Shown: piece after piece, positions 1-64,000 of the stretch
Layout: the number at the start of each line of letters is the position of its first letter
Numbering within the stretch: position 1 is the first letter of the stretch
From: Lasiosphaeria ovina
Taxonomy: Eukaryota; Ascomycota; Sordariomycetes; Sordariales; Lasiosphaeriaceae
Reading direction: 5' to 3'
Length of the DNA stretch: 64,000 nucleotides
Assembly (NCBI GenBank): GCA_033439765.1
Contig: JAULSN010000009.1
Coordinates: forward strand, 310,001 to 374,000
Program-made: the position numbers and the translations under genes
Notes under the pieces: generated by a model
Databases searched by the model: none
Told to the model about the DNA's origin: nothing
The model's input: the letters and a program-made list of their open reading frames with translations, nothing else

Positions 1-890
1 CTATAGATATAGTCTAGAATTCAACTCCTTAAGATAATACGGAACTCTAGCCGTACGAGGTCCTTTTTAGTTTCCCTATACTAATATATTATAATTAGAC
101 GAGAAGAATAGACCTCTCCGACCCCGACCTCTAGTAATCGGAGAAGATAACCCGATAAGAGGCCTAGGAAATAGCTAAAACCCTAGAAGGATATATTAAT
201 ACCGTAAAGGATACTATTATAAAGGCATAAGAGCGCCAAACCCAGGAAGCTAATAAGTACCGCCGAATACCCGACTTCGACGTTAGTAACTAAGTCTATA
301 TAATTAAAAAGATATAGTCGACCGATCGGCCTAGCTTAAAACTAGACTTCCCGCTAATATAATACTACTTTAAGGTTCTAAAGAGGTCCGGCCCTAATAG
401 GTACGACTATAAACTAGAAATACCTAAGGGATAGCGAGGGACTAACGTATTCTACGCGGACCGCCTACGCTTATACCTAAATAACCTACTACCTAGTTAG
501 GAGGACTCAAAGCCGGAAGGAGAGACGATTAATAATAAGTAAGAATAGATCGTAGAATAGGTATTAATATCGCGGTCGTACTATAGAAAGCTCTAGTACT
601 AAGTTCAATAGCGCGGGTAGGCTCCCGACGCTACCTAGTATTACGCCGAAGACTTCAAGAACTCCCTAATTCTCCTAAAGGAATATCACGATACCTACCC
701 CGATAAAGCCGGACCGCCCGTACGGCTCGATAAGTAGCTATAAGCAGCTAAGGAGGATAGGTTCGAAGAACTATACTAAGACGATAATGAACCTATAGTA
801 AAAGGCCATCCGCTACGTAGGATAACCCGACGTCGTTAAGCTAGGGGGGTAAAGCTTCGAGGCGAAGCTTTTTTTCTAACCCGGGGGTAG
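1..890 (+). pseudogene. RIP-degraded Ty3/Gypsy (chromovirus) integrase tail with chromodomain
   Basis: Reading one plus frame through TAG/TAA stops gives the C-terminal part of a Gypsy integrase: VYIIKKI near 295, STDRPSLKLDFPL near 325, NVFYADRLRLYLNN near 445. A chromodomain follows, roughly 540-700, with AEDFKNSLILLKEYHD near its end. In chromoviruses this domain sits at the end of pol and steers integration toward heterochromatin. The stops stand where related proteins have W or Q, as expected from RIP. The 5' part lies outside the window. The reading ends just before a G-rich tract and the LTR at 891, so this is the 3' end of the element. Confidence 0.85.
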
Positions 891-1145
891 TATTACGGTA
901 GGTACGAAGGACATTTAGGTGGCCCTAATCGGTCGTACGCTATACGACTCGAGCTAACTAAATAACCCCGCTATTAGTAGCCCGTACCAAGTCCCGCCAC
1001 GTGACCCACAAAACCTAGCCCACTTCTCCGCGCACCGCGCAGCCTTTTGGAACTTTCTTTTCTTTTTCTTTCCTTAGCTTTAGATTCTACGAATACAGCG
1101 ATAATTGGTGTAGCCCTGTCTTATTAAATCGACTATACGGTGATA
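891..1145 (+). repeat. 255-bp Gypsy-type LTR (3' LTR)
   Basis: It begins TATTACGG and ends GGTGATA. A second copy at 9,035-9,289 begins TGTCACGG and ends GGTGATA, so the ends read as TGTCAC...GTGACA after RIP. A purine-rich GGGGGTAG tract directly precedes it, as a polypurine tract should. The integrase/chromodomain relic lies immediately 5'. Length is identical to the other copy (255 bp). Confidence 0.85.
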
Positions 1146-2943
1146 TCCCTTATATAACTCGGAGATAAGTCCCTCTCGAAATAACCTATTTCCGTAGTTT
1201 ACTTAACGTAATCGTACTCTCGGTATACTACTTTATCGGATTATTATTTACCTTAATCGTACGCTACCTTATTTATACGTAGTAGAGACTTCGATACTAA
1301 TTTGAGATTAAGAGTAGAATTGGTAGTCCATTCCGCTCTTACCGTACCGGTTTATCTGATAATATATTTGCCTATTAGTACGTATCCGGGGTTTTATACG
1401 ACGAAGAGAGTAAATTCGAAGTCCGTACGGAAGGAGCCGAAGGTCCGGGCCTTACCCTCTCGAGGCTGGCCGCCCGGGTATAAATTAGCTCTTCTTTCCT
1501 AGCTCTCTTCCTTCTTCCTTCCTTCCTTATGCCTTACTCTCTCTCTCTCTCTTATACCCGCGCGCGTACTCTCTCTCTCCCTCTCTTAGAAGCTCGCGCG
1601 TACCTAGCCCGGTATAATATAATATTTCTTATTCCCTTTAATAGTCTCATAGTATTAAAGTACGTATCTAGTATAAAGTAGACTTCGTCCTAGCGTTTAT
1701 CTAGTCTAATATAGCTTAGATAATAGTCCTCCGTACGATTAGATAGGGTCTCTAGAAAGATAGTCTAGTATATATCTTCTAGAATCTCTAGTCTCTAGTA
1801 TATACTAATAAAGTACCTTACCTTATTATATAGGATATTATACGGACGTCCTATATAGTTTCGCGATAACTTCTACGGTTTGTTAAATACCGTAACCTTA
1901 CGGCTATCTACTAGCCCGTTCTCGATATATCTAATTAGTAGGATATTAGAGTACTTAATATAGGGCGTCCCGTATAATAGGTTACTACGAGCGTACGGTA
2001 GGATCGGTAATCCTGCCTTATTAAGTTCCTATATTCCTCCGCGGGACTAAGAGCGCCGTAGATCCGGTAGCGGTAGAGTCCTCCGTACGGTCCGCTTAGG
2101 CGGGGGAATACTCTCTACTTCGGAGTCCGGCTTATTACGTAGTTCCTCCTTAAGTTCTAATACTATAATACTTATAATCTACTCTAAGATTATCTTACTA
2201 GTAATTAGAATACCGTACTTCTTAACGATCGTAATTATTTCTTTTCTAAACGTACGATTAACTTAATTAAATTATACGGTCGTCTATCCCTTAAAATCTT
2301 CACGGAAGGATACTTAGATATCTTCCTTAAATAGAGAGAACTAAATAACCTCTATTATCGTACGTACGAAGTAAGTTATAGCTTCCTTATCTTAAAGGGG
2401 TTAGGTAATATCTAGGGTCTAGGCCTCGTCCTAGAGGTCTTAGTTAATATTTACCTTCTATACCGTACCTAGGATATTACTCTTCTCCTAGATATCTTCG
2501 CGCGACTCCGGGTTTATCCCGGCTCCCGAGCTTAAAGCCATCCTCCCTAGCTCCGGCTATATTAATAATATTATTAGCGATTAGTCGCTATCGTACGACC
2601 CGGGTTCTAATAATTTATAAGTAGGGTAGGGGGGTATATATAGGGGAGTTTAGTAGGTATAGCGGGGTTATATAGCGGCGTATAATATAAGTTCTAGTTA
2701 TACGTACGTCGCTCTCGATTTATAGCCGTGAATATCGCTATACGCTTAGTTCCTTTATTCTTCTAGATAAAGATCCTTCTCTTCCCTCGAAAGTTCAAAG
2801 AAGGCCTCCGTCTAGGTAGTAGTACGAGATATTATCGTACGTACTTTCGTACCTCCCTCGAAAGTTCGGTATATGTACGTTAGTAATACGATCTCGTCTC
2901 TTTATATAGCTTCTCTATAAGTATTTAACTACTTATTAATTAG
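1146..2943 (-). pseudogene. RIP-degraded Copia-type internal region (gag-like end, 3' region)
   Basis: This block is an inverted, diverged copy of the element at 4,819-7,161. Positions 2,000-2,900 match the reverse complement of about 4,819-5,690 (gag-like part). Positions 1,146-1,620 match the 3' non-coding part seen at 9,295-9,815 and about 6,840-7,100. Read on the minus strand, the order is 5' LTR (2,944-3,182), leader, gag-like region, then 3' region. The 3' LTR is missing because the Gypsy LTR ends at 1,145. No open frame survives; it is saturated with TA and nearly free of CA/TG. Confidence 0.75.
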
Positions 2944-3182
2944 TATTCGTAGTACTTAAACTATATAGGGATCCTATAGGTCTAAGGGTGGTAGATCTAC
3001 TATAGGGGGGTATAATATTAGTTCTATTCTATCTTTTTCTCTACGGAACTAAGCTAGGTTCTACGTACGACTAGGGTTTTATATATATAGGCGGGAGGTC
3101 CGCGCGCGGTACGTGCCTTCTTATACGTGCGCGGTCACGCGGCTCCCGCTAGTGTGCGGTTACTAATATCGCTATTCTAATA
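2944..3182 (-). repeat. Copia-type LTR (5' LTR of the left inverted copy)
   Basis: About 239 bp, reverse complement of the 229-bp LTRs at 4,590 and 7,162. On the minus strand it starts TATTAGAATAGCG (TGTTGGAATAGCG before RIP) and ends ACGAATA. The Gypsy reverse-transcriptase fragment abuts it on the right, so the element appears inserted in Gypsy coding sequence. Confidence 0.8.
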
Positions 3183-3335
3183 GTTATAATATCTTAGGAA
3201 TAACTATACTCCTTTAAGATTAACGTATCTACATAGCGTGCGCCCACTTATAGCGTACGCCCACTTTTCCCACCCTAATTGAACTTTCGCGCGATATCGT
3301 AAATTCCTCTATAATAAAATATACCCGCCGTACGA

Positions 3336-4589
3336 AATGAAGCATAAGTATAGCTTGCCGTTCAAGCTATAGAACGCGATAAGCAACTCCGCCTTAGAAC
3401 CGCTATAAAACGGTATTCGGTCGACCGAAGAATACTAAAGCGACGACGGAACGGAATACTCCTACGAATAAATATGATCCCTAGTAATAGGAATTTAGAT
3501 TCCCTTAAGGAAGAGGTTATTATACGAAGGATCCTCGACCTATACGAGTAAGGATTTTCGCCAGGATACGATCTAGTAGAAGATATAGCTAACTTGCTAC
3601 GCGCGACGCGTAGCGCGTTACGCGTCGGACCGCGTTAGGCTTCTAACTTCGTATAACGATAACTAGAGCTCCGGACGCGTTAGTCGCGTCCGTACGACTA
3701 CTAAAGGGCCAAATATAAAGATCTAAAGATAATTAGCGCGTAATTCAACCTTATTCGTAATATAATCGCGAAGTATAGAATCTAAGAGTCAGATATCTAG
3801 AACTTCAATAAGATTAGGTTTTTAATAGGCCAGATCTCGCCTACCCTCGTCGTTACTTCGTCTAATAGTCGTAGGAGGGCGAAGAAGGTCTAGCCTAGTA
3901 ATCGGGAATAGGTTATAGTAATCCAAGCCGTATAATCGAGCGGCTATACTATTCCTCTATATATAATTATTATAGGGAAAGTATACCTCGAAAGCTAGTA
4001 TCGTAATAGCCCTTTCCCGCCTAATTAGACGATTAATCTTTTTAATACGAGCTAGATTAATAATAGGATTAATATCGATTAGATTAAGTATTTCGACGAG
4101 TACTCTCGCCTTTATATAATAGGTAGAAAGCGCCTTCTAATCCTAGATAGGTATAAGAGCTACTACTCGTTTGAGTTTAAAGATTATTATAGGTTTAATA
4201 ATATTATTACGCTTTATATACCTCCGTACTTATCCTACCTACTTTAGCCGCTCGATATTAGGTATTTCGGTATATTAAAGTAGTCGTACGGTAAGGAAAT
4301 CGAAAAACTTATATATTACTATATCTATTATATCGTAAAACCGGACTTCTTTCTCGCCTTTTATAAGGTATTTTATATAACTTTTCTACCTGAAAATATA
4401 TAAGGAGGATTCCGAGGGATAGGGCTTATACTATTTAATTTAGAGAGGGTAATTTCCTAGTTAGATATAAGGCTTCGTACGCTAATACCCCTAGCTACCT
4501 CTAAGATTATATACGATACTTAGGTCTCTAAGACGTTATAGAATATAACTAAAGCCTTATTTTAATTAATATATATTAAAGATCGTATT
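3336..4589 (+). pseudogene. Fot1/pogo transposase, N-terminal and catalytic part, RIP-inactivated
   Basis: Reading through TAG/TAA gives an N-terminal HTH-like part (AIERDKQLRLRT near 3,370), then RRILDLYE near 3,530, ISPTLVVTSS near 3,835, GRKRLLILD near 4,120 and PLDIRYFGILK near 4,250. This is the DDE_1 endonuclease of pogo-like elements. The first catalytic aspartate, normally in NFDETGF, reads NFNKIRF (D to N, a RIP-type G to A). The second and third (LILD, PLD) remain. The frame breaks at the LTR insertion at 4,590 and resumes at 7,396. The protein cannot be functional. Confidence 0.85.
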
Positions 4590-7395
4590 TGTTAGAATAG
4601 CGATATTGGTGACCGCACACTAGCGGAGGTCGCGTGACCGCGCACGTATAAAGGCACGTGCCGCGCGCAGACCTCCCGCCCGCATATACAAAACTCCGGT
4701 CGCCCTAGAACCCAGTTTAGTTCCTTAGATAGAATAGAACTAATATTATACCCCCCCAACGGTAGATCTACCACCCTTAGACCTATAGGATCCCTACGTG
4801 GTTTGAGAACTACGAATACTAATTAGTGAGTGGTTAAATACTTATAGAGAAGTAACGTAAAGAGACGAGATCGTACTACTGACGTACGCGTACCGAACTT
4901 TCGAGGGAGGTACGAAAGTACGTATAATAGTATCTCGTACTATTACCTAGACGGAGCCCTTCTTTGAACTTTCGAGGAAAGAGAAGGATCTCTATCTAGA
5001 AGAATAAAGGAACTAAGCGTATAGCGATATTTACGGCTATAGGTCGGGAGCGACGTACGTATAACTAGAACCTATATTATACGCTACTATATAACCCCGC
5101 TATACCTACTAAACTCCCCTATATATACCCCCGGTCGTACGATCGCGACCAATTATTAATAACTTTATTAATATTATCGATACCCCGCTATCGCCGAAGA
5201 TAGTATTAGCCTCGGGCGTGGGAAAAGGCCCGAGCAAGGGTAACGACTCGCGCGAAGATATCTAGGAGAAGAGTAATATCCTAGGTACGGTATAGAAGGC
5301 AAATATTGACTAGGACCTCTAGGACGAGGCTTAGACCCTAGATATTACCCAACCCCTTTAAGATAAGGAAGCTATAACTTACTTCGTACGTACGATAATA
5401 GAGATCATTTAGTTCTCTCTATCTAAGGAAGATATCTAAGTATCCTTCCGCGAAGATTTTGAGGGATAGACGACCGTATAATTCGACTAAGTTAATCGTA
5501 TATTTAGAAAAGAAATAATTACGATCGCCGAGAAGCACGGTATCCTAGTTACCGGCAAGATAATCTTAGAGTAGATTATAAGTATTATGGGATTAGTTCC
5601 CCCGCCTAAGCGGACCGTACGGAGGACTCTACCGCTACCGGATCTACGGCGCTCTTAGTCCCGCGGAATATAGGAACTTAATAAGGCAGGATTGCCGATC
5701 TTACCGAAGAAAGGCGTACGGATTACCGGCGCCCGAATCTCGGACTAACTTATAAATATTATAGAGGCGGTACTCCTAGAGCCTAATCTTCTATAGCCCC
5801 CTCTACTACTACCGCCGAAGGTGACGATAGTACTTCCCTAAATTATAAATATTATAGAGGCGGCACTCCTAGAGCCTGATCTTCTATAGCCCCCTCTACT
5901 ACCACCGCCGAAAGTGACGATAGTACTTCTATACTACTTAACGCCCGGAGGAGAGGGTCTAAGAGGATTACCGACTCTAACCCTATCGAAGGTTACCGTA
6001 TTTAGTAAGTCGTAGAAGTTATCGCGTAACTATACTGGCCGACCGTACGATATCCTCTACGATAAGGCTAAGTACTTCGTTAGTATCTACTAGCGATTAG
6101 AGATCCCGGAGGATATATACTTCGTAATCTTCCCGGAGATCCTATCCGATCGTACGGAGGACTACTACCTCTCGTATATTAGTCCGGATAAGCGTTAGAA
6201 CGAGGTATACGTTATACTAAATACGTACTTCAATACTACGAGACTACCGGAGGGAACGGTACTCTAGATCCGAAGGCCACTCTATAGACTAGTAGAGTTA
6301 GGAGTATATTAGTTTAAGACGTACGCCTAGTACTATATCGAGAAGCTAGGTATACGTACGTCGACGAAGGAGGAAGCCAAGCTTAAAGAAGTAGGGCTAA
6401 AGGCCAAGCCGAAGTCGTACCTTACGTACGATACCCAGATCGAGTTCAATAGATGCCGGATCCAACTTCAAGGATACGAGATCACCGTTAAGCAGAAGGG
6501 TCAGGCCAAGCAACTAAGCTTGATCAACCCGAAGGATAAGGACGTACCCTAGTAGTATATCTCCTAGCGAGCGCGCGGAGCGTACATTACTAGTATCTAC
6601 TAACCTACCTAGTAGAGGACGGCAAGATTACCGTACGAATCGAGGTATTCGTAGATAGATTAGAGAGGAAGGAGGAGGACGAGAGAGGGAGGAGAGCACA
6701 CTATATACTAATATATCACGACGGCTATAATACTAGTATAGATTCACCAAAGAAGGCATTAAGGTGGCGAAGTCTTCGGCGTTTATACGTACCTCGGTAT
6801 CGACCGAGGGCATCGCGGCGATACGACGCTCGTCGTCCTAGGTACGAGTTAACTTATCGTACGATAAAAGAAAGAGTCCCGAGGGTATCGTACGTTAATA
6901 GCCGGGCGGCCAGCCTTAAGAGGGTAAGGCCCAGACCTACTACCCCTTCCGTACGGACCTCGAACTCAATCTCGTCGTCGTATAAGGTAAATAATAATCC
7001 GATAAAGAAGTATACCAAGAGCACGATCACGTTAAGCAAACTACGGAAATAGGTCATTTCGAGAGGGACTTATCTCCGAGTTATATAAGAGAGATAAGAA
7101 GGCGTTATCTACGATAGGAAGGAAGACCGGAGACGTGCGGTCACAAAAGAAGAGTTGCTAGTATTGGAATAGCGATATTAGTAACCGTACACTAGCGGAG
7201 GTCGCGTGACCGCGCACGTATAAAGGCACGTGCCGCGCGTAGACCTCCCGCCCGTACATACAAAACTCCGGTCGCCCTAGAACCCAGTTTAGTTCCTTAG
7301 ATAGAATAGAACCAATATTGCACCCCCCCAACGGTAGATCTACCACCCTTAGACCTGTAGGATCCCTACGTAGTTTGAGAACCACGAATAGTATT
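4585..7395 (+). mobile_element. Complete nested LTR element (Copia-derived, non-autonomous)
   Basis: Two 229-bp LTRs (4,590-4,818 and 7,162-7,390) begin TGTTAGAATA / TATTGGAATA and both end ACGAATA. They are flanked by the same 5 bp, GTATT (4,585-4,589 and 7,391-7,395). A purine tract, AAAAGAAGAG, precedes the right LTR. The internal 2,343 bp holds only a gag-like segment joined to a short reverse-transcriptase/RNase H remnant, far too little for an autonomous Copia element. It sits inside the pogo transposase reading frame, so it inserted after the pogo element. Confidence 0.9.
5165..6720 (+). pseudogene. gag-RT fusion remnant of the nested LTR element
   Basis: In one plus frame read through stops, a gag-like part (about 5,180-6,240; DRTEDYYLSYISPDK near 6,155) runs straight into Copia pol-like sequence. 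LPEGTVL near 6,250 and RPLYRLVELGVY near 6,275 match the RT motif around LYGL. KQKGQAKQLSLINPKDKD near 6,490 and QRARGAYI near 6,570 match the RT-RNase H junction. Protease, integrase and most of RT, including the YxDD box, are missing. The deletion join falls between gag and RT. Stops are CAG/CAA/TGG derived. Confidence 0.65.
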
Positions 7396-7797
7396 ATTAG
7401 GTATTAAGGTAGCTCTCCGATACTAATTCTTAGAGCTCTTAACTAAATTATAAAGGGTATAATAAAGGTTATATACGAGATAATATTAATAAAGGATTAT
7501 ATTTAAGAGCTTAAGGAGTCGAATAAAGTACTAAGTAAACGCCGGAGGGCTAAAAAAAGATATATTAGGGTAGGAAGACTACTAACTATACGGGATACTA
7601 GTAATCTTTTAGTAGAAAAGGATATATAGGTAGAGTAAGAGGAATAAATATAGGCGGAGGGTAGTCTTACGAAGAGGCGCGTAGGAGGTATACGATACTA
7701 TAATAACTACGGTAAAACTAGATATAATTCTCGTACGTACTAGGAGGATATAAAAATGGATAGAGAACCGGATTCTAAGTAGTTTCAATTTATTATT
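7391..7797 (+). pseudogene. Fot1/pogo transposase, C-terminal part after the LTR insertion
   Basis: The reading resumes after the GTATT duplication with QGSSPTLILRALN, continues through a charged helix (SKRRRAKKRYIR near 7,545) and ends in a zinc-knuckle-like segment. There YNNYGKTRYNSRTY stands for C-x2-C-x4-H-x4-C with cysteines changed to tyrosine, as RIP does. This tail is typical of fungal pogo/Fot1 transposases. The right terminal inverted repeat follows at about 7,810-7,889. Confidence 0.8.
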
Positions 7798-7891
7798 TCC
7801 TTTATAGTACTATAATATCGTACGAAAGGTCAATTAGGGTAGGAAAAGTGGGCGCATGCTATAAGTAGGCGTACGCTATATAGATACGTTA

Positions 7892-8743
7892 TAGGGAACG
7901 CTCTAATCCTTAATAATAATTACGTTCTCGGGGTCTACCGCTATTCTAGTTATAGAGATAATAAATCCTAGGTATTTAGTTTTAGTAATATAGAATTTAT
8001 ACTTCTTTAAGTCGGCTTAGAGTCTTATTTATCTTAGGCGATATAGGACTTTAGCTATATAGGCCTCGTACTCCTTAGGGTTCTTAGAAAAGATAAGGAT
8101 ATCATTAATATAAGCGTTATAGAAGTCGTTTAGGTATCTTAATAAGATCTTATTAATATATCGTTAGAAAGTTACTAGGTTATTAATTAGGCTAAAAGGT
8201 AGAACCCGATATTTATAAGCCTTATATTTTATTTAGAAGGTTATAAAGTCCTCGTCCTTTAGGTACATTTAGATCTTATAGAAGGCTTACCTAATATCGA
8301 TTTTAGTAAAGATTTTAGCTTTCTTAATGTAAGTTATAGTCTCGTTAATAAGCGGTAAGGGATATTAATCCTTTCTTATTATAGTATTAAGTCTCTAGTA
8401 ATTTATATAGAAGTATATTTCACCTCTTAGCTTTAGAGCGAGTAGTATAAGTACTACTTAGGCTATTAAACTATTAATAATAAATCCCTTTATTAGGTTC
8501 TTTATAATATACTATTTAGCGATCTCTAATTCTTCTAGGGATATCTTATAAAGTAAATTATAACCTAAGTCTTTAAGGGCTTTTCCTTTAGAAAGGGTAA
8601 TTTAATAGTTATACGTCCCCTAGTACTCGGCTAGCTTATTAGAAATAACTTTACTAAATATATTAAGGTAATTATAATAAGTTAGTAGGATGAGCTTTAG
8701 GGCTTATTCCTTAAGGTTCTATTTATCTTAAGCTAAGGGGTCT
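7892..8743 (-). pseudogene. Ty3/Gypsy reverse-transcriptase fragment, RIP-degraded
   Basis: Minus-strand reading through stops gives a textbook Gypsy RT: KISLEELEIAK near 8,550, YRVLPFSLINNLVTF near 8,205, AYINDILIFSKN near 8,110 and KYLGFIIS near 7,975. The catalytic YxDD box reads Y-I-N-D, again one RIP change. The frame continues across the pogo insertion into 3,183-3,220 (LKGV.LFLRYYNY). Both outer ends are cut by Copia-type LTRs (3,182 and 8,744). This is the oldest recognisable layer of the stack. Confidence 0.9.
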
Positions 8744-8975
8744 TATTCGTAATACTTAAATTACGTAGGGATCCTATAGGTCTAAGTGTGGTAGATCTAA
8801 CCGTTAGGGGGGTATAATATTAGTTCTATTCTATCTATAGAACTAAGCTAGGTTCTAGGGCGACCGGGGTTTTATATATACGGGCGGGAGGTCTACGCGC
8901 GGCACGTGCCTTCCTATACGTACGCGGTTACGCGACCCCCGCTAGTATATGATTATTAATATTATTATTCTAATA
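8744..8975 (-). repeat. Copia-type LTR (3' LTR of the right inverted copy)
   Basis: About 232 bp, same family as the LTRs at 4,590 and 7,162 but inverted and more heavily mutated. On the minus strand it is preceded by the purine tract AAAAGAAGAG, as at 7,151, which marks it as a 3' LTR. Confidence 0.8.
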
Positions 8976-10871
8976 TTAGTAACTCTTCTTTTATAACCGT
9001 ACGCCTCCGGTCTTCCTTCCTATCGTAGAAACGCTGTCACGGCAGGTGCGAAGGACATTTGGGTAGCCCTAATCAATCGCACGCTACACGACTCGAGCTG
9101 ACTAAGCAACCCCGCTGTTGGTGGCCCGTGCCAAGTCCTGCTACGTGACCCACAAAACCTAGCCCACTTCTCCGCGCACCGCGCAGCATTTTGGAACTTT
9201 CTTTTCTTTTTCTTTCCTTAGCTTTAGATTCTACGAATACAGCGATGATTGGTGCAGCCCTGTCTCATTAAATTGACTGTGCGGTGATAAACGCCTTCTT
9301 ATCTCTCTTATATAACTCGGAGATAAGTCCCTTTCGAAATGACCTATTTCCGTAATTTACTTAATATAATCGTACTCTCGGTATACTTCTTTATTAGATT
9401 ATTATTTACCTTAATCGTATATTACCTTATTTACTTATCCTAAGTACGTACGTAGTAGAGAAGTAAGCCGTACCGGCTTACCTTATCCAATAGCCGGTAC
9501 CGTATAAGATAACGGTAAGATAAGTAGCCCGCTCCGTACCCTCCGTACTAGGTCGTCCAATAATATATTTACCTTTATACGATAGCGAGATTGAGTTCGA
9601 GGTCCGTACGGAAGGGGTAGTAGGTCCGGGCCTTACCCTCTCGAGGCTGGCCGCCCGGATATAAAGTAGCTCTTCTTTCCTAGCTCTTTTCCTTCTTCCC
9701 TTCTTCCCTTCTTCCTTATACCTCACTCTCTCTCTTATGCCCGCGCGCGTACTCTCCCTCTCCTTCTCTTAGAAGCTCGCGCGTACCTAGCCTAGTATAA
9801 TACGATATCTTTTAATAAGGGTACGGCCACGACCGCCTTATTTAGTAGCGTTCCCTATCGTACGATAGGAGACGGATCTATCTGGATTCTAATTCCTACT
9901 ACCTCGGAGGGTAATCGGCGTCTTCTTGGCTTTCTTACTATTAACGTACGATACCCTCGGGACTCTTTCTTTTATCGTATAATAAGTTAACTCGTACCTA
10001 GGACGACGAGCGTCGTATCGCCGCGATACCCTCAGTCGATACCGAGGTACGCGTAAACGCTGAAGACTTCGCTAACCTTAATACCTTCTTTACTAAGGTT
10101 ATTCGCCGCGAGTCGTACTTTCGTACGCTCCTTATTTACTCGCGCGGTACGCGCGTTCGTCGCTACCCAAATCGGTATAATAATCCGGAGTCCATTCCTC
10201 GCTTTCGTTATTATTTTCGCCTACCCGATTACTAGAATAGCGCCTATTCGTCGTACGTCTAGTAATCGCGTAGTACGGTCTATTCGTACTCCCGTACGGG
10301 CTCGGTTTCGGGCGCCGAATCGGCGCTTAGCGGTAGTAGTAGCGGCGGTGGAAGTCTAGGTGGTAGCTCGTTTAGGGGCTCGTCAAATCGCCCGTAATAA
10401 GGGCGCCTACCGTTATCTAGTTCGGGCTCGCGCCTAAACCCGATTACTTTTAATAGAAATACCCTCCTCTTTTAGCCTTAGCTTACGCCTTAGCTCTTCG
10501 TACGCTCGAGGAGGTTTCTTAGTATAGCTAGGGTCGTTCTTAATATAATATCTTTTTCTCTATTATATAGGTCGTATATTAAGTTTGAAATGAATTCCGG
10601 GGTTCTTTAGTAAATCTATACTAGTATTATAGCCGTTATAATATATTAGTATATAGTATACTCTCCTCCCTCTATTCGTCCTCCTCCTTCTTTTCTAATC
10701 TATTTACGAATACCTCGATTTATACGGTAATTTTACCGTCCTCTACTAGGCTTACGAGGGCTTAGTTAGGGTCCTTCTTAATAAATACGTCGGCTAGGTT
10801 ATCTCGTCCGTTAATCTATCTAACTTCCGAGATCTCCCGCCTTTTATACGCTTCCTATAGGTATATAATAT
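8976..10871 (-). pseudogene. 3' part of a Copia-type element with RNase H tail, RIP-degraded
   Basis: Inverted relative to 6,600-7,161. It extends further into pol than the nested copy. The minus-strand reading from 10,871 gives the end of a Copia RNase H (INGRDNLADVFIKKDPN near 10,790, then LVEDGKITV), typically followed by a short charged tail. About 500 bp at 10,100-10,620 have no counterpart in the nested copy. The element is cut off abruptly at 10,871/10,872, where non-RIP sequence begins. A Gypsy LTR (9,035-9,289) is inserted in its 3' region. Confidence 0.75.
9035..9289 (+). repeat. Solo Gypsy-type LTR with AACGC target duplication
   Basis: 255 bp, TGTCACGG...GGTGATA, flanked on both sides by AACGC (9,030-9,034 and 9,290-9,294). 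The unoccupied site can be read in the sister copy near 7,110 (reverse strand AACGCCTTCTT). It is much less RIP-mutated than its surroundings and than the copy at 891, so it is younger or escaped RIP. No internal Gypsy sequence remains, so it is a recombined solo LTR. Confidence 0.9.
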
Positions 10872-11177
10872 TGTTGAAGAGGTTATATCGATAGAGCATT
10901 AATTAGATTTCAAGCAGTTAGAAGAGTGGTAGTTATAGAAAGGTTTTTACAGAAGCTAGGTTTTGGACTTCCGTGAGTAAGAAAGGAAGGCGGTGAAGGG
11001 CGGCAAAATGGACGATAATAAAGAGCAAGAAAAGTGGAGCAGAATGGTATTTAGATTGTTGTGATTGGTCGAAGACTGATGTAGATGTAGTTATTCTAAA
11101 CACAAAGGTGGGAAATGGACCCCTTATTATACCAGCTTGTGTTGACTCGGTTAAACGGAACTCGGCTCTGTTCAACA
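10872..11177. repeat. Possible solo LTR, TGTTGAA...TTCAACA
   Basis: A 306-bp block with 7-bp inverted ends TGTTGAA/TTCAACA starts exactly where the RIP-hit Copia remnant stops. It has normal CA/TG content. No matching target duplication is visible (AATAT on the left, CTTCG on the right), so one flank may have been lost. A short ORF inside it has no recognisable product. Confidence 0.5.
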
Positions 11178-12171
11178 CTTCGAACAACGGTCTAAAGCCA
11201 ATAGAGGATCGTTGGCCAAGGTCGTAGCCGGCCCGGCAGGGCCTGCGGCCAGTTGGCCCGGGCCTGTTACAGGTGGCCGGCAGGTGGCCCGGTCCGCGGC
11301 CAGGTAGCCCTGTGAGCGGCCTGGCTATTGGAACTGGTTGCCTGAAGGTCGCCTACTGCCCTGGCCGTACGGGGCCAACACCTGTGGCAGTTGGATCGAT
11401 TCTAAAGACCGTATGCGCGGGGCATTAAGTGGTTGTAGTTATATTACTTTATATAAGGTCCGTAGGTCCGTTATATATATAAGCTTTGCAGCTTATATAA
11501 GGTTGCTTATATGAGGACCCACAATTATTTATAGTTGTATTATTACGTAAGCAGTATAAATATATTTATTATATATTATTACCTCTTATAATTCTTTTTA
11601 TATCGTTTATTTTATATAAGGTAAAAAATATATATATTAAAAACTAATAGTAAGGTATCGGGACGACGCTTATTATTATTAATAAAATTATTTACGGCTT
11701 CTAGGTCCAACCGTACCTCTTAGAACGCGCGCTCGTACTCAGGTCTCGATATCGAGGTACTCTGAGGTATAATATCGGTAGTTCGCGGCGGTTACGCCAC
11801 GGGTAGTTCTAGGGTTCTCCGACGATCCTTCTTACGTAGTCGTACGCGATCGTTAATTAAGAGTAGGATATTATTAGGGCCTTCTTAGGCAAGGAAATGA
11901 GCTTAGTTAAATATAAAGGTAGGTATATACGAGAGGTAAGGCTATAAGTAGAGAATGACTAGATTCGTAAATAACTAAGCTAAAGAAAGGAAAAGGAAAA
12001 GAAGAAATCTACGGGCTCTATAAGCTTCTGGTTTTGTAGTAGTGTACGGGGTCGTAGTACTAGTCCCGATCGGGAATAGCGGGGCCTACACACTAGGGCT
12101 AGCAGCTAAGGCATAGTCGCGGCACCACGGACCTCAGTTCGGCCGTGCCGTAATACTAAGCTAGTAGAAGG
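11178..12171. other. Non-coding: GGCC-rich patch, hairpin, then RIP-hit sequence
   Basis: 11,190-11,400 is very rich in GGCC/GGCCTG. Near 11,473-11,500 the arms ATATAAGCT and AGCTTATAT enclose TTGC. From about 11,420 on, RIP-type composition returns. A minus-strand reading near 11,650-11,890 is charged and gag-like but too degraded to name. No gene is seen. Confidence 0.5.
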
Positions 12172-12360
12172 AGAGGAAGAATAGGAAGTAGAAGATATTA
12201 TATAATATAAGGATAAGGGAGAGCGTAAAAGGTTCCTAGTTAAGTAGGCGGGCTGGCTAGTAGAATATAATACCTAGGAACCTAGGGAATACTTATCTAA
12301 CGTACAGAAAGTACTATAACGATATAAGAAAAAAGCAAAATAAAGGTATAAGAAGTAGAA
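12172..12360 (+). pseudogene. Chromodomain relic of a second Gypsy chromovirus
   Basis: Plus-strand reading through TAG gives EVEDII.YKDKGERKRFLVK followed by EPREYLSNVQKVL.RYKKK. This is the hydrophobic/aromatic pattern of a chromodomain ending in the usual charged helix. It differs from the chromodomain at 540-700, so it comes from another element or another copy. No flanking integrase is readable. Confidence 0.6.
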
Positions 12361-12412
12361 TGATTAAAAAGTCCTTAATCCACGAGCACGACCCGTAGGC
12401 CGTACTTATAAA

Positions 12413-12492
12413 TTAGGATACCCCGAGGAGGATTTGAACCCCCGACCTCTAGTAAAGATACTAGGGTATTAACTACTATACTACCGCGGCGC
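12413..12492 (-). pseudogene. tRNA-like sequence (degenerate tRNA or SINE head)
   Basis: The minus strand has an A-box-like D arm (GTAT...ATAC stem, loop AGTAGTTA) and a clear B box GGTTCAAATCC with a 5-bp T stem (GGGGG/CCTCC). The anticodon stem CTAGT/ACTAG encloses only six bases, and the acceptor strands pair poorly, so it is not a working tRNA. RIP-type changes account for some of the damage. It could equally be the tRNA-derived head of a SINE. Confidence 0.55.
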
Positions 12493-12495
12493 TCT

Positions 12496-13122
12496 TGTTG
12501 AATAGAGGATAACAAATAAGGTTCAAGAATTAACGAGGACGTTGATCTACGGGGGGGGGGGATGGTTATAAGGAAAGAGCACCCCAAGCATATACGCACA
12601 CCTTTATATACGCCTACCACCTATCACCAACTAGCCTGACCACTACCAGTTAGCACAATCACTACTATTATAAAGAACAGAGCCCCTGAGCATATATATA
12701 AGCAGTGGCCCTCGCCCACCTTCCTTTACGAGGGCCAGGTTGAAGTCTCTCACTAATACCACTCATTGCTCGCCCTTCTTCTTGCCTACATTGTGACTAC
12801 CTTAATCAGGCGTACCTACCCTCTCTTACAGGGTGATCCGGTGGGGGGTGGGGTATGGTACAGTGGCCTGTGCGGGACCTGCCCTGAACTATACCTGATT
12901 TAGGTAGGTCTTTCTGACACACACCCCCTAGTTGAAGCCATTAGTTTGAATGGCTTTTAGGGGGCAGCTAATAGACCCAAGTTATATGAAAGACTACTGT
13001 CATCTGTGCTTAGTTCAGCCTCCTAATCGGCCTTTATGCCATTGCTATGGCTTTATGCGTTGGTTAGGCGAGCTAAACTAATTCTTTGTCTCTCCCTCGC
13101 CTCGGAGGCCTGAAGCTCAACA
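12496..13122 (+). repeat. Putative 627-bp LTR followed by a primer-binding-site-like sequence
   Basis: It starts TGTTGAAT and ends GCTCAACA (6-bp inverted ends TGTTGA/TCAACA). It is followed at once by TTGGTGACGACGGGCTC, which has the TGG start expected of a primer binding site. Its left end lies about 4-5 bp upstream of the 5' end of the tRNA-like sequence. It contains an 11-13 G run near 12,550. No gag follows, so the element is truncated or the LTR is solo. Confidence 0.5.
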
Positions 13123-13931
13123 TTGGTGACGACGGGCTCAATAGCACTATCCATGTAGGAATTACCGATCAATCTGGCTCATGCGGCTGCAGGGCTGTGA
13201 TTGGTCGACAGGGAAAGCAAGTGAGGAACCACCATTACGCGGGGCACACACGCCCTTCACGTGACCCCGGGCGCACGGGTTACACGTGCCCAAACACGTG
13301 ACCACGAAGCATCGCCAAACGCGCCCGCATCCTGTCCGGCGCCCGTTGAACTTCTGATGCAATCCGGCACTTGCCTTAGGCCAACCTTGGAAGGCTTAAT
13401 TCCGTAGCGACAATTGTATTGGACCTAATTTGTCCCTGTGGCTTGCTCAACAGACCGAATAATCTCGGTCAGCCGGGTTGCCCTACACATGACTGGGCAC
13501 GTGGGCACTAGCCCCGCCCTGGGGATTTCGCCCACACATTGTCCACTCCTACACCGTCTCTAGCGAGGGTTATATTCGACTTTCTTTCTCATTATCGAGG
13601 CAAGTACGAACTTGCTTCACAGTCAGCACCTGGTTCATTTTAGCTGACTCCACCTTCAGAGCTTCACTCATCTGCGCCCTTAGCATACTTTGTCGGTGGT
13701 CCTTCCTTCATTAACCCGAGGCAAGGACGCTTTAGGTTCGTTCCTATAGTTAGGCCCCCCCCAACACAGTCACGGTGTCCCCAACATAGCCGACAAAGTT
13801 TTGATAGGAGCAGGTGTTAAAAAGGATTTGCGCCCGCTGTTACACAGCTCGTATCTTCAACTCTTCATTATTCATCAGTATGTAGTTATTGCTTCCGGCT
13901 CTACCACGACTTAACCAATTTATCCCCAACC
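13123..13931. promoter_or_regulatory. Intergenic; probable promoter in its last 200 bp
   Basis: No coding signal is seen in 13,123-13,700. From about 13,790 there is an A-rich TATA-like TTAAAAAGG (13,818), followed by pyrimidine-rich sequence and CCAACC before the ATG at 13,932, which looks like a fungal core promoter and start context. Confidence 0.35.
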
Positions 13932-14096
13932 ATGCTTTCTCGCTTCTTAGTGAAGGCCACGCCGGTGTGCAAGACTCTTCGTACTATGCCTCCGTCCTAT
14001 AGAAGATTCTACTCCAACAAACCCCTCGATCCGCCTCGCCCTAGTGCCAAGTTCACCATATCTCTTGACAAGTTCACCACATTACTCGACAATTAG
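13932..14096 (+). CDS. Small ORF with mitochondrial-presequence-like N-terminus (54 aa)
   Basis: ATG in good context (CCAACCATGC). The product starts MLSRFLVKATPVC and has no acidic residue until the aspartate in KPLDPP. It is rich in R, K, S and T and contains RRFYSN, which resembles an R-x-(F/Y)-S presequence cleavage site. A short tail (KFTISLDKFTTLLDN) follows before TAG. It may be a tiny mitochondrial protein, or a first exon or truncated 5' end of a larger gene whose remainder is missing. No GT donor obviously extends it. Family not recognised. Confidence 0.4.
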   Translation: MLSRFLVKATPVCKTLRTMPPSYRRFYSNKPLDPPRPSAKFTISLDKFTTLLDN

Positions 14097-14200
14097 GGAA
14101 GGGGTGGCCCCCTCTTATAGACGCTAGCAACTACCAAGAAGATAGTGCACCATGTCCATGGCCGGCCTATCGCGATAGCGACAGACCGAAGCTAGCCTCT

Positions 14201-14330
14201 GCGGCTGTATATCGCGAGTGGGGCTTGGCACTGACCACTCACAGCAAGTCTCGTTGTCGTTGGACGGCTACGGCCGTATATCGCGAGTCGGGCTTAGCAC
14301 TAACCTCGCACAGCAAGTCTGCCGTCTGCG
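14201..14330. repeat. Imperfect 69-bp tandem duplication
   Basis: GCGGCTGTATATCGCGAGT at 14,201 recurs as CGGCCGTATATCGCGAGT at 14,271. The similarity continues through GGGCTT(G/A)GCACT and CACAGCAAGTCT. It lies inside long open frames of both strands that carry no recognisable domain. Confidence 0.7.
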
Positions 14331-16084
14331 CGCAGAGCCGTTTAAGCACGTTGGAAGTGCGGGGTTTGCCAAGCTTGCTCCACTATCCTCTTGGGCAGCC
14401 CTCGGATCGACCAGTCCCCGGAGTCCATTTCGACACGGCCGAAAACTGGCTAATCGCTGGGCGAGAAACTTTCGGCACCTTCACGGTAAAGTAGACGAGA
14501 CAGCCTCTCTACACCACCTTCCTTCTTGGCCTACCAGTAACATTGCGCTTTGGGGTCCGTGTGCCGGAAACGACGCGCGATGCAACATGATTTTCTTTGG
14601 TACTCGAAAACGGCCGAGCACGGTAGAAGCCACTGCCCACCTTAACTGTGCCCAGGCGTGTCTCTCTCGTTCACTGCTCCAGGTCAGGTCCCCTCAGATC
14701 GGTGGTCGCCACGCACCAGCCTGTTCAACCGCAGGCGCTTCGCCTCCGCTCCGGTCGCTCAGCGAACTACTCGTCCACGCCATACTCGCTGGGGGTCACA
14801 CACCCAGAGTCCACCCGGAGTCTCTCTGCCTTGGCCGATATCTGGCACACGTCGAATGAACAAATAAAAAAAAAAAAAAAAAAAAAGGAAAAACCGCTGC
14901 CTGGGTGAGAGAGAGGTGGCAGACTACGGCCACATGTGGAAAGTAAGTGGGACGGGACATGCTGGTGGTGGGAGGGGAAAAGCACTGAAAAAGATGGCAG
15001 AAAAGGGAGGGTTGCTAGTTTCGAGGAGACCAACAGTGGGCCCCCTGATCGCTTGCTGCCGGTGTTTCGGCATTGTCGGTCCGCGGCGTCGCCCACTGTT
15101 CGGCCGCCTGGGCAGAGCAGCCACGGTATGGCGATACCGTGTGCTGTGCCATACGCTTCCCAAACGGAACGTCTGTCAATGTGTGCATGCACATTGCATT
15201 GTGATTTCGGAACTGTCTCTGGTGCCGGGGATGCCATCGTCTGCCCAGCAAAGGGAACCATCACCGTCTGGGACGCAGGGCCGCATCTCCGGCACCCGCC
15301 ATCATCGGGAAGCTGCAGCAGCTGGCCCCGCTCGGGCTGTCATACTTCTCTTATACATTGCCGTGTGTTGGTTGTCGCGGATGCCCATATGGTGCTGGGT
15401 ACGGGGCTGGCGGGATGCCATCTGGTGCTGGCGTGCTCAAGCTCGGCCGGTCGTGTTGCACACGAAACCAGGACAGCGCTTGGCCACGGTCTCTTGGTGC
15501 GGGCGGCTCCCGCCCCATGAGTGCTGAGCAGGGGGGACGTGGGGTATGATCCGCCAAGGAGGGAGGGCTGTGTTTAGCCGTCGCCATGGCTGCAGATTTC
15601 GCTTGCGCGATTTCCATAGGCTCCTCGTCCATGGCTTTTGTTTCCATTATTTAAGGGGGGGGGCCAGCCCCTTAAATAACTCTCTCCCTGCGTAGTCTTC
15701 CCGTCCTACATCGCACCGCTTTCTGCATCACACACAATTGTACCTTGCACTACTGGACATTTTTTGGCCATTGGCCCAGAGATTGAATACCAATAAACGC
15801 ACCGACGCGCGTACCTGGTCATCCCAACCGTCCGAACCATGGCGACGACGATGCCCGGGGTTGGGAGGCGCGCACCCAGATCTATACCAACCGTGGTAGC
15901 GTAACGATGAATGCGGACCATCAGACCATTAGGAGCGTGTCAGAAGAGGAGGTCCAGCTGTTGGTGATGGTGGCAGGAGCAGAGTCGGGAATAGCTTCAT
16001 CGGCGAGAGGCCCACAAATAGATCGAGAATGGCAAATGGCGAACGGTGGAAATTCCCTCAACAGGAAATACGACTGCGCATCTG
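14331..16084. other. No recognisable gene; poly-A run and hairpin
   Basis: Open frames up to about 200 codons exist in several overlapping frames on both strands (GC-rich sequence), but none shows a family motif. Landmarks are a 21-A run at 14,866-14,886, which could be a retroposition tail, and the hairpin at 15,647. I see no transposon termini. Confidence 0.5.
15647..15679. repeat. Perfect 12-bp hairpin
   Basis: TTATTTAAGGGG (15,647-15,658) and CCCCTTAAATAA (15,668-15,679) are exact reverse complements around a G-rich 9-base loop. Confidence 0.8.
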
Positions 16085-16262
16085 GACATATTTAACTTCC
16101 CTAGATTCTTTCCCCCCTACCTCTGAGTGTAAATAACTTGTTATACAACCACCATGTCTCAATATACTGAAGATAATATGGTCAATACGTTCCTAGACGT
16201 CACGGACAACAAGCTTTCTATTCGTCAATCGGCTCACAAGCACGGAGTTCCCTATCGAACGC
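16085..16262 (+). pseudogene. 5' end of a pogo-like transposase gene (promoter plus HTH start), truncated
   Basis: ATG at 16,154 in excellent context (CAACCACCATGTC) starts MSQYTEDNMVNTFLDVTD, followed by NKLSIRQSAHKHGVPYRTP. This is the HTH_psq-type beginning of fungal pogo/DDE_1 transposases. Upstream 16,090-16,150 has ATATTTAAC and a pyrimidine-rich leader. Homology stops near 16,262, where the sequence becomes the 3' end of an inverted MOB3 fragment. The longer open frame that continues is a chance fusion. This element family differs from the RIP-hit Fot1 at 3,221. Confidence 0.75.
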
Positions 16263-17112
16263 CCAGAGACATGTCTTCCTGCACCGTCGATGGCGTGTTG
16301 GTTGGCAGAAATATACTACTTGGCGGAAACACGTTGGATGGCGAATACATGTTGGAAGGTGGAATCTCGTCTTCGTCTTCTCCTCGCTGCGCGGGAGGCT
16401 TGGCGATGGACGTAGGCACGATCTGTGGTGGGTGCTGCTGCTTCCGGTCGGTACCGCCGTCCGCCAGCGCATTCCCACTCGGGACGCTCTCAAGACCTTC
16501 GGCCTCGGGCGGCAACTTGTAGTTCTCAGCAGGCACGAGGAGGTCGTACATGTCGCAAACTGTCTTGAACAGGACATAGAGCCCCGTTTGCCCCTCGACA
16601 GACCAGAAGACGCCGCGGTGCTGGAACCAGGCGTGAGCAAAGATGCGGTGGAGGCGGCCGAAGACATTGACCAGGTTCTTGAGGGCCGTGTTTTTGTCGT
16701 GGGCGTCAACGACAAAACGGCTGGGAAAGATGTTGGGGTTGGTCACCACGTTGGCAGCCCAGTCCGGCGTGTGGCAGCAGTAGTCGATGGCGCAGCAGCT
16801 CTTTGGGGTGTCGTGCACGGCGCACAGGAACTGCCACTCGCTTGCGCGCATCTCGGGGCATGTGGCGGCGCTGCAGGGCGGCGTGTCGAACAAGAAGCCG
16901 GCGATGAGGCTATTGCACTGGGCCATGAGAAAGCGACACAGCTCGTACAGCCACAAGGTCTTGTCGATGCCAGGCGGCGGCGTAGCCAGCGTCTTGGCCG
17001 TCTCGCGCGTTATGGCGCACGTGTTGCCGGCCGTGTGGTGGTAGTGGAGGGCAGCCAGGTGTTCTTGCAGCTGGAAGGCCGAGTCGAGCTGTCGAGGGGG
17101 GGCAGAGGGGCG
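16252..17112 (-). pseudogene. mob3: MOB3/phocein-family gene, 5'-truncated
   Basis: The minus frame contains LDSAFQLQEHLAALHYHH near 17,075, then the MOB domain. CX4C (CSAATC) and HX4H (HAWFQH), the four zinc ligands of MOB proteins, are all present, along with SEWQFLCAVHD, CCAIDYCCHT and GLYVLFKTVCDMYDL. A Pro/Ser-rich tail ends at a stop at 16,252-16,254. MOB3/phocein acts in the STRIPAK complex. No start codon precedes it: an in-frame TAA lies near 17,115, exactly where DR-repeat sequence (TATTCTCCTTTTTTC) begins. The N-terminal exon(s) are missing, so it is a truncated copy even though the MOB domain frame is intact. Confidence 0.8.
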
Positions 17113-17295
17113 ATGGCTTTATGTATTCTCCTTTTTTCTTACCAGCATCCTTGGAGATGACTTCGAATACCAAGGAAAGGTCGTTCTTGTTGCCTCACAA
17201 GCTCACATCTGTCGTCACTGAGCGGCAGCAAACGCCCACCGGGGCCGCAACAACATTGCCGGCGTCGTCCCCGGTCCGCACCCGGCCCGTCATCG
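17112..17295 (-). repeat. DR repeat fragments
   Basis: TATTCTCCTTTTTTCTTACC (17,126) and GGGGCCGCAACAACATTGCC (17,239) match segments of the dispersed DR family seen at 27,150, 46,430, 52,760 and 60,050. The first abuts the MOB3 truncation point. The second abuts the TATA-binding-protein fragment. Confidence 0.7.
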
Positions 17296-17317
17296 TCTGC
17301 CGAGTCGTATTTTTGGC

Positions 17318-17593
17318 TTGATCATGCGATAGATCAGACCCGGGAACAGCCCAGGCTCATAAGAGAGCTGAAGTTGTGATGCTTGGACGCCAATCCCTCA
17401 AGACGAATAGGGAACTTGATATCGCAAGATGCAACCATGTTCTGGATCTTGAAATCGGTAAAAACTTGGCGTTGAAACCAAGCTTTTGGATAATACGCGT
17501 ATATTTCCGCGACGTAAGCTTCGAGTCGTCCTCCGACTTCGCGCCTGTGATAACCATCTTTCCACTTGCGAAGATGGGAGCAGTCCATGATCA
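17318..17593 (-). pseudogene. TATA-binding protein (TBP) fragment
   Basis: Minus-strand reading gives [35 protein letters not shown], then [32 protein letters not shown] and [16 protein letters not shown]. This is the end of the first and start of the second saddle repeat of TBP. Two small insertions (+1 near 17,465 and +2 near 17,366) break the frame. Homology begins and ends abruptly, covering about 90 of the 180 core residues. TBP is an essential single-copy protein, so this must be a dead duplicate piece. Confidence 0.88.
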
Positions 17594-18225
17594 CAGCCGC
17601 GAAACGCTACGCTTTGGGTTGTACTATTTCAACCGTCAGAACCAACCTTGCAGGAGACGCCCAGCAGCGGCTATAGTTCCAACGCTAGGGACTCACCTCG
17701 GCATTTCTCGCATGCAGTGCAATTGTCTTCAAGTCCAAGCGGCAATCAAGATTGACCGTGGCACGCGTTGTTGAGCTCATGGAGGACCTGAGGGTCCTGG
17801 CCTCCATCTCGGCCCTCCACAGCCCTCGCTACGGCCTCCTCCACGGCCATCGTCACGGTGTGTGTATGTATGTGGAAGACAACTTGCGTTGAGAGTGCTG
17901 CGCCCGCGGGACAATGGCTCTTAGAGAGAGAGAAAAAGAAGAGAGATATATATCCTTGGACTTCTTTGTGAGGAGGAACCGGAGAGATAGATGGATCGAT
18001 GGCTGGCTTTTCATATTCGGAGTTGTATACCATAAGTTGTCTCTCAGAGAGACCATCCTACATAGAACTCGACACTACCTAGGGAGTCACACAAGCATTG
18101 ATATTGAAATCCGCACATTGACACTTTCTCTCCCGCGTGGCTGCGTGACTCTGGACCCCCGTGATTGCCTGTGATCGAGTGGTATTGCTCCCTGGCGTCT
18201 GGAGGGAGTCTGAAACATGAAGCCT
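17594..18225. repeat. DR repeat piece (17,770-17,890) in otherwise unassigned sequence
   Basis: 17,770-17,890 (GAGCTCATGGAGGACCTGAG ... CATCGTCACGGTGTGTG) is the inverted counterpart of 26,130-26,262 and is shared with 28,250-28,345 and 46,790-46,860. The rest (17,600-17,770 and 17,890-18,225) shows no family motif. Confidence 0.65.
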
Positions 18226-18385
18226 GCGTAAAACCACCACAAGAGGTAGCTTACCAAGACTACCAAGAGCGGTATTCGAGGTCGCCCATCCCCCTGCCCG
18301 TCTTGCCAGGTTGGCCAGACTCTACCGGAGTAGTACCCGCGGTGTTGCCAGTCTCGTCGGTATTCGCTTGAGCTGGGCCAGCTGA
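18226..18385. repeat. DR repeat segment, inverted copy of 27,990-28,136
   Basis: The stretch from AAAACCACCACAAGAGG to GTATTCGCTTGAGCTGGGCC is found reverse-complemented at 27,990-28,136 (AGCTCAAGCGAATACCGACG ... TTGGTAGTCTTGGTAAGC). Parts recur at 46,590-46,680, 53,635 and 60,800. Confidence 0.8.
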
Positions 18386-18903
18386 AGCTTCCATCAGGTC
18401 CAGTTCGGGTGTAGGCCTCATGGAGCACCTCGCGCCTTCCCAACGAGGGAAGAGGGTCGTCGGGCGACCACTCCCGCACCGGCTTGCCCTCTTTGAACAT
18501 GTCCTCTGGGACCATCTCGGCCTCGTTAGCCTGGGGGGGGGGGGGTCGTGCCGACGAGGAAATGTGATGAGAGCGGTGATCCAGCGGCATACAGTAACGA
18601 TCCACCTCCACCAAGTCGGGCATGTCTGTGAAGTCCGCTGGGTCATCCAAGACGATGGGGTCGAACTTGGAGCCATCCCCTCCATATGTCTTTTTTTCTG
18701 CCTTGATCTTGGTCCCAACGGGACAGTCCTCCTCCCGAAAGAAGAGATGGGCACAATATTATAAACGCCTTCACGGTGTCTGCTAAAGTGATCCTCATCC
18801 TTGGCGTCGTTCTTTGGCGAGGCCCAAATGGCGCTAGAGACCTTGAGGACGATGCCCCTCTGGGCTTCCGCGCGGCTGACATAGAGAACGCGCAGCGCTC
18901 ATG
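18386..18903 (-). pseudogene. Fragment of an unrecognised protein gene, one frameshift
   Basis: Minus-strand coding-like sequence: SRAEAQRGIVLKVSSAIW, then DEDHFSRHREGVYNIVPI. After a frameshift near 18,735 it reads REEDCPVGTKIKAEKKTY, GGDGSKFDPIVLDDPADF and DLVEVDRYCMPLDH. A stop immediately upstream (TGA near 18,903) and fusion into DR repeat downstream (18,385) show it is an internal piece. A run of about 13 G (18,533-18,545) interrupts it. The protein reads as conserved and soluble, but I cannot name the family. Confidence 0.5.
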
Positions 18904-19016
18904 AGTTCACGGCTGGTCATTTTTCGTGATTTGGTGTCTTGTGGCAGGAACCGCAACATTATTACCCATAGATGGCTTCTTCTTGCCGCAACAGAGTTCG
19001 ATGACTACCTACTCAG

Positions 19017-19386
19017 CTACTTGATGGGTAGGTAGCAAGCCTGAGAAATGGTCTGCCGAATCGTTGTGACCAGGCGTCTCGGGGCTTCCAGCATGCCGAG
19101 CTGTTCCGCTATGGTGGCGGACTCCTCTGCTGTGAATTCGTGAGTGGTATGCTTAACTGAGATCTTGTCCATAGCCGGGGACGGGGCCGCAGCGGCAGGG
19201 CGAACATGGGACAGGCGGAGTGCACCCGGGGAGTCGGCGATGGCCTGGCCAGGGCGAGAGGAGGTCATGCCGCTGGGCGAGGCGGCGGCAGGGGGCAGGC
19301 GACGGGGAGGCACCCTCGTCCATTTCCACGTCACTGTCAAACGTGACAGTGACGGGCAGGGGCGTGTCGTTGCGCCGCTCTGCCAT
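19017..19386 (-). pseudogene. Unrecognised ORF with one frameshift (about 120 aa)
   Basis: ATG at 19,384-19,386 begins MAERRNDTPLPVTVTFDS. A frameshift near 19,300 is needed to join ISVKHTTHEFTAEESAT and QLGMLEAPRRLVTTI before a stop at 19,017. An 8-bp hairpin (CACTGTCA/TGACAGTG) lies near 19,332. Composition is coding-like but no domain is recognised. It could be two overlapping chance frames. Confidence 0.3.
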
Positions 19387-19782
19387 GGTAAATGCCGATT
19401 GCCACTGGTCGGGGTCGGCGGAAGGGGGGGAGGATGGTGGTGGTGGGCAACCAAACCAAACCGAACCAAGCCCAAAAAGAATCGAAGCGCGCGCTCTGGT
19501 ACAGAGCAAAAGGACGTTCCCCTCCGGCCTTGGTCGACTTGGGGGCGGAGGGTGACGCCGAAAGGCTCAAGCGAGCTTGAGCCACTGGTTTGAGCGAGCC
19601 AATTCGTTCATGTCGGCGTGGGCGGGCTGCGATAAAAGACCAGAATGGACGTCTTGGTGGCCATGAGAGCCGGGTTCTTCAGGGGATCAGTTTACCTAGG
19701 CGAGGGTGAGAGGTGAGTTGAATGAGCTCACATATAGAACGGAGAAGACGTATTCGCCCATTCTCAGGGCGTGATACCATCA

Positions 19783-19876
19783 GCTCCGCCGCCGACGCCG
19801 CAGACGCCGCAGACGCCGCCGCTGCTGCCGACACCACTGCCGCCGACGCCGCCACCGCTGCCGCCGACACCACCGC
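19783..19876. repeat. Degenerate GCCGACGCC repeat (Ala-Asp coding potential)
   Basis: Tandem GCC/GAC/GCA triplets for about 90 bp. One plus frame reads alternating Ala and Asp, the minus reads Ala/Ser/Val. It is likely a microsatellite and is not evidence of a gene. Confidence 0.75.
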
Positions 19877-20543
19877 CCACCCGGAGGCACAGGAGCCGGC
19901 CCTCAGAAGTGCGAGGTGGTTGACTATGAGTCTCTGAGAGATGCTCCAGCCATGCTCCCAGGGCTTCAGAAGTAATGATGTCTGTCTCCCTTGCTTTTCC
20001 CTTTTTTTTTTTCCCCTCTTTTTGGCACGTCTCCCTCTAACGGTTATCGCCTTTATAAACATGATATCAGTACATGGGCGGTCTGTTTCTGTTCCTGCTT
20101 TTCCATGAGATACCGACGGGGCGTCATGTCTGCTCCATAATCCAGTGGATTTAAAGCGGTCACGGCAGTCTAGATACAGAGCGGGATGCTCAACACGAGC
20201 GGAAGCGGCCGACGTGATTCCAGCCAAGGCCTTGTGCAAGACAGACGCTGGTGGGAGGCCGGGGCGTTGCTGGTGGGAGGCCGAGGCGTTGCGTGGCCCT
20301 GGCAGGTGGTGCTGGTTCTGGTCGGGGCGGACGGATTAGCATGGATTTGGAGCCTAGTAAGCACAGTTCCGGATCTTGTCTTCACGGCTAGTCTAGATAC
20401 AGAGCGGGATACTTTTCACGGCTGACACGTCACCAAGAAACAACAACACCACTCACGTCCTCTGCGCGCATCGCGGCTCCCCATCACGCCCCCTCCCGGC
20501 CATCTTCTCATCCAAGCACCTCAAGGGCGAACCCATGGCTTCC

Positions 20544-20738
20544 CAGATAGGGTCTTGGTGTTTCGTCCCGCCGAACCGCGCCAGATAGGGTCTTGGTGTT
20601 TTGTCCCGCTGAACCCGCGCCAGATAGGGTCTTGGTGTTTCGCCCCGCTGAACCCGCGCCAGATAGGGTCTTGGTGTTTTGTCCCGCCGAACCGCGCCAG
20701 ATAGGGTCTTGGTGTTTCGCCCCGCTGAACCCGCGCCC
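20544..20738. repeat. 39-bp tandem repeat, five units
   Basis: AGATAGGGTCTTGGTGTTT recurs at 20,544, 20,583, 20,622, 20,661 and 20,700, exactly every 39 bp. The rest of each unit varies slightly (TCGTCCCGC/TTGTCCCGC, CCGAACC/TGAACCC). A sixth partial unit with its right flank is at about 20,848-20,930. On the minus strand the unit is 13 codons (RDKTPRPYLARVQ) without stops, but there is no convincing gene around it. Confidence 0.9.
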
Positions 20739-20756
20739 ACTCAGTAAGTAGAGTTA

Positions 20757-20816
20757 ATATATCATCGCAGTCCCGTGCTAAGTAGATGAAGTTAGCAAGG
20801 GACTGCGATGATATAT
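20757..20816. repeat. 18-bp inverted repeat beside the 39-bp array
   Basis: ATATATCATCGCAGTCCC (20,757-20,774) and GGGACTGCGATGATATAT (20,799-20,816) are perfect reverse complements. A third copy of the arm with its left flank (CACTCAGTAAGTAGAGTTAA) recurs near 20,887-20,923. Confidence 0.85.
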
Positions 20817-20924
20817 ATCGTTGAAACCTTCTCCACTTCTCCCCTGGCCTGGGTCTTGGTGTTTCGTCCCGCTGAAGCCGCGCCCACTCAGTAAGTAGAG
20901 TTAATATATCATCGCAGTCCCCTG

Positions 20925-21090
20925 CAACACAAATCCAACATTACATCGACAGGCTTGTCCTTGGGGTCGTTGTTCTCGTCGTGGCGGCCTAGGCCCCTCC
21001 TGGTGCCGACATCAATGGTGGCGCTCAGGAACATGGAAATGAGCCAGGCTAGAACAATGATATAGTCGTCTAGGCGGACCTTGGGGACGG
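20925..21090 (-). pseudogene. Fungal rhodopsin-like membrane-protein fragment
   Basis: The minus frame gives KVRLDDYIIVLAWLISMF, then IDVGTRRGLGRHDE. This resembles the segment 'LDDWLMLLALL...GLGRH' common to fungal seven-helix rhodopsin-like proteins (PF20684). Only one helix and a loop are present. An alanine-rich low-complexity block precedes it and the tandem-repeat region follows. Family assignment is by eye and moderate. Confidence 0.5.
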
Positions 21091-21264
21091 CTGGCTCGGC
21101 TGGCTCGGCCTGCTCTGCAGCTGCAGCTGCTGCTGTGGCGGCGGCAGACGCGGCGTTGGTGGCGGCTCTGGCTGCGATGTCTGCGGCGGCGGCGGCTGCT
21201 AGGGCGGCAGCTACGGCGGCGGCTGCTGCCATGGCGGCGGCGGATGCGGCAAGATGGCATACCT
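21091..21264. repeat. GCG/GCT/GCC low-complexity block
   Basis: About 150 bp of GCN/GGC triplets coding poly-Ala in two frames on both strands. It separates two captured fragments and is a simple-sequence tract rather than a gene. Confidence 0.7.
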
Positions 21265-21345
21265 ATCTCGGGGAAGCCGTCCTTGTCAAAGTCCAGCTTC
21301 ACGCTGCCTTCGAGGATGAGAAAGGAGATGTAGAACATGTTCTCG
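21265..21345 (-). pseudogene. NSE4 (SMC5/6 kleisin) C-terminal fragment
   Basis: Minus reading QTVENMFYISFLILEG followed by SVKLDFDKDGFPEIG matches the conserved C-terminal winged-helix motif of Nse4 (VENxFYxSFLxxxGxV...GLP). It is about 28 codons long and ends at a GTATGC donor-like site. A second, damaged copy of the SVKL...DFDKDGFP part lies at 21,502-21,552 and a third at 21,940-21,975. Confidence 0.65.
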
Positions 21346-21396
21346 ACCGTCTGCCCACACTCGTTTGGGCAGACGGTCGAAAACATTTTCTACATC
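21327..21396. repeat. 31-bp inverted duplication of the NSE4 piece
   Basis: GATGTAGAACATGTTCTCG...CTGCCCA (left arm) is mirrored by TGGGCAGACGG...TTTTCTACATC (right arm) with about two mismatches and a short CACTCGT spacer. Each arm carries the same NSE4 codons in opposite orientation. Confidence 0.85.
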
Positions 21397-21405
21397 TCCG
21401 GCCAC

Positions 21406-22022
21406 CTGGGGACATTGCTCGCAAAGTCCCGGGAGAGCTGACGGCTGGGGACATGGCTCGCAAAGTGTAGGGAGAGCTGACGGCCGAGGGGAGACGGAAA
21501 CCGGGGAAGCCGTCCTTGTCAAAGTCAAGCTAAGCTTCACGCTGCCTTCGCGACGAGGATCATGTTGATGAGCTGAGTGGCATGCGGCGGAAGGCTCTGG
21601 CAAAGCTCAAGATGGTTCGCAGCTAGGTACTCGGGAAAGTCGTGCTGCATGTCTGCGGGACATGGCTCGCAAAGTGTATGGAGAGCTGACGGCCGAGGGG
21701 AGACGGAAACCGTCAAAGTCCTCCTCGCGTCATGGGGTTGTCGGGTTTGGCGGGGTAGAATGTGCCGTTATTGTATACATGGATAGATATATATAGGATG
21801 TTGGGGTCCTCGTAGAACATGTTCTGAATGCCGTTTCCGTGGTGGACGTTCCCAGTCCAGGAGAGCTGGGGCGCTGGAGGCCGTGGAGGACTGCGGCAAG
21901 CGTCGGTGTGCCGGGCGGTGACTTCGGTGACTGGTTCTCTGCACATGTCAAAGTCAACACGCTGCCTTCGCGGACGAGTACATCTCCTCGAGACGTTCCT
22001 CGGTGACTGGTTCTCCGCACAT
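21406..22022. repeat. Patchwork of short local duplications
   Basis: The sequence GGGGACAT(T/G)GCTCGCAAAG...GAGAGCTGACGG occurs at about 21,409, 21,448 and 21,659. GGCCGAGGGGAGACGGAAACC occurs at about 21,482 and 21,692. A motif CGGTGACTGGTTCTC(T/C)(G)CACATG occurs near 21,928 and 22,000. GCCGTCCTTGTCAAAGTC occurs at 21,275 and 21,508. Lengths are 20-60 bp and orders differ, which suggests templated insertions. Confidence 0.8.
21728..21872 (-). pseudogene. HDA1-type (class II) histone deacetylase fragment
   Basis: Minus reading gives LSWTGNVHHGNGIQNMFY, then EDPNILYISIHVYNNGTFYP and AKPDNP. This is the active-site region of class II deacetylases (normally DWDVHHGNGTQ...FY.DPxVLYxSxHxY..G.FYP). 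The catalytic-site stretch before VHHGNG reads SWTGN instead of DWD, so the metal ligand is lost. About 48 codons are present, with abrupt ends in the patchwork. Confidence 0.75.
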
Positions 22023-25000
22023 GATGATAGTGACGGAGAGGGTATGATGGTGAGTATCATCGCTCTATTCGTAGAATCTAAAAAGCGAAGGAAAGAAAAA
22101 GGAAAAGAACGTTCCAAATTCTGCGCGGGGTGCGGGGCGCGGGGATGTAGGCTGGTTTGTGGGTCACGAGGTAGGGCTTGGCACGGGCCACCAACAAAGG
22201 CCAAAAAGAAGAACAACCCCACTGTGCCCCGTCCGTCACTGAGTTGCGCCCTGCAGCCACTGCTGGCGCTGGGACCCGACTGGCACCGACACACCCTGAT
22301 GCCTGCCAATGGTCACGGCACCTGGTCGCCGCCAACCGGGCGCCATCTTTACCGGCTGTCTGGCACCTGCCGTGACTGTCTGGCACCAGGCAGATTCTCT
22401 TGTCCACAAATAGGAGGAACCGATGCAACCCCGCAGAAACAGGGGCTGCACAGCACGCACTCTAGTCGGGCGTAAAACTGACCGCTTCTCTGATTTGGGA
22501 ACCAGGGAATCGTTCGGCGAGCGCAATACGATGCGCAACTAGTGTTCGAGCTCGGCGACCTCATTTCCCAGACGGCACGATGGCCAATGTGGGCACAAGT
22601 AGCTATCTACGGAGTACGACGTGGCATGCTAGATGATCTGATTGGTAAAGAATGCCCGGAAGGAAGTATTGCTATATAAATCCTGCCTTAAGTATTCTTC
22701 TCTTTAAGCCGTCCCTCACTTCTCCCGTGCCAAGTTTCCGCAGCCCATCTCCAGAACTCCGGTGTATTTTTCTCTTACTTAGGTCTCGACGACAAAGTGC
22801 ACGGTCTCTGATCAAAGTTTCTACAGAAATTTAATTTCGCGCCGTATTTCTTCGGCAGTGTGGGAGTTCTGTGGCTAGCAGTTGGTACGCTTGGAGGCCG
22901 CTAGCAGGCTGGCCGGATCGTCGAACCAAATATATACCACTGGTGTCTCCCCGCTATAGGCCACACACCAGTTGATAAGGTTAAAAGCAGCGCAGCGTAT
23001 CTGTATTGTAAACGGGGGGGCTCTCTGAGTCGGCATAGCTACATTCTCCTCCGCCTCGTATCCGCACACATCGGCGACGTGCCCTGCGTCCGCCTCAAGC
23101 ATTTAAAATTCTCCGGTAACCGGTAACCCCAGTTCGCCCGATACTGCAGAAAAACCCGCTCTTATGAGAACGAGACCACAAACCCCTAGATACAAGATTG
23201 AAGAATACCTCACAGCATCAAACATAGTTATAGCTACCCGCAATTAGTATGATATGCCATCCGAGTAGCCCCTTGATTTGTACCACGCCAAGACGTCCGT
23301 TATAAACATCAGGATCATAATAATCCCCATGGTTACGGGGAAGTTCATGTCGAAGCTTAGACTCTTGGAGGGCGGGCGGGCTGGGATTGGAAAGCGAGAA
23401 AGACGGCGCGTGGGATTATCGACTGCCGTATGCGTCCGGCGTCGTCGCCTGCTTCAACCGTTCGGCTCTGGAAAAGGTAATCTGGTAGTGACGGTGTTAG
23501 GACTGGCTGTGCTGCTCAATTGCAAGTGTTCAAAGTAATGGCTTTGCTATGGTGCAATAACTCTTTCAGAGGGTGGGGAGCCTGTGAAAGTTATGTTGAT
23601 AGACATGGCGAAGCGTAAATACAGCCTTCCCTTGAAGCGGGATTCCCACCCTTAAGCTCCGCCCCCAAAGGGAAAAAGCCCGAACCACGACCAGTTTGCA
23701 CCCCCGCAGGTACTGCAACCTGCCACGCGCGAGATGAATGAAAATAAACGCCCCCAAACCATAGTCGGGCGCAAGGCTTGTCGCCCCCCGAAAAAGCCAA
23801 CGCCGATTTCCGGCGGCGGCAGAGCTGAAGAAGCCCGGGCGGTATCGAAATTGGTTCCAAAGTCAATCCCGGAAGAATCAGGAGCGTGACGCAGCAGACT
23901 GGGGCTCGGAGTCCGAAGGATGGTACCACCCGTGTGCCTCAATCCTTTGCGCAAAGCAACGTCAGTCAGGCTAGACCGAAAGACCCCCTGCATCAGGCGA
24001 CATGGATTTTGCTGAGAGACTTTTTTGTCCCCTGTCGTGTTTGCCGCTTGTCGGTTCCCAACCTTCCCCTTCCGTCCAGCCCAGACAGCCACCCAGAAAG
24101 TAAGGGGGGCTATCCGTCGGAACCGAAGAAGGCCGATTCTTTCCCTAAGTAATAAGCGGCGACTCACCTGTGCCAGCGAGCGAGAATGGAGTTCATCGCT
24201 GGTAGGTTGCTGCTAACGGTTGCCATGTGGCAGCGCGTTGCCCACCAACCTAGGCTCATGCGGCTCTTATCTGTGAGTAAATGCCTCAACAGACTCTTCC
24301 CCTCCCAGTAGTCATGGGGCGTACTAGCACGGTCTGCACGGTTTCAGCGCCAAATCCTTCCGAAAGGATAGGCAGTGACGTGAAACGAATCACGCTTCAC
24401 GCACGAAGTGGGCACGGTCGATTCGATAACTGCCCGGACCAAGCCGCCAGATGCTGAAAAGTCCGGCGCCAACATGATCAATGACCTAGCCACGAGATCA
24501 ACCGTTCTTGAATTTTGGGTTGAGCGAGGCCGCTACGGTGGCTACAGCTTCTGAGCTCCATAATTTCAAAATTGGAGCGTCCTAATCTTCGAGTTAACGG
24601 GGCCATGATTAACGCCCGACCCAGCGTCACAGACACGGGAGAAGCCCGAGTAGGTGGTACAGATGCGACCTAGCGGCACAGACGCAGAAGAGGCAGAGAG
24701 AAGACGCATGGAAGGTCAATGGAAGGCAACTAGAAGGCGCCATGGAAGACCCATGTCTTCCATGGAAGGCGGATCGAACGTGTCCACGCTTTCATTTGCA
24801 TCTGCGGCTCTAACCGCTGCCCATCGAAGAAAGCGCGCCGGACTCGGCTGACCGCCATCTCGTCAGAGGACGAGGCTGCGTTATATTCATATATATATAC
24901 AGCCGATACAAAAGTCGCCATGCCCCCGATCCATGTGCTTTTCGCCTTAAAGCTCGTCAACTTGGATCAGTCCTACCCGTTCCTGCATTATACCTCACCA

Positions 25001-25549
25001 CCAGTACAAAGGGATGGAGAGCAACCACGACAGCTCTAAGACGTTCCTGCGGACATATATATTTGTTGTCTTTTGTGGTCTGAGCACTATACCTAAATGA
25101 TGGGAAAAGGCCCTGGATAGACGGTTCTACAAGACCAAGGACAAGAAGAGGTGTTTGGATGTTGTCCGCTCGCCGTATGTACGCGATGACCACTTCGACG
25201 AGCGTTTGGCCAGTGTGGCGGTGGAGGTCCGTATCACATCCCGCCGCAAGCTGGTCTGGTTGCTTTTTTTTTTAAAGTTTCCATTCTTCCTCGTGGTCAA
25301 TAAAGTTATCAGGCAAGTGCAATTCTCACGGTGAGAAAGACGGAAGCCGGCATTCGAAAGGCTGACCTTACAACACAGACTTGCCCGGCGGTTGGGAATA
25401 AACTTGGTCCCCGAGTAAGGAAGCGGACGACGTCAGTATAACGAGCGAGAAAGTGCAGGACGTGGATATAACGAGTGAGTACATGCAGCTAAGGAGAACA
25501 CGGCGGAGCCACCATCCCTCATCTTTTCTCATACAAATGCTAATGCTAC
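22023..25549. other. About 3.5 kb without a recognisable gene
   Basis: Short overlapping frames only. Points of note: an isolated fungal-type TATA box (TATATAAATCC near 22,673) followed by CT-rich sequence but no matching ORF; long minus and plus frames at 23,590-24,200 that code low-information proteins in both strands; a small palindrome around CCATGTCTTCCATGG near 24,750; and AT-microsatellite ATATATATATAC near 24,890. I cannot support a gene here. Confidence 0.5.
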
Positions 25550-25949
25550 AAAGCTATGGGGATAGAATGTCGAGAAGCGAACTCACTGGCCCCCCAAGCT
25601 ATTTCCATCCAAGCCGAGGTTGAGGCCATTTTGGGGTGGCCCGACCAAACACGGGGACGGCACGGCTTCGTCTGCGTTGCAATCTCGTACATGTCGTCAC
25701 ATCGTACTGACTCCCCTCCACACAACCAGCCGGCTGCGCCGTGGTCTGCGTGTGCTCTGGACCTCGCCATAACTATCAATGCACATAGGTATCAGAGTCT
25801 TGCCGGATGGGGGAAGATCAAGGTCTTTACCGAGCACAAGTCTGACGTGAGGCGGAAGGGCGTGGCCAGCAAGCACCATCAAGGATGCGCTGCATTCGAC
25901 GTACCCTCGCACACAAGACCTTCCTGGATGAAGACGGAATCAACATCGC
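25550..25949 (+). CDS. Weak candidate ORF, product unknown
   Basis: ATG at 25,556 opens a frame that runs into the DR repeat (stop near 26,018). The first 130 codons (MGIECREANSLAPQAISI...) show no domain, signal peptide or membrane segment. The opposite strand is also open. It is listed only because the stretch is otherwise empty. Confidence 0.15.
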
Positions 25950-26262
25950 GGCGGCGCCGATGGAGACGACAGAACACTTGGGGGGTGGATGGAGAAAATC
26001 ACTGCCAAGGAAGCTGCTAAGGAAAAAGGAGAGAATGCATGAAGGCATCGTCCAAATGCACAAAGGCATTGTCCAAATACATCATGGGCGGCCGTCAAGC
26101 CCTTCTTTATCGAGGACGACGCGGCCGACGACGCTTGAGTTATCTTCCACATACATACACACACCGTGACGATGGCCGTGGAGGCCGTAGCGAGGGCTGT
26201 GGAGGGCCGAGATGGAGGCCAGGACCTGAGGGTCCTCCATGAGCTCAACAACGCGGCGGCCG
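25950..26262 (+). repeat. DR repeat, forward copy
   Basis: This is the clearest forward copy: GGCGGCGCCGATGGAGACG, then GAAAATCACTGCCAAGGAAG, GAATGCATGAAGGCATCGTC, GACGACGCGGCCGACGACGC, CACATACATACACACACCG and ATGGCCGTGGAGGCCGTAGC. Reverse copies are at 27,150, 28,250, 46,320, 52,652 and 60,470. In this orientation ATGGCCGTGG opens an Ala/Glu/Arg-rich coiled-coil-like frame that is broken in every copy in the window. Confidence 0.85.
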
Positions 26263-26690
26263 AGCTGTTCCGCAAGTGCCAGATTCATAACGAAGGGGGT
26301 GTATACTGGCAGACCCATGCTGACGGGAGTCCATCGTTCATGCGTAACACGTTCAAGTGGCGCCTTGAGCTCGTCCTGGGACACGGAGAAGCTCTGCACG
26401 TGCACCACCTTGTTCTTCGTCTTGTCGGGGGTTGTCCAGGACACGCAGGACGGCTGCGGCGGCGAGGCGCGGACGGTCGAGTACGAGCAGTAGGTGTAGC
26501 CGCCGTCGAAGATGCCGATTCTGCGCAATGCCGGGTCGATGCTGAGCGAGCGGTCCTTGATGCCGCGGAAGGCAGCCTCGGCCACCCGATGGTGACATCC
26601 AAGCAGTTGACGAGATGACAGCATGGGACGCTGATAGAGCGTCCATCGTTATCTCCGAGTCCCAGTCATCTGGCACCCTGTCCACCACCA
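26263..26690 (-). pseudogene. Unrecognised protein fragment fused to DR repeat
   Basis: The minus frame is open and coding-like: IKDRSLSIDPALRRIGIF, DGGYTYCSYSTVRASPP, VVHVQSFSVSQDELKAP, RWTPVSMGLPVYTPFVMN and LALAEQLGRRVVELMED. It then continues into DR sequence after about 26,262. It could be one exon of a real family whose DR-derived end is secondary. The family is not known to me. No clear start is found upstream of 26,690. Confidence 0.35.
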
Positions 26691-26739
26691 CATGTAAGGG
26701 TGGGCCACAGGCTCCTCCGAGGGCACCTTTCGGGATACA

Positions 26740-27130
26740 GATGGGAATTTGGTCAATGGCAGAAAGAAGCTCCAGACTTGGCTAAAGGATTTCGGTCACA
26801 AGCTTGATTGCCCTGGAATCCAAAAGACCCAAGGGGTGGTTACCATCTCCTTTGCTCAGTTATATGAGTTAGTACAGGAGAGTGAGGCTTTGGATCAGAT
26901 AGATACGGAAGCGGAGGCGGGGGTCGGATGAGGTTCTCAAAGGTAGAAGCAGGCAGAAGGTGGTCAAGCGGAAAATGGTCCGCCCGTCGCACGAGAAACT
27001 CACATGCTCCGACGAGGAACGGTTTAAGGCAACCGAGAAAGAAGTTGAGGATCAGCTCAGCGACCAGGACGAAGATTATACCCCAGAGTAGGATTATATC
27101 TTGGGGCAGGTGGCAAAGATGGAGCTTGTA
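26740..27130 (+). pseudogene. Unrecognised coding remnant with one frameshift and one stop
   Basis: Plus reading gives KKLQTWLKDFGHKLDCPG, TQGVVTISFAQLYELVQ and SEALDQIDTEAEA. After a frameshift near 26,930 it reads KVVKRKMVRPSHEKLTCS, EKEVEDQLSDQDEDYTPE, TAG, then DYILGQVAKMELVEYLD. It is strongly coding-like, acidic at the end, and ends in DR repeat (27,140). Perhaps it belongs to a lineage-specific multicopy fungal family. Confidence 0.4.
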
Positions 27131-27430
27131 GAATATTTAGATCCGTGCCTTCATACATTCTCCTTTTTCCTTAGCAGCTTCCTTAGCAGTGATTTTCTGC
27201 ATTCACCACCCCAAGCGTCTATCGTCTCCATCGGCGCCGCCGCCCGAGCCAGCATCCTGGTCTGACTGACCCCCGCCACCAGGGCCGCAACAACATTACC
27301 GGCGTCGTCCGCGGCCTGCGCCCGGCCCTTCATGAAGGACCTGAGGCCCCTGGCCTCGATCTCGGCCTCTTGGGCCCTAGTCTCGGCCCGCTCCGCCCTG
27401 TGCTCGGGGTGGCCTTGGGCGTGGTATGGC
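27131..27430 (-). repeat. DR repeat, reverse copy
   Basis: CATACATTCTCCTTTTTCC, GCAGTGATTTTCTGCATTC, CATCGGCGCCGCCGCCCGAG, AGGGCCGCAACAACATTACC and CTTCATGAAGGACCTGAGG occur in order, all shared with other DR copies. It is adjacent to the coding remnant ending at 27,130. Confidence 0.8.
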
Positions 27431-27935
27431 CTTAGGCGTGGTGAGCATTCTAATCTTAGTTACCGGAGTCAGAAAGAATTCTATAGTTAGCGGAGTCGTA
27501 GACCTTCTATTCCACGATTACTAAACGGATACCAAAACATAGAAACTAGCTCTTACCCCTACTCTCTCTTCTCTCCGATGCCTGTCTCTTCTTCCTTGGG
27601 CATCTCGAACAATGATATAACTCGGGACCGCTTGAATTTGTCCGTGGCCTTGCGGTAGCTTCCCCTGAGGCTTAGCTTGGAGACCTTGTGGTTGAGAGTG
27701 GTAAGCGTCTCCTCCCCTCCTTTATCAATGCCCTTGCCTTTATTAACGCTGATAACACGAACACTCATCTTCTGCTCTCCTTTCTGCTCTGTATGGCTAT
27801 CGCCATCCTTGATCTGCTAGATGGGTGGATGCTTTTCTTGCTGAGTGGAGAGCGGAAAAGGAGAATTTGCGCAGGGGTAAGAAGGTGGAGGACAAAGGAC
27901 AAGGCAGTTAGGATCTCCCTAGTCCGACCAATCCT
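27431..27935. other. No recognisable gene
   Basis: It contains short, unremarkable frames on both strands and CT-rich sequence near 27,700-27,790. No motif, transposon end or RNA gene is seen. Confidence 0.4.
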
Positions 27936-28345
27936 CCCCCCCCGGCTCGGACAAGCAGCGATCACCTTGGCGGTAAGGCCAAGGGCCCAGCTGGCCCAGC
28001 TCAAGCGAATACCGACGAGACTGGCAAGACGGCGGGTACTACTCCGGTAGAGTCTGGCCAAAACCTGGCAAGACGGGCAGGGGGATGGGCGACCTCGAAT
28101 ACCGCTCTTGGTAGTCTTGGTAAGCTACCTCCAAAATATAGCGCCTCCATTGTCCCGCGGCCTCCTCCACGCTGAGTACACCTTCTTGTTGTGGCCTCGA
28201 TCTCGGCCTCTTTGGCCCTGGTCTCGACCTCTTTGGCCCTGGTCTCGGCCTCCACAGCCCTCGCTACGGCCTCCACGGCCATCGTCACGGTATGTGTATG
28301 TATGTGGAAGACAACTTGCGTTGAGAGCGCTACGCCCGGTCTCGT
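27936..28345 (-). repeat. DR repeat, long reverse copy
   Basis: It runs from CCCCCCGGCTCGGACAAGC through CCTTGGCGGTAAGGCCAAGG, AGCTCAAGCGAATACCGACG, CCACGCTGAGTACACCTTC and TCTCGGCCTCTTTGGCCCTG repeats to GTGTATGTATGTGGAAGAC. It is the most complete reverse copy and defines the order of DR segments. It overlaps the unoccupied insertion site of the Tc1 element at 53,719. Confidence 0.85.
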
Positions 28346-28560
28346 CTATCCACCCATAGCAAAACATTACGCCACCTCCATCTCCACGACTGCCGCTTGC
28401 ATCCATCTCGCAACGGTACATAAGATGTCTGCCCTCCCGGGTCTTCTTCACCTGGACACCTTCAGGGTGCATCTAGGCTTCTCTGGCCCAACGAGTTCTC
28501 CCCCATGGACGCCTATAGATCCATGGACCGCAATCTGAATTGTGACAATATAGACTTTAA

Positions 28561-28953
28561 ATGTCTATCCCTACCAAACGAGTGACGGCCAAAGAATTTA
28601 TGGAGACTCGGGTGGCTTCGATCCGTTTAGACTACGGAGCGTGAATACGCTCGTGAAGCAGTCTGGGCAGATGGAAGAGTCCCAGCTCGTTGCATTCGTC
28701 AACGGAGAGGCCAAGAGGGAGACCGTTCTGAAGATAGCACCCCCAGTGGTGGATAGCAATGGTTTTGTGGGTGAATCTGACGAGGGTAGCGGCCCTAACA
28801 ACCTCGTCGCCATTGCCGTGTGTTCTTGGCACCTTCATGTGGCGCATTGGGCATATAGGTGGGGAAACCGCCTCCCTTTTCCAACAAAAAAAGCCACGGT
28901 GGTTGAGTCGAGCGGTCAAGGCTCCCGCACCCAAAAAGTCGAAAAGCTAATTT
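28561..28953 (+). pseudogene. Unrecognised ORF remnant, frame broken once
   Basis: ATG at 28,561 starts MSIPTKRVTAKEFMETRV but stops at 28,652. A second frame (DSGGFDPFRLRSVNTLV, KRETVLKIAPPVVDSN) continues to 28,955. A single frameshift near 28,610 would join them into about 130 codons. No family was recognised. Confidence 0.3.
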
Positions 28954-29065
28954 GATTGCAGAAAACTTGCTTTGTACAAAACTGTACAACACACTGGTGT
29001 TCGAGTCCCGTCGATGTCCTTGGACCGCAGTTGTAATAAAATTGCCTTCGATCATAGCATAAGCG

Positions 29066-29114
29066 CCCTATACCCTATACCCTATACCCTATACCCTATA
29101 CCCTATACCCTACC
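29066..29114. repeat. CCCTATA heptamer array
   Basis: Six perfect CCCTATA units (29,066-29,107) followed by CCCTACC. It resembles a fungal telomere repeat (CCCTAA) with one extra base per unit, or a microsatellite. Confidence 0.9.
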
Positions 29115-29884
29115 ATAGTAAGCCAGTTCTTGGTTACATCTATTCTTGGTTAGTTTGGGGCTGCGTGGTGCAGGGTCGAGAAAAATCGACACAAAAAAAA
29201 AAAAATTGTAAAGTGAGTTAAGATTTCCGGCCCTCGACCCGACTAACTGAGCTTTTTTATTATTATTTTTTTAAGTTTTTCCCTTCTTTAGATAATGGCT
29301 TTATCCGTGTATAAGGAAGATAGACCACATGCCCCGCTGATGAGAAGCGGGTATATAGGAAACAAAACACGATTCTCGTAGCGCGACAAATACGCCGTTC
29401 TTGATCGAGAGCCGCCAGATGGCCTCATCGTCTAGTGATAGACCTTCAACTTGTCCGAGGAGTGCCTTCTCAAAGAACGGCTTACTGAGGCCTACTAATC
29501 GCGGCTGTTTATCGAGGACCGCCGCCGCGACGGCGACGACGATGACGAAAATGACGATCGCACAAGCGGATATTGGGACCTGGCTCGGGGTGGCCTTCCT
29601 TGGCCGTGGTGGGCATTCTGCTCACTCTTGGTATTTGCTAGCTGCATCGCCGAAAGGCGAAAAAAACAGATTCGCCATCTGGAGGGCTGGGCACCTGACC
29701 ATACCTATTTTGGCCACGCCCACTTTTGGCCCCTGCGTAAGCCACTAAAGCTACTATATACTTATACCAAATGTAATAACCTGTTTTTTCTTCAATACAC
29801 CGTAACTTCCCCAAAACAAGACCAAATTCCTCCATTTCTACTGCAAACGACAGCTCTTTGAGTGCTCTTTCGAACGGTGCCTGA
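29115..29884. other. No recognisable gene; A13 run
   Basis: AT-richer sequence holds an A13 run near 29,193 and a T-rich tract near 29,255-29,275. A short plus frame from 29,401 is not recognisable. Confidence 0.4.
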
Positions 29885-30240
29885 ATGCAGCGAACTGAAA
29901 ATGTTGCAGGCGATGCAAAAGGTGCGCGAAGGCATTCGGGTGCGAGTGCCCGCGCGGCTCTGGAATGTGGCGTTCCAAGGTCCTCTCTTCGCCACCGTCT
30001 GGCAGGCCACAAATCGCGCCACGTTGCATTCGAACACATGCAGGGCCTTACGCACGCTACGGAAGCCCGGCTGGCCGAGTGGATCCTCTTTCAAGGCGCT
30101 CTCGGCATGCCTCCGACCTCCGACGCATGCGCAGGTCCGGGAGTTCGCCCGCCGGCTCGCCGTGGAGGGAGGGAAGCCGGACTGCGCAGGACCGAAGTGG
30201 TTGCGCGGCTTCCTGGCGGCACCAATTATCACGGCTTGGT
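29885..30240 (+). pseudogene. pogo-type transposase N-terminus (HTH + CENP-B domain), frameshifted
   Basis: Across two plus frames: GVPRSSLRHRLAGHKSRH (HTH) and AFEHMQGLTHATEARLAE, then after a frameshift near 30,115 HAQVREFARRLAVEGG and PDCAGPKWLRGFL. This is the two-part DNA-binding domain that begins fungal pogo/Tan-like transposases. The DDE catalytic part is absent. It is the third distinct pogo-class piece in the window. Confidence 0.75.
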
Positions 30241-30920
30241 TCAACTACCTAGCCCTCCTGGCAGTCCCTGTGCGAGCAAAAATGGGGTGCAGTCTTATCT
30301 TAGTAAACTCAGACGTCTTTTTCCAGGCAAGGGGCGGGGGGGGTTGTGGATTGAATGGCCCACGAATGCCGGAAGCCGAGACGGACAGGACCGGGATAAA
30401 GTCCCGTCCCTGAGGCGGGCACAGGTACCCTGCTCTTGGTTGTTCCAACCCGGAAGGAAGCATCTGAATCGTATTAGCCCAGGTTCCTTGCATGGAGCAT
30501 TTCTCTTCACGACCAAGGTAACTTAGCTGTCCAAATTCCCGGGCCCCAAGCTGTGGGCCATCTCACGCATCCCCTGGGCATACTACGTCATCCGGGGGGG
30601 ACTTGTGTAAGAATTGATTCCAAATGACTTTCTAATCCTTTCTGAACTAATTCATAACCTACGGCCTAGGTTACATACCTAGGTACCTCCAGGCGCGCCC
30701 AGTATCAATCTGCCGTGCCCCTGTTGAAGAGACACATGTTCCATACCAAGAGGCACACGTTCCATACAGAGAGAGTATCGACGGTGACGCCGATTACCAC
30801 TCGGCCGAGAAGACTCCACTGATCCGCCGTAAGGAATAGGCTGGCCTGTGGGCGTCTGTGCATGAGTAGGTGCTTCTGAATCAGCAGGTTCCGGTGAATC
30901 ATGCAGCGCTTCTGAGCCAC
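30241..30920. other. No recognisable gene
   Basis: GC-rich overlapping frames are present on both strands with no motif. It contains runs of 7-9 G (30,338, 30,592). Confidence 0.4.
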
Positions 30921-31035
30921 CAGGCGCGAATGAACCGTATGTCGCAGCATGACCGCGTGCGACAGATTGCTCTTTATCTTCTTTGCTGGGGCGAGGCCAA
31001 CCAGGTCCGCGCTTTATGCCGCAGAAGCAACCCGT
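30921..31035 (+). pseudogene. FKS1 (1,3-beta-glucan synthase) fragment
   Basis: The plus frame reads ARMNRMSQHDRVRQIALY, then LLCWGEANQVR. After two extra bases it reads RFMPQ in the next frame. This is the very conserved cytoplasmic motif before FMPE in fungal FKS1. About 37 of some 1,900 codons are present, with abrupt ends. It is an exon-internal piece, so it is a dead duplicate of part of an essential cell-wall gene. Confidence 0.85.
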
Positions 31036-31477
31036 GTCGGGCGCTGCGCGGGAGCGAGCGCAATCGCCAGATGCGTCGGGATCGATCCCGGGATCGCGAC
31101 ACGGAAAACCCCCCCTTGCGCAGGCAGGCACAGCGTACTGTGAATGGCCTCACAGCTCCCCAGCCTGCTCGCGGCGGCCGTGGTAGTAAGGCGCAGGGAA
31201 CCCATTGGGACGCGGTTCGCTGGGTCCCAAGGCCCTGCGTTTGGCAGCCCATGTGCAGACAGTACAGAGATTCCTGGTCTTGCGGGTGTTCCACGCCAGC
31301 CCCTGAGGGGGTGTGTCGGAAGAAGCCGCATCATTTGTGGGCGCAGGTGGCGTATATGCTAGACCACCTACGGCCCAGTGCGTGGGGGGAGGCGGAGTTG
31401 GCGCATCGGGTGCGGTGGGAAATTTTGCACGCGGTGATCAACGACATCTTGAGGGACGGATCGGGGGGCACCAGTTC
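31036..31477. other. Unassigned sequence between captured fragments
   Basis: The frame after the FKS1 piece stays open to about 31,600, but the protein (AQVAYMLDHLRPSAWGEAE near 31,345) is not recognised. It may be a further fragment of an unknown gene. Confidence 0.3.
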
Positions 31478-31730
31478 CATTCAAGCTCACCCGCGAATGG
31501 TACCCGGGGCAGATGCCAGGGGGTTAGTAGCACCAAGGATGGCTTTAACGACAATGTTAAGTTTCTTGAGCTTCGTGTTAGAGATGGTGGAAAACTCATA
31601 GCGGCCGGTCTTGACGGCATCAAGACCCTCCCAAACAATAGCGACGATCGGGCCGCTGTTCATGTCTAAAGTAGAGGTTAGCAAGAACCCAAGAATCAGG
31701 TACGACGGTAAACATACAGGCGGCAAGGCT
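31478..31730 (-). pseudogene. Nucleoside diphosphate kinase fragment with introns
   Basis: Minus strand: exon piece [22 protein letters not shown] (about 31,608-31,671), an intron-like stretch with CTTAAC branch site and ...AAAG acceptor (about 31,550-31,607, its donor GT damaged), then exon [17 protein letters not shown] (31,490-31,549) ending at a GGTGAGC donor. Upstream another intron (GTATGT ... GCTAAC ... TTTAG, about 31,672-31,722) follows a short exon end. The catalytic histidine exon is missing. Intron retention shows DNA-level copying. Confidence 0.85.
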
Positions 31731-32424
31731 TTGTCTGAGTCCCGTGCACATTTTCGAGGAAGTTTTTGGTGGGAAACGATGCGTGTCTCGTATCGAGTTA
31801 CAAAAAACCAAAGAGGAAGCGCCTTCGGGTGCCGTCAATGGTGCCAGCAGCCGTAAAGGGACAATTGTGAGAGGGAGAAACGACCGCCGCCCTGCATACG
31901 ACATTAGTTTGATGGAGTCTAGGGAGAGCGCTAAAATCCTGTCTGAGTCCCGTTTAATGAAGCTGTACGGCTAGGAATAAAGATGTCTGCGTTACTGTTA
32001 GCAATCACCACCTTTCAGCCATTCTCAAAAGCCTGGTGGACAATAATGTCAAAATTGCTGTGGTGTCGACAAATAGCAGCACCTCCGTGTACGTGGCAAT
32101 TCCAAAGCCGGCTCATTTAGTAGTAGTTCTTGTAAAGACTAACTAGATAATCCGCCATCTCCCAGGGCTAAGCGCGCATTATCACAAATTATCGTTAATA
32201 GAACCACTGCATTTGACTGCATGCATACCTTATGCAGGAGTGGGAAATGATAGCAAGTGACAAAGCAGCCAGAATGTCCCACCCGCCGCTGCCCGACTTC
32301 ACCATGCGCCGGCCAATACCACCACGCCACCTCAACCCAAGCCATCATCCCATCATCCCATCGCCCCATCACCCCGACCATCCACTACAATGGCATCCCT
32401 ATGCTGCCGCCGGTTGAACTGACC
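31731..32424. other. No recognisable gene
   Basis: A short plus frame near 31,744-31,974 and scattered small frames occur. There is a run of CATCCCATCATCCCATC-like tetranucleotide-rich sequence near 32,345. No motifs. Confidence 0.4.
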
Positions 32425-32550
32425 ATCCCAGAATCACGCGCCGTCTTCGCGAGCTCAATGTCTTTCTCGGAGAGGCTCCCGTGCACCACAAATATTGCAG
32501 ACCTAGACTTCACCCCCCCAAGGGAATCATCCTCTCGGGCGGCGGCCACG
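32425..32550 (+). pseudogene. GMP synthase (glutamine amidotransferase domain) fragment
   Basis: TRRLRELNV, then in the +1 frame SERLPCTTNIADLDFTP, then back in the first frame PKGIILSGGG. This is the start of the class-I amidotransferase domain of GMP synthase (RRLREL...DFTPKGIILSGGP). The frame changes are +1 in a T run and +2 in a C run (7 C near 32,512), which together restore frame. About 40 codons are present with abrupt ends. Confidence 0.82.
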
Positions 32551-34355
32551 CTGATACGGCGCTTGTGCCGGAGCTCGTGCAGCCGGCAAAGAAAGTGAAG
32601 GCGGGGGTGCGAGAAGACGCAGTGGGTGAGGCGCCATGGGAAGAGCAGAGAGAACCGCGTGGATGCAGCAAAAAAGGTGGATTACCTAGCTCTGGGATCG
32701 ACCCAGGGCGGGAAACAGGACTACCCCGGCGCCAGACTGCCAGACTCGGAGTGTATAGGCTGTCCCTCCAGGAACGGAGAAGGGGGCAGAGGCTCGCAGT
32801 AGTCTTTAGGGTATGGCGGATATCACAGGGTAGGACGTGGAGTAGAATTAGAACATACACCAAGTCCGAAGCGGGATCCCGCTTCCAAGGCCAAGCAGGC
32901 TCTTATGGCTGCGGCTAGAGAAGGAAACAACGTCGCTCGGGAGCGAGATGGAGGGAAGAGTTGGAAGCGAGATGGCGGGCAGAGTAGGGAGCGAAATAGT
33001 TGGCATCGATAAGCTGCCAAAGGGCACTAATTCCTGGGACGAAGCCAGCGTAGCCAAACTTCAGATCAATCGTACCGTAATTGACTACATATGCATCCGG
33101 AATTGTCGAGATCACTGCTTTCTTGAGCTTCAAATGCAGCCGCCAAAGCCTTGGTGATCCGGTGGGTCCCTATAGTACTATGCGTAGGCTTTGTAGCGCC
33201 CCCCTCTACCACGGCGGGTAGTGGGCTTAGAAGCCTGAGTGCCAGATCTTCGTGATGCCTGTAGAGCAACAAGAGGCTCTCTCAGTCTCTCCCCATGCCC
33301 GCTCCCAAGTCCGTCCCAAGTCCGTCCAGCTCGAGTGAGCAACTCTAAATCCTTTCTGAACTCGTTCTAAACTGATTCCAAATTAATTAGACTTCAAAAC
33401 CCTTCGGTTGTATACCACGTCAAGTTTTGAGCCCTTGTCCGGAAGCTTACATCCTTCAACGTGGATGGTGCCACGTCTTTCTAGGTAGGTGAGCAGGGTA
33501 CTCACCAGTGGCAGGCAGTGACGATTGACCGTGGGAACCAATCACGAGTCCAAATCCCGCGTGTTCAATCTGCGTTGCTCAGCTGGTCGACGATAAAGGA
33601 CGCGTCGGCGGCGCGGTCCCAGTTGTCCCACGTAGGACTGTCCAGTTTGTACGTTTACTGTTTACTTCAGCTTGCTTGGGGCGTTATGTTTTCGACCTTC
33701 AATGCTTCGGCCACCACGCCTTCCATGTGGGAGGGCCTAGCAGACGCACAAAGCGCGGCTAGTAACCTTTCCCGTCTGTAGTGGGAGAAGGCTTCTCTTT
33801 CTCTTCGAGACGCAAGACGGGCGGTTGATCTGCCAAGAAGACCTGAGCGTGCGTGGTACGGAGCAGGTGGCACGTACGGCATTGCCATTCATTGTGGTTT
33901 TGAAGTTCGGGGGCTTGTTGATCCTTTCTAGCCCCCCGCACCGCCTCCCTTCCCTTCAGGGGAAAAAGCAAAGACCGATCGCCCGGAAACCTCTACTGTG
34001 CTTCAGAGACAGACGACAACACGGGCTGGTAATCGGGCCCAGACTTGTCGACAACGTCGTCGAGCGCCGCGGCGTACCGCCCCCCGCCGGAACTTTTCCT
34101 GCCACGACCTGTTGATGGAAACAAGAATGTTTCGACCCGGGCCGGCCGAGTGGAGTCGTGGCCGCTCGTCAGCGAGTTGGGACGAGCAAAGCCTCGGCCC
34201 CCGGCCCCGGACCATAAGCGGCATTTTGCGCGGCCGGCCAAACATTGGCCAGGCATCAGACGTATCAAAAATTCGGAATGGATTTCAGGCGGGCCGGCTA
34301 AGACCTGGGTCCATATGGCGTGGGGTGGCTGTGGTAATGTAGGATCAGGATCAGA
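32551..34355. other. About 1.8 kb without a recognisable gene
   Basis: The plus-strand stretch near 32,680-33,000 (VDYLALGSTQGGKQDYPG near 32,670) is coding-like but unassigned. Elsewhere overlapping frames of both strands give no motif. No transposon ends are seen. Confidence 0.4.
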
Positions 34356-34645
34356 TGGACGTGTATAAATATCCAAAGATGAACACGACTTTGGACGAGC
34401 GCTAAGGTTGGCTCAACTGACGCGACAATTTCAACGCACCACTCAGCATTTTACTCATCTCAATCGGCCTACGGATTTCCACCATGGCGAACGTGCTGAG
34501 TTAGCTGAGATGCTCGTCAACCAGTGTTTTCCTCCTTCCATCCACGACACTGTCTCCAGTTCTCTCCTGAAACACACACCGAATAAGAACATGCCCATAC
34601 ACGCACGAATATCTAAACCACCTACCGAAGATCCCAACACCTAGC
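34356..34645 (+). promoter_or_regulatory. Orphan promoter and truncated ORF
   Basis: TATA box GTATAAATATCC near 34,363, then a pyrimidine/A-rich leader and a start in near-ideal context, TCCACCATGGCGAAC (34,484). The ATG frame stops after six codons (MANVLS). Another frame (34,408-34,641) is open but unrecognised. This looks like the promoter and first codons of a gene whose body was lost or scrambled. Confidence 0.4.
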
Positions 34646-35079
34646 CGAAACACTCCAAGACAACAATAAAAAGTATCACCTACCGTACAACAACATAGAT
34701 TCCCAAGGACGAAAACCGATATCGTTCATACGATCTCATCAAGCTCCCAGGAAAAAAAAATGCTACAGATGTTCGTTATATATTGCACTCTTTTCGAGGG
34801 ATTCAAGCTTTATCAAAACCTTTTCGTCTTCTTCTGAATCAAGCCTTCGATCACTACGCGGCAGAGGAAATAGTATCGGACTGGATTGACAGTAGAGGGT
34901 TAGGTGGGTGGGTTGGATGTCGGAGGACATAGAAGAGAAGACGGCGTGGGGCTTGTAGCCGGGACAAAATCAGTTTACTTAGATCTGCAATATGGGGGGC
35001 AAAGAGGGAAGGTTTCACCATTTCCCTTTGTTTTCAGCTCGTCCTCTGTCCTCTGTCGACATTGCCATGTCTCGGCCGT

Positions 35080-36990
35080 CATTCTGGTTCCCCGTTTACT
35101 GCCGACTCCTCCTCATCATCCAGGTTAACACCCTTCCCTTCCCGAGCAAACCGGTCCCGGTCCCGCGGCAGGCTCTCGGTCTGCTTCGGCAGATGCGCCT
35201 TGTCCTCGTCCGTTTCAGCGGCTAACGAGCACGAGTCCCTGCTTTGCCTCATCACAATGCGTGTTTCCAAAGCAAAGGCGCGTGCCACTATCCAAGGCCG
35301 AGCAGCCCCCCCCCCCCGGTTCTCGGTGGCGCGAACGGAGGGGTTGGAGCTTATGAGCGCCACGAGTGCATATTTGTAAAGAATCGTGACCTATTGTGCC
35401 CAGAAGGCCCCGAAGCCAATCTTAAAGAGCCTTCAAACAACCACTAGAAGAACAAGAGCAAGATAAGGAAAATAAACGTGGAAGTTAATGTCGGGCTTCT
35501 TGCCACTCCCCTGCGAGCTCCATCTCTTCCTCCATAGCCGCTTGCCGTCCCTAAAGAAGGTGGTTGTTTCGAGATGCTCCCTAGTTCGCCGCCGTTCGCG
35601 TCCTTGCCGGTTTTAGAAGAAGTCTTGGCTTTCCATCATTCACTGGACGCCACTCCAATAGTTGTGCGATTGGCAAGATGGGTATCCTGTTGACTGGATC
35701 TGGGGATCTTGGTCGTCTTCTTCGTCTTCTCTTATGCCAAACACCACCCACTTGCGGATGAGCCCAGAACTGGGCAGCTTAATGAGCCCCATCGGCAGAC
35801 GCCACTCTCTCTTTGTTGTAAACTGGTTTTGCCCGTAGTTCCGGCCAGTTGTTGTCGACTCGGGGGTCGTGGGAGGTCGTGGTCTTGAACATGCACCACT
35901 CGGTTAGGAGGTGTATCAAGAACTGAACCTCGGAAAGGAATGTAGCGTCGTTGATGTCATCGAATTGGCCACGGAGGAAGTCGTCGATGTCCTTGTACCC
36001 GTCAACAGCTTGACTGTTCAGTTGATCGAGGTAGAGACGACGGATTCTATGCAGAACGGGTGGCCTTGCTTTTTTCCAGCTCTCGGGCTACAGATGCTTC
36101 TTCTGCCTCAGAGCCATGGTCTAGACGGCTGGGCGCCTTTCATGAACCTCGATGTCAAAGCAACTTTGTTTATCGCTTTTGCATCCTTTAGGACCTCCCT
36201 GCCATCCGTTTGGCATTTCTGGATGGCCGCGACCTCCTGCGGCAGTAGCGGCGTACCCCAAGATGAAGGTGCACGTGAGAGGGTAGACGTTGTTCGACTT
36301 CAGCTGTCTCTTGTAGCTATCGAGCGACATCTGATAGATGAATCATGTGTTGTTGAGTAGCATTCGTTGTTTTTTGGACGCGAGTCGTGCTTTCCGGTAA
36401 AGACTACTACTACTCAATGTGTCGAAAGTGACATCTTTGCCCTTCCATCCGTGCCAATATTGTTTCATCCGCTCTCTGGTGTATGCCAACAGCTTGACCT
36501 GTCTCTCGTCTGTCTGCACCGTCGCCTTCGACAAAATTCCTGCATCTCTTCCTTGGCAAGTACAGCCGCGTGTGTGTTGATGACCTCGCAGGCCGCCCGG
36601 TAGGTCTGGGCATTCAAGACGTCAATCAGGGCCCGAAGAACCTTGCCATCTTCGTCTGGAAGCTCATCACTATCGACGTTGGGGAAGGTTGTGAAAGTAA
36701 AAAGGTAATGTTGCCTTCCAGCGCCTGGCCGACCAGCATTCGAATCGTGGCGTATAGAAGAATGGCCTTGCTGGTGGTGGGCCGGAGCGTGAACGCAGAG
36801 TCACGCAGAGTCAAGCCATATCTTTCCACGTCGAGTGGTGTCCCAGGCACCACCTTTGTGCCCAAATGGACGCAGTTCAGCGGCTTGTTTCAAGAGTCCG
36901 AGGATTGCTCGGACTTGGGCCGGAATCTGTTCCCATTCCGGGTTGTACGATGGCGGCGGCTCGAACATGTCCACGCTAAATTCTCAAGAG
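35080..36990 (-). pseudogene. Large degraded gene, membrane-associated C-terminal region
   Basis: Ordered minus-strand coding blocks over 1.9 kb: MFEPPPSYNPEWEQIPAQ (36,960); GLTLRDSAFTLRPTTSK (36,810); FPNVDSDELPDEDGK and YRAACEVINTHAAVLAKEE (36,680-36,550); QVKLLAYTRERMKQYW (36,500); YKDIDDFLRGQFDDIND (35,990); REWRLPMGLIKLPSSG (35,800); hydrophobic INFHVYFPYLALVLLVVV (35,490) with stops (TGA, TAG) at likely W/Q positions; and a charged tail ending NLDDEEESAVNGEPE. Several frameshifts separate the blocks. The order and shared strand suggest one gene. I cannot name the family. Confidence 0.45.
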
Positions 36991-37599
36991 CTCGGAGGCT
37001 CAAGATGGCCCGTACCATTCCCATTTTTGGGCTCCTCCAAGGACGCGTTCAGCCTGACAGTGTCAGAGACAATAAGGCGAGGAGGCTGCCCCTGGCGGAC
37101 CACGTGAGATTCGCGCACCGTGCAAAACGGATGGATTGGCCCCCATGCAGGGCACTACCTCGGGGGGCAGCCAGTCTTCAGTCTTCCAATCACTGTGCGA
37201 TTTGACTGAGCCACCCCTTCCCATCCCAATGCCCTGCCCAAGTCGCCAAAACGTGGTTTACCAGCATTGGGCAGCTCGCATGAGCCGATACAAATTCGCA
37301 ACACAGCCTGCAATAAAAGTTTAGAGGAAGGGGCGGCGGGCATCTTCACTGCTTGTGCAGCCGAGGACAGCGGATGCGGCTTGTTCGTTCCTCAGCATCC
37401 TCTCGGACATGCTGCAGCGGAGAGCGTCCATGACAGGCATGAGAAACAGGTTGTTTGGTATGGCTATGCCCCATGTCTTGCTCCATGACTTGGGGATGAC
37501 GTAGACCTTCCAGCACGCGACCATTGCGGGATCGGATCGTGCACTGGGAAGTATAACATGTCTTCGTAGTGGTCGAAGCCGTGGCCAGAACCAGACAAT
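36991..37599. other. Unassigned; minus frame possibly coding
   Basis: The minus frame 37,330-37,560 reads KVYVIPKSWSKTWGIA, then NNLFLMPVMDALRCSMSE and is coding-like but unrecognised. It runs into DR repeat at about 37,600. Confidence 0.3.
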
Positions 37600-37667
37600 C
37601 GGACACGAGTTATCTTCCACATACATGCACACACCGTAACGATGGCCGTGGAGGCCGTAGGAGGGCT
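37600..37667 (+). repeat. DR repeat fragment
   Basis: GAGTTATCTTCCACATACATGCACACACCG and ATGGCCGTGGAGGCCGTAG are shared with 26,135-26,195. It leads directly into the palindromic repeat. Confidence 0.75.
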
Positions 37668-37877
37668 ATGGAGGTGGAGGCCGCATCAGGCCGCGGCGGA
37701 ATAGCCGCTCAGCGTGCCGCCCAGGCCCTGGAGAGCAACTACGGCATGGAGGTGGAGGCCTCATCAGGCCGCGGCGGAATAGCCGCTCAGCGTGCCGCCC
37801 AGGCCCTGGAGAGCAACTACGGCCTACGTGCTGCTGCCTCCGCCTCGCGGGGTGGTTCCTCGCCTTGGGTGATCTGA
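37668..37877 (+). CDS. Short ORF of two 26-residue repeats
   Basis: ATG at 37,668 opens two exact 78-bp units (37,668-37,745 and 37,746-37,823) encoding MEVEA(A/S)SGRGGIAAQR and AAQALESNYG, followed by LRAAASASRGGSSPWVI and TGA at 37,875. It is Ala/Gln/Arg-rich and may form a helix. It is the left arm of a palindrome, and a piece recurs at 60,295-60,355. Whether it is expressed is unknown. It may be part of the DR-encoded protein. Confidence 0.35.
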   Translation: MEVEAASGRGGIAAQRAAQALESNYGMEVEASSGRGGIAAQRAAQALESNYGLRAAASASRGGSSPWVI

Positions 37878-38066
37878 TGGAGGCCGAGGCAGCAGCAGCA
37901 CGTGGGCCGTAGTTGCTCTCCAGGGGCCTGGGCGGCACGCTGAGCGGCTATTCCGCCGCGGCCTGATGAGGCCTCCACCTCCATGCCGTAGTTGCTCTCC
38001 AGGGCCTGGGCGGCACGCTGAGCGGCTATTCCGCCGCGGCCTGATGAGGCCTCCACCTCCATACCC
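37668..38066. repeat. About 400-bp palindrome made of 78-bp units
   Basis: Two direct units on the left (37,668-37,823) are mirrored by two inverted units on the right (about 37,905-38,062; CCGTAGTTGCTCTCCAGGGC ... GGCCTCCACCTCCAT). The centre holds CTACGTGCTGCTGCCTCCGC against GAGGCAGCAGCAGCACGTGG. One extra G and a missing A are the main differences between arms. Confidence 0.9.
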
Positions 38067-38089
38067 GAAGCGCCGCGACATAGGCCTCC

Positions 38090-38305
38090 GTATCGGGACA
38101 TTATAGTTATAACTCAATATCATAATTTTGACGGAACATTATAGTTATGACTCAACATTACAGCTATGACTCAACATTATACTTTTGACGGAACATTATA
38201 GTTTTATTTTAACGGAACATTACAGCTATGACTCAATATTATAATTTGGATGGAACATTACAGATATGACTCAACATTACAGTTTAACGGAACATTATAG
38301 TTATA
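38090..38305. repeat. AT-rich GGAACATTATAG / ATGACTCAACATTA repeat array
   Basis: Irregular repeats of (G)GAACATTA(T/C)AG, followed by (C/T)TATGACTCAACATTA or TTTTAACGGAACATTA, five or more times. It sits directly upstream of the promoter of gene A. One unit (GTATCGGCGGAACATTATAGTTG) recurs at 41,218, again joined to CGAAGCGCC...GGCCTC. Confidence 0.8.
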
Positions 38306-38319
38306 CACAGATCAGCCAC

Positions 38320-38574
38320 ACAGGTATATAAACAACGCTCACCACCGCCTGGGCTCTGGAAGGCAGCTTCAACAAAACACCAACTCGATCGAAGTCTCGC
38401 TCGAAGTCTCTTTCGCTCGTCTCCCGCAAACTTTGCCTTCGCCATTCCATTCTCGCTTTACCTTCGCCATTCCATTCTCGCTTTACCTTCGCCATTCCAT
38501 TCTCGCTTTACCTTCGCCATTCCATTCTCGCGTCGCCATTTCGCATCCCCGTGCGTAAACTCGTAGCCGACGTC
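38320..38574 (+). promoter_or_regulatory. Promoter and 5' leader of gene A with 24-bp tandem repeat
   Basis: TATA box GTATATAAACAACGCTC at 38,332, then a leader with CGATCGAAGTCTCGCTCGAAG. CTTCGCCATTCCATTCTCGC(TTTAC) is repeated about four times with a 24-bp period (38,433-38,535). The same leader, with a different number of TTCGCTCGTCTCCC-type repeats, precedes gene B in reverse at 51,090-51,370. Confidence 0.65.
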
Positions 38575-39388
38575 ATGGAAAAGCTACGTGTTCATGTTGA
38601 GCGCTTTGACAACGCTGGCGCTCTTCAAAACCAGCAGAACATCCCCGCTGCCATCGAGGCTCCGGGACAGCAGATGAACGAGCAGATGGACCAGCGCTTC
38701 GGGCAAATGACCCAGCAGATCAACCAGCAGATGAACCAGCGCTTCGAGCAAATGACCCAGCAGATGACCCGGCAGATGAACCAGCAGAACATTCCCGCTG
38801 CCATTGAGGCTCGGGGATAGCAGATGAACGAGCAGATGGACCAGCAGAACATCCCCGCTGCCATCGAGGCTCCGGGACAGCAGATGCCAGCAGATGGACC
38901 AGCGCTTCGAGCAAATGAACGAGCAGATTCAAGCTTTGGGACAGCGAATGGACCTGCAGATCCATGCCTTGGGACAGCAGATCCATGCCTTGGGACAGTG
39001 AATGGACCAGCAGATTCACGCCTTAGGACAGCGAATGGACCAGCAGATTCACGCCTTGGGACGGCGAATGGACCAGCAGATCTACGCCTTAGGACGGCGA
39101 ATGGACCAGCGCTTCGAGCAAATGAACCAGCAGATTCAAGCTTTGGGACAGCGAATAAACCAGCAGATCCACGCCTTGGGACAGCGAATGGTCCAGCAGA
39201 TTCACGCCTTGGGACGGCGAATGGACCAGCGCTTCGATACTCTCGAACGCCGCCTATTTAATATCGATATTGCTACTATGAATGCACGCTTGCTTGTCAC
39301 CGACGATAGCGTTATTCTTGAGCAACCCGGGGGACGCGTCTTAGGTTACGAGCGAGGAGGGAGGGTTGTTGGGAAACGGAGGAGTTGA
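38575..39388 (+). pseudogene. Gene A: coiled-coil tandem-repeat protein, broken
   Basis: ATG at 38,575 starts MEKLRVHVERFDNAGALQ, then NQQNIPAAIEAPGQQM and MNEQMDQRFGQMTQQ. From 38,930 there are about eleven copies of an 11-residue unit, MDQQIHALGQR. A C-terminal part follows (LFNIDIATMNARLLVTDD near 39,258; ILEQPGGRVLGYERGG). The sequence predicts a long coiled coil. It is broken by TAG at 38,818 (GGGATAGCAG against GGGACAGCAG elsewhere), a frameshift near 38,885 and TGA at 38,999 (CGA to TGA). These are C-to-T changes plus an indel, so it was recently intact. Related to gene B. Function unknown. Confidence 0.7.
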
Positions 39389-39494
39389 TAGAGAGCCCGC
39401 TGGGCTGCCCGTATTGCGAATAGGTAAACCTTACTAAAGAGTTTATGCTTTCTCTGTACGGCGTATATGGGTTCCCTTGTGATTTTTCAAGCGT

Positions 39495-39729
39495 AGTTTT
39501 TCCTAGTTACGGCCCCAGTAGAGCTTGCACGCCGCAGCGGAGCAGTCGCCAATGGTGTTGACAGCCTTTCGATTCCTCGGCCCCTCGGAACTGCCCAGGC
39601 AGTAGAATCCAACCTTCACAAAGTCTTCCCCCAGCCATCAACCAACCCGGCTGTACGAAGCAAAACAGCCCGAAGCCTCCCTCCATCGTGTAACCAACCC
39701 CATAGAACGAAGGCATTACCAAATCTACG
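39495..39729 (-). pseudogene. C-terminal remnant of an unrecognised small protein
   Basis: Minus strand: VMPSFYGVGYTMEGG then, in a shifted frame, VKVGFYCLGSSEGPRN and NTIGDCSAAACKLYWGRN ending at TAG near 39,508. It is Cys-containing and aromatic-rich, as in small secreted fungal proteins, but no start or signal peptide is found. It abuts the gag start at 39,730. Confidence 0.3.
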
Positions 39730-40704
39730 ATGGTAGACGACAATACCCGCCTGCTCCGAGCAGACGTTCCACTCCTCGAGGAAGAAAAGAACCTGGTATA
39801 ATGGGACAGCTCTATCTGGGGTTATCTCAATATCTATGACCTCCAGAAGTATAGCTTTGAAGAGGTTAAGGAACCAGTTGTCGATGAGGATACCCCGGCC
39901 AATGTTGCTGCCCTTGTTCCACAGCAAAAGAAGGAGTGGCGAATGAGCAGAGCAGTCATCGTAGCGATGATGAATAACAGCCTCTCCCCTACTGTTCACG
40001 AGAGGCTAGTTGCCAGAGGCTGGGACCCTCGTGAATAGAACCCCAAGGTCACGTACGATCTAATTAAGGAAGTCCTTCCCCGCCTTATACAGGAAGCTGT
40101 TATGGACTTTGTTGTGGAGTTTGTGAAGATCGACCGACCTACCTTGACTTTAATGTAAGCCTTTCTGACAAGGCTACAATTTCTCTATAAGAAGATTGAA
40201 CATCTAAAGGCCGGAGTTACTGAAGAATTCCACCTCAACCTCCTAGTCGCCAAGCTTAAGAAGTCATACCCTGATCGCCATCTCTTCTGGCTCAACGGCT
40301 TGAAAGAGAAGACTCTGACCTGGAAGAAGCTGAACCAAGAGCTGGAGGAAATCGCCGTAAGCAAAGAAACTTTAGCAAAGTTTGCCAAACTTAATACAGG
40401 TGCAGAGACAAAGGCAAAAGAGATCAAGAGCAATAAGGAAGACAAGAGTAGGAAAGTTTGTGGAAACAATGGCTGCAAAGCTAATATTCCGACAATCTGG
40501 GAGCACAAGGCATGTGGTCATCATGGCTCAAAGAAGAGAACTCTATGTTGGATGTGCAATCCTGAACAAGCTCTAGATGACTGGCCAAAGAAGGCACAGG
40601 CCTTGGAGGATAAGAAGAAGCGTGAGACCTCTTCAGGCGTAATAACGGCTGTTGTTGTACATAACGGCTCTCACCGAACCCCTGGTACTGTAAATGCATA
40701 TTAA
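39730..40704 (+). pseudogene. Copia-type gag polyprotein, full-length frame with three stops
   Basis: ATG at 39,730 to TAA at 40,704 is exactly 325 codons in one frame. WDSSIWGYLNIYDLQK near 39,805 is the gag/UBN2-like start. DRHLFWLNGLKEKTLTW near 40,272 and a Cys/His-rich segment (KVCGNNGCKAN ... HKACGHHGSKKRTLCWMC, 40,455-40,560) follow. Only three internal stops occur: TAA near 39,798 (Q), TAG near 40,036 (W) and TAA near 40,156 (Q). No LTR or pol follows. Confidence 0.75.
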
Positions 40705-41372
40705 ATTCGTTAAGATGCTGGGAATAGAGTCTAGGAAGGTACCTTGGTATTGAGAAGGAAAGAGCAGAGCTCATATGTATACTACAACACTTTTCCCCAC
40801 TACACCACAACACGGCTTTTGCCATTGTTTACTTTACATAGATATCTCTGAATAGCTTCACATTAGAGTGTAGCCGATAGCCCTAGCTGGTAGGTGCATG
40901 GGCCATACGCCCGTGCACGGGTTCTCGCCCACACATTTAGTACGGGGATTTTCCCCTCCTAGAGTTAGCTAGCCAATGCACATCACACATTGTCAACCCA
41001 ACAAATGGAGTCTGCGCTATGTGCTGTCAGCCTCAAAGGGTGGCGTCCCGTTATCATGACCGTTCAAGGGGCTTCAGGGGGATTGAAAGGGGCGGGCACG
41101 CGACCCCGTGTTGACACCCGCTAAAAGGGGGGCGCACGCAGGGACGCGCGGGCTCTGAGACGGAGACGGCATTCTTCGGACCCGAAGCGCCCCACACCGG
41201 CCCCGACACAGGCCTCGTATCGGCGGAACATTATAGTTGTACGCCCAGCTGGCCTTCAGGGTTAATTGCTTCCTTCTCCCGTTGGCCACGATGCTGCTCT
41301 TTTGCTTCTTGTCCCTCACTGGGAATCATGCCTCCCAAAGGGACACTCATCCGTGGGACGCCTAGGCGATGA
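40705..41372. other. No gene; hairpin and dispersed repeat
   Basis: A perfect-stemmed hairpin GTGCATGGGC/GCCCGTGCAC (one mismatch) lies at 40,892-40,917. 41,040-41,120 (GGCGTCCCGTTATCATGACC ... GGCGGGCACGCG) is an inverted copy of 50,335-50,425. 41,180-41,235 repeats the CGAAGCGCC...GTATCGG...GAACATTATAG junction seen at 38,065-38,110. Confidence 0.6.
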
Positions 41373-42065
41373 ATGCAAGGCCGGGATATTGCTCCAGCCG
41401 TCCATGTCCAACATGGAGTAAAGCCAGCCCTCGCCCTTCCGACCCTGGAGTGCTCGTATGCTCCTCGAGCTCTTCTCTGGAATCCGTTACTGACGACCTC
41501 TTGCAGAACTGACAGAAACAGATTCTTCGAGCACGTGAAGGCCTTCCTTTTGGAAAAGGGGATTTCGGACATACCCACCGGACTCGGAAGCTCTGCTCAA
41601 GGATGGCCTCGACCCCCGCGTGATTGCCCAGCTTCTCTCCGAGTCGGCTGGATCTGCACCAAATACCTGGCGGGTACAGCCGTTTGGGGAAAAGCCGGGG
41701 GCTGTTGCGAAACTTGCGGATCGAAGAGCGAGGTCGATGCCAAACAACTCACGCAATCGACCACAGCCCAATCAGCTGCGAGGCTCCTCCACCCCCCCCC
41801 CCGATGGCTCACATGTCCGTTCTGTGGTGATGATGCTAACGCCAACGACCCAGAGGGTCACACATGTGATCAGGAGATGCCCGTTTTCTGCCCACATGAG
41901 GGATGCACATCGACAGTCATTGGGAGCGTTGCGTACTTTGCTGCTCACGATGCGCGGGTGGAAGGACTTTCGCTGCCAATGGATGACATGGGGATGGACA
42001 TCAGCCGATGCCTGAAAGTGAATCATGCGGGGGGGTTCGAAGAGCTTGGTCTGGGAGGCCTCTAG
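41373..42065 (+). CDS. Cys/His-rich ORF, possibly frameshifted
   Basis: A 230-codon frame is open. It contains RNRFFEHVKAFLLEKGI near 41,510 and, after 41,810, a putative zinc-binding block WLTCPFCGDDANAND, HTCDQEMPVFCPHEGC. The middle is better coding in the next frame (DSEALLKDGLDPRVIAQL, WRVQPFGEKPGAVAKLAD), with an 11-C run at 41,791. Two compensating frameshifts are likely. First codon uncertain. Family not recognised. Confidence 0.35.
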   Translation: MQGRDIAPAVHVQHGVKPALALPTLECSYAPRALLWNPLLTTSCRTDRNRFFEHVKAFLLEKGISDIPTGLGSSAQGWPRPPRDCPASLRVGWICTKYLAGTAVWGKAGGCCETCGSKSEVDAKQLTQSTTAQSAARLLHPPPRWLTCPFCGDDANANDPEGHTCDQEMPVFCPHEGCTSTVIGSVAYFAAHDARVEGLSLPMDDMGMDISRCLKVNHAGGFEELGLGGL

Positions 42066-43130
42066 AAAGGCTGAATGAGATCAGAGAAAAGAAGGGGAAC
42101 ATCAGTCTGTGGCTACCTGCACTGAAATGAGTTCTGAGGCCTATCACCATTGGGCTACCATCGACTAACTGGTTGCGGGGGGAAGGAAGCTATCGTCGGG
42201 ATCCCGGGCCTTAGAAGACCTACCAAACAATGTAGCACTACCGCCTGAAAGTTTTTGGATGGGTGTTGCAGCCCTTAGCTCTGTGTGTCGAGCACCAAGA
42301 TGCCGTTGGTGTGTCAAAGACATACTTCGGGTCGAGGAGAGAGGAAGCAGTGCGGAGAATAGCGACGAGTTCGAGCACGTCTTGGGATGAGACCTGAACA
42401 TCTCACTAGGCGCGATAGAGAGAAGAGAAGAAGAGAAACCGGGAGAGATAAGAAACTCTTCGTCTTTAAACCACGGTGCGACGGTGGTTTTCTGCCATCT
42501 ATCCGTTGGAGATGAAGAGGAAGAAGTGTCGCGGACTTGACAAGGTGAAAGTCAGTGCTCATGTAAAAGCATAGCCACGTGGCCTCGTCTTCTTTTCCGA
42601 CGAGAAGCCGAGCGAATCCAAGAATGACCACCTCGGCGCTGTCCTTGGATTCGTCGTCAGCGATGAGGTCTGCAGCTCCTACGCTGGAAAGCTCTTGTAC
42701 CAGCAATGCGATTCGGATTCGCACCCCCAAGGTTGGCACACCATACGTGCTGAAATGCATGTATGCAGGTGCTGTGGGGGGGGGGGTCGAGGGTGTCGCC
42801 TGTTGCTCGAGAGATGGAGCTTATCGCCGGGTGCTTGAGAAATCGAGACACCAGGTAGAGTTCGGAGACACGTGGGGACGTGTTCCGACGAGGCAGCACT
42901 TCTTCGAGTGGAGAGTGTCTACAATACCAGCTTGAAGCAGACGAGATTCTGTTGGTCAGCTAGTAGGCCATTCTTCGAACAGCGTAGATAGAGCTGGATG
43001 GCCGGCCATAGAGCCTTGGTAATAGAGGCTTCAATGGCACTGCAGAGAGTAACGACTGGAGTCTCGAGTCTCAAAGTGGAGATTGGCGGATTGCCGGCGT
43101 GTAGGGGAACACTGTAAAGCAAAGCAGTCC
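42066..43130 (-). pseudogene. Degraded unrecognised coding region
   Basis: Minus strand pieces: LETPVVTLCSAIEASITK (43,060), RIRIALLVQELSSVGAADL (42,720), DESKDSAEVVILGFARLL (42,640) and DVLELVAILRTASSLLDP (42,370). They lie in different frames, with an 11-G run at 42,775 and stops between. Helical HEAT-like flavour only; no family named. Confidence 0.35.
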
Positions 43131-44158
43131 AGGAAGAGATTCACCATGCCCGTGGGATGAAGATTTGGGCGGCGCGCCTATTATTTATTTTTATTTTATC
43201 TAGGGTATCTGGAGCTGATCCAAGCAAGTCTAGTCTATGGTAAAGGTACATGTACAGGAAGCGAATGAAAATGCAGCAATAACTCCGTCTCGCTAAATGC
43301 ATCAGTAAGGTAGCCAGCCACCCGTGTTAGCCCCTAGGCCAATAAGTACAAATAGTGATGATACAATTCACCCCTTTTCTCCCACCAGCCCGTTCGGCAG
43401 GGTAGTCTCGGGATGCAGGGCAGTGCCAGTGCTATAGTTCACCTGGGCGATTGGTGTCTGTGAATTGTGCCAGCGAGACGCGAAAAGGTAGGCCACGAGA
43501 GCCAGCTAGGACTCGGTGTCCGTCGAAGGCGAGGGGACTGTGGCTCCCTTGGCTGCGTATGCTGGTTGAGCTGGGAAGTATCGAGATGGCATAGCCTGGG
43601 ATCATATCGAGCTGGTGTTCGGCGTTGGAACATCGTCTTCGCACACCTGACCCTTAGACTGTGAGAGACAAAGTTAGCATGTTGCTCAACCATGAGTAAG
43701 AATACCATGGATAGCTGGGATTGTGTACCTCTATAACCCGGAAAGGGCTGGCACAAGAACCAGCTTGGAAATCATCCAACAATCAAGTCCCCAGAAAACA
43801 CGACTCTATCCCAGAATGGGTGGATGCTTCCAGGTCGGAGAGGTAGCTGGCTCTGACGATGAGATGAGAGAGGAGAATAATTAGAGATTAGTTGAGTTGA
43901 GTCGAGAGGAGTCGAGAGGAGTCGAGAAGATTAAAAATCAGGCGGGAGAAGTAGTGGTTTTGGTCGATAGTAGGGGATGAGTTCCAATTAGTCCAGATTA
44001 GTTGACATGGCAAGGTCATTGTGAGTGGAGAAGACGGCAGTAACAGGAACAAAGGGTTGAGAGACAGACGCGAGTCTGCCCCTGAGGAAAGAAAAGAAGA
44101 GCAACAGGAGAGGGTTGCGATCTGACTAAATAGTTTCTCACCCCATGAACTAGTCAGT
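43131..44158. other. No recognisable gene
   Basis: It contains purine-rich GAGTCGAGAGGAGTCGAGAGG direct repeats near 43,895-43,930 and an AT patch (TTATTTATTTTTATTTTATC) near 43,180. Short frames on the minus strand carry no motif. Confidence 0.4.
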
Positions 44159-44524
44159 TTATGGACACGTCTCCCGAGATGTGCCACCTTCTTTCCTGTT
44201 TCTTTTACGTACCTGCTTGATTTCGACATTCCGGAAGAGCCGGGATGGGGGGAAAGGGAAACATTGGCTCCGCTCTACTGCAGGTGAAAACTTTCTGGCG
44301 AGACCGTCGCATCGAATCCATTCAACAGGAAGGTCGAACCAGGATCCAATGGCACGGACTGTTATCGACAGACGCGAATGAGCAACTGGGCCTTCTTTGA
44401 GCCAATACGCGAGAAGAGTTGTGAGACGTGCTAGTAGGGTCGCACCGACTTCTGGAGGATGATGGCACAGGATTCGCAGCAGCGTTTCAGTTGCCAACTG
44501 GGCCAGCTGCAGAGTCGGCCACAA
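44159..44524 (-). CDS. Unrecognised ORF, helical (121 codons)
   Basis: Minus frame: LQLAQLATETLLRILCHH, EVGATLLARLTTLLAYWL, SRLSITVRAIGSWFDLPV. It is leucine-rich and helical with no stops. It could belong with the pieces at 42,066-43,130 as one broken gene on the same strand. Start not certain. Confidence 0.3.
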   Translation of the reverse strand: MWPTLQLAQLATETLLRILCHHPPEVGATLLARLTTLLAYWLKEGPVAHSRLSITVRAIGSWFDLPVEWIRCDGLARKFSPAVERSQCFPFPPSRLFRNVEIKQVRKRNRKEGGTSRETCP

Positions 44525-45258
44525 GGCCTATCTTGGAAACAAGGTATTATTACTAATCCATGCTGTGTACAAGGAGGTGCCATTTACTTAGCAATGGGAC
44601 AAGAGACTGTGTGAACGGGTCCTCATCGAGCTGTATTGGCTAGAGAGAGACATTGAGTTCTACAGCCAGAAAGCTAAGCATTGACCCCTGACTCCCTATC
44701 CAGATGGCGCTGTAAGGAAAGTGTGCCCGCTACGGCATGCAGAAGGGCTCTCTCTCTAAACCATATCTTTATCCATCGCCATCGAGCCACGGAGAGATTT
44801 CACGGATTCTTGTCGTGAGGGTGGTTTTTTTTCGCGGCTGTGGGTGGGTTTCCTGGCATTTGACGTCGTGGGAAATGTTCGAGACAAGCTCCTGAGAGTT
44901 GGGAGAAACGAAACGAGCTCCTGGGTGCTCGTAGAGACCAGAGCAACATTCCTCTGGAGGACATCTTCTACTGCTTTCTCTCTCTCTCGCCGCCTTCCGC
45001 TGGACTGCCGTGTGGATGACTGGGTGATATGCCGTAAGGGCCAGAGCACATGGAGTAGGAGCTCAGCCGCGAATAGCCACTCGAAGTGGGTGGTTCAGGA
45101 CCCCGAAGACGAGAAGTCCTGAAGACGCCGCGGCCACGAAAAACCAAAGAATGCAGCTCAGAACCGCCCGCACCTTGATCTTCCACCCCCGAGGGTATTG
45201 GGAGGCCCCTAAGACCCCCTCGGATATTGATCATCAAGGTCTGCAAGTATTGGGCATG
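44525..45258. other. Unassigned
   Basis: The minus frame 44,760-45,049 (VEDVLQRNVALVSTSTQE, LVSFLPTLRSLSRTFPTT) and a plus frame over the same stretch are both open. There is no family motif. Confidence 0.3.
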
Positions 45259-45711
45259 TCAGTCTCTCGTCGTAGCGGACGCGATATCTCGAGGAACGGA
45301 ACTTAGCTCTCCAACGGATATCTCAATGAAGCTGGTCGTGACGGACAGGTCCGCGAAAACCTTGTGGCGTAGCCCGGCAAGCAAAGCGAGGAAGATGAGG
45401 TTGAGGCAGAAGCCAGCAAGGAAAGTAATTATCCAGATCCGCTTCATGAGGTGTTCCTGGACAAGCCGAATCGACACTGAGTTAGAGTCGGGGGATTCGC
45501 AAGTCCAGTAGCGAAGGAATGCAATGATGGTAGCAGCAACTGCCATGATCGTGGGGATGACAAGCGGATTGAGGTTGAGCTGAGAGGTAAAGAAGGACAT
45601 GACAAGCACCGCAATAATCAAACAAAGAGCCACGATGGAAGAAAGATGTTGGGATCAGCGCACGGCGTCGTGCCGCTCGAAGAAGGCAAACGAGGCCTCA
45701 ACGGATATCAT
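45259..45711 (-). pseudogene. Small integral membrane protein with one premature stop
   Basis: ATG near 45,709 starts MISVEASFAFFERHDAVR. TGA follows (likely W or R before mutation). The same frame then continues SIVALCLIIAVLVMSFF, NPLVIPTIMAVAATIIAF and IWIITFLAGFCLNLIFLALL, three clear membrane segments, then a short polar tail to a stop at 45,259. Without the TGA the protein would be about 150 residues. Translation could restart at a Met in the first helix (about 45,600). Family unknown. Confidence 0.5.
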
Positions 45712-45994
45712 AAGAGTCGCAGATTGTCCAAGTCACTATCAGCAGGGAAATGCTCCCTCCAACCATCGACCAAACCAGCTTGACCGACACATCCACTGCC
45801 AATCATCGCCCCAGAAACACGACAACTGCTATTTCGGAGACGAGTTTGAGAGTCACCATCCGCGGTCAAAGATTGTCGTATAGAGATCGAGGCATTCTCT
45901 CAAGATGGTGGTGAGTTCGGCCCCTCCCCACCTCTTTATCTTCCGTCTAGCGGTTTGGTTCTGTTTTCCTTCGCTTTGTGGCTAGCACTACTTA
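45712..45994. other. Probable promoter region, no gene
   Basis: Non-coding between the membrane-protein remnant and module M. Confidence 0.3.
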
Positions 45995-46116
45995 ATGCCG
46001 AGCTCAGGTGAGCCGTTACGCTAATAGACAAAACAGATACCAATACCTACTACCTAGCTCTCTGGGCAACAGCAGCCATATGGTCGCAACCCCGGCAACA
46101 CGCACATATTACTTCA
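45995..46116 (+). repeat. Module M (about 105 bp), copy 1
   Basis: ATGCCGAGCTCAGGTGAGCCG ... ACAAAACAGATACC ... AGCAGCCATATGGTCGCAACC is shared with 56,901-57,000 and, inverted, 59,560-59,665. Here CGC-CAG-CAG of the other copies reads CGC-TAA-TAG, closing the ATG frame. It is joined directly to the DHH1 fragment. Confidence 0.85.
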
Positions 46117-46318
46117 CGTACCAGGACCGGAACATGAACTCACCCTACGAGATCAACCTAATGAACGAGCTCACTCTGGTGTCACCCAGTACTAGGCATA
46201 TATCGAGGAGAAGCAGGAGGTCCACTACCTCAACACCTTATTCTCCAAGCTCCAGATCAACAAGTCCATCATATTTTGCAATTCGACCAACCGTATCGAG
46301 CTCCTCGCTAAGAAGATC
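46117..46318 (+). pseudogene. DHH1 (DDX6-type DEAD-box RNA helicase) fragment
   Basis: RNMNSPYEINLMNELTL, then with a 1-2 base loss [17 protein letters not shown], then [20 protein letters not shown] and RIELLAKKI. This is the junction between the two RecA domains of DHH1/DDX6 and the start of the second. One in-frame TAG stands for the second Y of QYY. DHH1 is an mRNA-decapping activator. The piece ends exactly where DR repeat starts (46,320). Confidence 0.87.
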
Positions 46319-46950
46319 TTCAAGCGTCGTCGGCCGCGTCGTCGTCCTCGATAAAGAAGGACGACTTAACGGCCTCGCCCATGCTATATTTAGATAATAC
46401 TCTTTATGCATTTGGACGATGCTTTATTGCATTCTCCTTTTTCCTTACCACCCCCACCAACAGCAGCCGACGCCTCGGCCAAAACAACTCGGCGCCTCAC
46501 CAACGCCTCCAGGGCCGCAACAACATTGCCAGCGTCGTCCCCGTCCCCGGTCTACGCCCGGCCCTTCGTGGAGGACCGGACCTGAGGGTCCTGCCAGGTT
46601 GGCCAGACTCTACCTGAGTAGGACCCGCGGTCTTGCCAGTCTCGTCGGTATTCGCTTGAGCTGGGCCAGCTGGGCCCTTGGCCTTGCCGCCAAGGTGATC
46701 GCTGCTCCACGCTGAGTACACCTTCTTGTTGTGGCCTCGATCTCGGCCTTTTTGGCCCAGGTCTCGGCCTCTTTGGCCCTGGCCTCGGCCTCCACAGCCC
46801 TCGCTACGGCCTCTCCACGGCCATCGTCACGGTGTGTATGTATGTATGTGGAAGATAACTCAAGCGTCGTCGGCCGTCGTCGTCGTCGTCGTCGTCGTCG
46901 GCCGCGTCGTCGTCCTCGATGAAGAAGGACTTGACGGCCGCCCATGATGC
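46319..46950 (-). repeat. DR repeat, compound copy
   Basis: It contains reverse DR segments twice: TCAAGCGTCGTCGGCCGCG...GCATTCTCCTTTTTCCTTACC at 46,321-46,445, the CAACAGCAGCCGACGCCTCG...GGGCCGCAACAAC block at 46,447-46,590, the AGCTGGGCC/CTTGGCCTTGCCGCC block, the TCTCGGCCT/TTTGGCCC block at 46,735-46,800, and again CAAGCGTCGTCGGCC with an expanded (GTC)n microsatellite at 46,870-46,915. Confidence 0.85.
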
Positions 46951-47655
46951 ATTTGATACGGAACCATGACTTTTTTCTCCTCGGCGAGGCAAAGTTCGAC
47001 GGCATATTCACTTGATTTGGCCTCATCCCCGGCGCTTTTTACCCAACGCCCAATATGGGTGCGGACGACTATACCGAAGGCACCATATATCGTAGTGTTT
47101 TGGGTATCAATACCAATGTCCCCATTGAGTTTACCCCCCCCCTGAAGATGACGGCGGCAGCCCAAGCAAACGCCGCCGCCAGGAACGGAGCCTGGGGGAG
47201 GATTCGGTTCGCTCGGCCGATTCGGGTGACGTCGATTACGGTCACGGATTTATCTTTGCCCAGTTGGGGCCTCTCTACGCCTTCACTGGGCCCTGCGGTT
47301 AGGAAGAAGCACGAAAAACTATGACCTATGACGATACTATCGAGATGGGACACTGGACTGCTACTGGGTTTGGCCTTGTATTCCGAGTCCTCCTGGACAC
47401 GGAGGCTCGAGTTGCCGAACTCGTCTCCCGGGCTGGGATCATTGGGGCCCCCGGCCTGTTCTCTATGCTCCGGTCTGCCACCGCACCTACCCTGTCATGG
47501 TTCGAGTCTCTGTCGCAAGATATCCCCCAACCCCTGCCGACGTCGTCCCGCTACTTCGTACTGTGCTCGTCGCTATCGAAGGGGCAATTGCTAGTGTCCT
47601 ATGGGTGTTGCCCAAATACGATAAGGGTCCAAATATATCCTCGGCCTAGATAAAG
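46951..47655 (+). pseudogene. Unrecognised coding remnant
   Basis: ATG at 47,055 starts MGADDYTEGTIYRSVLGI, NTNVPIEFTPPLKMTAAAQ. After a frameshift near 47,205 it reads GDVDYGHGFIFAQLGPLY, stop, then FGLVFRVLLDTEARVAEL and RAGIIGAPGLFSMLRS. Another frame gives DVVPLLRTVLVAIEGAIA to 47,650. Coding-like with breaks; perhaps a small membrane or secreted protein. A 9-10 C run near 47,129 marks one break. Confidence 0.35.
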
Positions 47656-48040
47656 TTATGCCCATGTTGGAGGACTTGAAAAAGTAAGTATTGTTAGACG
47701 AGACTCCTGGTATAAACATGTATAATAATTAAATGCATAAGAATATATCCATCTATAATATGGAATAAAGGTAGCTGATATGCCTTGTTACCACATAGCT
47801 CAAGTGTTACAGGCCATGCATGCGTTGCTAATCTGCGAAAGGACCTCCCAGCGGGGTTATGCTCCGCAAATAATCCAGGGGGATGGTGACTTGGAGTCTG
47901 TCTGTCCCGAGGCAGCAACGCCAGGCCAATCACTCAGCCAGGAGTGAAATGACCAACAAGCTCCTACGAAGACCAATCAGTGTTGATCCGAGGGTGTTTC
48001 GGAACGGATACCGGGACATGTGCCAATGGCGTCGTCAAAG
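47656..48040. other. No recognisable gene
   Basis: AT-richer spacer with GGAATAAAGG and CATGCATGCG; likely intergenic. Confidence 0.4.
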
Positions 48041-49012
48041 CCAGCTCGAAGATTGAAATCTGCAGGCTATCACACGGCATGCGATTCGATGCAACAACCA
48101 TGCGACAAATGCCGCCAAATCACCCTCTCAGTACTCCTTGAGCCAAAGCAAGACTCGTTGTACATAGCCTTTTGCCAGGGCCTATGCCCCATCGGTAAAT
48201 ATCTCGGGTCGTTTATCGAGATATATCCCCACGTACGAGAACTACTGAGAAGACGGCCAAGTTGTGCACTGGAAGGACTCCTGAACATTTTGGAGACCCC
48301 GTTCGGTGTGAAGGTGATGGTCTATCTTTCGCTTCCGCCAGAGGCAGGCATAACGTGGTCCTCGGGCTCGGTCGGATATTTACCTCGGGGCTGATGCAGG
48401 GACCCCCCGCCGCAAATCGAGTGCAATCACGGGTGTTTCGCGAATTCAGCGCGCCACAGACACACGCTCTGATTCAAGAGTGGTTAAGGGGGACTGCGAC
48501 AGCTCCCATGAGCTCTGTTTTCTGTATCTGAATGGCTCTCGGCGGCTCGAACTGCCACCTTTGCCTACGAGGGTGGTAGACCTGGGCCCGGCCCTCCAGA
48601 CGGACCTATTGCTCCGAGTCTGGTGGCAACGAACGGGGCTTGTGCCTAATACGCAACACTGAGCCACCGATGGCCACAATCGCCGCTTCTACTCGCACGG
48701 ACAGATAACCTTCAAGAACTTCAGGCACAGATTCCGTGGGACAGACTTTCGAAAACCTTCCAGGGCGCCTGCACAGTAGCCAAAGCGCTGAGGATCCGAT
48801 ATATTTGGATCGACTGTCTCTGTATCGTCCAGGACGACATGGCTGACTGGGAGCGAGAAGCCAAAAAGATGGGCACATTCTACGAGTTGGCCTACGTCAC
48901 CATCGCAGCAACAACAGCTGAGTCAGGGCTTTCACCCAGCGATGCCTCCAAACGACTTGAGAAACAACTTGAGCTGCCGTGCGATTACACAGACATCGGG
49001 GCCGGTACCTTT

Positions 49013-49043
<31 letters not shown>

Positions 49044-49676
49044 GCGCTGGGACAGGAAAACGAAGTCCCTAAGATTTCTCCCACTGTCGATAGGTCCCCC
49101 CTTGATAAGCGCGGATGGGTCTTCCAGGAGCGGCTTCTGTCCCGCCGCGTGCTCCACTTCGCGGAAGGTCAGATCTATTGGGAGTGCAAAGAGCTCGCCA
49201 CATGCCAAACTGGGGAGATTTTCAACAACCGCGGAGATCATGGGGGTTTTGCCTTCCCACTTACCAAATACCCTCCTCATGGGATGCCCTACTGGCACAG
49301 CGGCTACGACAAATCCTCGACGGGTCGCGCGGCCGGGCTCCATCACGATGCTCCCGGAGGCAGACAAATGGTCCCGAGGAGTGCCTGTTCAAGACATACG
49401 AGGCCGGCCGGAGGGTACAAAAAGCGTTCCCGCTCTTCGGCGCTTCATCCCCCTAGGCGACATATCTCAGTTCGCCGCTTGGGAGCTCTCAATATTCGGA
49501 ACCTTTTTATCACCGATACGGGCAAAGTTTGGCTTGTGCGCCAGGACACGCAAGCGGGTGACTTTCTGGTTGTCTTTTATGGGATGGGCACGCTTATAGT
49601 TCTTCGTCCGGTTGGCCAGCCTTCAGGACCCGTTTTGGAGGATCGCGGGGGGAAGCGTATCGTGCGCATTACATGA
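48041..49676 (+). pseudogene. HET-domain (heterokaryon incompatibility) gene, frameshifted
   Basis: HET-domain hallmarks in order: CDKCRQITL near 48,100; LPTRVVDLGPALQTD near 48,565; WDRLSKTFQGACTVAKAL, IRYIWIDCLCIVQDD and WEREAKKMGTFYELAYVT (48,739-48,905); SPLDKRGWVFQERLLSRR (49,100); and a C-terminal part LFITDTGKVW, DTQAGDFLVVFYGM (49,505-49,590). Such proteins trigger vegetative incompatibility and cell death in fungi. Frameshifts near 48,660-48,740, a T13G22 homopolymer insertion (49,010-49,044) and possibly one near 49,330 break it. No start is firmly assigned. At full length it would be around 530 residues. Confidence 0.75.
49010..49044. repeat. T13-G22 homopolymer block in the HET gene
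   Basis: 13 T followed directly by 22 G, inserted between CGGGGCCGGTACC and CGCTGGGAC. This is the longest homopolymer in the window. Confidence 0.9.
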
Positions 49677-49984
49677 ACGGAGAAGCTCTCGGGGGTAGAC
49701 GGCGAAGCAGCCGCGCCATCGCTATAGTGGATTATATAGTCCCACATACAAAGCACAGGGAAGTACGGGTTGTTATGCCGGGGTACGTGTCACAGTGACA
49801 CGGAGCTTCAACCACAAGTCAATATCGGGTTGGTGAACTGGTAACCAGACAGACTGACATATCCACATGCAAAATATCTCGTCTTCGGTCCACTACAATG
49901 GTTCGATCTCGGTTGGTTCGACACCTAAGCACACACCCAATCTAACGATCCATTGCCACAATGTCCTCATTTTCTCCATCTGAA
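49677..49984. other. No recognisable gene
   Basis: Intergenic-looking sequence between the HET remnant and the GST fragment. Confidence 0.4.
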
Positions 49985-50232
49985 ACCCACCAAGGTCTGG
50001 GGGAAGGGCGGCCCCAACCCTCCCTCCCAAGATCGCTATGTTCGTCGAGGAGCTCGGCCTGCCCTACGAAGCCATCTTTGTCCCTAGTTTTCCGACGTCA
50101 AAAAGCCCAAGTACACGGCCATGAACCCCAACGGCCGTCTCCCGTCCATCCACGACCCCCAACACCAACCTCACCATCTGGGAGTCCGGCGCCATTGTCG
50201 AGTACCTAATCGAAACGTACGACCCAAGAGGC
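49985..50232 (+). pseudogene. Glutathione S-transferase N-terminal (URE2-like) fragment, frameshifted
   Basis: Across frames: PKIAMFVEELGLPYEAIFV (50,030), SDVKKPKYTAMNPNGRLP (50,090), HDP, then NTNLTIWESGAIVEYLIE (50,160). This is the thioredoxin-fold domain of URE2/GST-like fungal proteins, with the glutathione-binding E-S-G motif of WESGAI. The C-terminal helical domain is absent and at least two frameshifts are present. Confidence 0.75.
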
Positions 50233-50446
50233 CGAGATCGAGGCCTGGGGTGGGTGTGGGCATGGTGTGGGCCAATTTCGTTGATGGGCGATTTCGTTGT
50301 TAGGTCGGCCCTTCTAGGTGATGTTGATATGCTACCTACCCCTTTAGCGGGGGGGTGTACGTGCCCGCCCGCCCCTTTTGATCCCCCTAAAGGCCCTGAA
50401 CGCGGCCATGATAACGGGACGCCCCCCAGGGAGGCTGACAGCATAG
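50233..50446. repeat. Dispersed repeat shared with 41,040-41,120 (inverted)
   Basis: CCTTTAGCGGGGGGGTGTAC ... GCCCGCCCCTTTTGATCCCC ... GGCCATGATAACGGGACGCC is the reverse complement of the 41 kb sequence. It abuts the stop end of gene B here and the region downstream of the Copia gag there. Confidence 0.7.
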
Positions 50447-51262
50447 CTAATACGAGTTAGCACCGCGGTGCCGGTTCCGTTCCTGGTTTTGGCGGTGTCT
50501 GAGAGCACGCAAGCGGTGGACCCATTTCTGGGTCAATTCCTGGTTGCGCTGGTTCCATTCCTGGTACCATTGCTTGTCGCGCTGGATCCATTCTTGGTTC
50601 CATTGCTTGAAGCTCAGGTTCCATTTCTGGTTCCATTGCTCTACACGCTGCTGATGCTGCTTCCATTTCTGGTTCAATTGCTTCCATTGCTCGTTGCGTT
50701 GCTCGAAGCTCAGGTTCTGTTGCTGCTTCCGTTTCTGGTTCCATTTCTGGTTCCATTGCTCTTCACGCTGCCAATGCTGCTTCCATTTCTGGTCCCTTTG
50801 CTCCCGTTCCCGGTCCTTTTGCTCCCGTTCCTGGTTGAATGCCTGGTTCCATTGCTTCCGTTCATAGTCGAATTCCTGATTCCTTTGCGACCAATAGTGT
50901 CTCATTTGCTGACGCTGCTGAGCCTGGAGGGCAGCGAGGGTGTTCTGCTGGTTCATTTTCTGTCCCGGAGCCTCGATGGCAGCGGTGATGCTCTGCTGGT
51001 TGTGAAGAGCGCCAACGTTGGTAATGCGCTGAGATTGAATATACGGCGTATTGAGTGCGTCGGCGATAATATTAGGCTCGGGGAAGGGGCCTATTCTGAG
51101 GGTGCGAAATAGTAACGCGAGAATAGAATAGCGAAGGTAAAGGTTGCGGGAGACGAGTGAAAGAAGAGAAGAGCGAAGGTAAAAGCTTGCGGAAGACGAG
51201 CGAAAGAAGAGAATGGTAAAGGTAAAAGCTTGTGGGAGACGAGCGAAAGAAGAGAATGGCAA
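50447..51262 (-). CDS. Gene B: long coiled-coil, Gln/Trp/Arg-rich repeat protein
   Basis: An uninterrupted minus frame of about 271 codons. It shares VGALHNQQSITAAIEAPG and QKMNQQ with gene A (GALQNQQNIPAAIEAPGQ). A heptad/nonad-like region follows, rich in Q, W, N, R and K (QWNQKWNQK, QWNQEWIQRDKQWYQEWN), then a basic end RHRQNQERNRHRG. It predicts a single long alpha helix or coiled coil. The first about 60 codons correspond to the 5' leader of gene A, so the real start is unclear: the ATG used by gene A is CTC here. It is flanked by direct repeats. Function unknown; no homologous domain recognised. Confidence 0.5.
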   Translation of the reverse strand: MPFSSFARLPQAFTFTILFFRSSSASFYLRSSLLSLVSRNLYLRYSILALLFRTLRIGPFPEPNIIADALNTPYIQSQRITNVGALHNQQSITAAIEAPGQKMNQQNTLAALQAQQRQQMRHYWSQRNQEFDYERKQWNQAFNQEREQKDREREQRDQKWKQHWQREEQWNQKWNQKRKQQQNLSFEQRNEQWKQLNQKWKQHQQRVEQWNQKWNLSFKQWNQEWIQRDKQWYQEWNQRNQELTQKWVHRLRALRHRQNQERNRHRGANSY

Positions 51263-51550
51263 AGGTAAAAGCTTACGGGAGACGAGCGAAAGAGACTTTC
51301 GACGGAGTTGGTAGCTTCTGGGGTCCGTACGTCCAGAGCCGAGGCGGCGGGGAGCGTTATTGTTATACTACGAGTTAGTTTCGTTCTCAGGTGCGTCATA
51401 ACGCTGGCCGAGGGGAGCTATCCGCGGATAGCGCGTTATTAAGGTTCTGCTAAAGTGCTCTAGCCACGTATCATCAGACCACTGTTTAGTTTTTTCTTTC
51501 TGCTGCGCCATTTACGAGTTAGTTTCGTTCCCAGGTGCGTCATAGTGCTA
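51263..51550 (-). promoter_or_regulatory. Leader of gene B with 33-bp direct repeat and a small upstream ORF
   Basis: ACGAGTTAGTTTCGTT(C)(T/C)CAGGTGCGTCAT occurs at about 51,371 and 51,514. On the minus strand, ATG at 51,512 opens MAQQKEKTKQWSDDTWLE (47 codons, ending ...ENETNS-TAG at 51,369-51,371). This frame is the same as that of gene B, with TAG as its only stop over the whole 1,066 bp. The gene A TATA box (TATATAAACAACGCTC) reads GTATAACAATAACGCTC here. Confidence 0.5.
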
Positions 51551-52189
51551 GTCCAGTCGCAGATCATAAGCATAGTACGGAGCTTCTTTACCCACGGAAA
51601 AAGTCTATTTATTAAGCTTTTTTCTACGAGTATTGACATATTCTATTAGTATTATAAGGTTCAAAAAATGAGGTCAAGGTTTTCTTTATACCATCATGAA
51701 CGCGCGGCTTCAGCAGCGCAGCTTGCAACTCAGCCACCAGCGTCACCGTCCCCCAAGCGCGCATTGGTTTCCGTTTCCTCCCGTCATGGACTCTCATTAT
51801 TATGGACTGAATAAACACGTCTGCCAAACGTTTTACGTATGTCACTACCAAGTAGAAAAAGAGTAGTTAAGAAGTCCGAAGGAGAGTATAGCGTGTCGAA
51901 TATACACCGAGGAAAGCTGGGTGGCTGGACGGCTCGAGCCAGAGATGGAGACGGCCGTGGAAAAATTGACCAAGTCTGGGAGCTATGGGCAGAGTCTGGT
52001 CCCGCGGGCTTCAGGGTAGCGGTGGACGGCCTGATCGCCTGATTTCCTCATCCGATTGTGTAAAAAACTTGAGACCAATGTATATTGACCGAGGTTCTGC
52101 CAACCGAGTCTACTGCAGGCTGCAGTATAATACCCTCATCTTTTGTTTTGGACCCTTCCAGTCCCTTTTTGCATAGTCCGGTAGTCTTC
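51551..52189. other. No recognisable gene
   Basis: Short frames on both strands. A small palindrome CTGCAGGCTGCAG lies near 52,112. No motif. Confidence 0.4.
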
Positions 52190-52651
52190 CTTCAATGACC
52201 TTCCCGCGCTTCATGCGGAGGCCATGCATAATGATACCTCGCTCACCCTAGATGGGGTGGTTAACTGGAGGAATTGGGACGTTGGCGGTGCCAGAGTCTG
52301 ATGCGACGCGCGCCATCGGCACGCTTGATAGACCAGCCAGCGCTCGCCGAGGAAGCCCAGGCGCTTGCTCTTGCTCTCCCATGACTGTTTTCGAGTCGGA
52401 CACTTGACCGGCTTCGGCTCCCCAATTATCCCCCTCAAATTTTATTAGGATCTCTCCCGCCCATTTCGTGATATGCTTCGGGATAAAGTTGGATTTCTCT
52501 AGCAACCCGAGAATCTGGTCCACTGGACCGCGGGGTGATCTGAGACCTGGATGGACCTTAACCTCGTTATCCAGCCACTATAGAAATGCTTCTACGTCTT
52601 GGACGCGGCCTTTAATCTTGTCGTTATTATCCGGATTAGGCGTGTTTGAAG
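52190..52651 (-). pseudogene. Unrecognised coding remnant with one stop, joined to DR repeat
   Basis: Minus frame: DNNDKIKGRVQDVEAFL (52,620), TAG (W or Q), WLDNEVKVHPGLRSPRG, VDQILGLLEKSNFIPKHI and TKWAGEILIKFEGDNWGAE, then a less conserved tail to a stop near 52,248. Strongly coding-like, same style as the remnant at 26,740. It joins DR repeat at 52,652, as that one does at 27,131. Confidence 0.45.
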
Positions 52652-52800
52652 ATAACTCAAGCGTCGTTGGCCGCGTCGTCCTCGATAAAGAAGGACTTGA
52701 CGGCCGCCCTATAATACATTTGGACATTGCCTTTGTATATTTGGACGATGCCTTCATGCATTCTCCTTTTTCTTTACCAGCTTGGAGTATCTCAAAAGCT
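52652..52800 (-). repeat. DR repeat, reverse copy
   Basis: GAAGATAACTCAAGCGTCG, GCCGCGTCGTCCTCGATAAAG, TGGACGATGCCTTCATGC and ATTCTCCTTTTTCTTTACC occur in the usual order. Confidence 0.85.
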
Positions 52801-52846
52801 AGTTGCGGTTAGAAGACGAGACGGCTATTACGAGCCTTCCAGAACC

Positions 52847-53380
52847 TCACACTGAAGGGTTCTTTGCTGGGTGTTCTCTTTGCTGGGTGTTCTCTCTGGG
52901 GACCCCCTTGGCTGTAATGGACGGGACCGAACTGCTGGTGCATGCTATGGTGCAACCGCCGCAATGACGCTCCAATATTGTCCGACCCTTCGGCCACGGG
53001 CTCTGGATATAGCAGGGCCGGCTTTCCCGGCTCAACACTCTTGTAGTAGCGATGGCAGTAAGAAGGAGAGAAAGACCGGGAATTGCCAATGGCCCGATTG
53101 CAAGGCATGCAACTGAGATACTCGTGCTACTGCTCCTGCTGCTACTCTTGCGCCAGCTGCGGTGGTGAATGGTAACGGTTAAACCCGGCTTGGGGTCACG
53201 CGCCTTCTGTTTGGCTTGAGGAACAGGGACACTCGCCGTCCTCCGGAGCTTGGCCTTTTGCTGCGCCGACTCGTCTTCCTCGACCGCATCTGGTTTCCGA
53301 TGCGTAGCCCTACTAAGCCTTGCAGACCGGATGAACGTGTTGCTATCATGGCTCACCTCCGCCAGCCAACGAGAGCTCAA
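52847..53380 (-). CDS. Candidate ORF of 177 codons, product unknown
   Basis: ATG near 53,378 starts MSSRWLAEVSHDSNTFI. A basic part (QQKAKLRRTASVPVPQAK) and one hydrophobic stretch (VACLAIGPLAIPGLSLLL) follow. CTCGCCGTCCTCCGGAGC within it recurs in RIP-hit form at 55,838 (CTCGCCATCCTCCGGAGC), so part of it is repetitive. A short AACACCCAGCAAAGAGA direct repeat lies at its end. Weak candidate. Confidence 0.25.
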   Translation of the reverse strand: MSSRWLAEVSHDSNTFIRSARLSRATHRKPDAVEEDESAQQKAKLRRTASVPVPQAKQKARDPKPGLTVTIHHRSWRKSSSRSSSTSISVACLAIGPLAIPGLSLLLTAIATTRVLSRESRPCYIQSPWPKGRTILERHCGGCTIACTSSSVPSITAKGVPRENTQQREHPAKNPSV

Positions 53381-53394
53381 GTCTTGAGATAGCG

Positions 53395-53716
53395 CGGGCG
53401 TGCTGGCTTTTTAGTGGTTATTATGTGCACACGTGCTCCTCAACTCACAAAAAGGTCCCCGAGCCCAGGCAATGCAGGCGCGCGAGCCCCTAGCCCAGGC
53501 GTGCGCGCGAATAAGGGACGCATAGCGCGGCCTCGAGCAGGCCGCGGCCGGAACCCGCGAGGCGTCGCGCCGCGCCGCGCCGCCAGCCCTGCGTCATCTG
53601 CCGACGGTGCGTATGAGTGGTACGAAGAGGCGTCGGTATTCGCTTGAGCTGGGCCCTTAGCCTTGCCGCTAAGGTGATCGCTGCTTGTCCGAGCCGGGGC
53701 GGGGGAGGATTAGTCG
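53395..53716. repeat. DR-associated repeat block (two segments)
   Basis: 53,395-53,520 (GCGTGCTGGCTTTTTAGTGG ... GTGCGCGCGAATAAGGGACG) recurs at 56,524-56,650. 53,515-53,716 (GGCCTCGAGCAGGCCGCGGC ... TTGTCCGAGCCGGGGCGGGG) is inverted at 60,715-60,935. The Tc1 element is inserted at its right end. Confidence 0.85.
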
Positions 53717-55038
53717 TACTCCTGTGCCGGGGTAGATATTGTTATTTCGCTACCTGCCAAGACCACATTTGCCACTATCAAGCGCTAAGGCTTCAACCTC
53801 AGCAACCAGTCTACCGGTACTGCGCGCCACGCTTCCTCCATAAGTATACGTAAGGCCGGCAGCTCAAGATCTTGAATATCAGGCACTTGCAGCTCCATCC
53901 AGTCCTTAAACCAGGGCCATACATTCCCAATTGGTGAAAGGTCAGGGGAATAAGCAGGCCACTTAAGAATCTCTACCCCCGCCACTATTAATGTGTCTTT
54001 TGTCCTCCGGGCCCTATGTGACGGCGCATTATCTTGCTGGAAGATCAGATTGCTGCCGTTACGGTGGTGGAAGTCGATTATAAGGGGTACAATATGCCGG
54101 ATATAGTTGGGTGCGTCGATACCGCCGTATTCCTTCTCCCAAATAAAAGATGGCCCTTTTCTCCGCCCAGCAAAGGATCCCCAAAACATCCAGCCCTTCG
54201 GCCTCCTCTTTTTTAGTGCCCAATCCCGTATATCATCGTTCTTATGAAGAATCGCCCGTTTCTTCCATATTGGGTCGTTAAGAGCCCAGGTTTCGTCAGA
54301 CCAAAATACTCTCTCCCAATCTTCAGGATTTGGCCGTAACTGTAGCTGGTTCTGGCACCATGATACCCGCATACGCTTATTGGCTTCGGTTCTGGGGATC
54401 TCATAAGGCCGGATTCTGCTGTGATATTCGAGGTCGTGGACAGCCCGCACGAGGGCATACTCGCCGTAAGAGGAGAGGCCGAGGGTTTCCGGAAGATGAT
54501 ATCTGAGTTGATATAAGGGCGTGAGCTTGTGGGCTCTCTCTACCTCAAACCATTGCCGGAGCCGCGCCTTTTCGGGGGTCGTGATCACGCCTTTGCGCCT
54601 AACCCGGCTCTTTTGGGGAGTTACTGGCCCTGCAGTGCATGCGGTTTGCACCTGCCGGACTGTATGGCCTGTACGGCGGGCGATTTCAGGGTAAGTCAGG
54701 CCCCCTATTGTATTCAGGGTCTTGTATTGAAGCCTTTGATCACGTGTAAGGTCGGGAGCTTTGAATCTCTTGGTGGGTGGTGTTGAAGGGTTGAGCAACT
54801 GAGCGATTGTAAGACCTCGGGAAGCCATTACGCGGTACGTTGAAGTGGTATGTGGATCTATTGAAGTGGATGTACGGTTTTTAAATTGAAGTATTTTTAC
54901 TATAGAATCCAGTAGAAAGGTGACTTTAGAATCGAATAATGGGAAGTGGGCTGACTTGGTGGTGAATCCTGGCTACCCCCTGCCCATACCCCCCTGTAAG
55001 TCACTGGAAATAATAATATCTACCCCGGCACAGGAGTA
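53717..55038 (-). mobile_element. Tc1/mariner-type element with TA target duplication
   Basis: Inverted ends CTCCTGTGCCGGGGTAGATA (53,719) and TATCTACCCCGGCACAGGAG (ending 55,036) are perfect over at least 20 bp. TA flanks both sides (53,717-53,718 and 55,037-55,038). The element is 1,318 bp with one intact transposase ORF on the minus strand and no RIP signature. It sits inside DR repeat; unoccupied versions of the site are readable near 27,915 and 60,735. Confidence 0.93.
53785..54828 (-). CDS. Tc1/mariner-type DDE transposase (347 aa), third catalytic residue lost
   Basis: Start ATG at 54,826-54,828 (MASRGLTIAQLLNPST). N-terminal HTH (LTYPEIARRTGHTVRQVQ), then the DDE domain: WERVFWSDETWAL (first D), IFQQDNAPSHRARR (second D), and 34 residues later SPDLSPIGNVW, where the family has E (normally NPIENxW). 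The E is G here (GGG codon). Length and frame are otherwise complete, as in fungal Tc1-like transposases that cut and paste at TA. Because the metal-binding acidic residue is missing, the protein should be unable to catalyse transposition, though it could still bind the ends. Confidence 0.92.
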   Translation of the reverse strand: MASRGLTIAQLLNPSTPPTKRFKAPDLTRDQRLQYKTLNTIGGLTYPEIARRTGHTVRQVQTACTAGPVTPQKSRVRRKGVITTPEKARLRQWFEVERAHKLTPLYQLRYHLPETLGLSSYGEYALVRAVHDLEYHSRIRPYEIPRTEANKRMRVSWCQNQLQLRPNPEDWERVFWSDETWALNDPIWKKRAILHKNDDIRDWALKKRRPKGWMFWGSFAGRRKGPSFIWEKEYGGIDAPNYIRHIVPLIIDFHHRNGSNLIFQQDNAPSHRARRTKDTLIVAGVEILKWPAYSPDLSPIGNVWPWFKDWMELQVPDIQDLELPALRILMEEAWRAVPVDWLLRLKP

Positions 55039-55494
55039 GTAGGGAGATCTTAGCTGCCTGTATAGGCTAGGTATGGGATGTAACAAGGAGGAGGTCGCTC
55101 ACTTGCTCACTACCTATCTCGTTCCCACCATGACTGGACATTTATTAGTCCGGGGCGATGCACATATGGCCCGTCACCTCGTGCCCAAAAACCCGAAGGC
55201 AAAAGCAAAAGCAGCGTTTCAGGGCCACGACCCGACCGGCTCTATGGCTTTCCGAACGCCGCCTTTACCTCGGAACAAGTCGAGAAATTATCCAAGCTCC
55301 ATGGCCAGATTCCGGACTACGCACAGGCGTCCAAGAACGTTTGGTACCCATTTTTTGTGATCGAGTTCAAGGCTGCCGCAGGGACTAATGGAAATCTCTG
55401 GGTGGCGGAAAACCAGTGTGCCGGCGGTTCGGCTGCCTACGTCCAGGTAGTTAACCACCTACCCTACTAACTTATCTTACTATTAAAGGTAATT
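55039..55494 (+). pseudogene. Fungal PD-(D/E)xK-like domain fragment (DUF7924-type)
   Basis: Plus frame (third): LYGFPNAAFTSEQVEKL, SKNVWYPFFVIEFKAAAG and GNLWVAENQCAGGSAAYVQ, then a donor-like CAG/GTAGTT, a CTAAC branch point and an acceptor. After that (about 55,490) the next exon AIQEHIRNLDFQIDTWD is readable once RIP changes are undone from the copy at 60,650-60,700. The I-E-F-K strand fits a nuclease-like core seen in a common fungal domain of unknown function. The N-terminal part is missing and frames shift upstream. Confidence 0.55.
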
Positions 55495-55900
55495 TAGGAG
55501 CATATTAAGAACCTCGACTTCTAGATCGATACTTGGGACACTTAGAGATAGAGAAAATCACTATTAAGGAAGCTAATAAAGAAAAAGGAGAATATATAAA
55601 GATATCGTCTAAATATATTATAGGACGGCTATTAAGTCCTTCTTCATTAAGGACGACGCGGCCGATGACGCTCAAATTATCTTCTAAGAACCTCGACTTC
55701 TAGGACTATAAGGTCGGAAAATAGTAAGCGAGGATAGATACGTCGGCGGTACCCCTAGAACTAGGGCGGGTACTACTAGTATACCTCTTCGAAGCTTAGA
55801 TAGGTACGCGGAGGTATAGCTTGAGGAATAGGGATACTCGCCATCCTCCGGAGCTAGCCGCTATAACTAACCTTCATAGCTAGAAAAGCCGTTATTGAAG
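55455..55900 (+). repeat. RIP-hit DR repeat
   Basis: ACCTACCCTACTAACTTATC ... GAACCTCGACTTCTAGATCG ... GAGAAAATCACTATTAAGG ... GACGACGCGGCCGATGACGC is the inverted, RIP-mutated counterpart of 60,470-60,720. CA/TG are depleted here, unlike in neighbouring sequence. 55,690-55,900 is similar in composition and contains the CTCCGGAGCTAGCC piece related to 53,240. Confidence 0.8.
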
Positions 55901-55929
55901 CTCTGGGCCGGGGGAGGCTAGGACTACTA

Positions 55930-56408
55930 TATATTTTGAGCTTGCTAGCCGCGGCCATATCCACCAGGACTCGGGGGGCCGGTATATCCCATCGGCTGCG
56001 GTCGGCCGCGTCGCCGCTCATATGGCCATAGCGACGGGAGCTCTGGTCACGGGTCTTAATATCGACCCCAACCAGGTTACCCAGGCGCGCGAGTTCAACG
56101 TCGAGCGCAGCCTGCGCAACGACCTAGGCGGGCTATTCCGCGAGATGCACCGTATAGTACGCCCCGGTGCCAATATCTCGCTGCTCGACTAGGCAAGTCT
56201 GCCCGCCTACGACGCGAGCAACCCGAGCACGTGGCGCTAATGCGGCGCGTCAAGCCGCTCATCGGGGCTATCGGCACGCCGACGCCGCGTAGCCTCGTGA
56301 AGGCGCTCGAAGACGCCGGCTTCGTGGTATTACGCTCCGAGAACGCCAGACAGGGCGACCTACAGACGCAGGACCATACGAACCTATACTTGACATTAGT
56401 CTCTTAAA
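55930..56408 (+). pseudogene. Sterol C-24 methyltransferase-like (SAM-dependent) fragment
   Basis: Plus frame: GRVAAHMAIATGALVTGLN, IDPNQVTQAREFNVER, then directly DLGGLFREMHRIVRPGAN, ISLLD-TAG-ASLPAYDASNPSTWR, a further stop or shift, MRRVKPLIGAIGTPTP and LVKALEDAGFVVLRSEN, ending at TAA near 56,405. Order and motifs match Erg6/SMT-type methyltransferases. The middle of the Rossmann domain is missing between the second strand and the LFREMHRIVRPG helix-strand, so there is an internal deletion. Not intact. Confidence 0.65.
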
Positions 56409-56900
56409 TACCGAGTAAGATTGCACCTCTTGCTAGGGCTACGTACCGCCAAACTGGTTGAAGTAGGTGGAGGGCGTACCAGGATATCCAGGTATCTGCA
56501 CACTCCCGGGGCTGTACTGTACCGCGGGCGTGCTGGCTTTTTGGTGGTTATTATATACATACGTACTCCTCAACTCACGAAAAGGTCCCCGAGCCCAGGC
56601 AACGTAAGCGCGCGAGCCCCTAGTGTAGGCGTGCGCGCGAATAAGGGACGCTCTTCACGGTCGATAAGAATAGGGATGAAGGGCATCGTTGAGGGACGCG
56701 GCCACAGTAGGGTTGGAGAACGAGTCCTGGGTGGTAATACGGCAATCTAAGGGGCGAGAAGAGAAGGCAAGTAAGTAAGTGCTTATCATAGGCATATAAA
56801 GAAAGGGCAGGAAGGCAAGGCAAGGCAAGGCACCTACAGTGGTCGCCAGAACGAACGCCGGCCGAACTCATCGATCCCGTGCCAGGCTCCCTCTTGCTTG
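56409..56900. repeat. DR-associated repeat and unassigned sequence
   Basis: 56,524-56,650 repeats 53,395-53,520. 56,810-56,830 has a GCAAG tandem (GGCAAGGCAAGGCAAGGCAAG-like). Nothing else is recognised. Confidence 0.6.
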
Positions 56901-57177
56901 ATGCCGGGCTCAGGTGAGCCGTTACGCCAGCAGACAAAACAGATACCGATACCTGCTGCCTGGATCTCTGGGCAGCAACAGCCATATGGTCGCAACCAAG
57001 ACTACTACGCGCACAGGAAACGCAAACCCATCGCCGCCACCACTAGGCACCACCCCCCCACCAGCGGCAGCCTCCGCCTCCACCTCCGCCTCCGCCTCCA
57101 TCAGTGCCATCCAGAGCGGCATGGCTCAGCAGACGAACCCGGCCCAACTGGCTCAGCGACCGCGGCAGCCGCCCCAG

Positions 57178-57209
<32 letters not shown>

Positions 57210-57521
57210 CCACCCCCACCAGCAGCAACAGCAGCACCACCCCCACCAGCAGCAACAGCAGCACCACCCCCACCAGCAGCAACAGCAGCACCACCCCCAC
57301 CAGCAGCAGCCGACGCCTCGGCCGAAACAACTCGGCGCCTCACCGACGCCTCTAGGGCCGCAACAATATTACTATCCCTCGTTTACTTGCTGGGATTGTC
57401 GCTAGGGGTTCAGACCAGGATGCTGGCTCGGGCGGCGCCGATGGAGAGAGAGAGACGACACTTGGGGTGGATGGAGAAACTCACTGTCAAGGAAGCTAGT
57501 AAGGAAAAAGAGAATGCATAA
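56901..57521 (+). CDS. ORF from module M into Gln/His or Ala/Pro repeat, product unknown
   Basis: ATG at 56,901 (MPGSGEPLRQQTKQIPIP) opens about 206 codons through module M copy 2, a proline/serine stretch and an Ala-Thr-Ala-Pro repeat, into DR sequence. The next frame is open too (GTG at 56,914; Q-rich with HHPHQQQQQ repeats), so coding frame is uncertain. No domain is recognised. It may be only a repeat assembly. Confidence 0.3.
57175..57312. repeat. CAG microsatellite and 27-bp minisatellite
   Basis: (CAG)n at 57,175-57,207, then four nearly identical units of CACCACCCCCACCAGCAGC plus AACAGCAG (27 bp) to 57,312. One frame encodes HHPHQQQQQ repeats. Confidence 0.9.
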
Positions 57522-57608
57522 AGGCATCGTCCAAAATGCCATAAAGGCATTGTCCAAATGCATGATGGGCAGGCCGTCAAGTCCTTTCTTCATCAAGGAC
57601 GACGCGGC

Positions 57609-57640
<32 letters not shown>

Positions 57641-57690
57641 GCCGCGGGTGGAAATTCCTTATTGAGTTGTCTTTCCACATATATACACAC
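57300..57690 (+). repeat. DR repeat, forward copy with (GAC)n expansion
   Basis: CAGCCGACGCCTCGGCCGAA, AGGGCCGCAACAATATTAC, ATGCTGGCTCGGGCGGCGCC, GAATGCATAAAGGCATCGTC, CATCAAGGACGACGCGGCC, then (GAC)n at 57,613-57,639. It is followed by CCACATATATACACACC. Confidence 0.85.
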
Positions 57691-58682
57691 CTAGAGGCAT
57701 CTATCTCATTCTCGTCATTGCCGTGTGTATTCTTGGCAACCTTTATATTTTCTTAACCGTAGGAACCAGGTACTATATGGCCTCTCTGATAACACCCCTT
57801 TTTATTTGTAGAACACGGAACTCTTCCGAGTGTGAGGATTCGAAACCCCGCGATTTGTGCGGAGAAGTTCGGGCCAACAGGAGAAGTTAGGAAACCCGGC
57901 AGAAGTCAGTCTGCTGTCTCTTTGTAGACCCTAATCTTGGGCCTTTTCTGGCAGCAGGGTCCCTGGCGGTCGCATTTGTCGTAAATATCGTATGCTGAGT
58001 TGTATGGGGGGAGAGAAGGGTTTCTATTACGGGCCTGGAAAGCATGGGGGAAAGCCGGCGCTCGAACTGCTGGCGGGAGAGTGCGGAGGACTGGGAAGGC
58101 TATAGTATGAGCGTGAGTATTGTGAGAGAGGAGTCTGTGTTGGCGAGATACTTTGGGACTGCTATGTGTATGATGATAATGCATCTCTCATGTGGAAAGA
58201 TAATGAAGGCAGTCTTTGATCACTGGGCCACATCAAAAGCAGGTCCTTGATCCTGGGGAGTTCAAGGCCAGCCGTGCTGAGGGGTACTGGCTCCTGCCGG
58301 TTGGTGAAGTGATTTGGATGAACATAAATGACGGAGGAGCTGTCTGGAAGCGGAGGATTGAAGTATGACTGAGTGGACGGTTTCGAGAAAGAGAGAAAAC
58401 ATGGACACGGAAAAGTCAACGTCAAGCCCGCCCTCGAAGTTCTCGCGATACGTGAAGATGTGAAGTGCTGGATACGAAATCCCGCGATATTTTGTTGAGC
58501 GTTGCGTATGTGCAGGGCTTTTGCCGGAACGGGGAAGTGTAGAGCTGCCGCGAGAAGGCCCCGGGCGCGAAAACGCAGGCCGCCCGCCCGCCCGCCCGCC
58601 GTTCTCGACTCGCCCTTCTTCGGCCTGCTGCATCGCTCGGACCTCCAACACATAGTAGCACGAATATCCGAGGTCGAACGAG
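57691..58682. other. No recognisable gene
   Basis: Overlapping GC-rich frames on both strands. A (GCCC)n run lies at 58,578-58,600. The minus frame near 58,640-58,700 (TSFDLGYSCYYVLEVR) is open but unassigned. Confidence 0.4.
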
Positions 58683-59295
58683 GTGGTGACCCGAAAGCCG
58701 CTTCCTGAGAGCGCCGCCGCAAGCCAAGCCAAGGCCGCGCAGCGGCGGGATGGGGAGAATGACCAACAAAACCGCTGGTCCTCGGCGACTGGCTCTGAGC
58801 AAGATGCGATCTGGGGCGACGAACCGACGCAGCACCTACATGGGGAGGGTGCCAGGACTGGGGGGTCCTGCCACAGGTGACAATGTGCCAGAGTCTTTGA
58901 GGCCCGGCGCGCCCGGCGCTAATTACACTGGCCTGGGAGAAGAGGATAATGTACGGGCTGGCGGCGTAACTGAACCTCCAACAACGGCCGGCGAGGGCGG
59001 GCTAGGCAGCGTTGACAGAGTGCCCATGGTTTTGCGGCCTGGTGGTGGCCAAAGACAGCAAGCTGGTTCCACGACAACTGAGAAGGAGGAGGGGCATGAT
59101 ATTGCTCGAGTGCCGACTGTCCTCAGACCTGGCGCTGGGGCGTTGAAGCCAGAGACGAATCCGTTCAAGCGCAACATGTCGCTGAGCGCCTCTGGCGCAA
59201 GCAGTCAGGAGGATTTGGGCAGACAATCTGCACCACAGACGGCGGCCCCGCCATTACCTCCTCTACCCGTGGATGCGAATGAGGCAGGAAAGTAA
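58683..59295 (+). pseudogene. Unrecognised gene with LRPG/NPFKR repeats, probably one frameshift
   Basis: First frame: KPLPESAAASQAKAAQ, WSSATGSEQDAIWGDEP. From about 58,850 the next frame: GDNVPESLRPGAPGANY, RVPMVLRPGGGQRQQ, RVPTVLRPGAG and LKPETNPFKRNMSLSASG, ending in AGK-TAA, which is also an AAA/GTAAGT splice donor. The repeated (V)PxxLRPG and NPFKR motifs look like a genuine low-complexity sorting or adaptor protein, but I cannot name it. If the donor is used, a downstream exon would exist beyond 59,340. Confidence 0.45.
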
Positions 59296-59559
59296 GTTGT
59301 AGAGAAACTCATGATATGAAGTCAAGACTGGGTAGCTGTGAAGCGAATATACGAGAAATGAGGCTGTGAAACTAGGCGTGATGAATGTAGAGATTTGTGC
59401 TGGGGGAAAGCCGGTAAATGTGTGGAGGGATGAAGGCTTGGAGCTTAGAAAAGAGGAAATGGTTCGAAATTTTGGCTGCATGAGAGAATATATACCTGTA
59501 CCTACCCTAGTTACCTTATACTTGCGTATACCCAAGTTGTATGTGTTGCCGGGGTTGCG
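59296..59559. other. Unassigned
   Basis: Possible intron or 3' flank of the preceding gene. No motif. Confidence 0.3.
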
Positions 59560-59665
59560 ACCATATGGCTGCTGTTGCCCAGAGAGAGAGCCAGGCAGCA
59601 GGCAGGTATCGGTATCTGTTTTGTCTGCTGGCGTAACCGCAACGGCTCACCTGAGCTCGGCATCA
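59560..59665 (-). repeat. Module M, inverted copy 3
   Basis: Reverse complement of 45,995-46,100 and 56,901-57,000, with an extra GCGGTT near its start. It lies beside the palindrome at 59,686. Confidence 0.85.
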
Positions 59666-59685
59666 AGCAGTGCCAGCCCTTCCGA

Positions 59686-59856
59686 GCGAAGCGAGCAGCC
59701 CGCGGCAGGCGCCCCCGGAGGGCCGCCGGAGGCAAAGCGAAGGAAAACAGAACCAAACCGCCAGACAAGCCCTTTTTTGTTCTTCTCTCCTGCCCTCCTT
59801 TCCTTTGCCTCCGGCGGCCCTCCGGGGGCGCCTGCCGCGGGCTGCTCGCTGCGCTC
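59686..59856. repeat. GC-rich inverted repeat with about 57-bp arms
   Basis: Left arm GAGCGAAGCGAGCAGCCCGC ... GGCCGCCGGAGGCAAAG-CGAAGGAAA, right arm TTTCCTTTGCCTCCGGCGGCC ... CGGGCTGCTCGCTGCGCTC. Near-perfect complementarity over about 57 bp around a spacer of about 60 bp. No target duplication was verified. Confidence 0.9.
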
Positions 59857-60430
59857 GAGGAGCCTGGCACGACGTGCCAGGACCCCCCCCCGACGAACGC
59901 CGCCCTGCTTGACGAGACGCTGAAGCACGTCGAAGAGGCGGGCCACAACCAACGCTCTCGTGTACATCGAAGCCAAGAACTCGGTGCCGAACCCCGCCAC
60001 CGGGCAACTCGGCGCCTCACCCTATGTTCGCCTCCAGGGCCGCAACAACATTACCGGCGTCGTCCCCGGTCTGCGCCCGGCCCGGCCCTTCATGGAGGAC
60101 CTGAGGTCCCTGGCCTCCATCTCGGCCTTTTTATCGAGCAGCTCGGCATCCTTGTACAAAACTGCACTGAGGAAAAGGGCAAACTCAATAGCTAAGTGCT
60201 CCGCGATTTCTTACGTGCTTATCAAAGTCAGGATAATTCCCATTAGATCACCCAAGGCGAGGAACCACCCCGCGAGGCCGAGGCAGTAGCACGTGGGGCC
60301 GTAGTTGCTCTCCAGGGCCTGGGCGGTACGCTGAGCGGCTATTCCGCCGCGGCCTGCGTTTGTAGCATCATACGCGGGAACGCCGGCCTGACTCGTTCCC
60401 GTACCAGGCTCCCTCCTACTTGGTGCCAGC
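59857..60430. repeat. DR repeat and piece of the 78-bp palindrome unit
   Basis: 59,997-60,125 carries GGCAACTCGGCGCCTCACC, CTCCAGGGCCGCAACAACAT and CTTCATGGAGGACCTGAGG. 60,240-60,355 repeats the centre and one arm of the 37.7-38.0 kb palindrome (CACCCAAGGCGAGGAACCACC ... CCGTAGTTGCTCTCCAGGGC ... TTCCGCCGCGGCCTG). Confidence 0.85.
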
Positions 60431-60935
60431 CTCTACGGCCATCGTCATAGTATATATATATAAGTAGAAGATAACTTAAGCGTCGTCGGCCGCGTCGTCC
60501 TCGATAAAGAAAGACTTAACAGCCGTCCTATAATATATTTAGATAATACCTTTATACATTTAGACGATAGCTTTATATATTCTCCTTTTTCTTTACCAGC
60601 TTCCTTAGTAGTGATTTTCTCTATCCCAAAGTATCCCAAGTATCGATCTGGAAGTCGAGGTTCCTAATATGCTCCTGGATTGCCTTTAATAGTAGGATAA
60701 GTTAGCAGGGTAGGTAGCTAGGATCTCCCTACTCCGACCACTCGTCCCCCGCCCCGGCTCGGACATAGTAGCGATCACCTTGGCGGCAAGGCTAAGGGCC
60801 CAGCTCAAGCGAATACCGACGCCTCTTCGTGCCACTCATGCGCACCGTCGGCAGATGACGCAGGGCTGGCGGCGCGGGGCGACGCCTCGCGGGTTCTGGC
60901 CGCGGCCTGCTCGAGGCCGCGCCATGCGTACTGAG
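60431..60935 (-). repeat. DR repeat, long reverse copy, partly RIP-hit
   Basis: 60,431-60,600 shows TA-rich, CA/TG-poor versions of DR segments (TATATATATATAAGTAGAAG ... TTTATATATTCTCC). 60,600-60,935 is less affected and continues through CCCAAGTATCGATCTGGAAG, GGATCTCCCTACTCCGACC, CAAGCGAATACCGACGCC and GTTCTGGCCGCGGCCTGC. It is the inverted partner of 53,515-53,716 plus 55,039-55,060 and 55,455-55,690. Confidence 0.85.
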
Positions 60936-61115
60936 AACGCTTGCCGCGTCTACGCCGAGGCTGCTACGCGGTCCGAGGCCAACGAACTTGCCGAACGCGT
61001 TGCAGTTGCACGCATCATTGAGCGATACGGAAACCAATAGGGTGGTGACCGAGAACTTGGTGAGTCCTTCCAGAGTGCACTGGTTTTGCATGATCCAGAC
61101 AGACTGCGACCGGTT
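60936..61115 (+). other. Short ORF end and unassigned sequence
   Basis: ATG at 60,925 opens a 38-codon ORF (MRTENACRVYAEAATRSE...IERYGNQ), helical and charged, straddling the DR boundary. No family. Confidence 0.25.
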
Positions 61116-61571
61116 TCACCATGTAAGGAGGACGAGGGCGAAACACGGCAGACTCGGCCGGACGTCGGGATCGTTATAGCCCCCTGTGTTGCTGTTGACC
61201 ATATTGAAGGCTGCGAGGGCCGACAGGGTTGACATGGGTCGCTTGCCAGCGCCACCGCCACCAATAATCTTGGCGAATGTGTTATCACCCGTGTTGCCGC
61301 CAGCAGCAGTCGAAGAGAATCGCTTGCCACCGCTGTAAACATTAGGATCTAAGCTCTGCTCGGGATGGAAAGAAAATACGTCCTCGTTATAGAGGGGTCG
61401 GACGTATTCGTATGGGAGGCCCTTTAGATGGTCTTGCTCGACAAGATCCGAAAGCCAAAGCTTGATAGCGCCGCCAGGGGCTGAGAGCGGATTCCGATGG
61501 ACGGTAGCTTTGACCTTCCCATTAACTCTGGTGAAGGCCGAGACGAAGGAACACTTGGCGAGGCGCTTCAT
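61116..61571 (-). CDS. Unrecognised ORF, 151 codons
   Basis: ATG at 61,569-61,571 (MKRLAKCSFVSAFTRVNG). Coding-like throughout: APGGAIKLWLSDLVEQDH, KGLPYEYVRPLYNEDVF, FHPEQSLDPNVYSGGKR, then a Gly-rich stretch (KIIGGGGAGKRPMST) and a hydrophobic end. It uses the full range of codons with no stops or breaks. A downstream exon might exist (QNQCTLEGLTKFSVTT near 61,075). It is divergent from the ORF at 61,696. One of the better candidates for a living gene here. Confidence 0.45.
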   Translation of the reverse strand: MKRLAKCSFVSAFTRVNGKVKATVHRNPLSAPGGAIKLWLSDLVEQDHLKGLPYEYVRPLYNEDVFSFHPEQSLDPNVYSGGKRFSSTAAGGNTGDNTFAKIIGGGGAGKRPMSTLSALAAFNMVNSNTGGYNDPDVRPSLPCFALVLLTW

Positions 61572-61695
61572 CTACTTCTCTATATTGATCTCTCGTATGG
61601 GAAGAGCAAGTTTCACTATAGCCACAGTACGGACCCAGGAATTGGTCTTGGCGGGTGGCTGCCATGGCAGATGGCTCCCACCACCGGATAGTTCC

Positions 61696-62238
61696 ATGCG
61701 CGAATCCGTGGAGGGTGTAATGAACAATGCGCCCCTGAACCAGGAGCATGATGTTGACGACCCCATGGTTCTCACCCTGGATGACGAGGAGCCCAATACC
61801 ACCACCAGGACTACCATCAGGACTACCCCATCCACATCGCGGCCCTCTGGTACCGAGACTGGGTCGCCAATCCCAGCCGAAGATGCGTTGGTGTCTACGC
61901 AGCGTCCAACGCCTCCCGAGTCGCCGCCGCAGAAGGTCGTGCCAGTTCGGGCCGACACGGAGCGTGTCCCCACGCCTGTTTGTCCGGTGCATCAACCCGA
62001 GGCAGCGCCTCCTCCTCGGTCGCAACACGGTGTGCCGGTTCTGCAAATCGACAAGTCGGCTCGCACGCCAGCCGTCGTGCAACTCAAGCCGACCTCCCCG
62101 GCGAGCGCCACGCCCTCGGTCAAGCGGGCACGAGTCGAGGACGAGTCTAAGATAGCCGCCAAACGTAAGAGATCTTCGACCCAAGGCTCGCTGTGGTCCT
62201 GGCCGCCCGATGCAGATTACAGGGGAGGAGGATCGTGA
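61696..62238 (+). CDS. Unrecognised proline/threonine-rich ORF, 180 codons
   Basis: ATG at 61,696 (MRESVEGVMNNAPLNQEH) opens a stop-free frame: DDPMVLTLDDEEPNTTTR, TPPESPPQKVVPVRADTE, KPTSPASATPSVKRARVE, KRKRSSTQGSLWSWPPD, stop at 62,236-62,238. An acidic start, Pro/Thr-rich middle and basic KRARVEDESKIAAKRKR-type end (a possible nuclear localisation signal) suggest an intrinsically disordered nuclear protein. It shares a 125-bp intergenic region with the minus ORF. No domain recognised. Confidence 0.4.
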   Translation: MRESVEGVMNNAPLNQEHDVDDPMVLTLDDEEPNTTTRTTIRTTPSTSRPSGTETGSPIPAEDALVSTQRPTPPESPPQKVVPVRADTERVPTPVCPVHQPEAAPPPRSQHGVPVLQIDKSARTPAVVQLKPTSPASATPSVKRARVEDESKIAAKRKRSSTQGSLWSWPPDADYRGGGS

Positions 62239-63110
62239 CGGGCCAACGGTTCTACTTGGTGAAGCGTGAACACGTCCGGACAAAAGTCGTGGTGCCAGAA
62301 TGAAGGGCGCCATCGTGGTTGACGACAGTGTAGATGGCGATGGGGCCGCGGTCTGGTGCCCCCTGGTGACTACTACGTCAGACAAGCCCAAAAAGACGGT
62401 GGGGAGACCCCGTCGCGCAGTTACGTGTGGAGCACACCACCGACCGACAGGACCAGGGCCAGCGACGAATCCGTTGTGGGCATGGCTGCGGGAAGCAGAG
62501 GGCGTGCGAGGATTGGCAACACGGTCTCGGATAAATCCCCAAAGACCCGGGGGACCGCGAAGACGACTGCGAAGAGTCGGTAGAACCGGTCGTTGGACTC
62601 TGTGAAGAGGGAAATAGACGGTCGGCGAGAATCGGCCACGGCACCGACTGTGCCTCAGGAAGGGCCCTCGGTAGAAAGAGCGAGACAGTTAGGCTCCCCT
62701 CCGGTTCTCTTGGAGGTCCTAACAAAGGTGCGCGCACGCTGACAGCCAGGTTCTCCCCGAAGCGCGCGCTTTTGCGCTCTTGGTCCGGCAAGGCGTACTG
62801 AACTAAAGGATGGGTGCAACAAGGTCATTTGCACTGGGGAGGCATGTCGGCATTTTCAATGGTAAGGAAGCCCCCATGGTTGACCACCTCCACCAATGCC
62901 GGCCTGCTCGGATTGCCTGAACTGACGCGTAGCGGCTTACTTGTGGAATACTACCATATCTACCATCATTGCCTGTATCGTCCAGACGGCAAGATCTGCG
63001 TCATGTGGGATGAGACAAAGAGGATGATGGTGCAAGAGTACTGCGAGTACGTTGCGAGTATCCGGAAATTCCACCTACGCAAAGAGAACATGGCGCCACC
63101 GAACAAGGTG
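62239..63110 (+). pseudogene. Unassigned, coding-like pieces
   Basis: Plus frames give DKSPKTRGTAKTTAKSR, KREIDGRRESATAPTVPQ (62,600) and, near 62,930-63,110, VEYYHIYHHCLYRPDG and MWDETKRMMVQEYCEYVAS. They may be parts of one broken gene following the ORF at 61,696. Frames shift between pieces. Confidence 0.25.
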
Positions 63111-64000
63111 TAGAGTATAGATATGGTAGATAGATTTCTTGCCCTTATCCATTTCCTCGACCGTGCTGTCGAGTTAACGGCTGTTCGGAGCAGGGGCCGC
63201 GAGTAGCTGGCATCTATCGGTAGGCGCCTCCGTCGCTCGCTGTCGCCCTCGAAGAGTCTTGGCCCTTCCACGGCGGTTCGTCCGAGCGTCAGCGAGACCG
63301 ATAACGCTTCACCCAGTGGCAAGAAGCTGACTCGATAGTCCACTGTTGCTGAGTGAACAGATTGGCAAGGCAAACGAGGTGACTCTCAACCGTGCGTACA
63401 TGAGGAGAAACGGGCTTGCAGAGACTTCGCAGCGGGCCAGAGATGGCCATGGCCCTTTGCCGTCTCGCCCAATCGACCCGGCCAAGTCGAGACCAGGGCC
63501 AAAGAGGCCGAGATCGAGGCCCACAACAAGAAGGTGTACTCAGCGTGGAGGGAGGCCGCTCGCGACCTTGGAACGCATCGGTGGTGTTGAACTCGATCTC
63601 CTCGGACAACTTGATCTTGAGTTCTCCGGCCTGAGCGCTTGTTCCTTGGGAAGCATCTTTTCCTCCGTATCACCGTCAGGCGTAATGCTCCCCAAAAAAA
63701 ACCCCTTCCCAAAGCGTTGCAGAATTACCAGGAATGGCCCGTCGCTTGATCTGGAACTTCAAACGTCTTGTTTCCTTCTCTAGTTCCTTGGTTGCCTTCC
63801 CTGGTTGCCTTGCGAGAGGCCATCCTTTTCGTTCCGCATTTCCCTCTTCTTCGGTTTTAGCTGCTCAAGCAAGCTGTTGGAGCGCTTGTTCCTTGGGGAG
63901 CATCTTTTCCTCCGTATCACCGTCGGGCGTGATGAGCTCGTTATCGGAGGAGCTGCCAGAATCGTCATCTCCGACGTGTATGGTCGCTAACGTTGTTGAC
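63111..64000 (-). repeat. DR-related coding remnant with 52-bp direct repeat
   Basis: AGCGCTTGTTCCTTGGG(A/G)AGC plus ATCTTTTCCTCCGTATCACC occurs at 63,637 and 63,881. On the minus strand these read TPDGDTEEKMLPKEQAL, with LKIKLSEEIEFNTTDAFQG at 63,570-63,630. The plus strand at 63,485-63,560 carries the DR coiled-coil piece (ETRAKEAEIEAHNKKVYSAW), here in an uninterrupted frame. It suggests DR repeats descend from a coiled-coil gene. The right end runs out of the window. Confidence 0.5.

Follow-up and report, generated by a model that had tools for sequence, protein, structure and literature searches.

From position 14000 to its end at 64000, where it runs on beyond the edge, the window (the whole 64,000-nucleotide stretch of Lasiosphaeria ovina DNA analysed here) is a mosaic of captured segments, recurrent modules and transposon pieces, and is probably an archive of templated insertions that built up at DNA breaks over a long time. 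DNA searches from about 14 kb to the window end traced at least 44 segments to at least 33 donor loci of the same genome; the segments are 61-743 bp long (median 193 bp) and 82-98% identical to their donors. The contig that holds the window, C32, is 2.5 Mb long; it and all donor contigs (C1, C6, C12 and so on) belong to one genome. A sequence-only reading had described an island of about 16 kb made of exon-scale gene fragments and proposed the same-genome donor search carried out here. That the fragments come from unrelated genes is borne out by Pfam and by the donor matches, but the island is larger than supposed, and the mosaic recurs over the first ~1.07 Mb of C32. Recognisable conserved genes make up a minority of the segments. 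Gene-fragment capture, as that reading had it, also holds: the donor loci are still in place elsewhere in the genome, and among the copies are young ones (98% identity inside the window; 99.7% between two patchworks).

Gene pieces and their donors

Among the matches listed, donor places were found for nine of the eleven genes named at the outset. Pfam searches of six-frame translations and open frames of the window, together with the donors, support the pieces of MOB3, TBP, a fungal rhodopsin, NSE4, an HDA1-type deacetylase, NDK and DHH1. The MOB3 piece (16263..17107, minus strand; Pfam match at 16531-17007, E 9.5e-23) derives from C12:4389871-4390987, typed by Pfam as MOB, with an internal deletion of 268 bp that is not an intron. 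It is followed by an unnamed piece at 17149..17209 (C28:1287821-1287881, 95%) and by the TBP piece (17309..17763, minus), which has two Pfam stretches within 17376-17587, retains an intron, and comes from C1:7671128-7671593, a donor typed by reading its translation. Another unnamed piece, at 17924..18243, matches C1:1422917-1423234 at 97%; about 0.9 kb from this donor lies that of the piece at 52877..53058 (minus; C1:1421822-1422003). The rhodopsin piece is in two halves on the minus strand, 19619..19770 and 20950..21089, from C31:1001130-1001281 and C31:1000991-1001130 (donor typed by Pfam), split with a 1 bp overlap by a nested insert at 19771..20949 whose inner pieces match C11 and C6. NSE4 (Pfam match at 21216-21368) is present at 21246..21399 as a piece of C32:2136793-2136916 and an overlapping inverted copy, which the DNA match puts at 21354-21399 and Pfam at 21346-21399. 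A NOT1 piece that had been missed (21539..21649, minus; Pfam match at 21546-21650) comes from C1:7691062-7691172, typed by Pfam as Not1, and the deacetylase piece (21724..21862, minus; Pfam match at 21737-21847) from C27:149063-149200, likewise Pfam-typed.

A six-frame scan of 26000-30900 gave no Pfam family; this part holds two pieces of C2:303948-304621 (26278..26720, minus) joined at a 6 bp microhomology, and a piece of C31:2584897-2585344 (28347..28804, minus, 94%). The NDK piece (31481..31722, minus) retains introns; its Pfam match, at E 8.7e-5, is under the Pfam cut-off, and that of its donor, C27:2819754-2819993, is weak too (E 0.0053). It overlaps by 3 bp a piece of C9:71237-71474 (31720..31957), which in turn overlaps by 4 bp a piece of C12:1354100-1354411 (31954..32266). 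FKS1 and GMP synthase stand as short pieces: the former (30954..31016, plus) as 21 residues of FKS1 domain 1 at E 1.3e-6, the latter (32350..32543, plus) as a GMP synthase-like sequence with a Pfam E of 0.003 and a 97% match to C28:239123-239313. Neither FKS1 nor GST has a donor place among the matches listed; for GST, two frames yielded no Pfam family and the GST-like motif is one seen by eye, so that the piece stays a putative one. DHH1 (46123..46318, plus) comes from C23:4795353-4795552, which Pfam types as a DEAD helicase. The supposed sterol methyltransferase, at 55990-56369, is a piece of a methyltransferase gene by the Pfam typing of its donor, C1:2496549-2497027, its type being unproven; it splits a piece of C12:6004093-6004431 (55865..56520), with microhomologies of 7, 4 and 1 bp. 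At 57807..59495 a sequence like C2:144041-144598 is doubly interrupted, by a piece of C12:3227813-3228531 with a 206 bp internal deletion (57910-58425) and by one of C5:604361-605045 (58592-59277), and at 60133..61633 pieces from C1:6752569, C1:2651323 and C28:1292214-1292931 have modules between them. Several further donors gave no Pfam family.

The fragments are not exon-bounded, as 'exon-scale' had implied: they start and stop within exons and carry introns, seen in TBP and NDK and, by reading the letters, in the rhodopsin piece. Introns kept in the copies mean that the template was DNA. Some pieces are genic and transcript-sized, as RNA-mediated insertion (retroposed or cDNA-templated filler) would have it, and gaps in the donor matches had led us to consider retroposition; the three gaps examined, of 66, 206 and 268 bp, are not introns, the 66 bp gap lying within a transposase, and the TBP and NDK pieces lack the intron removal that defines a processed pseudogene. 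We regard this route as highly improbable.

Segments were picked by hand from tables of DNA matches, and the counts are lower bounds, the best 39 of 470, 39 of 156 and 39 of 474 candidates having been scored. Left out of the 44 are matches found at several places in the core (22056-22196, 26714-27147, 29696-30267, 33020-33262, 40879-41003 and 46936-47379); the transposon at 53794-55038; matches placed outside C32 only on C6, C11 or both (including 19786-20159, 28842-29386, 50233-51384, 55056-55207, 55325-55460, 57969-58112 and 59678-59857); 20160-20925, placed on C6 and C27; matches below 82% identity; and anything that matched within the first ~1.07 Mb of C32. Of the rows retained, at least two match elsewhere too, 19173-19512 on C6 and 33684-33987 at C32:739595. 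As core controls, 10 kb of C12 gave two matches, both of them the mosaic copies of its MOB gene, and 6 kb of C30 gave 15 besides itself, none longer than 75 bp. Length, identity and these two controls exclude a chance origin of the matches. The C30 control also revealed a dispersed family of ~66 bp, in whose region ARAGORN found no tRNA. Three pairs of donors lie within 30 kb of each other (p 0.03), and some adjacent or separate pieces derive from one donor locus.

Junctions and nested insertions

Microhomology averages 2.6 bp over 17 junctions, against 0.69 bp expected (resampling p 0.0002). Five of the 17 have none, one of these carrying 4 filler bases; plain end joining therefore contributes as well. 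For five nested inserts there is another copy of the interrupted sequence that is free, or nearly free, of interruption. In three of these comparisons the target duplication is 0-1 bp and nothing is lost, in a fourth 54 bp are missing, and in the fifth the overlap is ambiguous and may reach 8 bp. At the three clean sites insertion fell at T|C, at C|A (or, since the overlap there is 1 bp, at G|C) and at G|G, and the inserts differ from each other in make-up.

Decay of segmental duplications on the spot, through deletion and rearrangement and with no capture of fragments, would account for internal deletions such as those in the MOB and C12:3227813 pieces and for the pieces that share a donor locus. 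It would not account for neighbouring pieces that derive from separate chromosomes and meet to within a few bases, for the five inserts with their uninterrupted counterparts, or for at least 33 donor loci in 50 kb, and we hold decay of this kind to be distinctly improbable.

Recurrent modules and a patchwork shared with C6

A module at 17764..17906 recurs in part at 25948-26255, 27133-27407, 28157-28338, 37607-37682, 46308-46955, 52645-52783, 55457-55686, 57410-57634 and 60429-60626, next to captured pieces. A further site, C32:627250-630367, is built of modules and core pieces. Such recurrence beside captured pieces is what capture by a transposon, a Pack-type terminal-inverted-repeat element or a Helitron with the modules as the element, would produce, and Helitron_like_N proteins are encoded at seven places in the genome (six with stops, none within the window), the one place on C32, at C32:828653, being without a stop. 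However, the ends of the module copies are scattered rather than fixed, and we dropped the idea that the modules form a single transposon's ends; none of the clean sites is A|T, three of the five comparisons show a target duplication no longer than 1 bp, and the nested inserts are unlike in make-up. We judge transposon capture unlikely. Of the three analogies first offered for the fragments, templated end-joining repair fits, and the Pack-type and Helitron ones seem not to.

A patchwork of ~1.3 kb on C6, comprising a MOB piece, a module, C28 pieces and a TBP piece, sits in a repeat that C1 and C29 carry without interruption. Compared with the copy on C1, the repeat has lost no base, and there is no target duplication; one end of the insert has a 4 bp microhomology, and the two ends are unlike each other (this being the one insert examined in full), which again speaks against a transposon. 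Within it, two C28:2629 pieces are mutually inverted and share a 7 bp microhomology, a same-donor inverted pair like that of NSE4 in the window. C6 carries the window's MOB and TBP pieces in a shorter form. The inner junctions are common to the C6 and C32 patchworks at 97-100% identity, and the outer ends differ. The donors lie in the same genome and have diverged by 2-18%, and this divergence, with inner junctions found in two places, makes an assembly chimera or contamination very unlikely on the sequence evidence, to the point that we give it almost no weight.

Transposons and RIP

The mosaic is bordered at 1..12000 by GC-poor dispersed repeats, present in many copies genome-wide, that are mutated by RIP (GC 0.39-0.43, TpA/ApT 1.59-1.84, (CpA+TpG)/(ApC+GpT) 0.15-0.41). 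RIP indices within the mosaic are mostly near those of the core control, rising to about 1.1 at 54-58 kb. Twenty donor-copy comparisons gave 251 substitutions with no overall bias, 90 being C>T/G>A and 86 T>C/A>G. C>T is most frequent in CpA (39 of 811 sites; CpG 26/792, CpT 12/752, CpC 12/871), and mild RIP is therefore possible. Transposon sequence in the mosaic includes a piece of a dispersed, multi-copy Tc5/DDE_1 transposase (29696..30267, plus; donor typed by Pfam) and a copy with a DDE_3 transposase (53794..55038, minus) which at 1.24 kb exceeds the RIP limit of ~800 bp and still has an open frame of 347 codons. Closely placed repeats in Neurospora are subject to RIP from 155-220 bp (PMC4858203). 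Given the CpA excess, the rise in index, the open transposon and this lower length in Neurospora, we do not claim that all pieces escaped RIP by their length.

Discussion

The introns, the microhomologies, the 0-1 bp duplications and the inverted same-donor pair favour insertion at breaks over Pack-type, Helitron or retroposed capture. On such a scheme a DNA break in this chromosome arm, both the break and whatever draws it to this arm being our inference, would be filled with short stretches copied from any DNA at hand, be it single-copy genes on other chromosomes, transposons or older patchworks; copying would switch template at a few shared bases, and the ends would be joined without target-site duplication. 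Repeated rounds would nest patchwork in patchwork, and the recurrent modules may have become common by serving again as templates. The patchwork shared by C32 and C6 would have been copied anew, probably from C32 to C6. No Pol theta was found, the sole DNA_pol_A place in the genome matching Pol gamma (E 1.1e-159); Pol theta thus seems to be absent, and the polymerase responsible would be another.

Among the closest systems, yeast dna2 pif1 mutants reportedly acquire insertions (Yu et al. 2018), and the Helitrons of Pleurotus are said to be a further fungal case. Templated insertions at yeast HO breaks (PMC11724301) resemble the window in drawing on several distant nuclear loci per insertion with microhomologies of a few bases, and the distant inverted insertions of the same study resemble the C6 pair in having inverted pieces of one locus and longer microhomology (median 6 bp, range 2-11). 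The window differs from these HO-break insertions in being natural, fixed, nested over time and concentrated in one arm, in having pieces of up to 743 bp, and in that its breaks are deduced. Pol theta-mediated end joining, as a review describes it (PMC9779921), has microhomology and templated filler in common with the window, whereas among family-A polymerases this genome shows Pol gamma only. Helitron and Pack-type capture also joins pieces of unrelated host genes into chimeras and leaves the donor where it was, and Helitrons make no target duplication (for fungal Helitrons, PMC5148889); the scattered module ends and the three clean sites appear to set the window apart. The supernumerary chromosomes of Fusarium poae (PMC4994206) are likewise a compartment in which duplicates of core genes abound and RIP is not strong, but there the genes exceed the RIP limit of ~800 bp, whereas all 44 segments fall below it, and C32 also bears core genes such as NSE4. 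A search of literature whose coverage left out most subscription journals found no comparable account in fungi.

It is conceivable, though we think it unlikely, that the arm is a self-feeding archive, in which patchworks are preferred templates and short pieces escape RIP, and whose homology to essential genes (TBP, NOT1, NDK, FKS1) and inverted pairs might let it give rise to silencing RNA, or stay unpaired when strains whose archives differ are crossed, and hence form a hybrid barrier.

Most work on templated insertions at breaks has used yeast mutants, cancer cells or genome editing. The window apparently preserves many such events as they happened in nature, in a filamentous fungus with no detectable Pol theta, and since divergence dates its donors and its junctions can be counted, the rate of this repair, its choice of template and its enzymes could be followed on an evolutionary timescale. 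The window also exemplifies the duplication of genes in pieces whose shortness may let them survive in a RIP-competent genome.

Donors of the captured segments

Searches of the window's DNA (C32:310001-374000, on a 2.5 Mb contig) against the whole genome, 51.7 Mb in 32 contigs, traced at least 44 segments to at least 33 donor loci among the matches listed; one rhodopsin half came from a separate alignment. The segments measure 61-743 bp (median 193) and are 82-98% identical to their donors (median 94%). They span 10,052 bp of the mosaic, 4,841 bp of this within 16252..32550, where the sequence-only reading had placed an island of housekeeping-gene fragments. The island is real, with donors in the same genome, but it is bigger than was proposed. 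Many of the genes which that reading named are supported; FKS1, identified over 21 residues, and GMP synthase, by a weak score and a 97% donor match, are thinly so, and the GST piece was not confirmed. As core controls, 10 kb of C12 matched only two mosaic copies of its own MOB gene, and 6 kb of C30 gave itself and 15 matches, each no longer than 75 bp. Three pairs of donor loci are separated by 30 kb or less (p 0.03 vs random placement).

The TBP and NDK copies retain introns, and the template was therefore DNA. The MOB donor protein shares 277 of 284 aligned residues with that of Lasiosphaeria miniovina, which places the genome in Sordariales, within or close to Lasiosphaeria. At three sites the MOB copy carries the donor's residue where L. 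miniovina differs, a weak hint that capture postdates the split of these lineages. The alignment shows 11 substitutions in the copy, seven of them amino-acid-changing, as an unconstrained copy should have.

Junctions and interrupted sites

Neighbouring pieces frequently abut without a gap. At 17 assembled junctions with a fetched donor for both neighbours, a non-random sample comprising 13 from the window and 4 from a related patchwork on contig C6, exact microhomology is 0-7 bp, averaging 2.6 vs 0.69 for random joins (p 0.0002), and is absent from five. The C6 insert, of about 1.3 kb (a MOB piece, a recurrent module, C28 pieces and a TBP piece), sits in a dispersed repeat between two bases that are adjacent where the repeat is uninterrupted, on C1 (and C29); one end of the insert shows 4 bp of microhomology and the other 0 bp. 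Its two pieces of C28:2629420-2629930 are inverted relative to each other and joined at 7 bp, resembling the yeast distant inverted insertions described in PMC11724301, in which same-locus pieces are inverted and microhomology-joined. Adjoining the same repeat, 516 bp (C6:133338-133853) match C31:1704096-1704611 at 100% (rounded) identity, possibly a very recent insertion with either copy as donor.

Pieces in the window are interrupted likewise: a rhodopsin gene piece by a 1,179 bp patchwork (overlap 1 bp), C2-like sequence by a C12 piece with nothing lost and four filler bases repeating the next four, C2-like sequence a second time by a C5 piece (overlap imperfect, at most 8 bp), and the C12:6004 piece by a methyltransferase piece, with 54 bp lost.

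Re-use of patchworks along C32

The window's MOB and TBP pieces recur, shortened, in the C6 insert with inner junctions identically placed, so that one patchwork, or a shared ancestor, templated another; the direction of copying between C6 and C32 is one we infer. The ends of the window's recurrent modules are scattered. Among the matches listed, modules or captured pieces are shared with C32 positions from about 9 kb to 1.07 Mb; the exceptions are multi-copy families and, at 2.14 Mb, the NSE4 donor. The patchwork held by C32:627250-630367 is made up in the same way. Telomere repeats were not found in the first 300 bases of C32.

About 3 kb at 42782-45699 are collinear with C32:1277777-1281041 at 69-78% identity, an old relative within an otherwise younger mosaic. 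At 37668-38062 a 78 bp unit, present twice in tandem and twice inverted about 80 bp away, is a potential hairpin, and related sequence lies at 60240-60356. Related short-unit tandem repeats occupy opposite strands at 38629-39558 (units of, for example, 33, 54 and 66 bp) and 50511-51001 (for example 33 and 42 bp).

Origin and survival of the mosaic

Taken together, the mosaic most likely represents accumulated templated insertions at DNA breaks. Pol theta is described in PMC9779921 as the usual maker of such insertions in animals and plants; the genome search found family A DNA polymerase at one place, matching mitochondrial Pol gamma (E 1.1e-159), so Pol theta is probably absent. Helitron_like_N proteins are encoded at seven places, six of which carry stop codons.

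Window 1-12 kb is repetitive, low in GC and heavily mutated by RIP; beyond 14 kb, composition and RIP indices mostly stay close to the core control, climbing to about 1.1 at 54-58 kb. A Fusarium paper (PMC4994206) cites a length limit for RIP of about 800 bp, and all 44 segments are shorter than 800 bp. The DDE_3 transposon copy at 53794-55038 has an open frame of 347 codons and matches C7:344113 at 97% and C27:15429 at 96% identity; it exceeds 1 kb yet lacks strong RIP. Three things are unusual: the mosaic's concentration in one arm, the way patchworks have been used again, and the fact that duplicates have survived without strong RIP.
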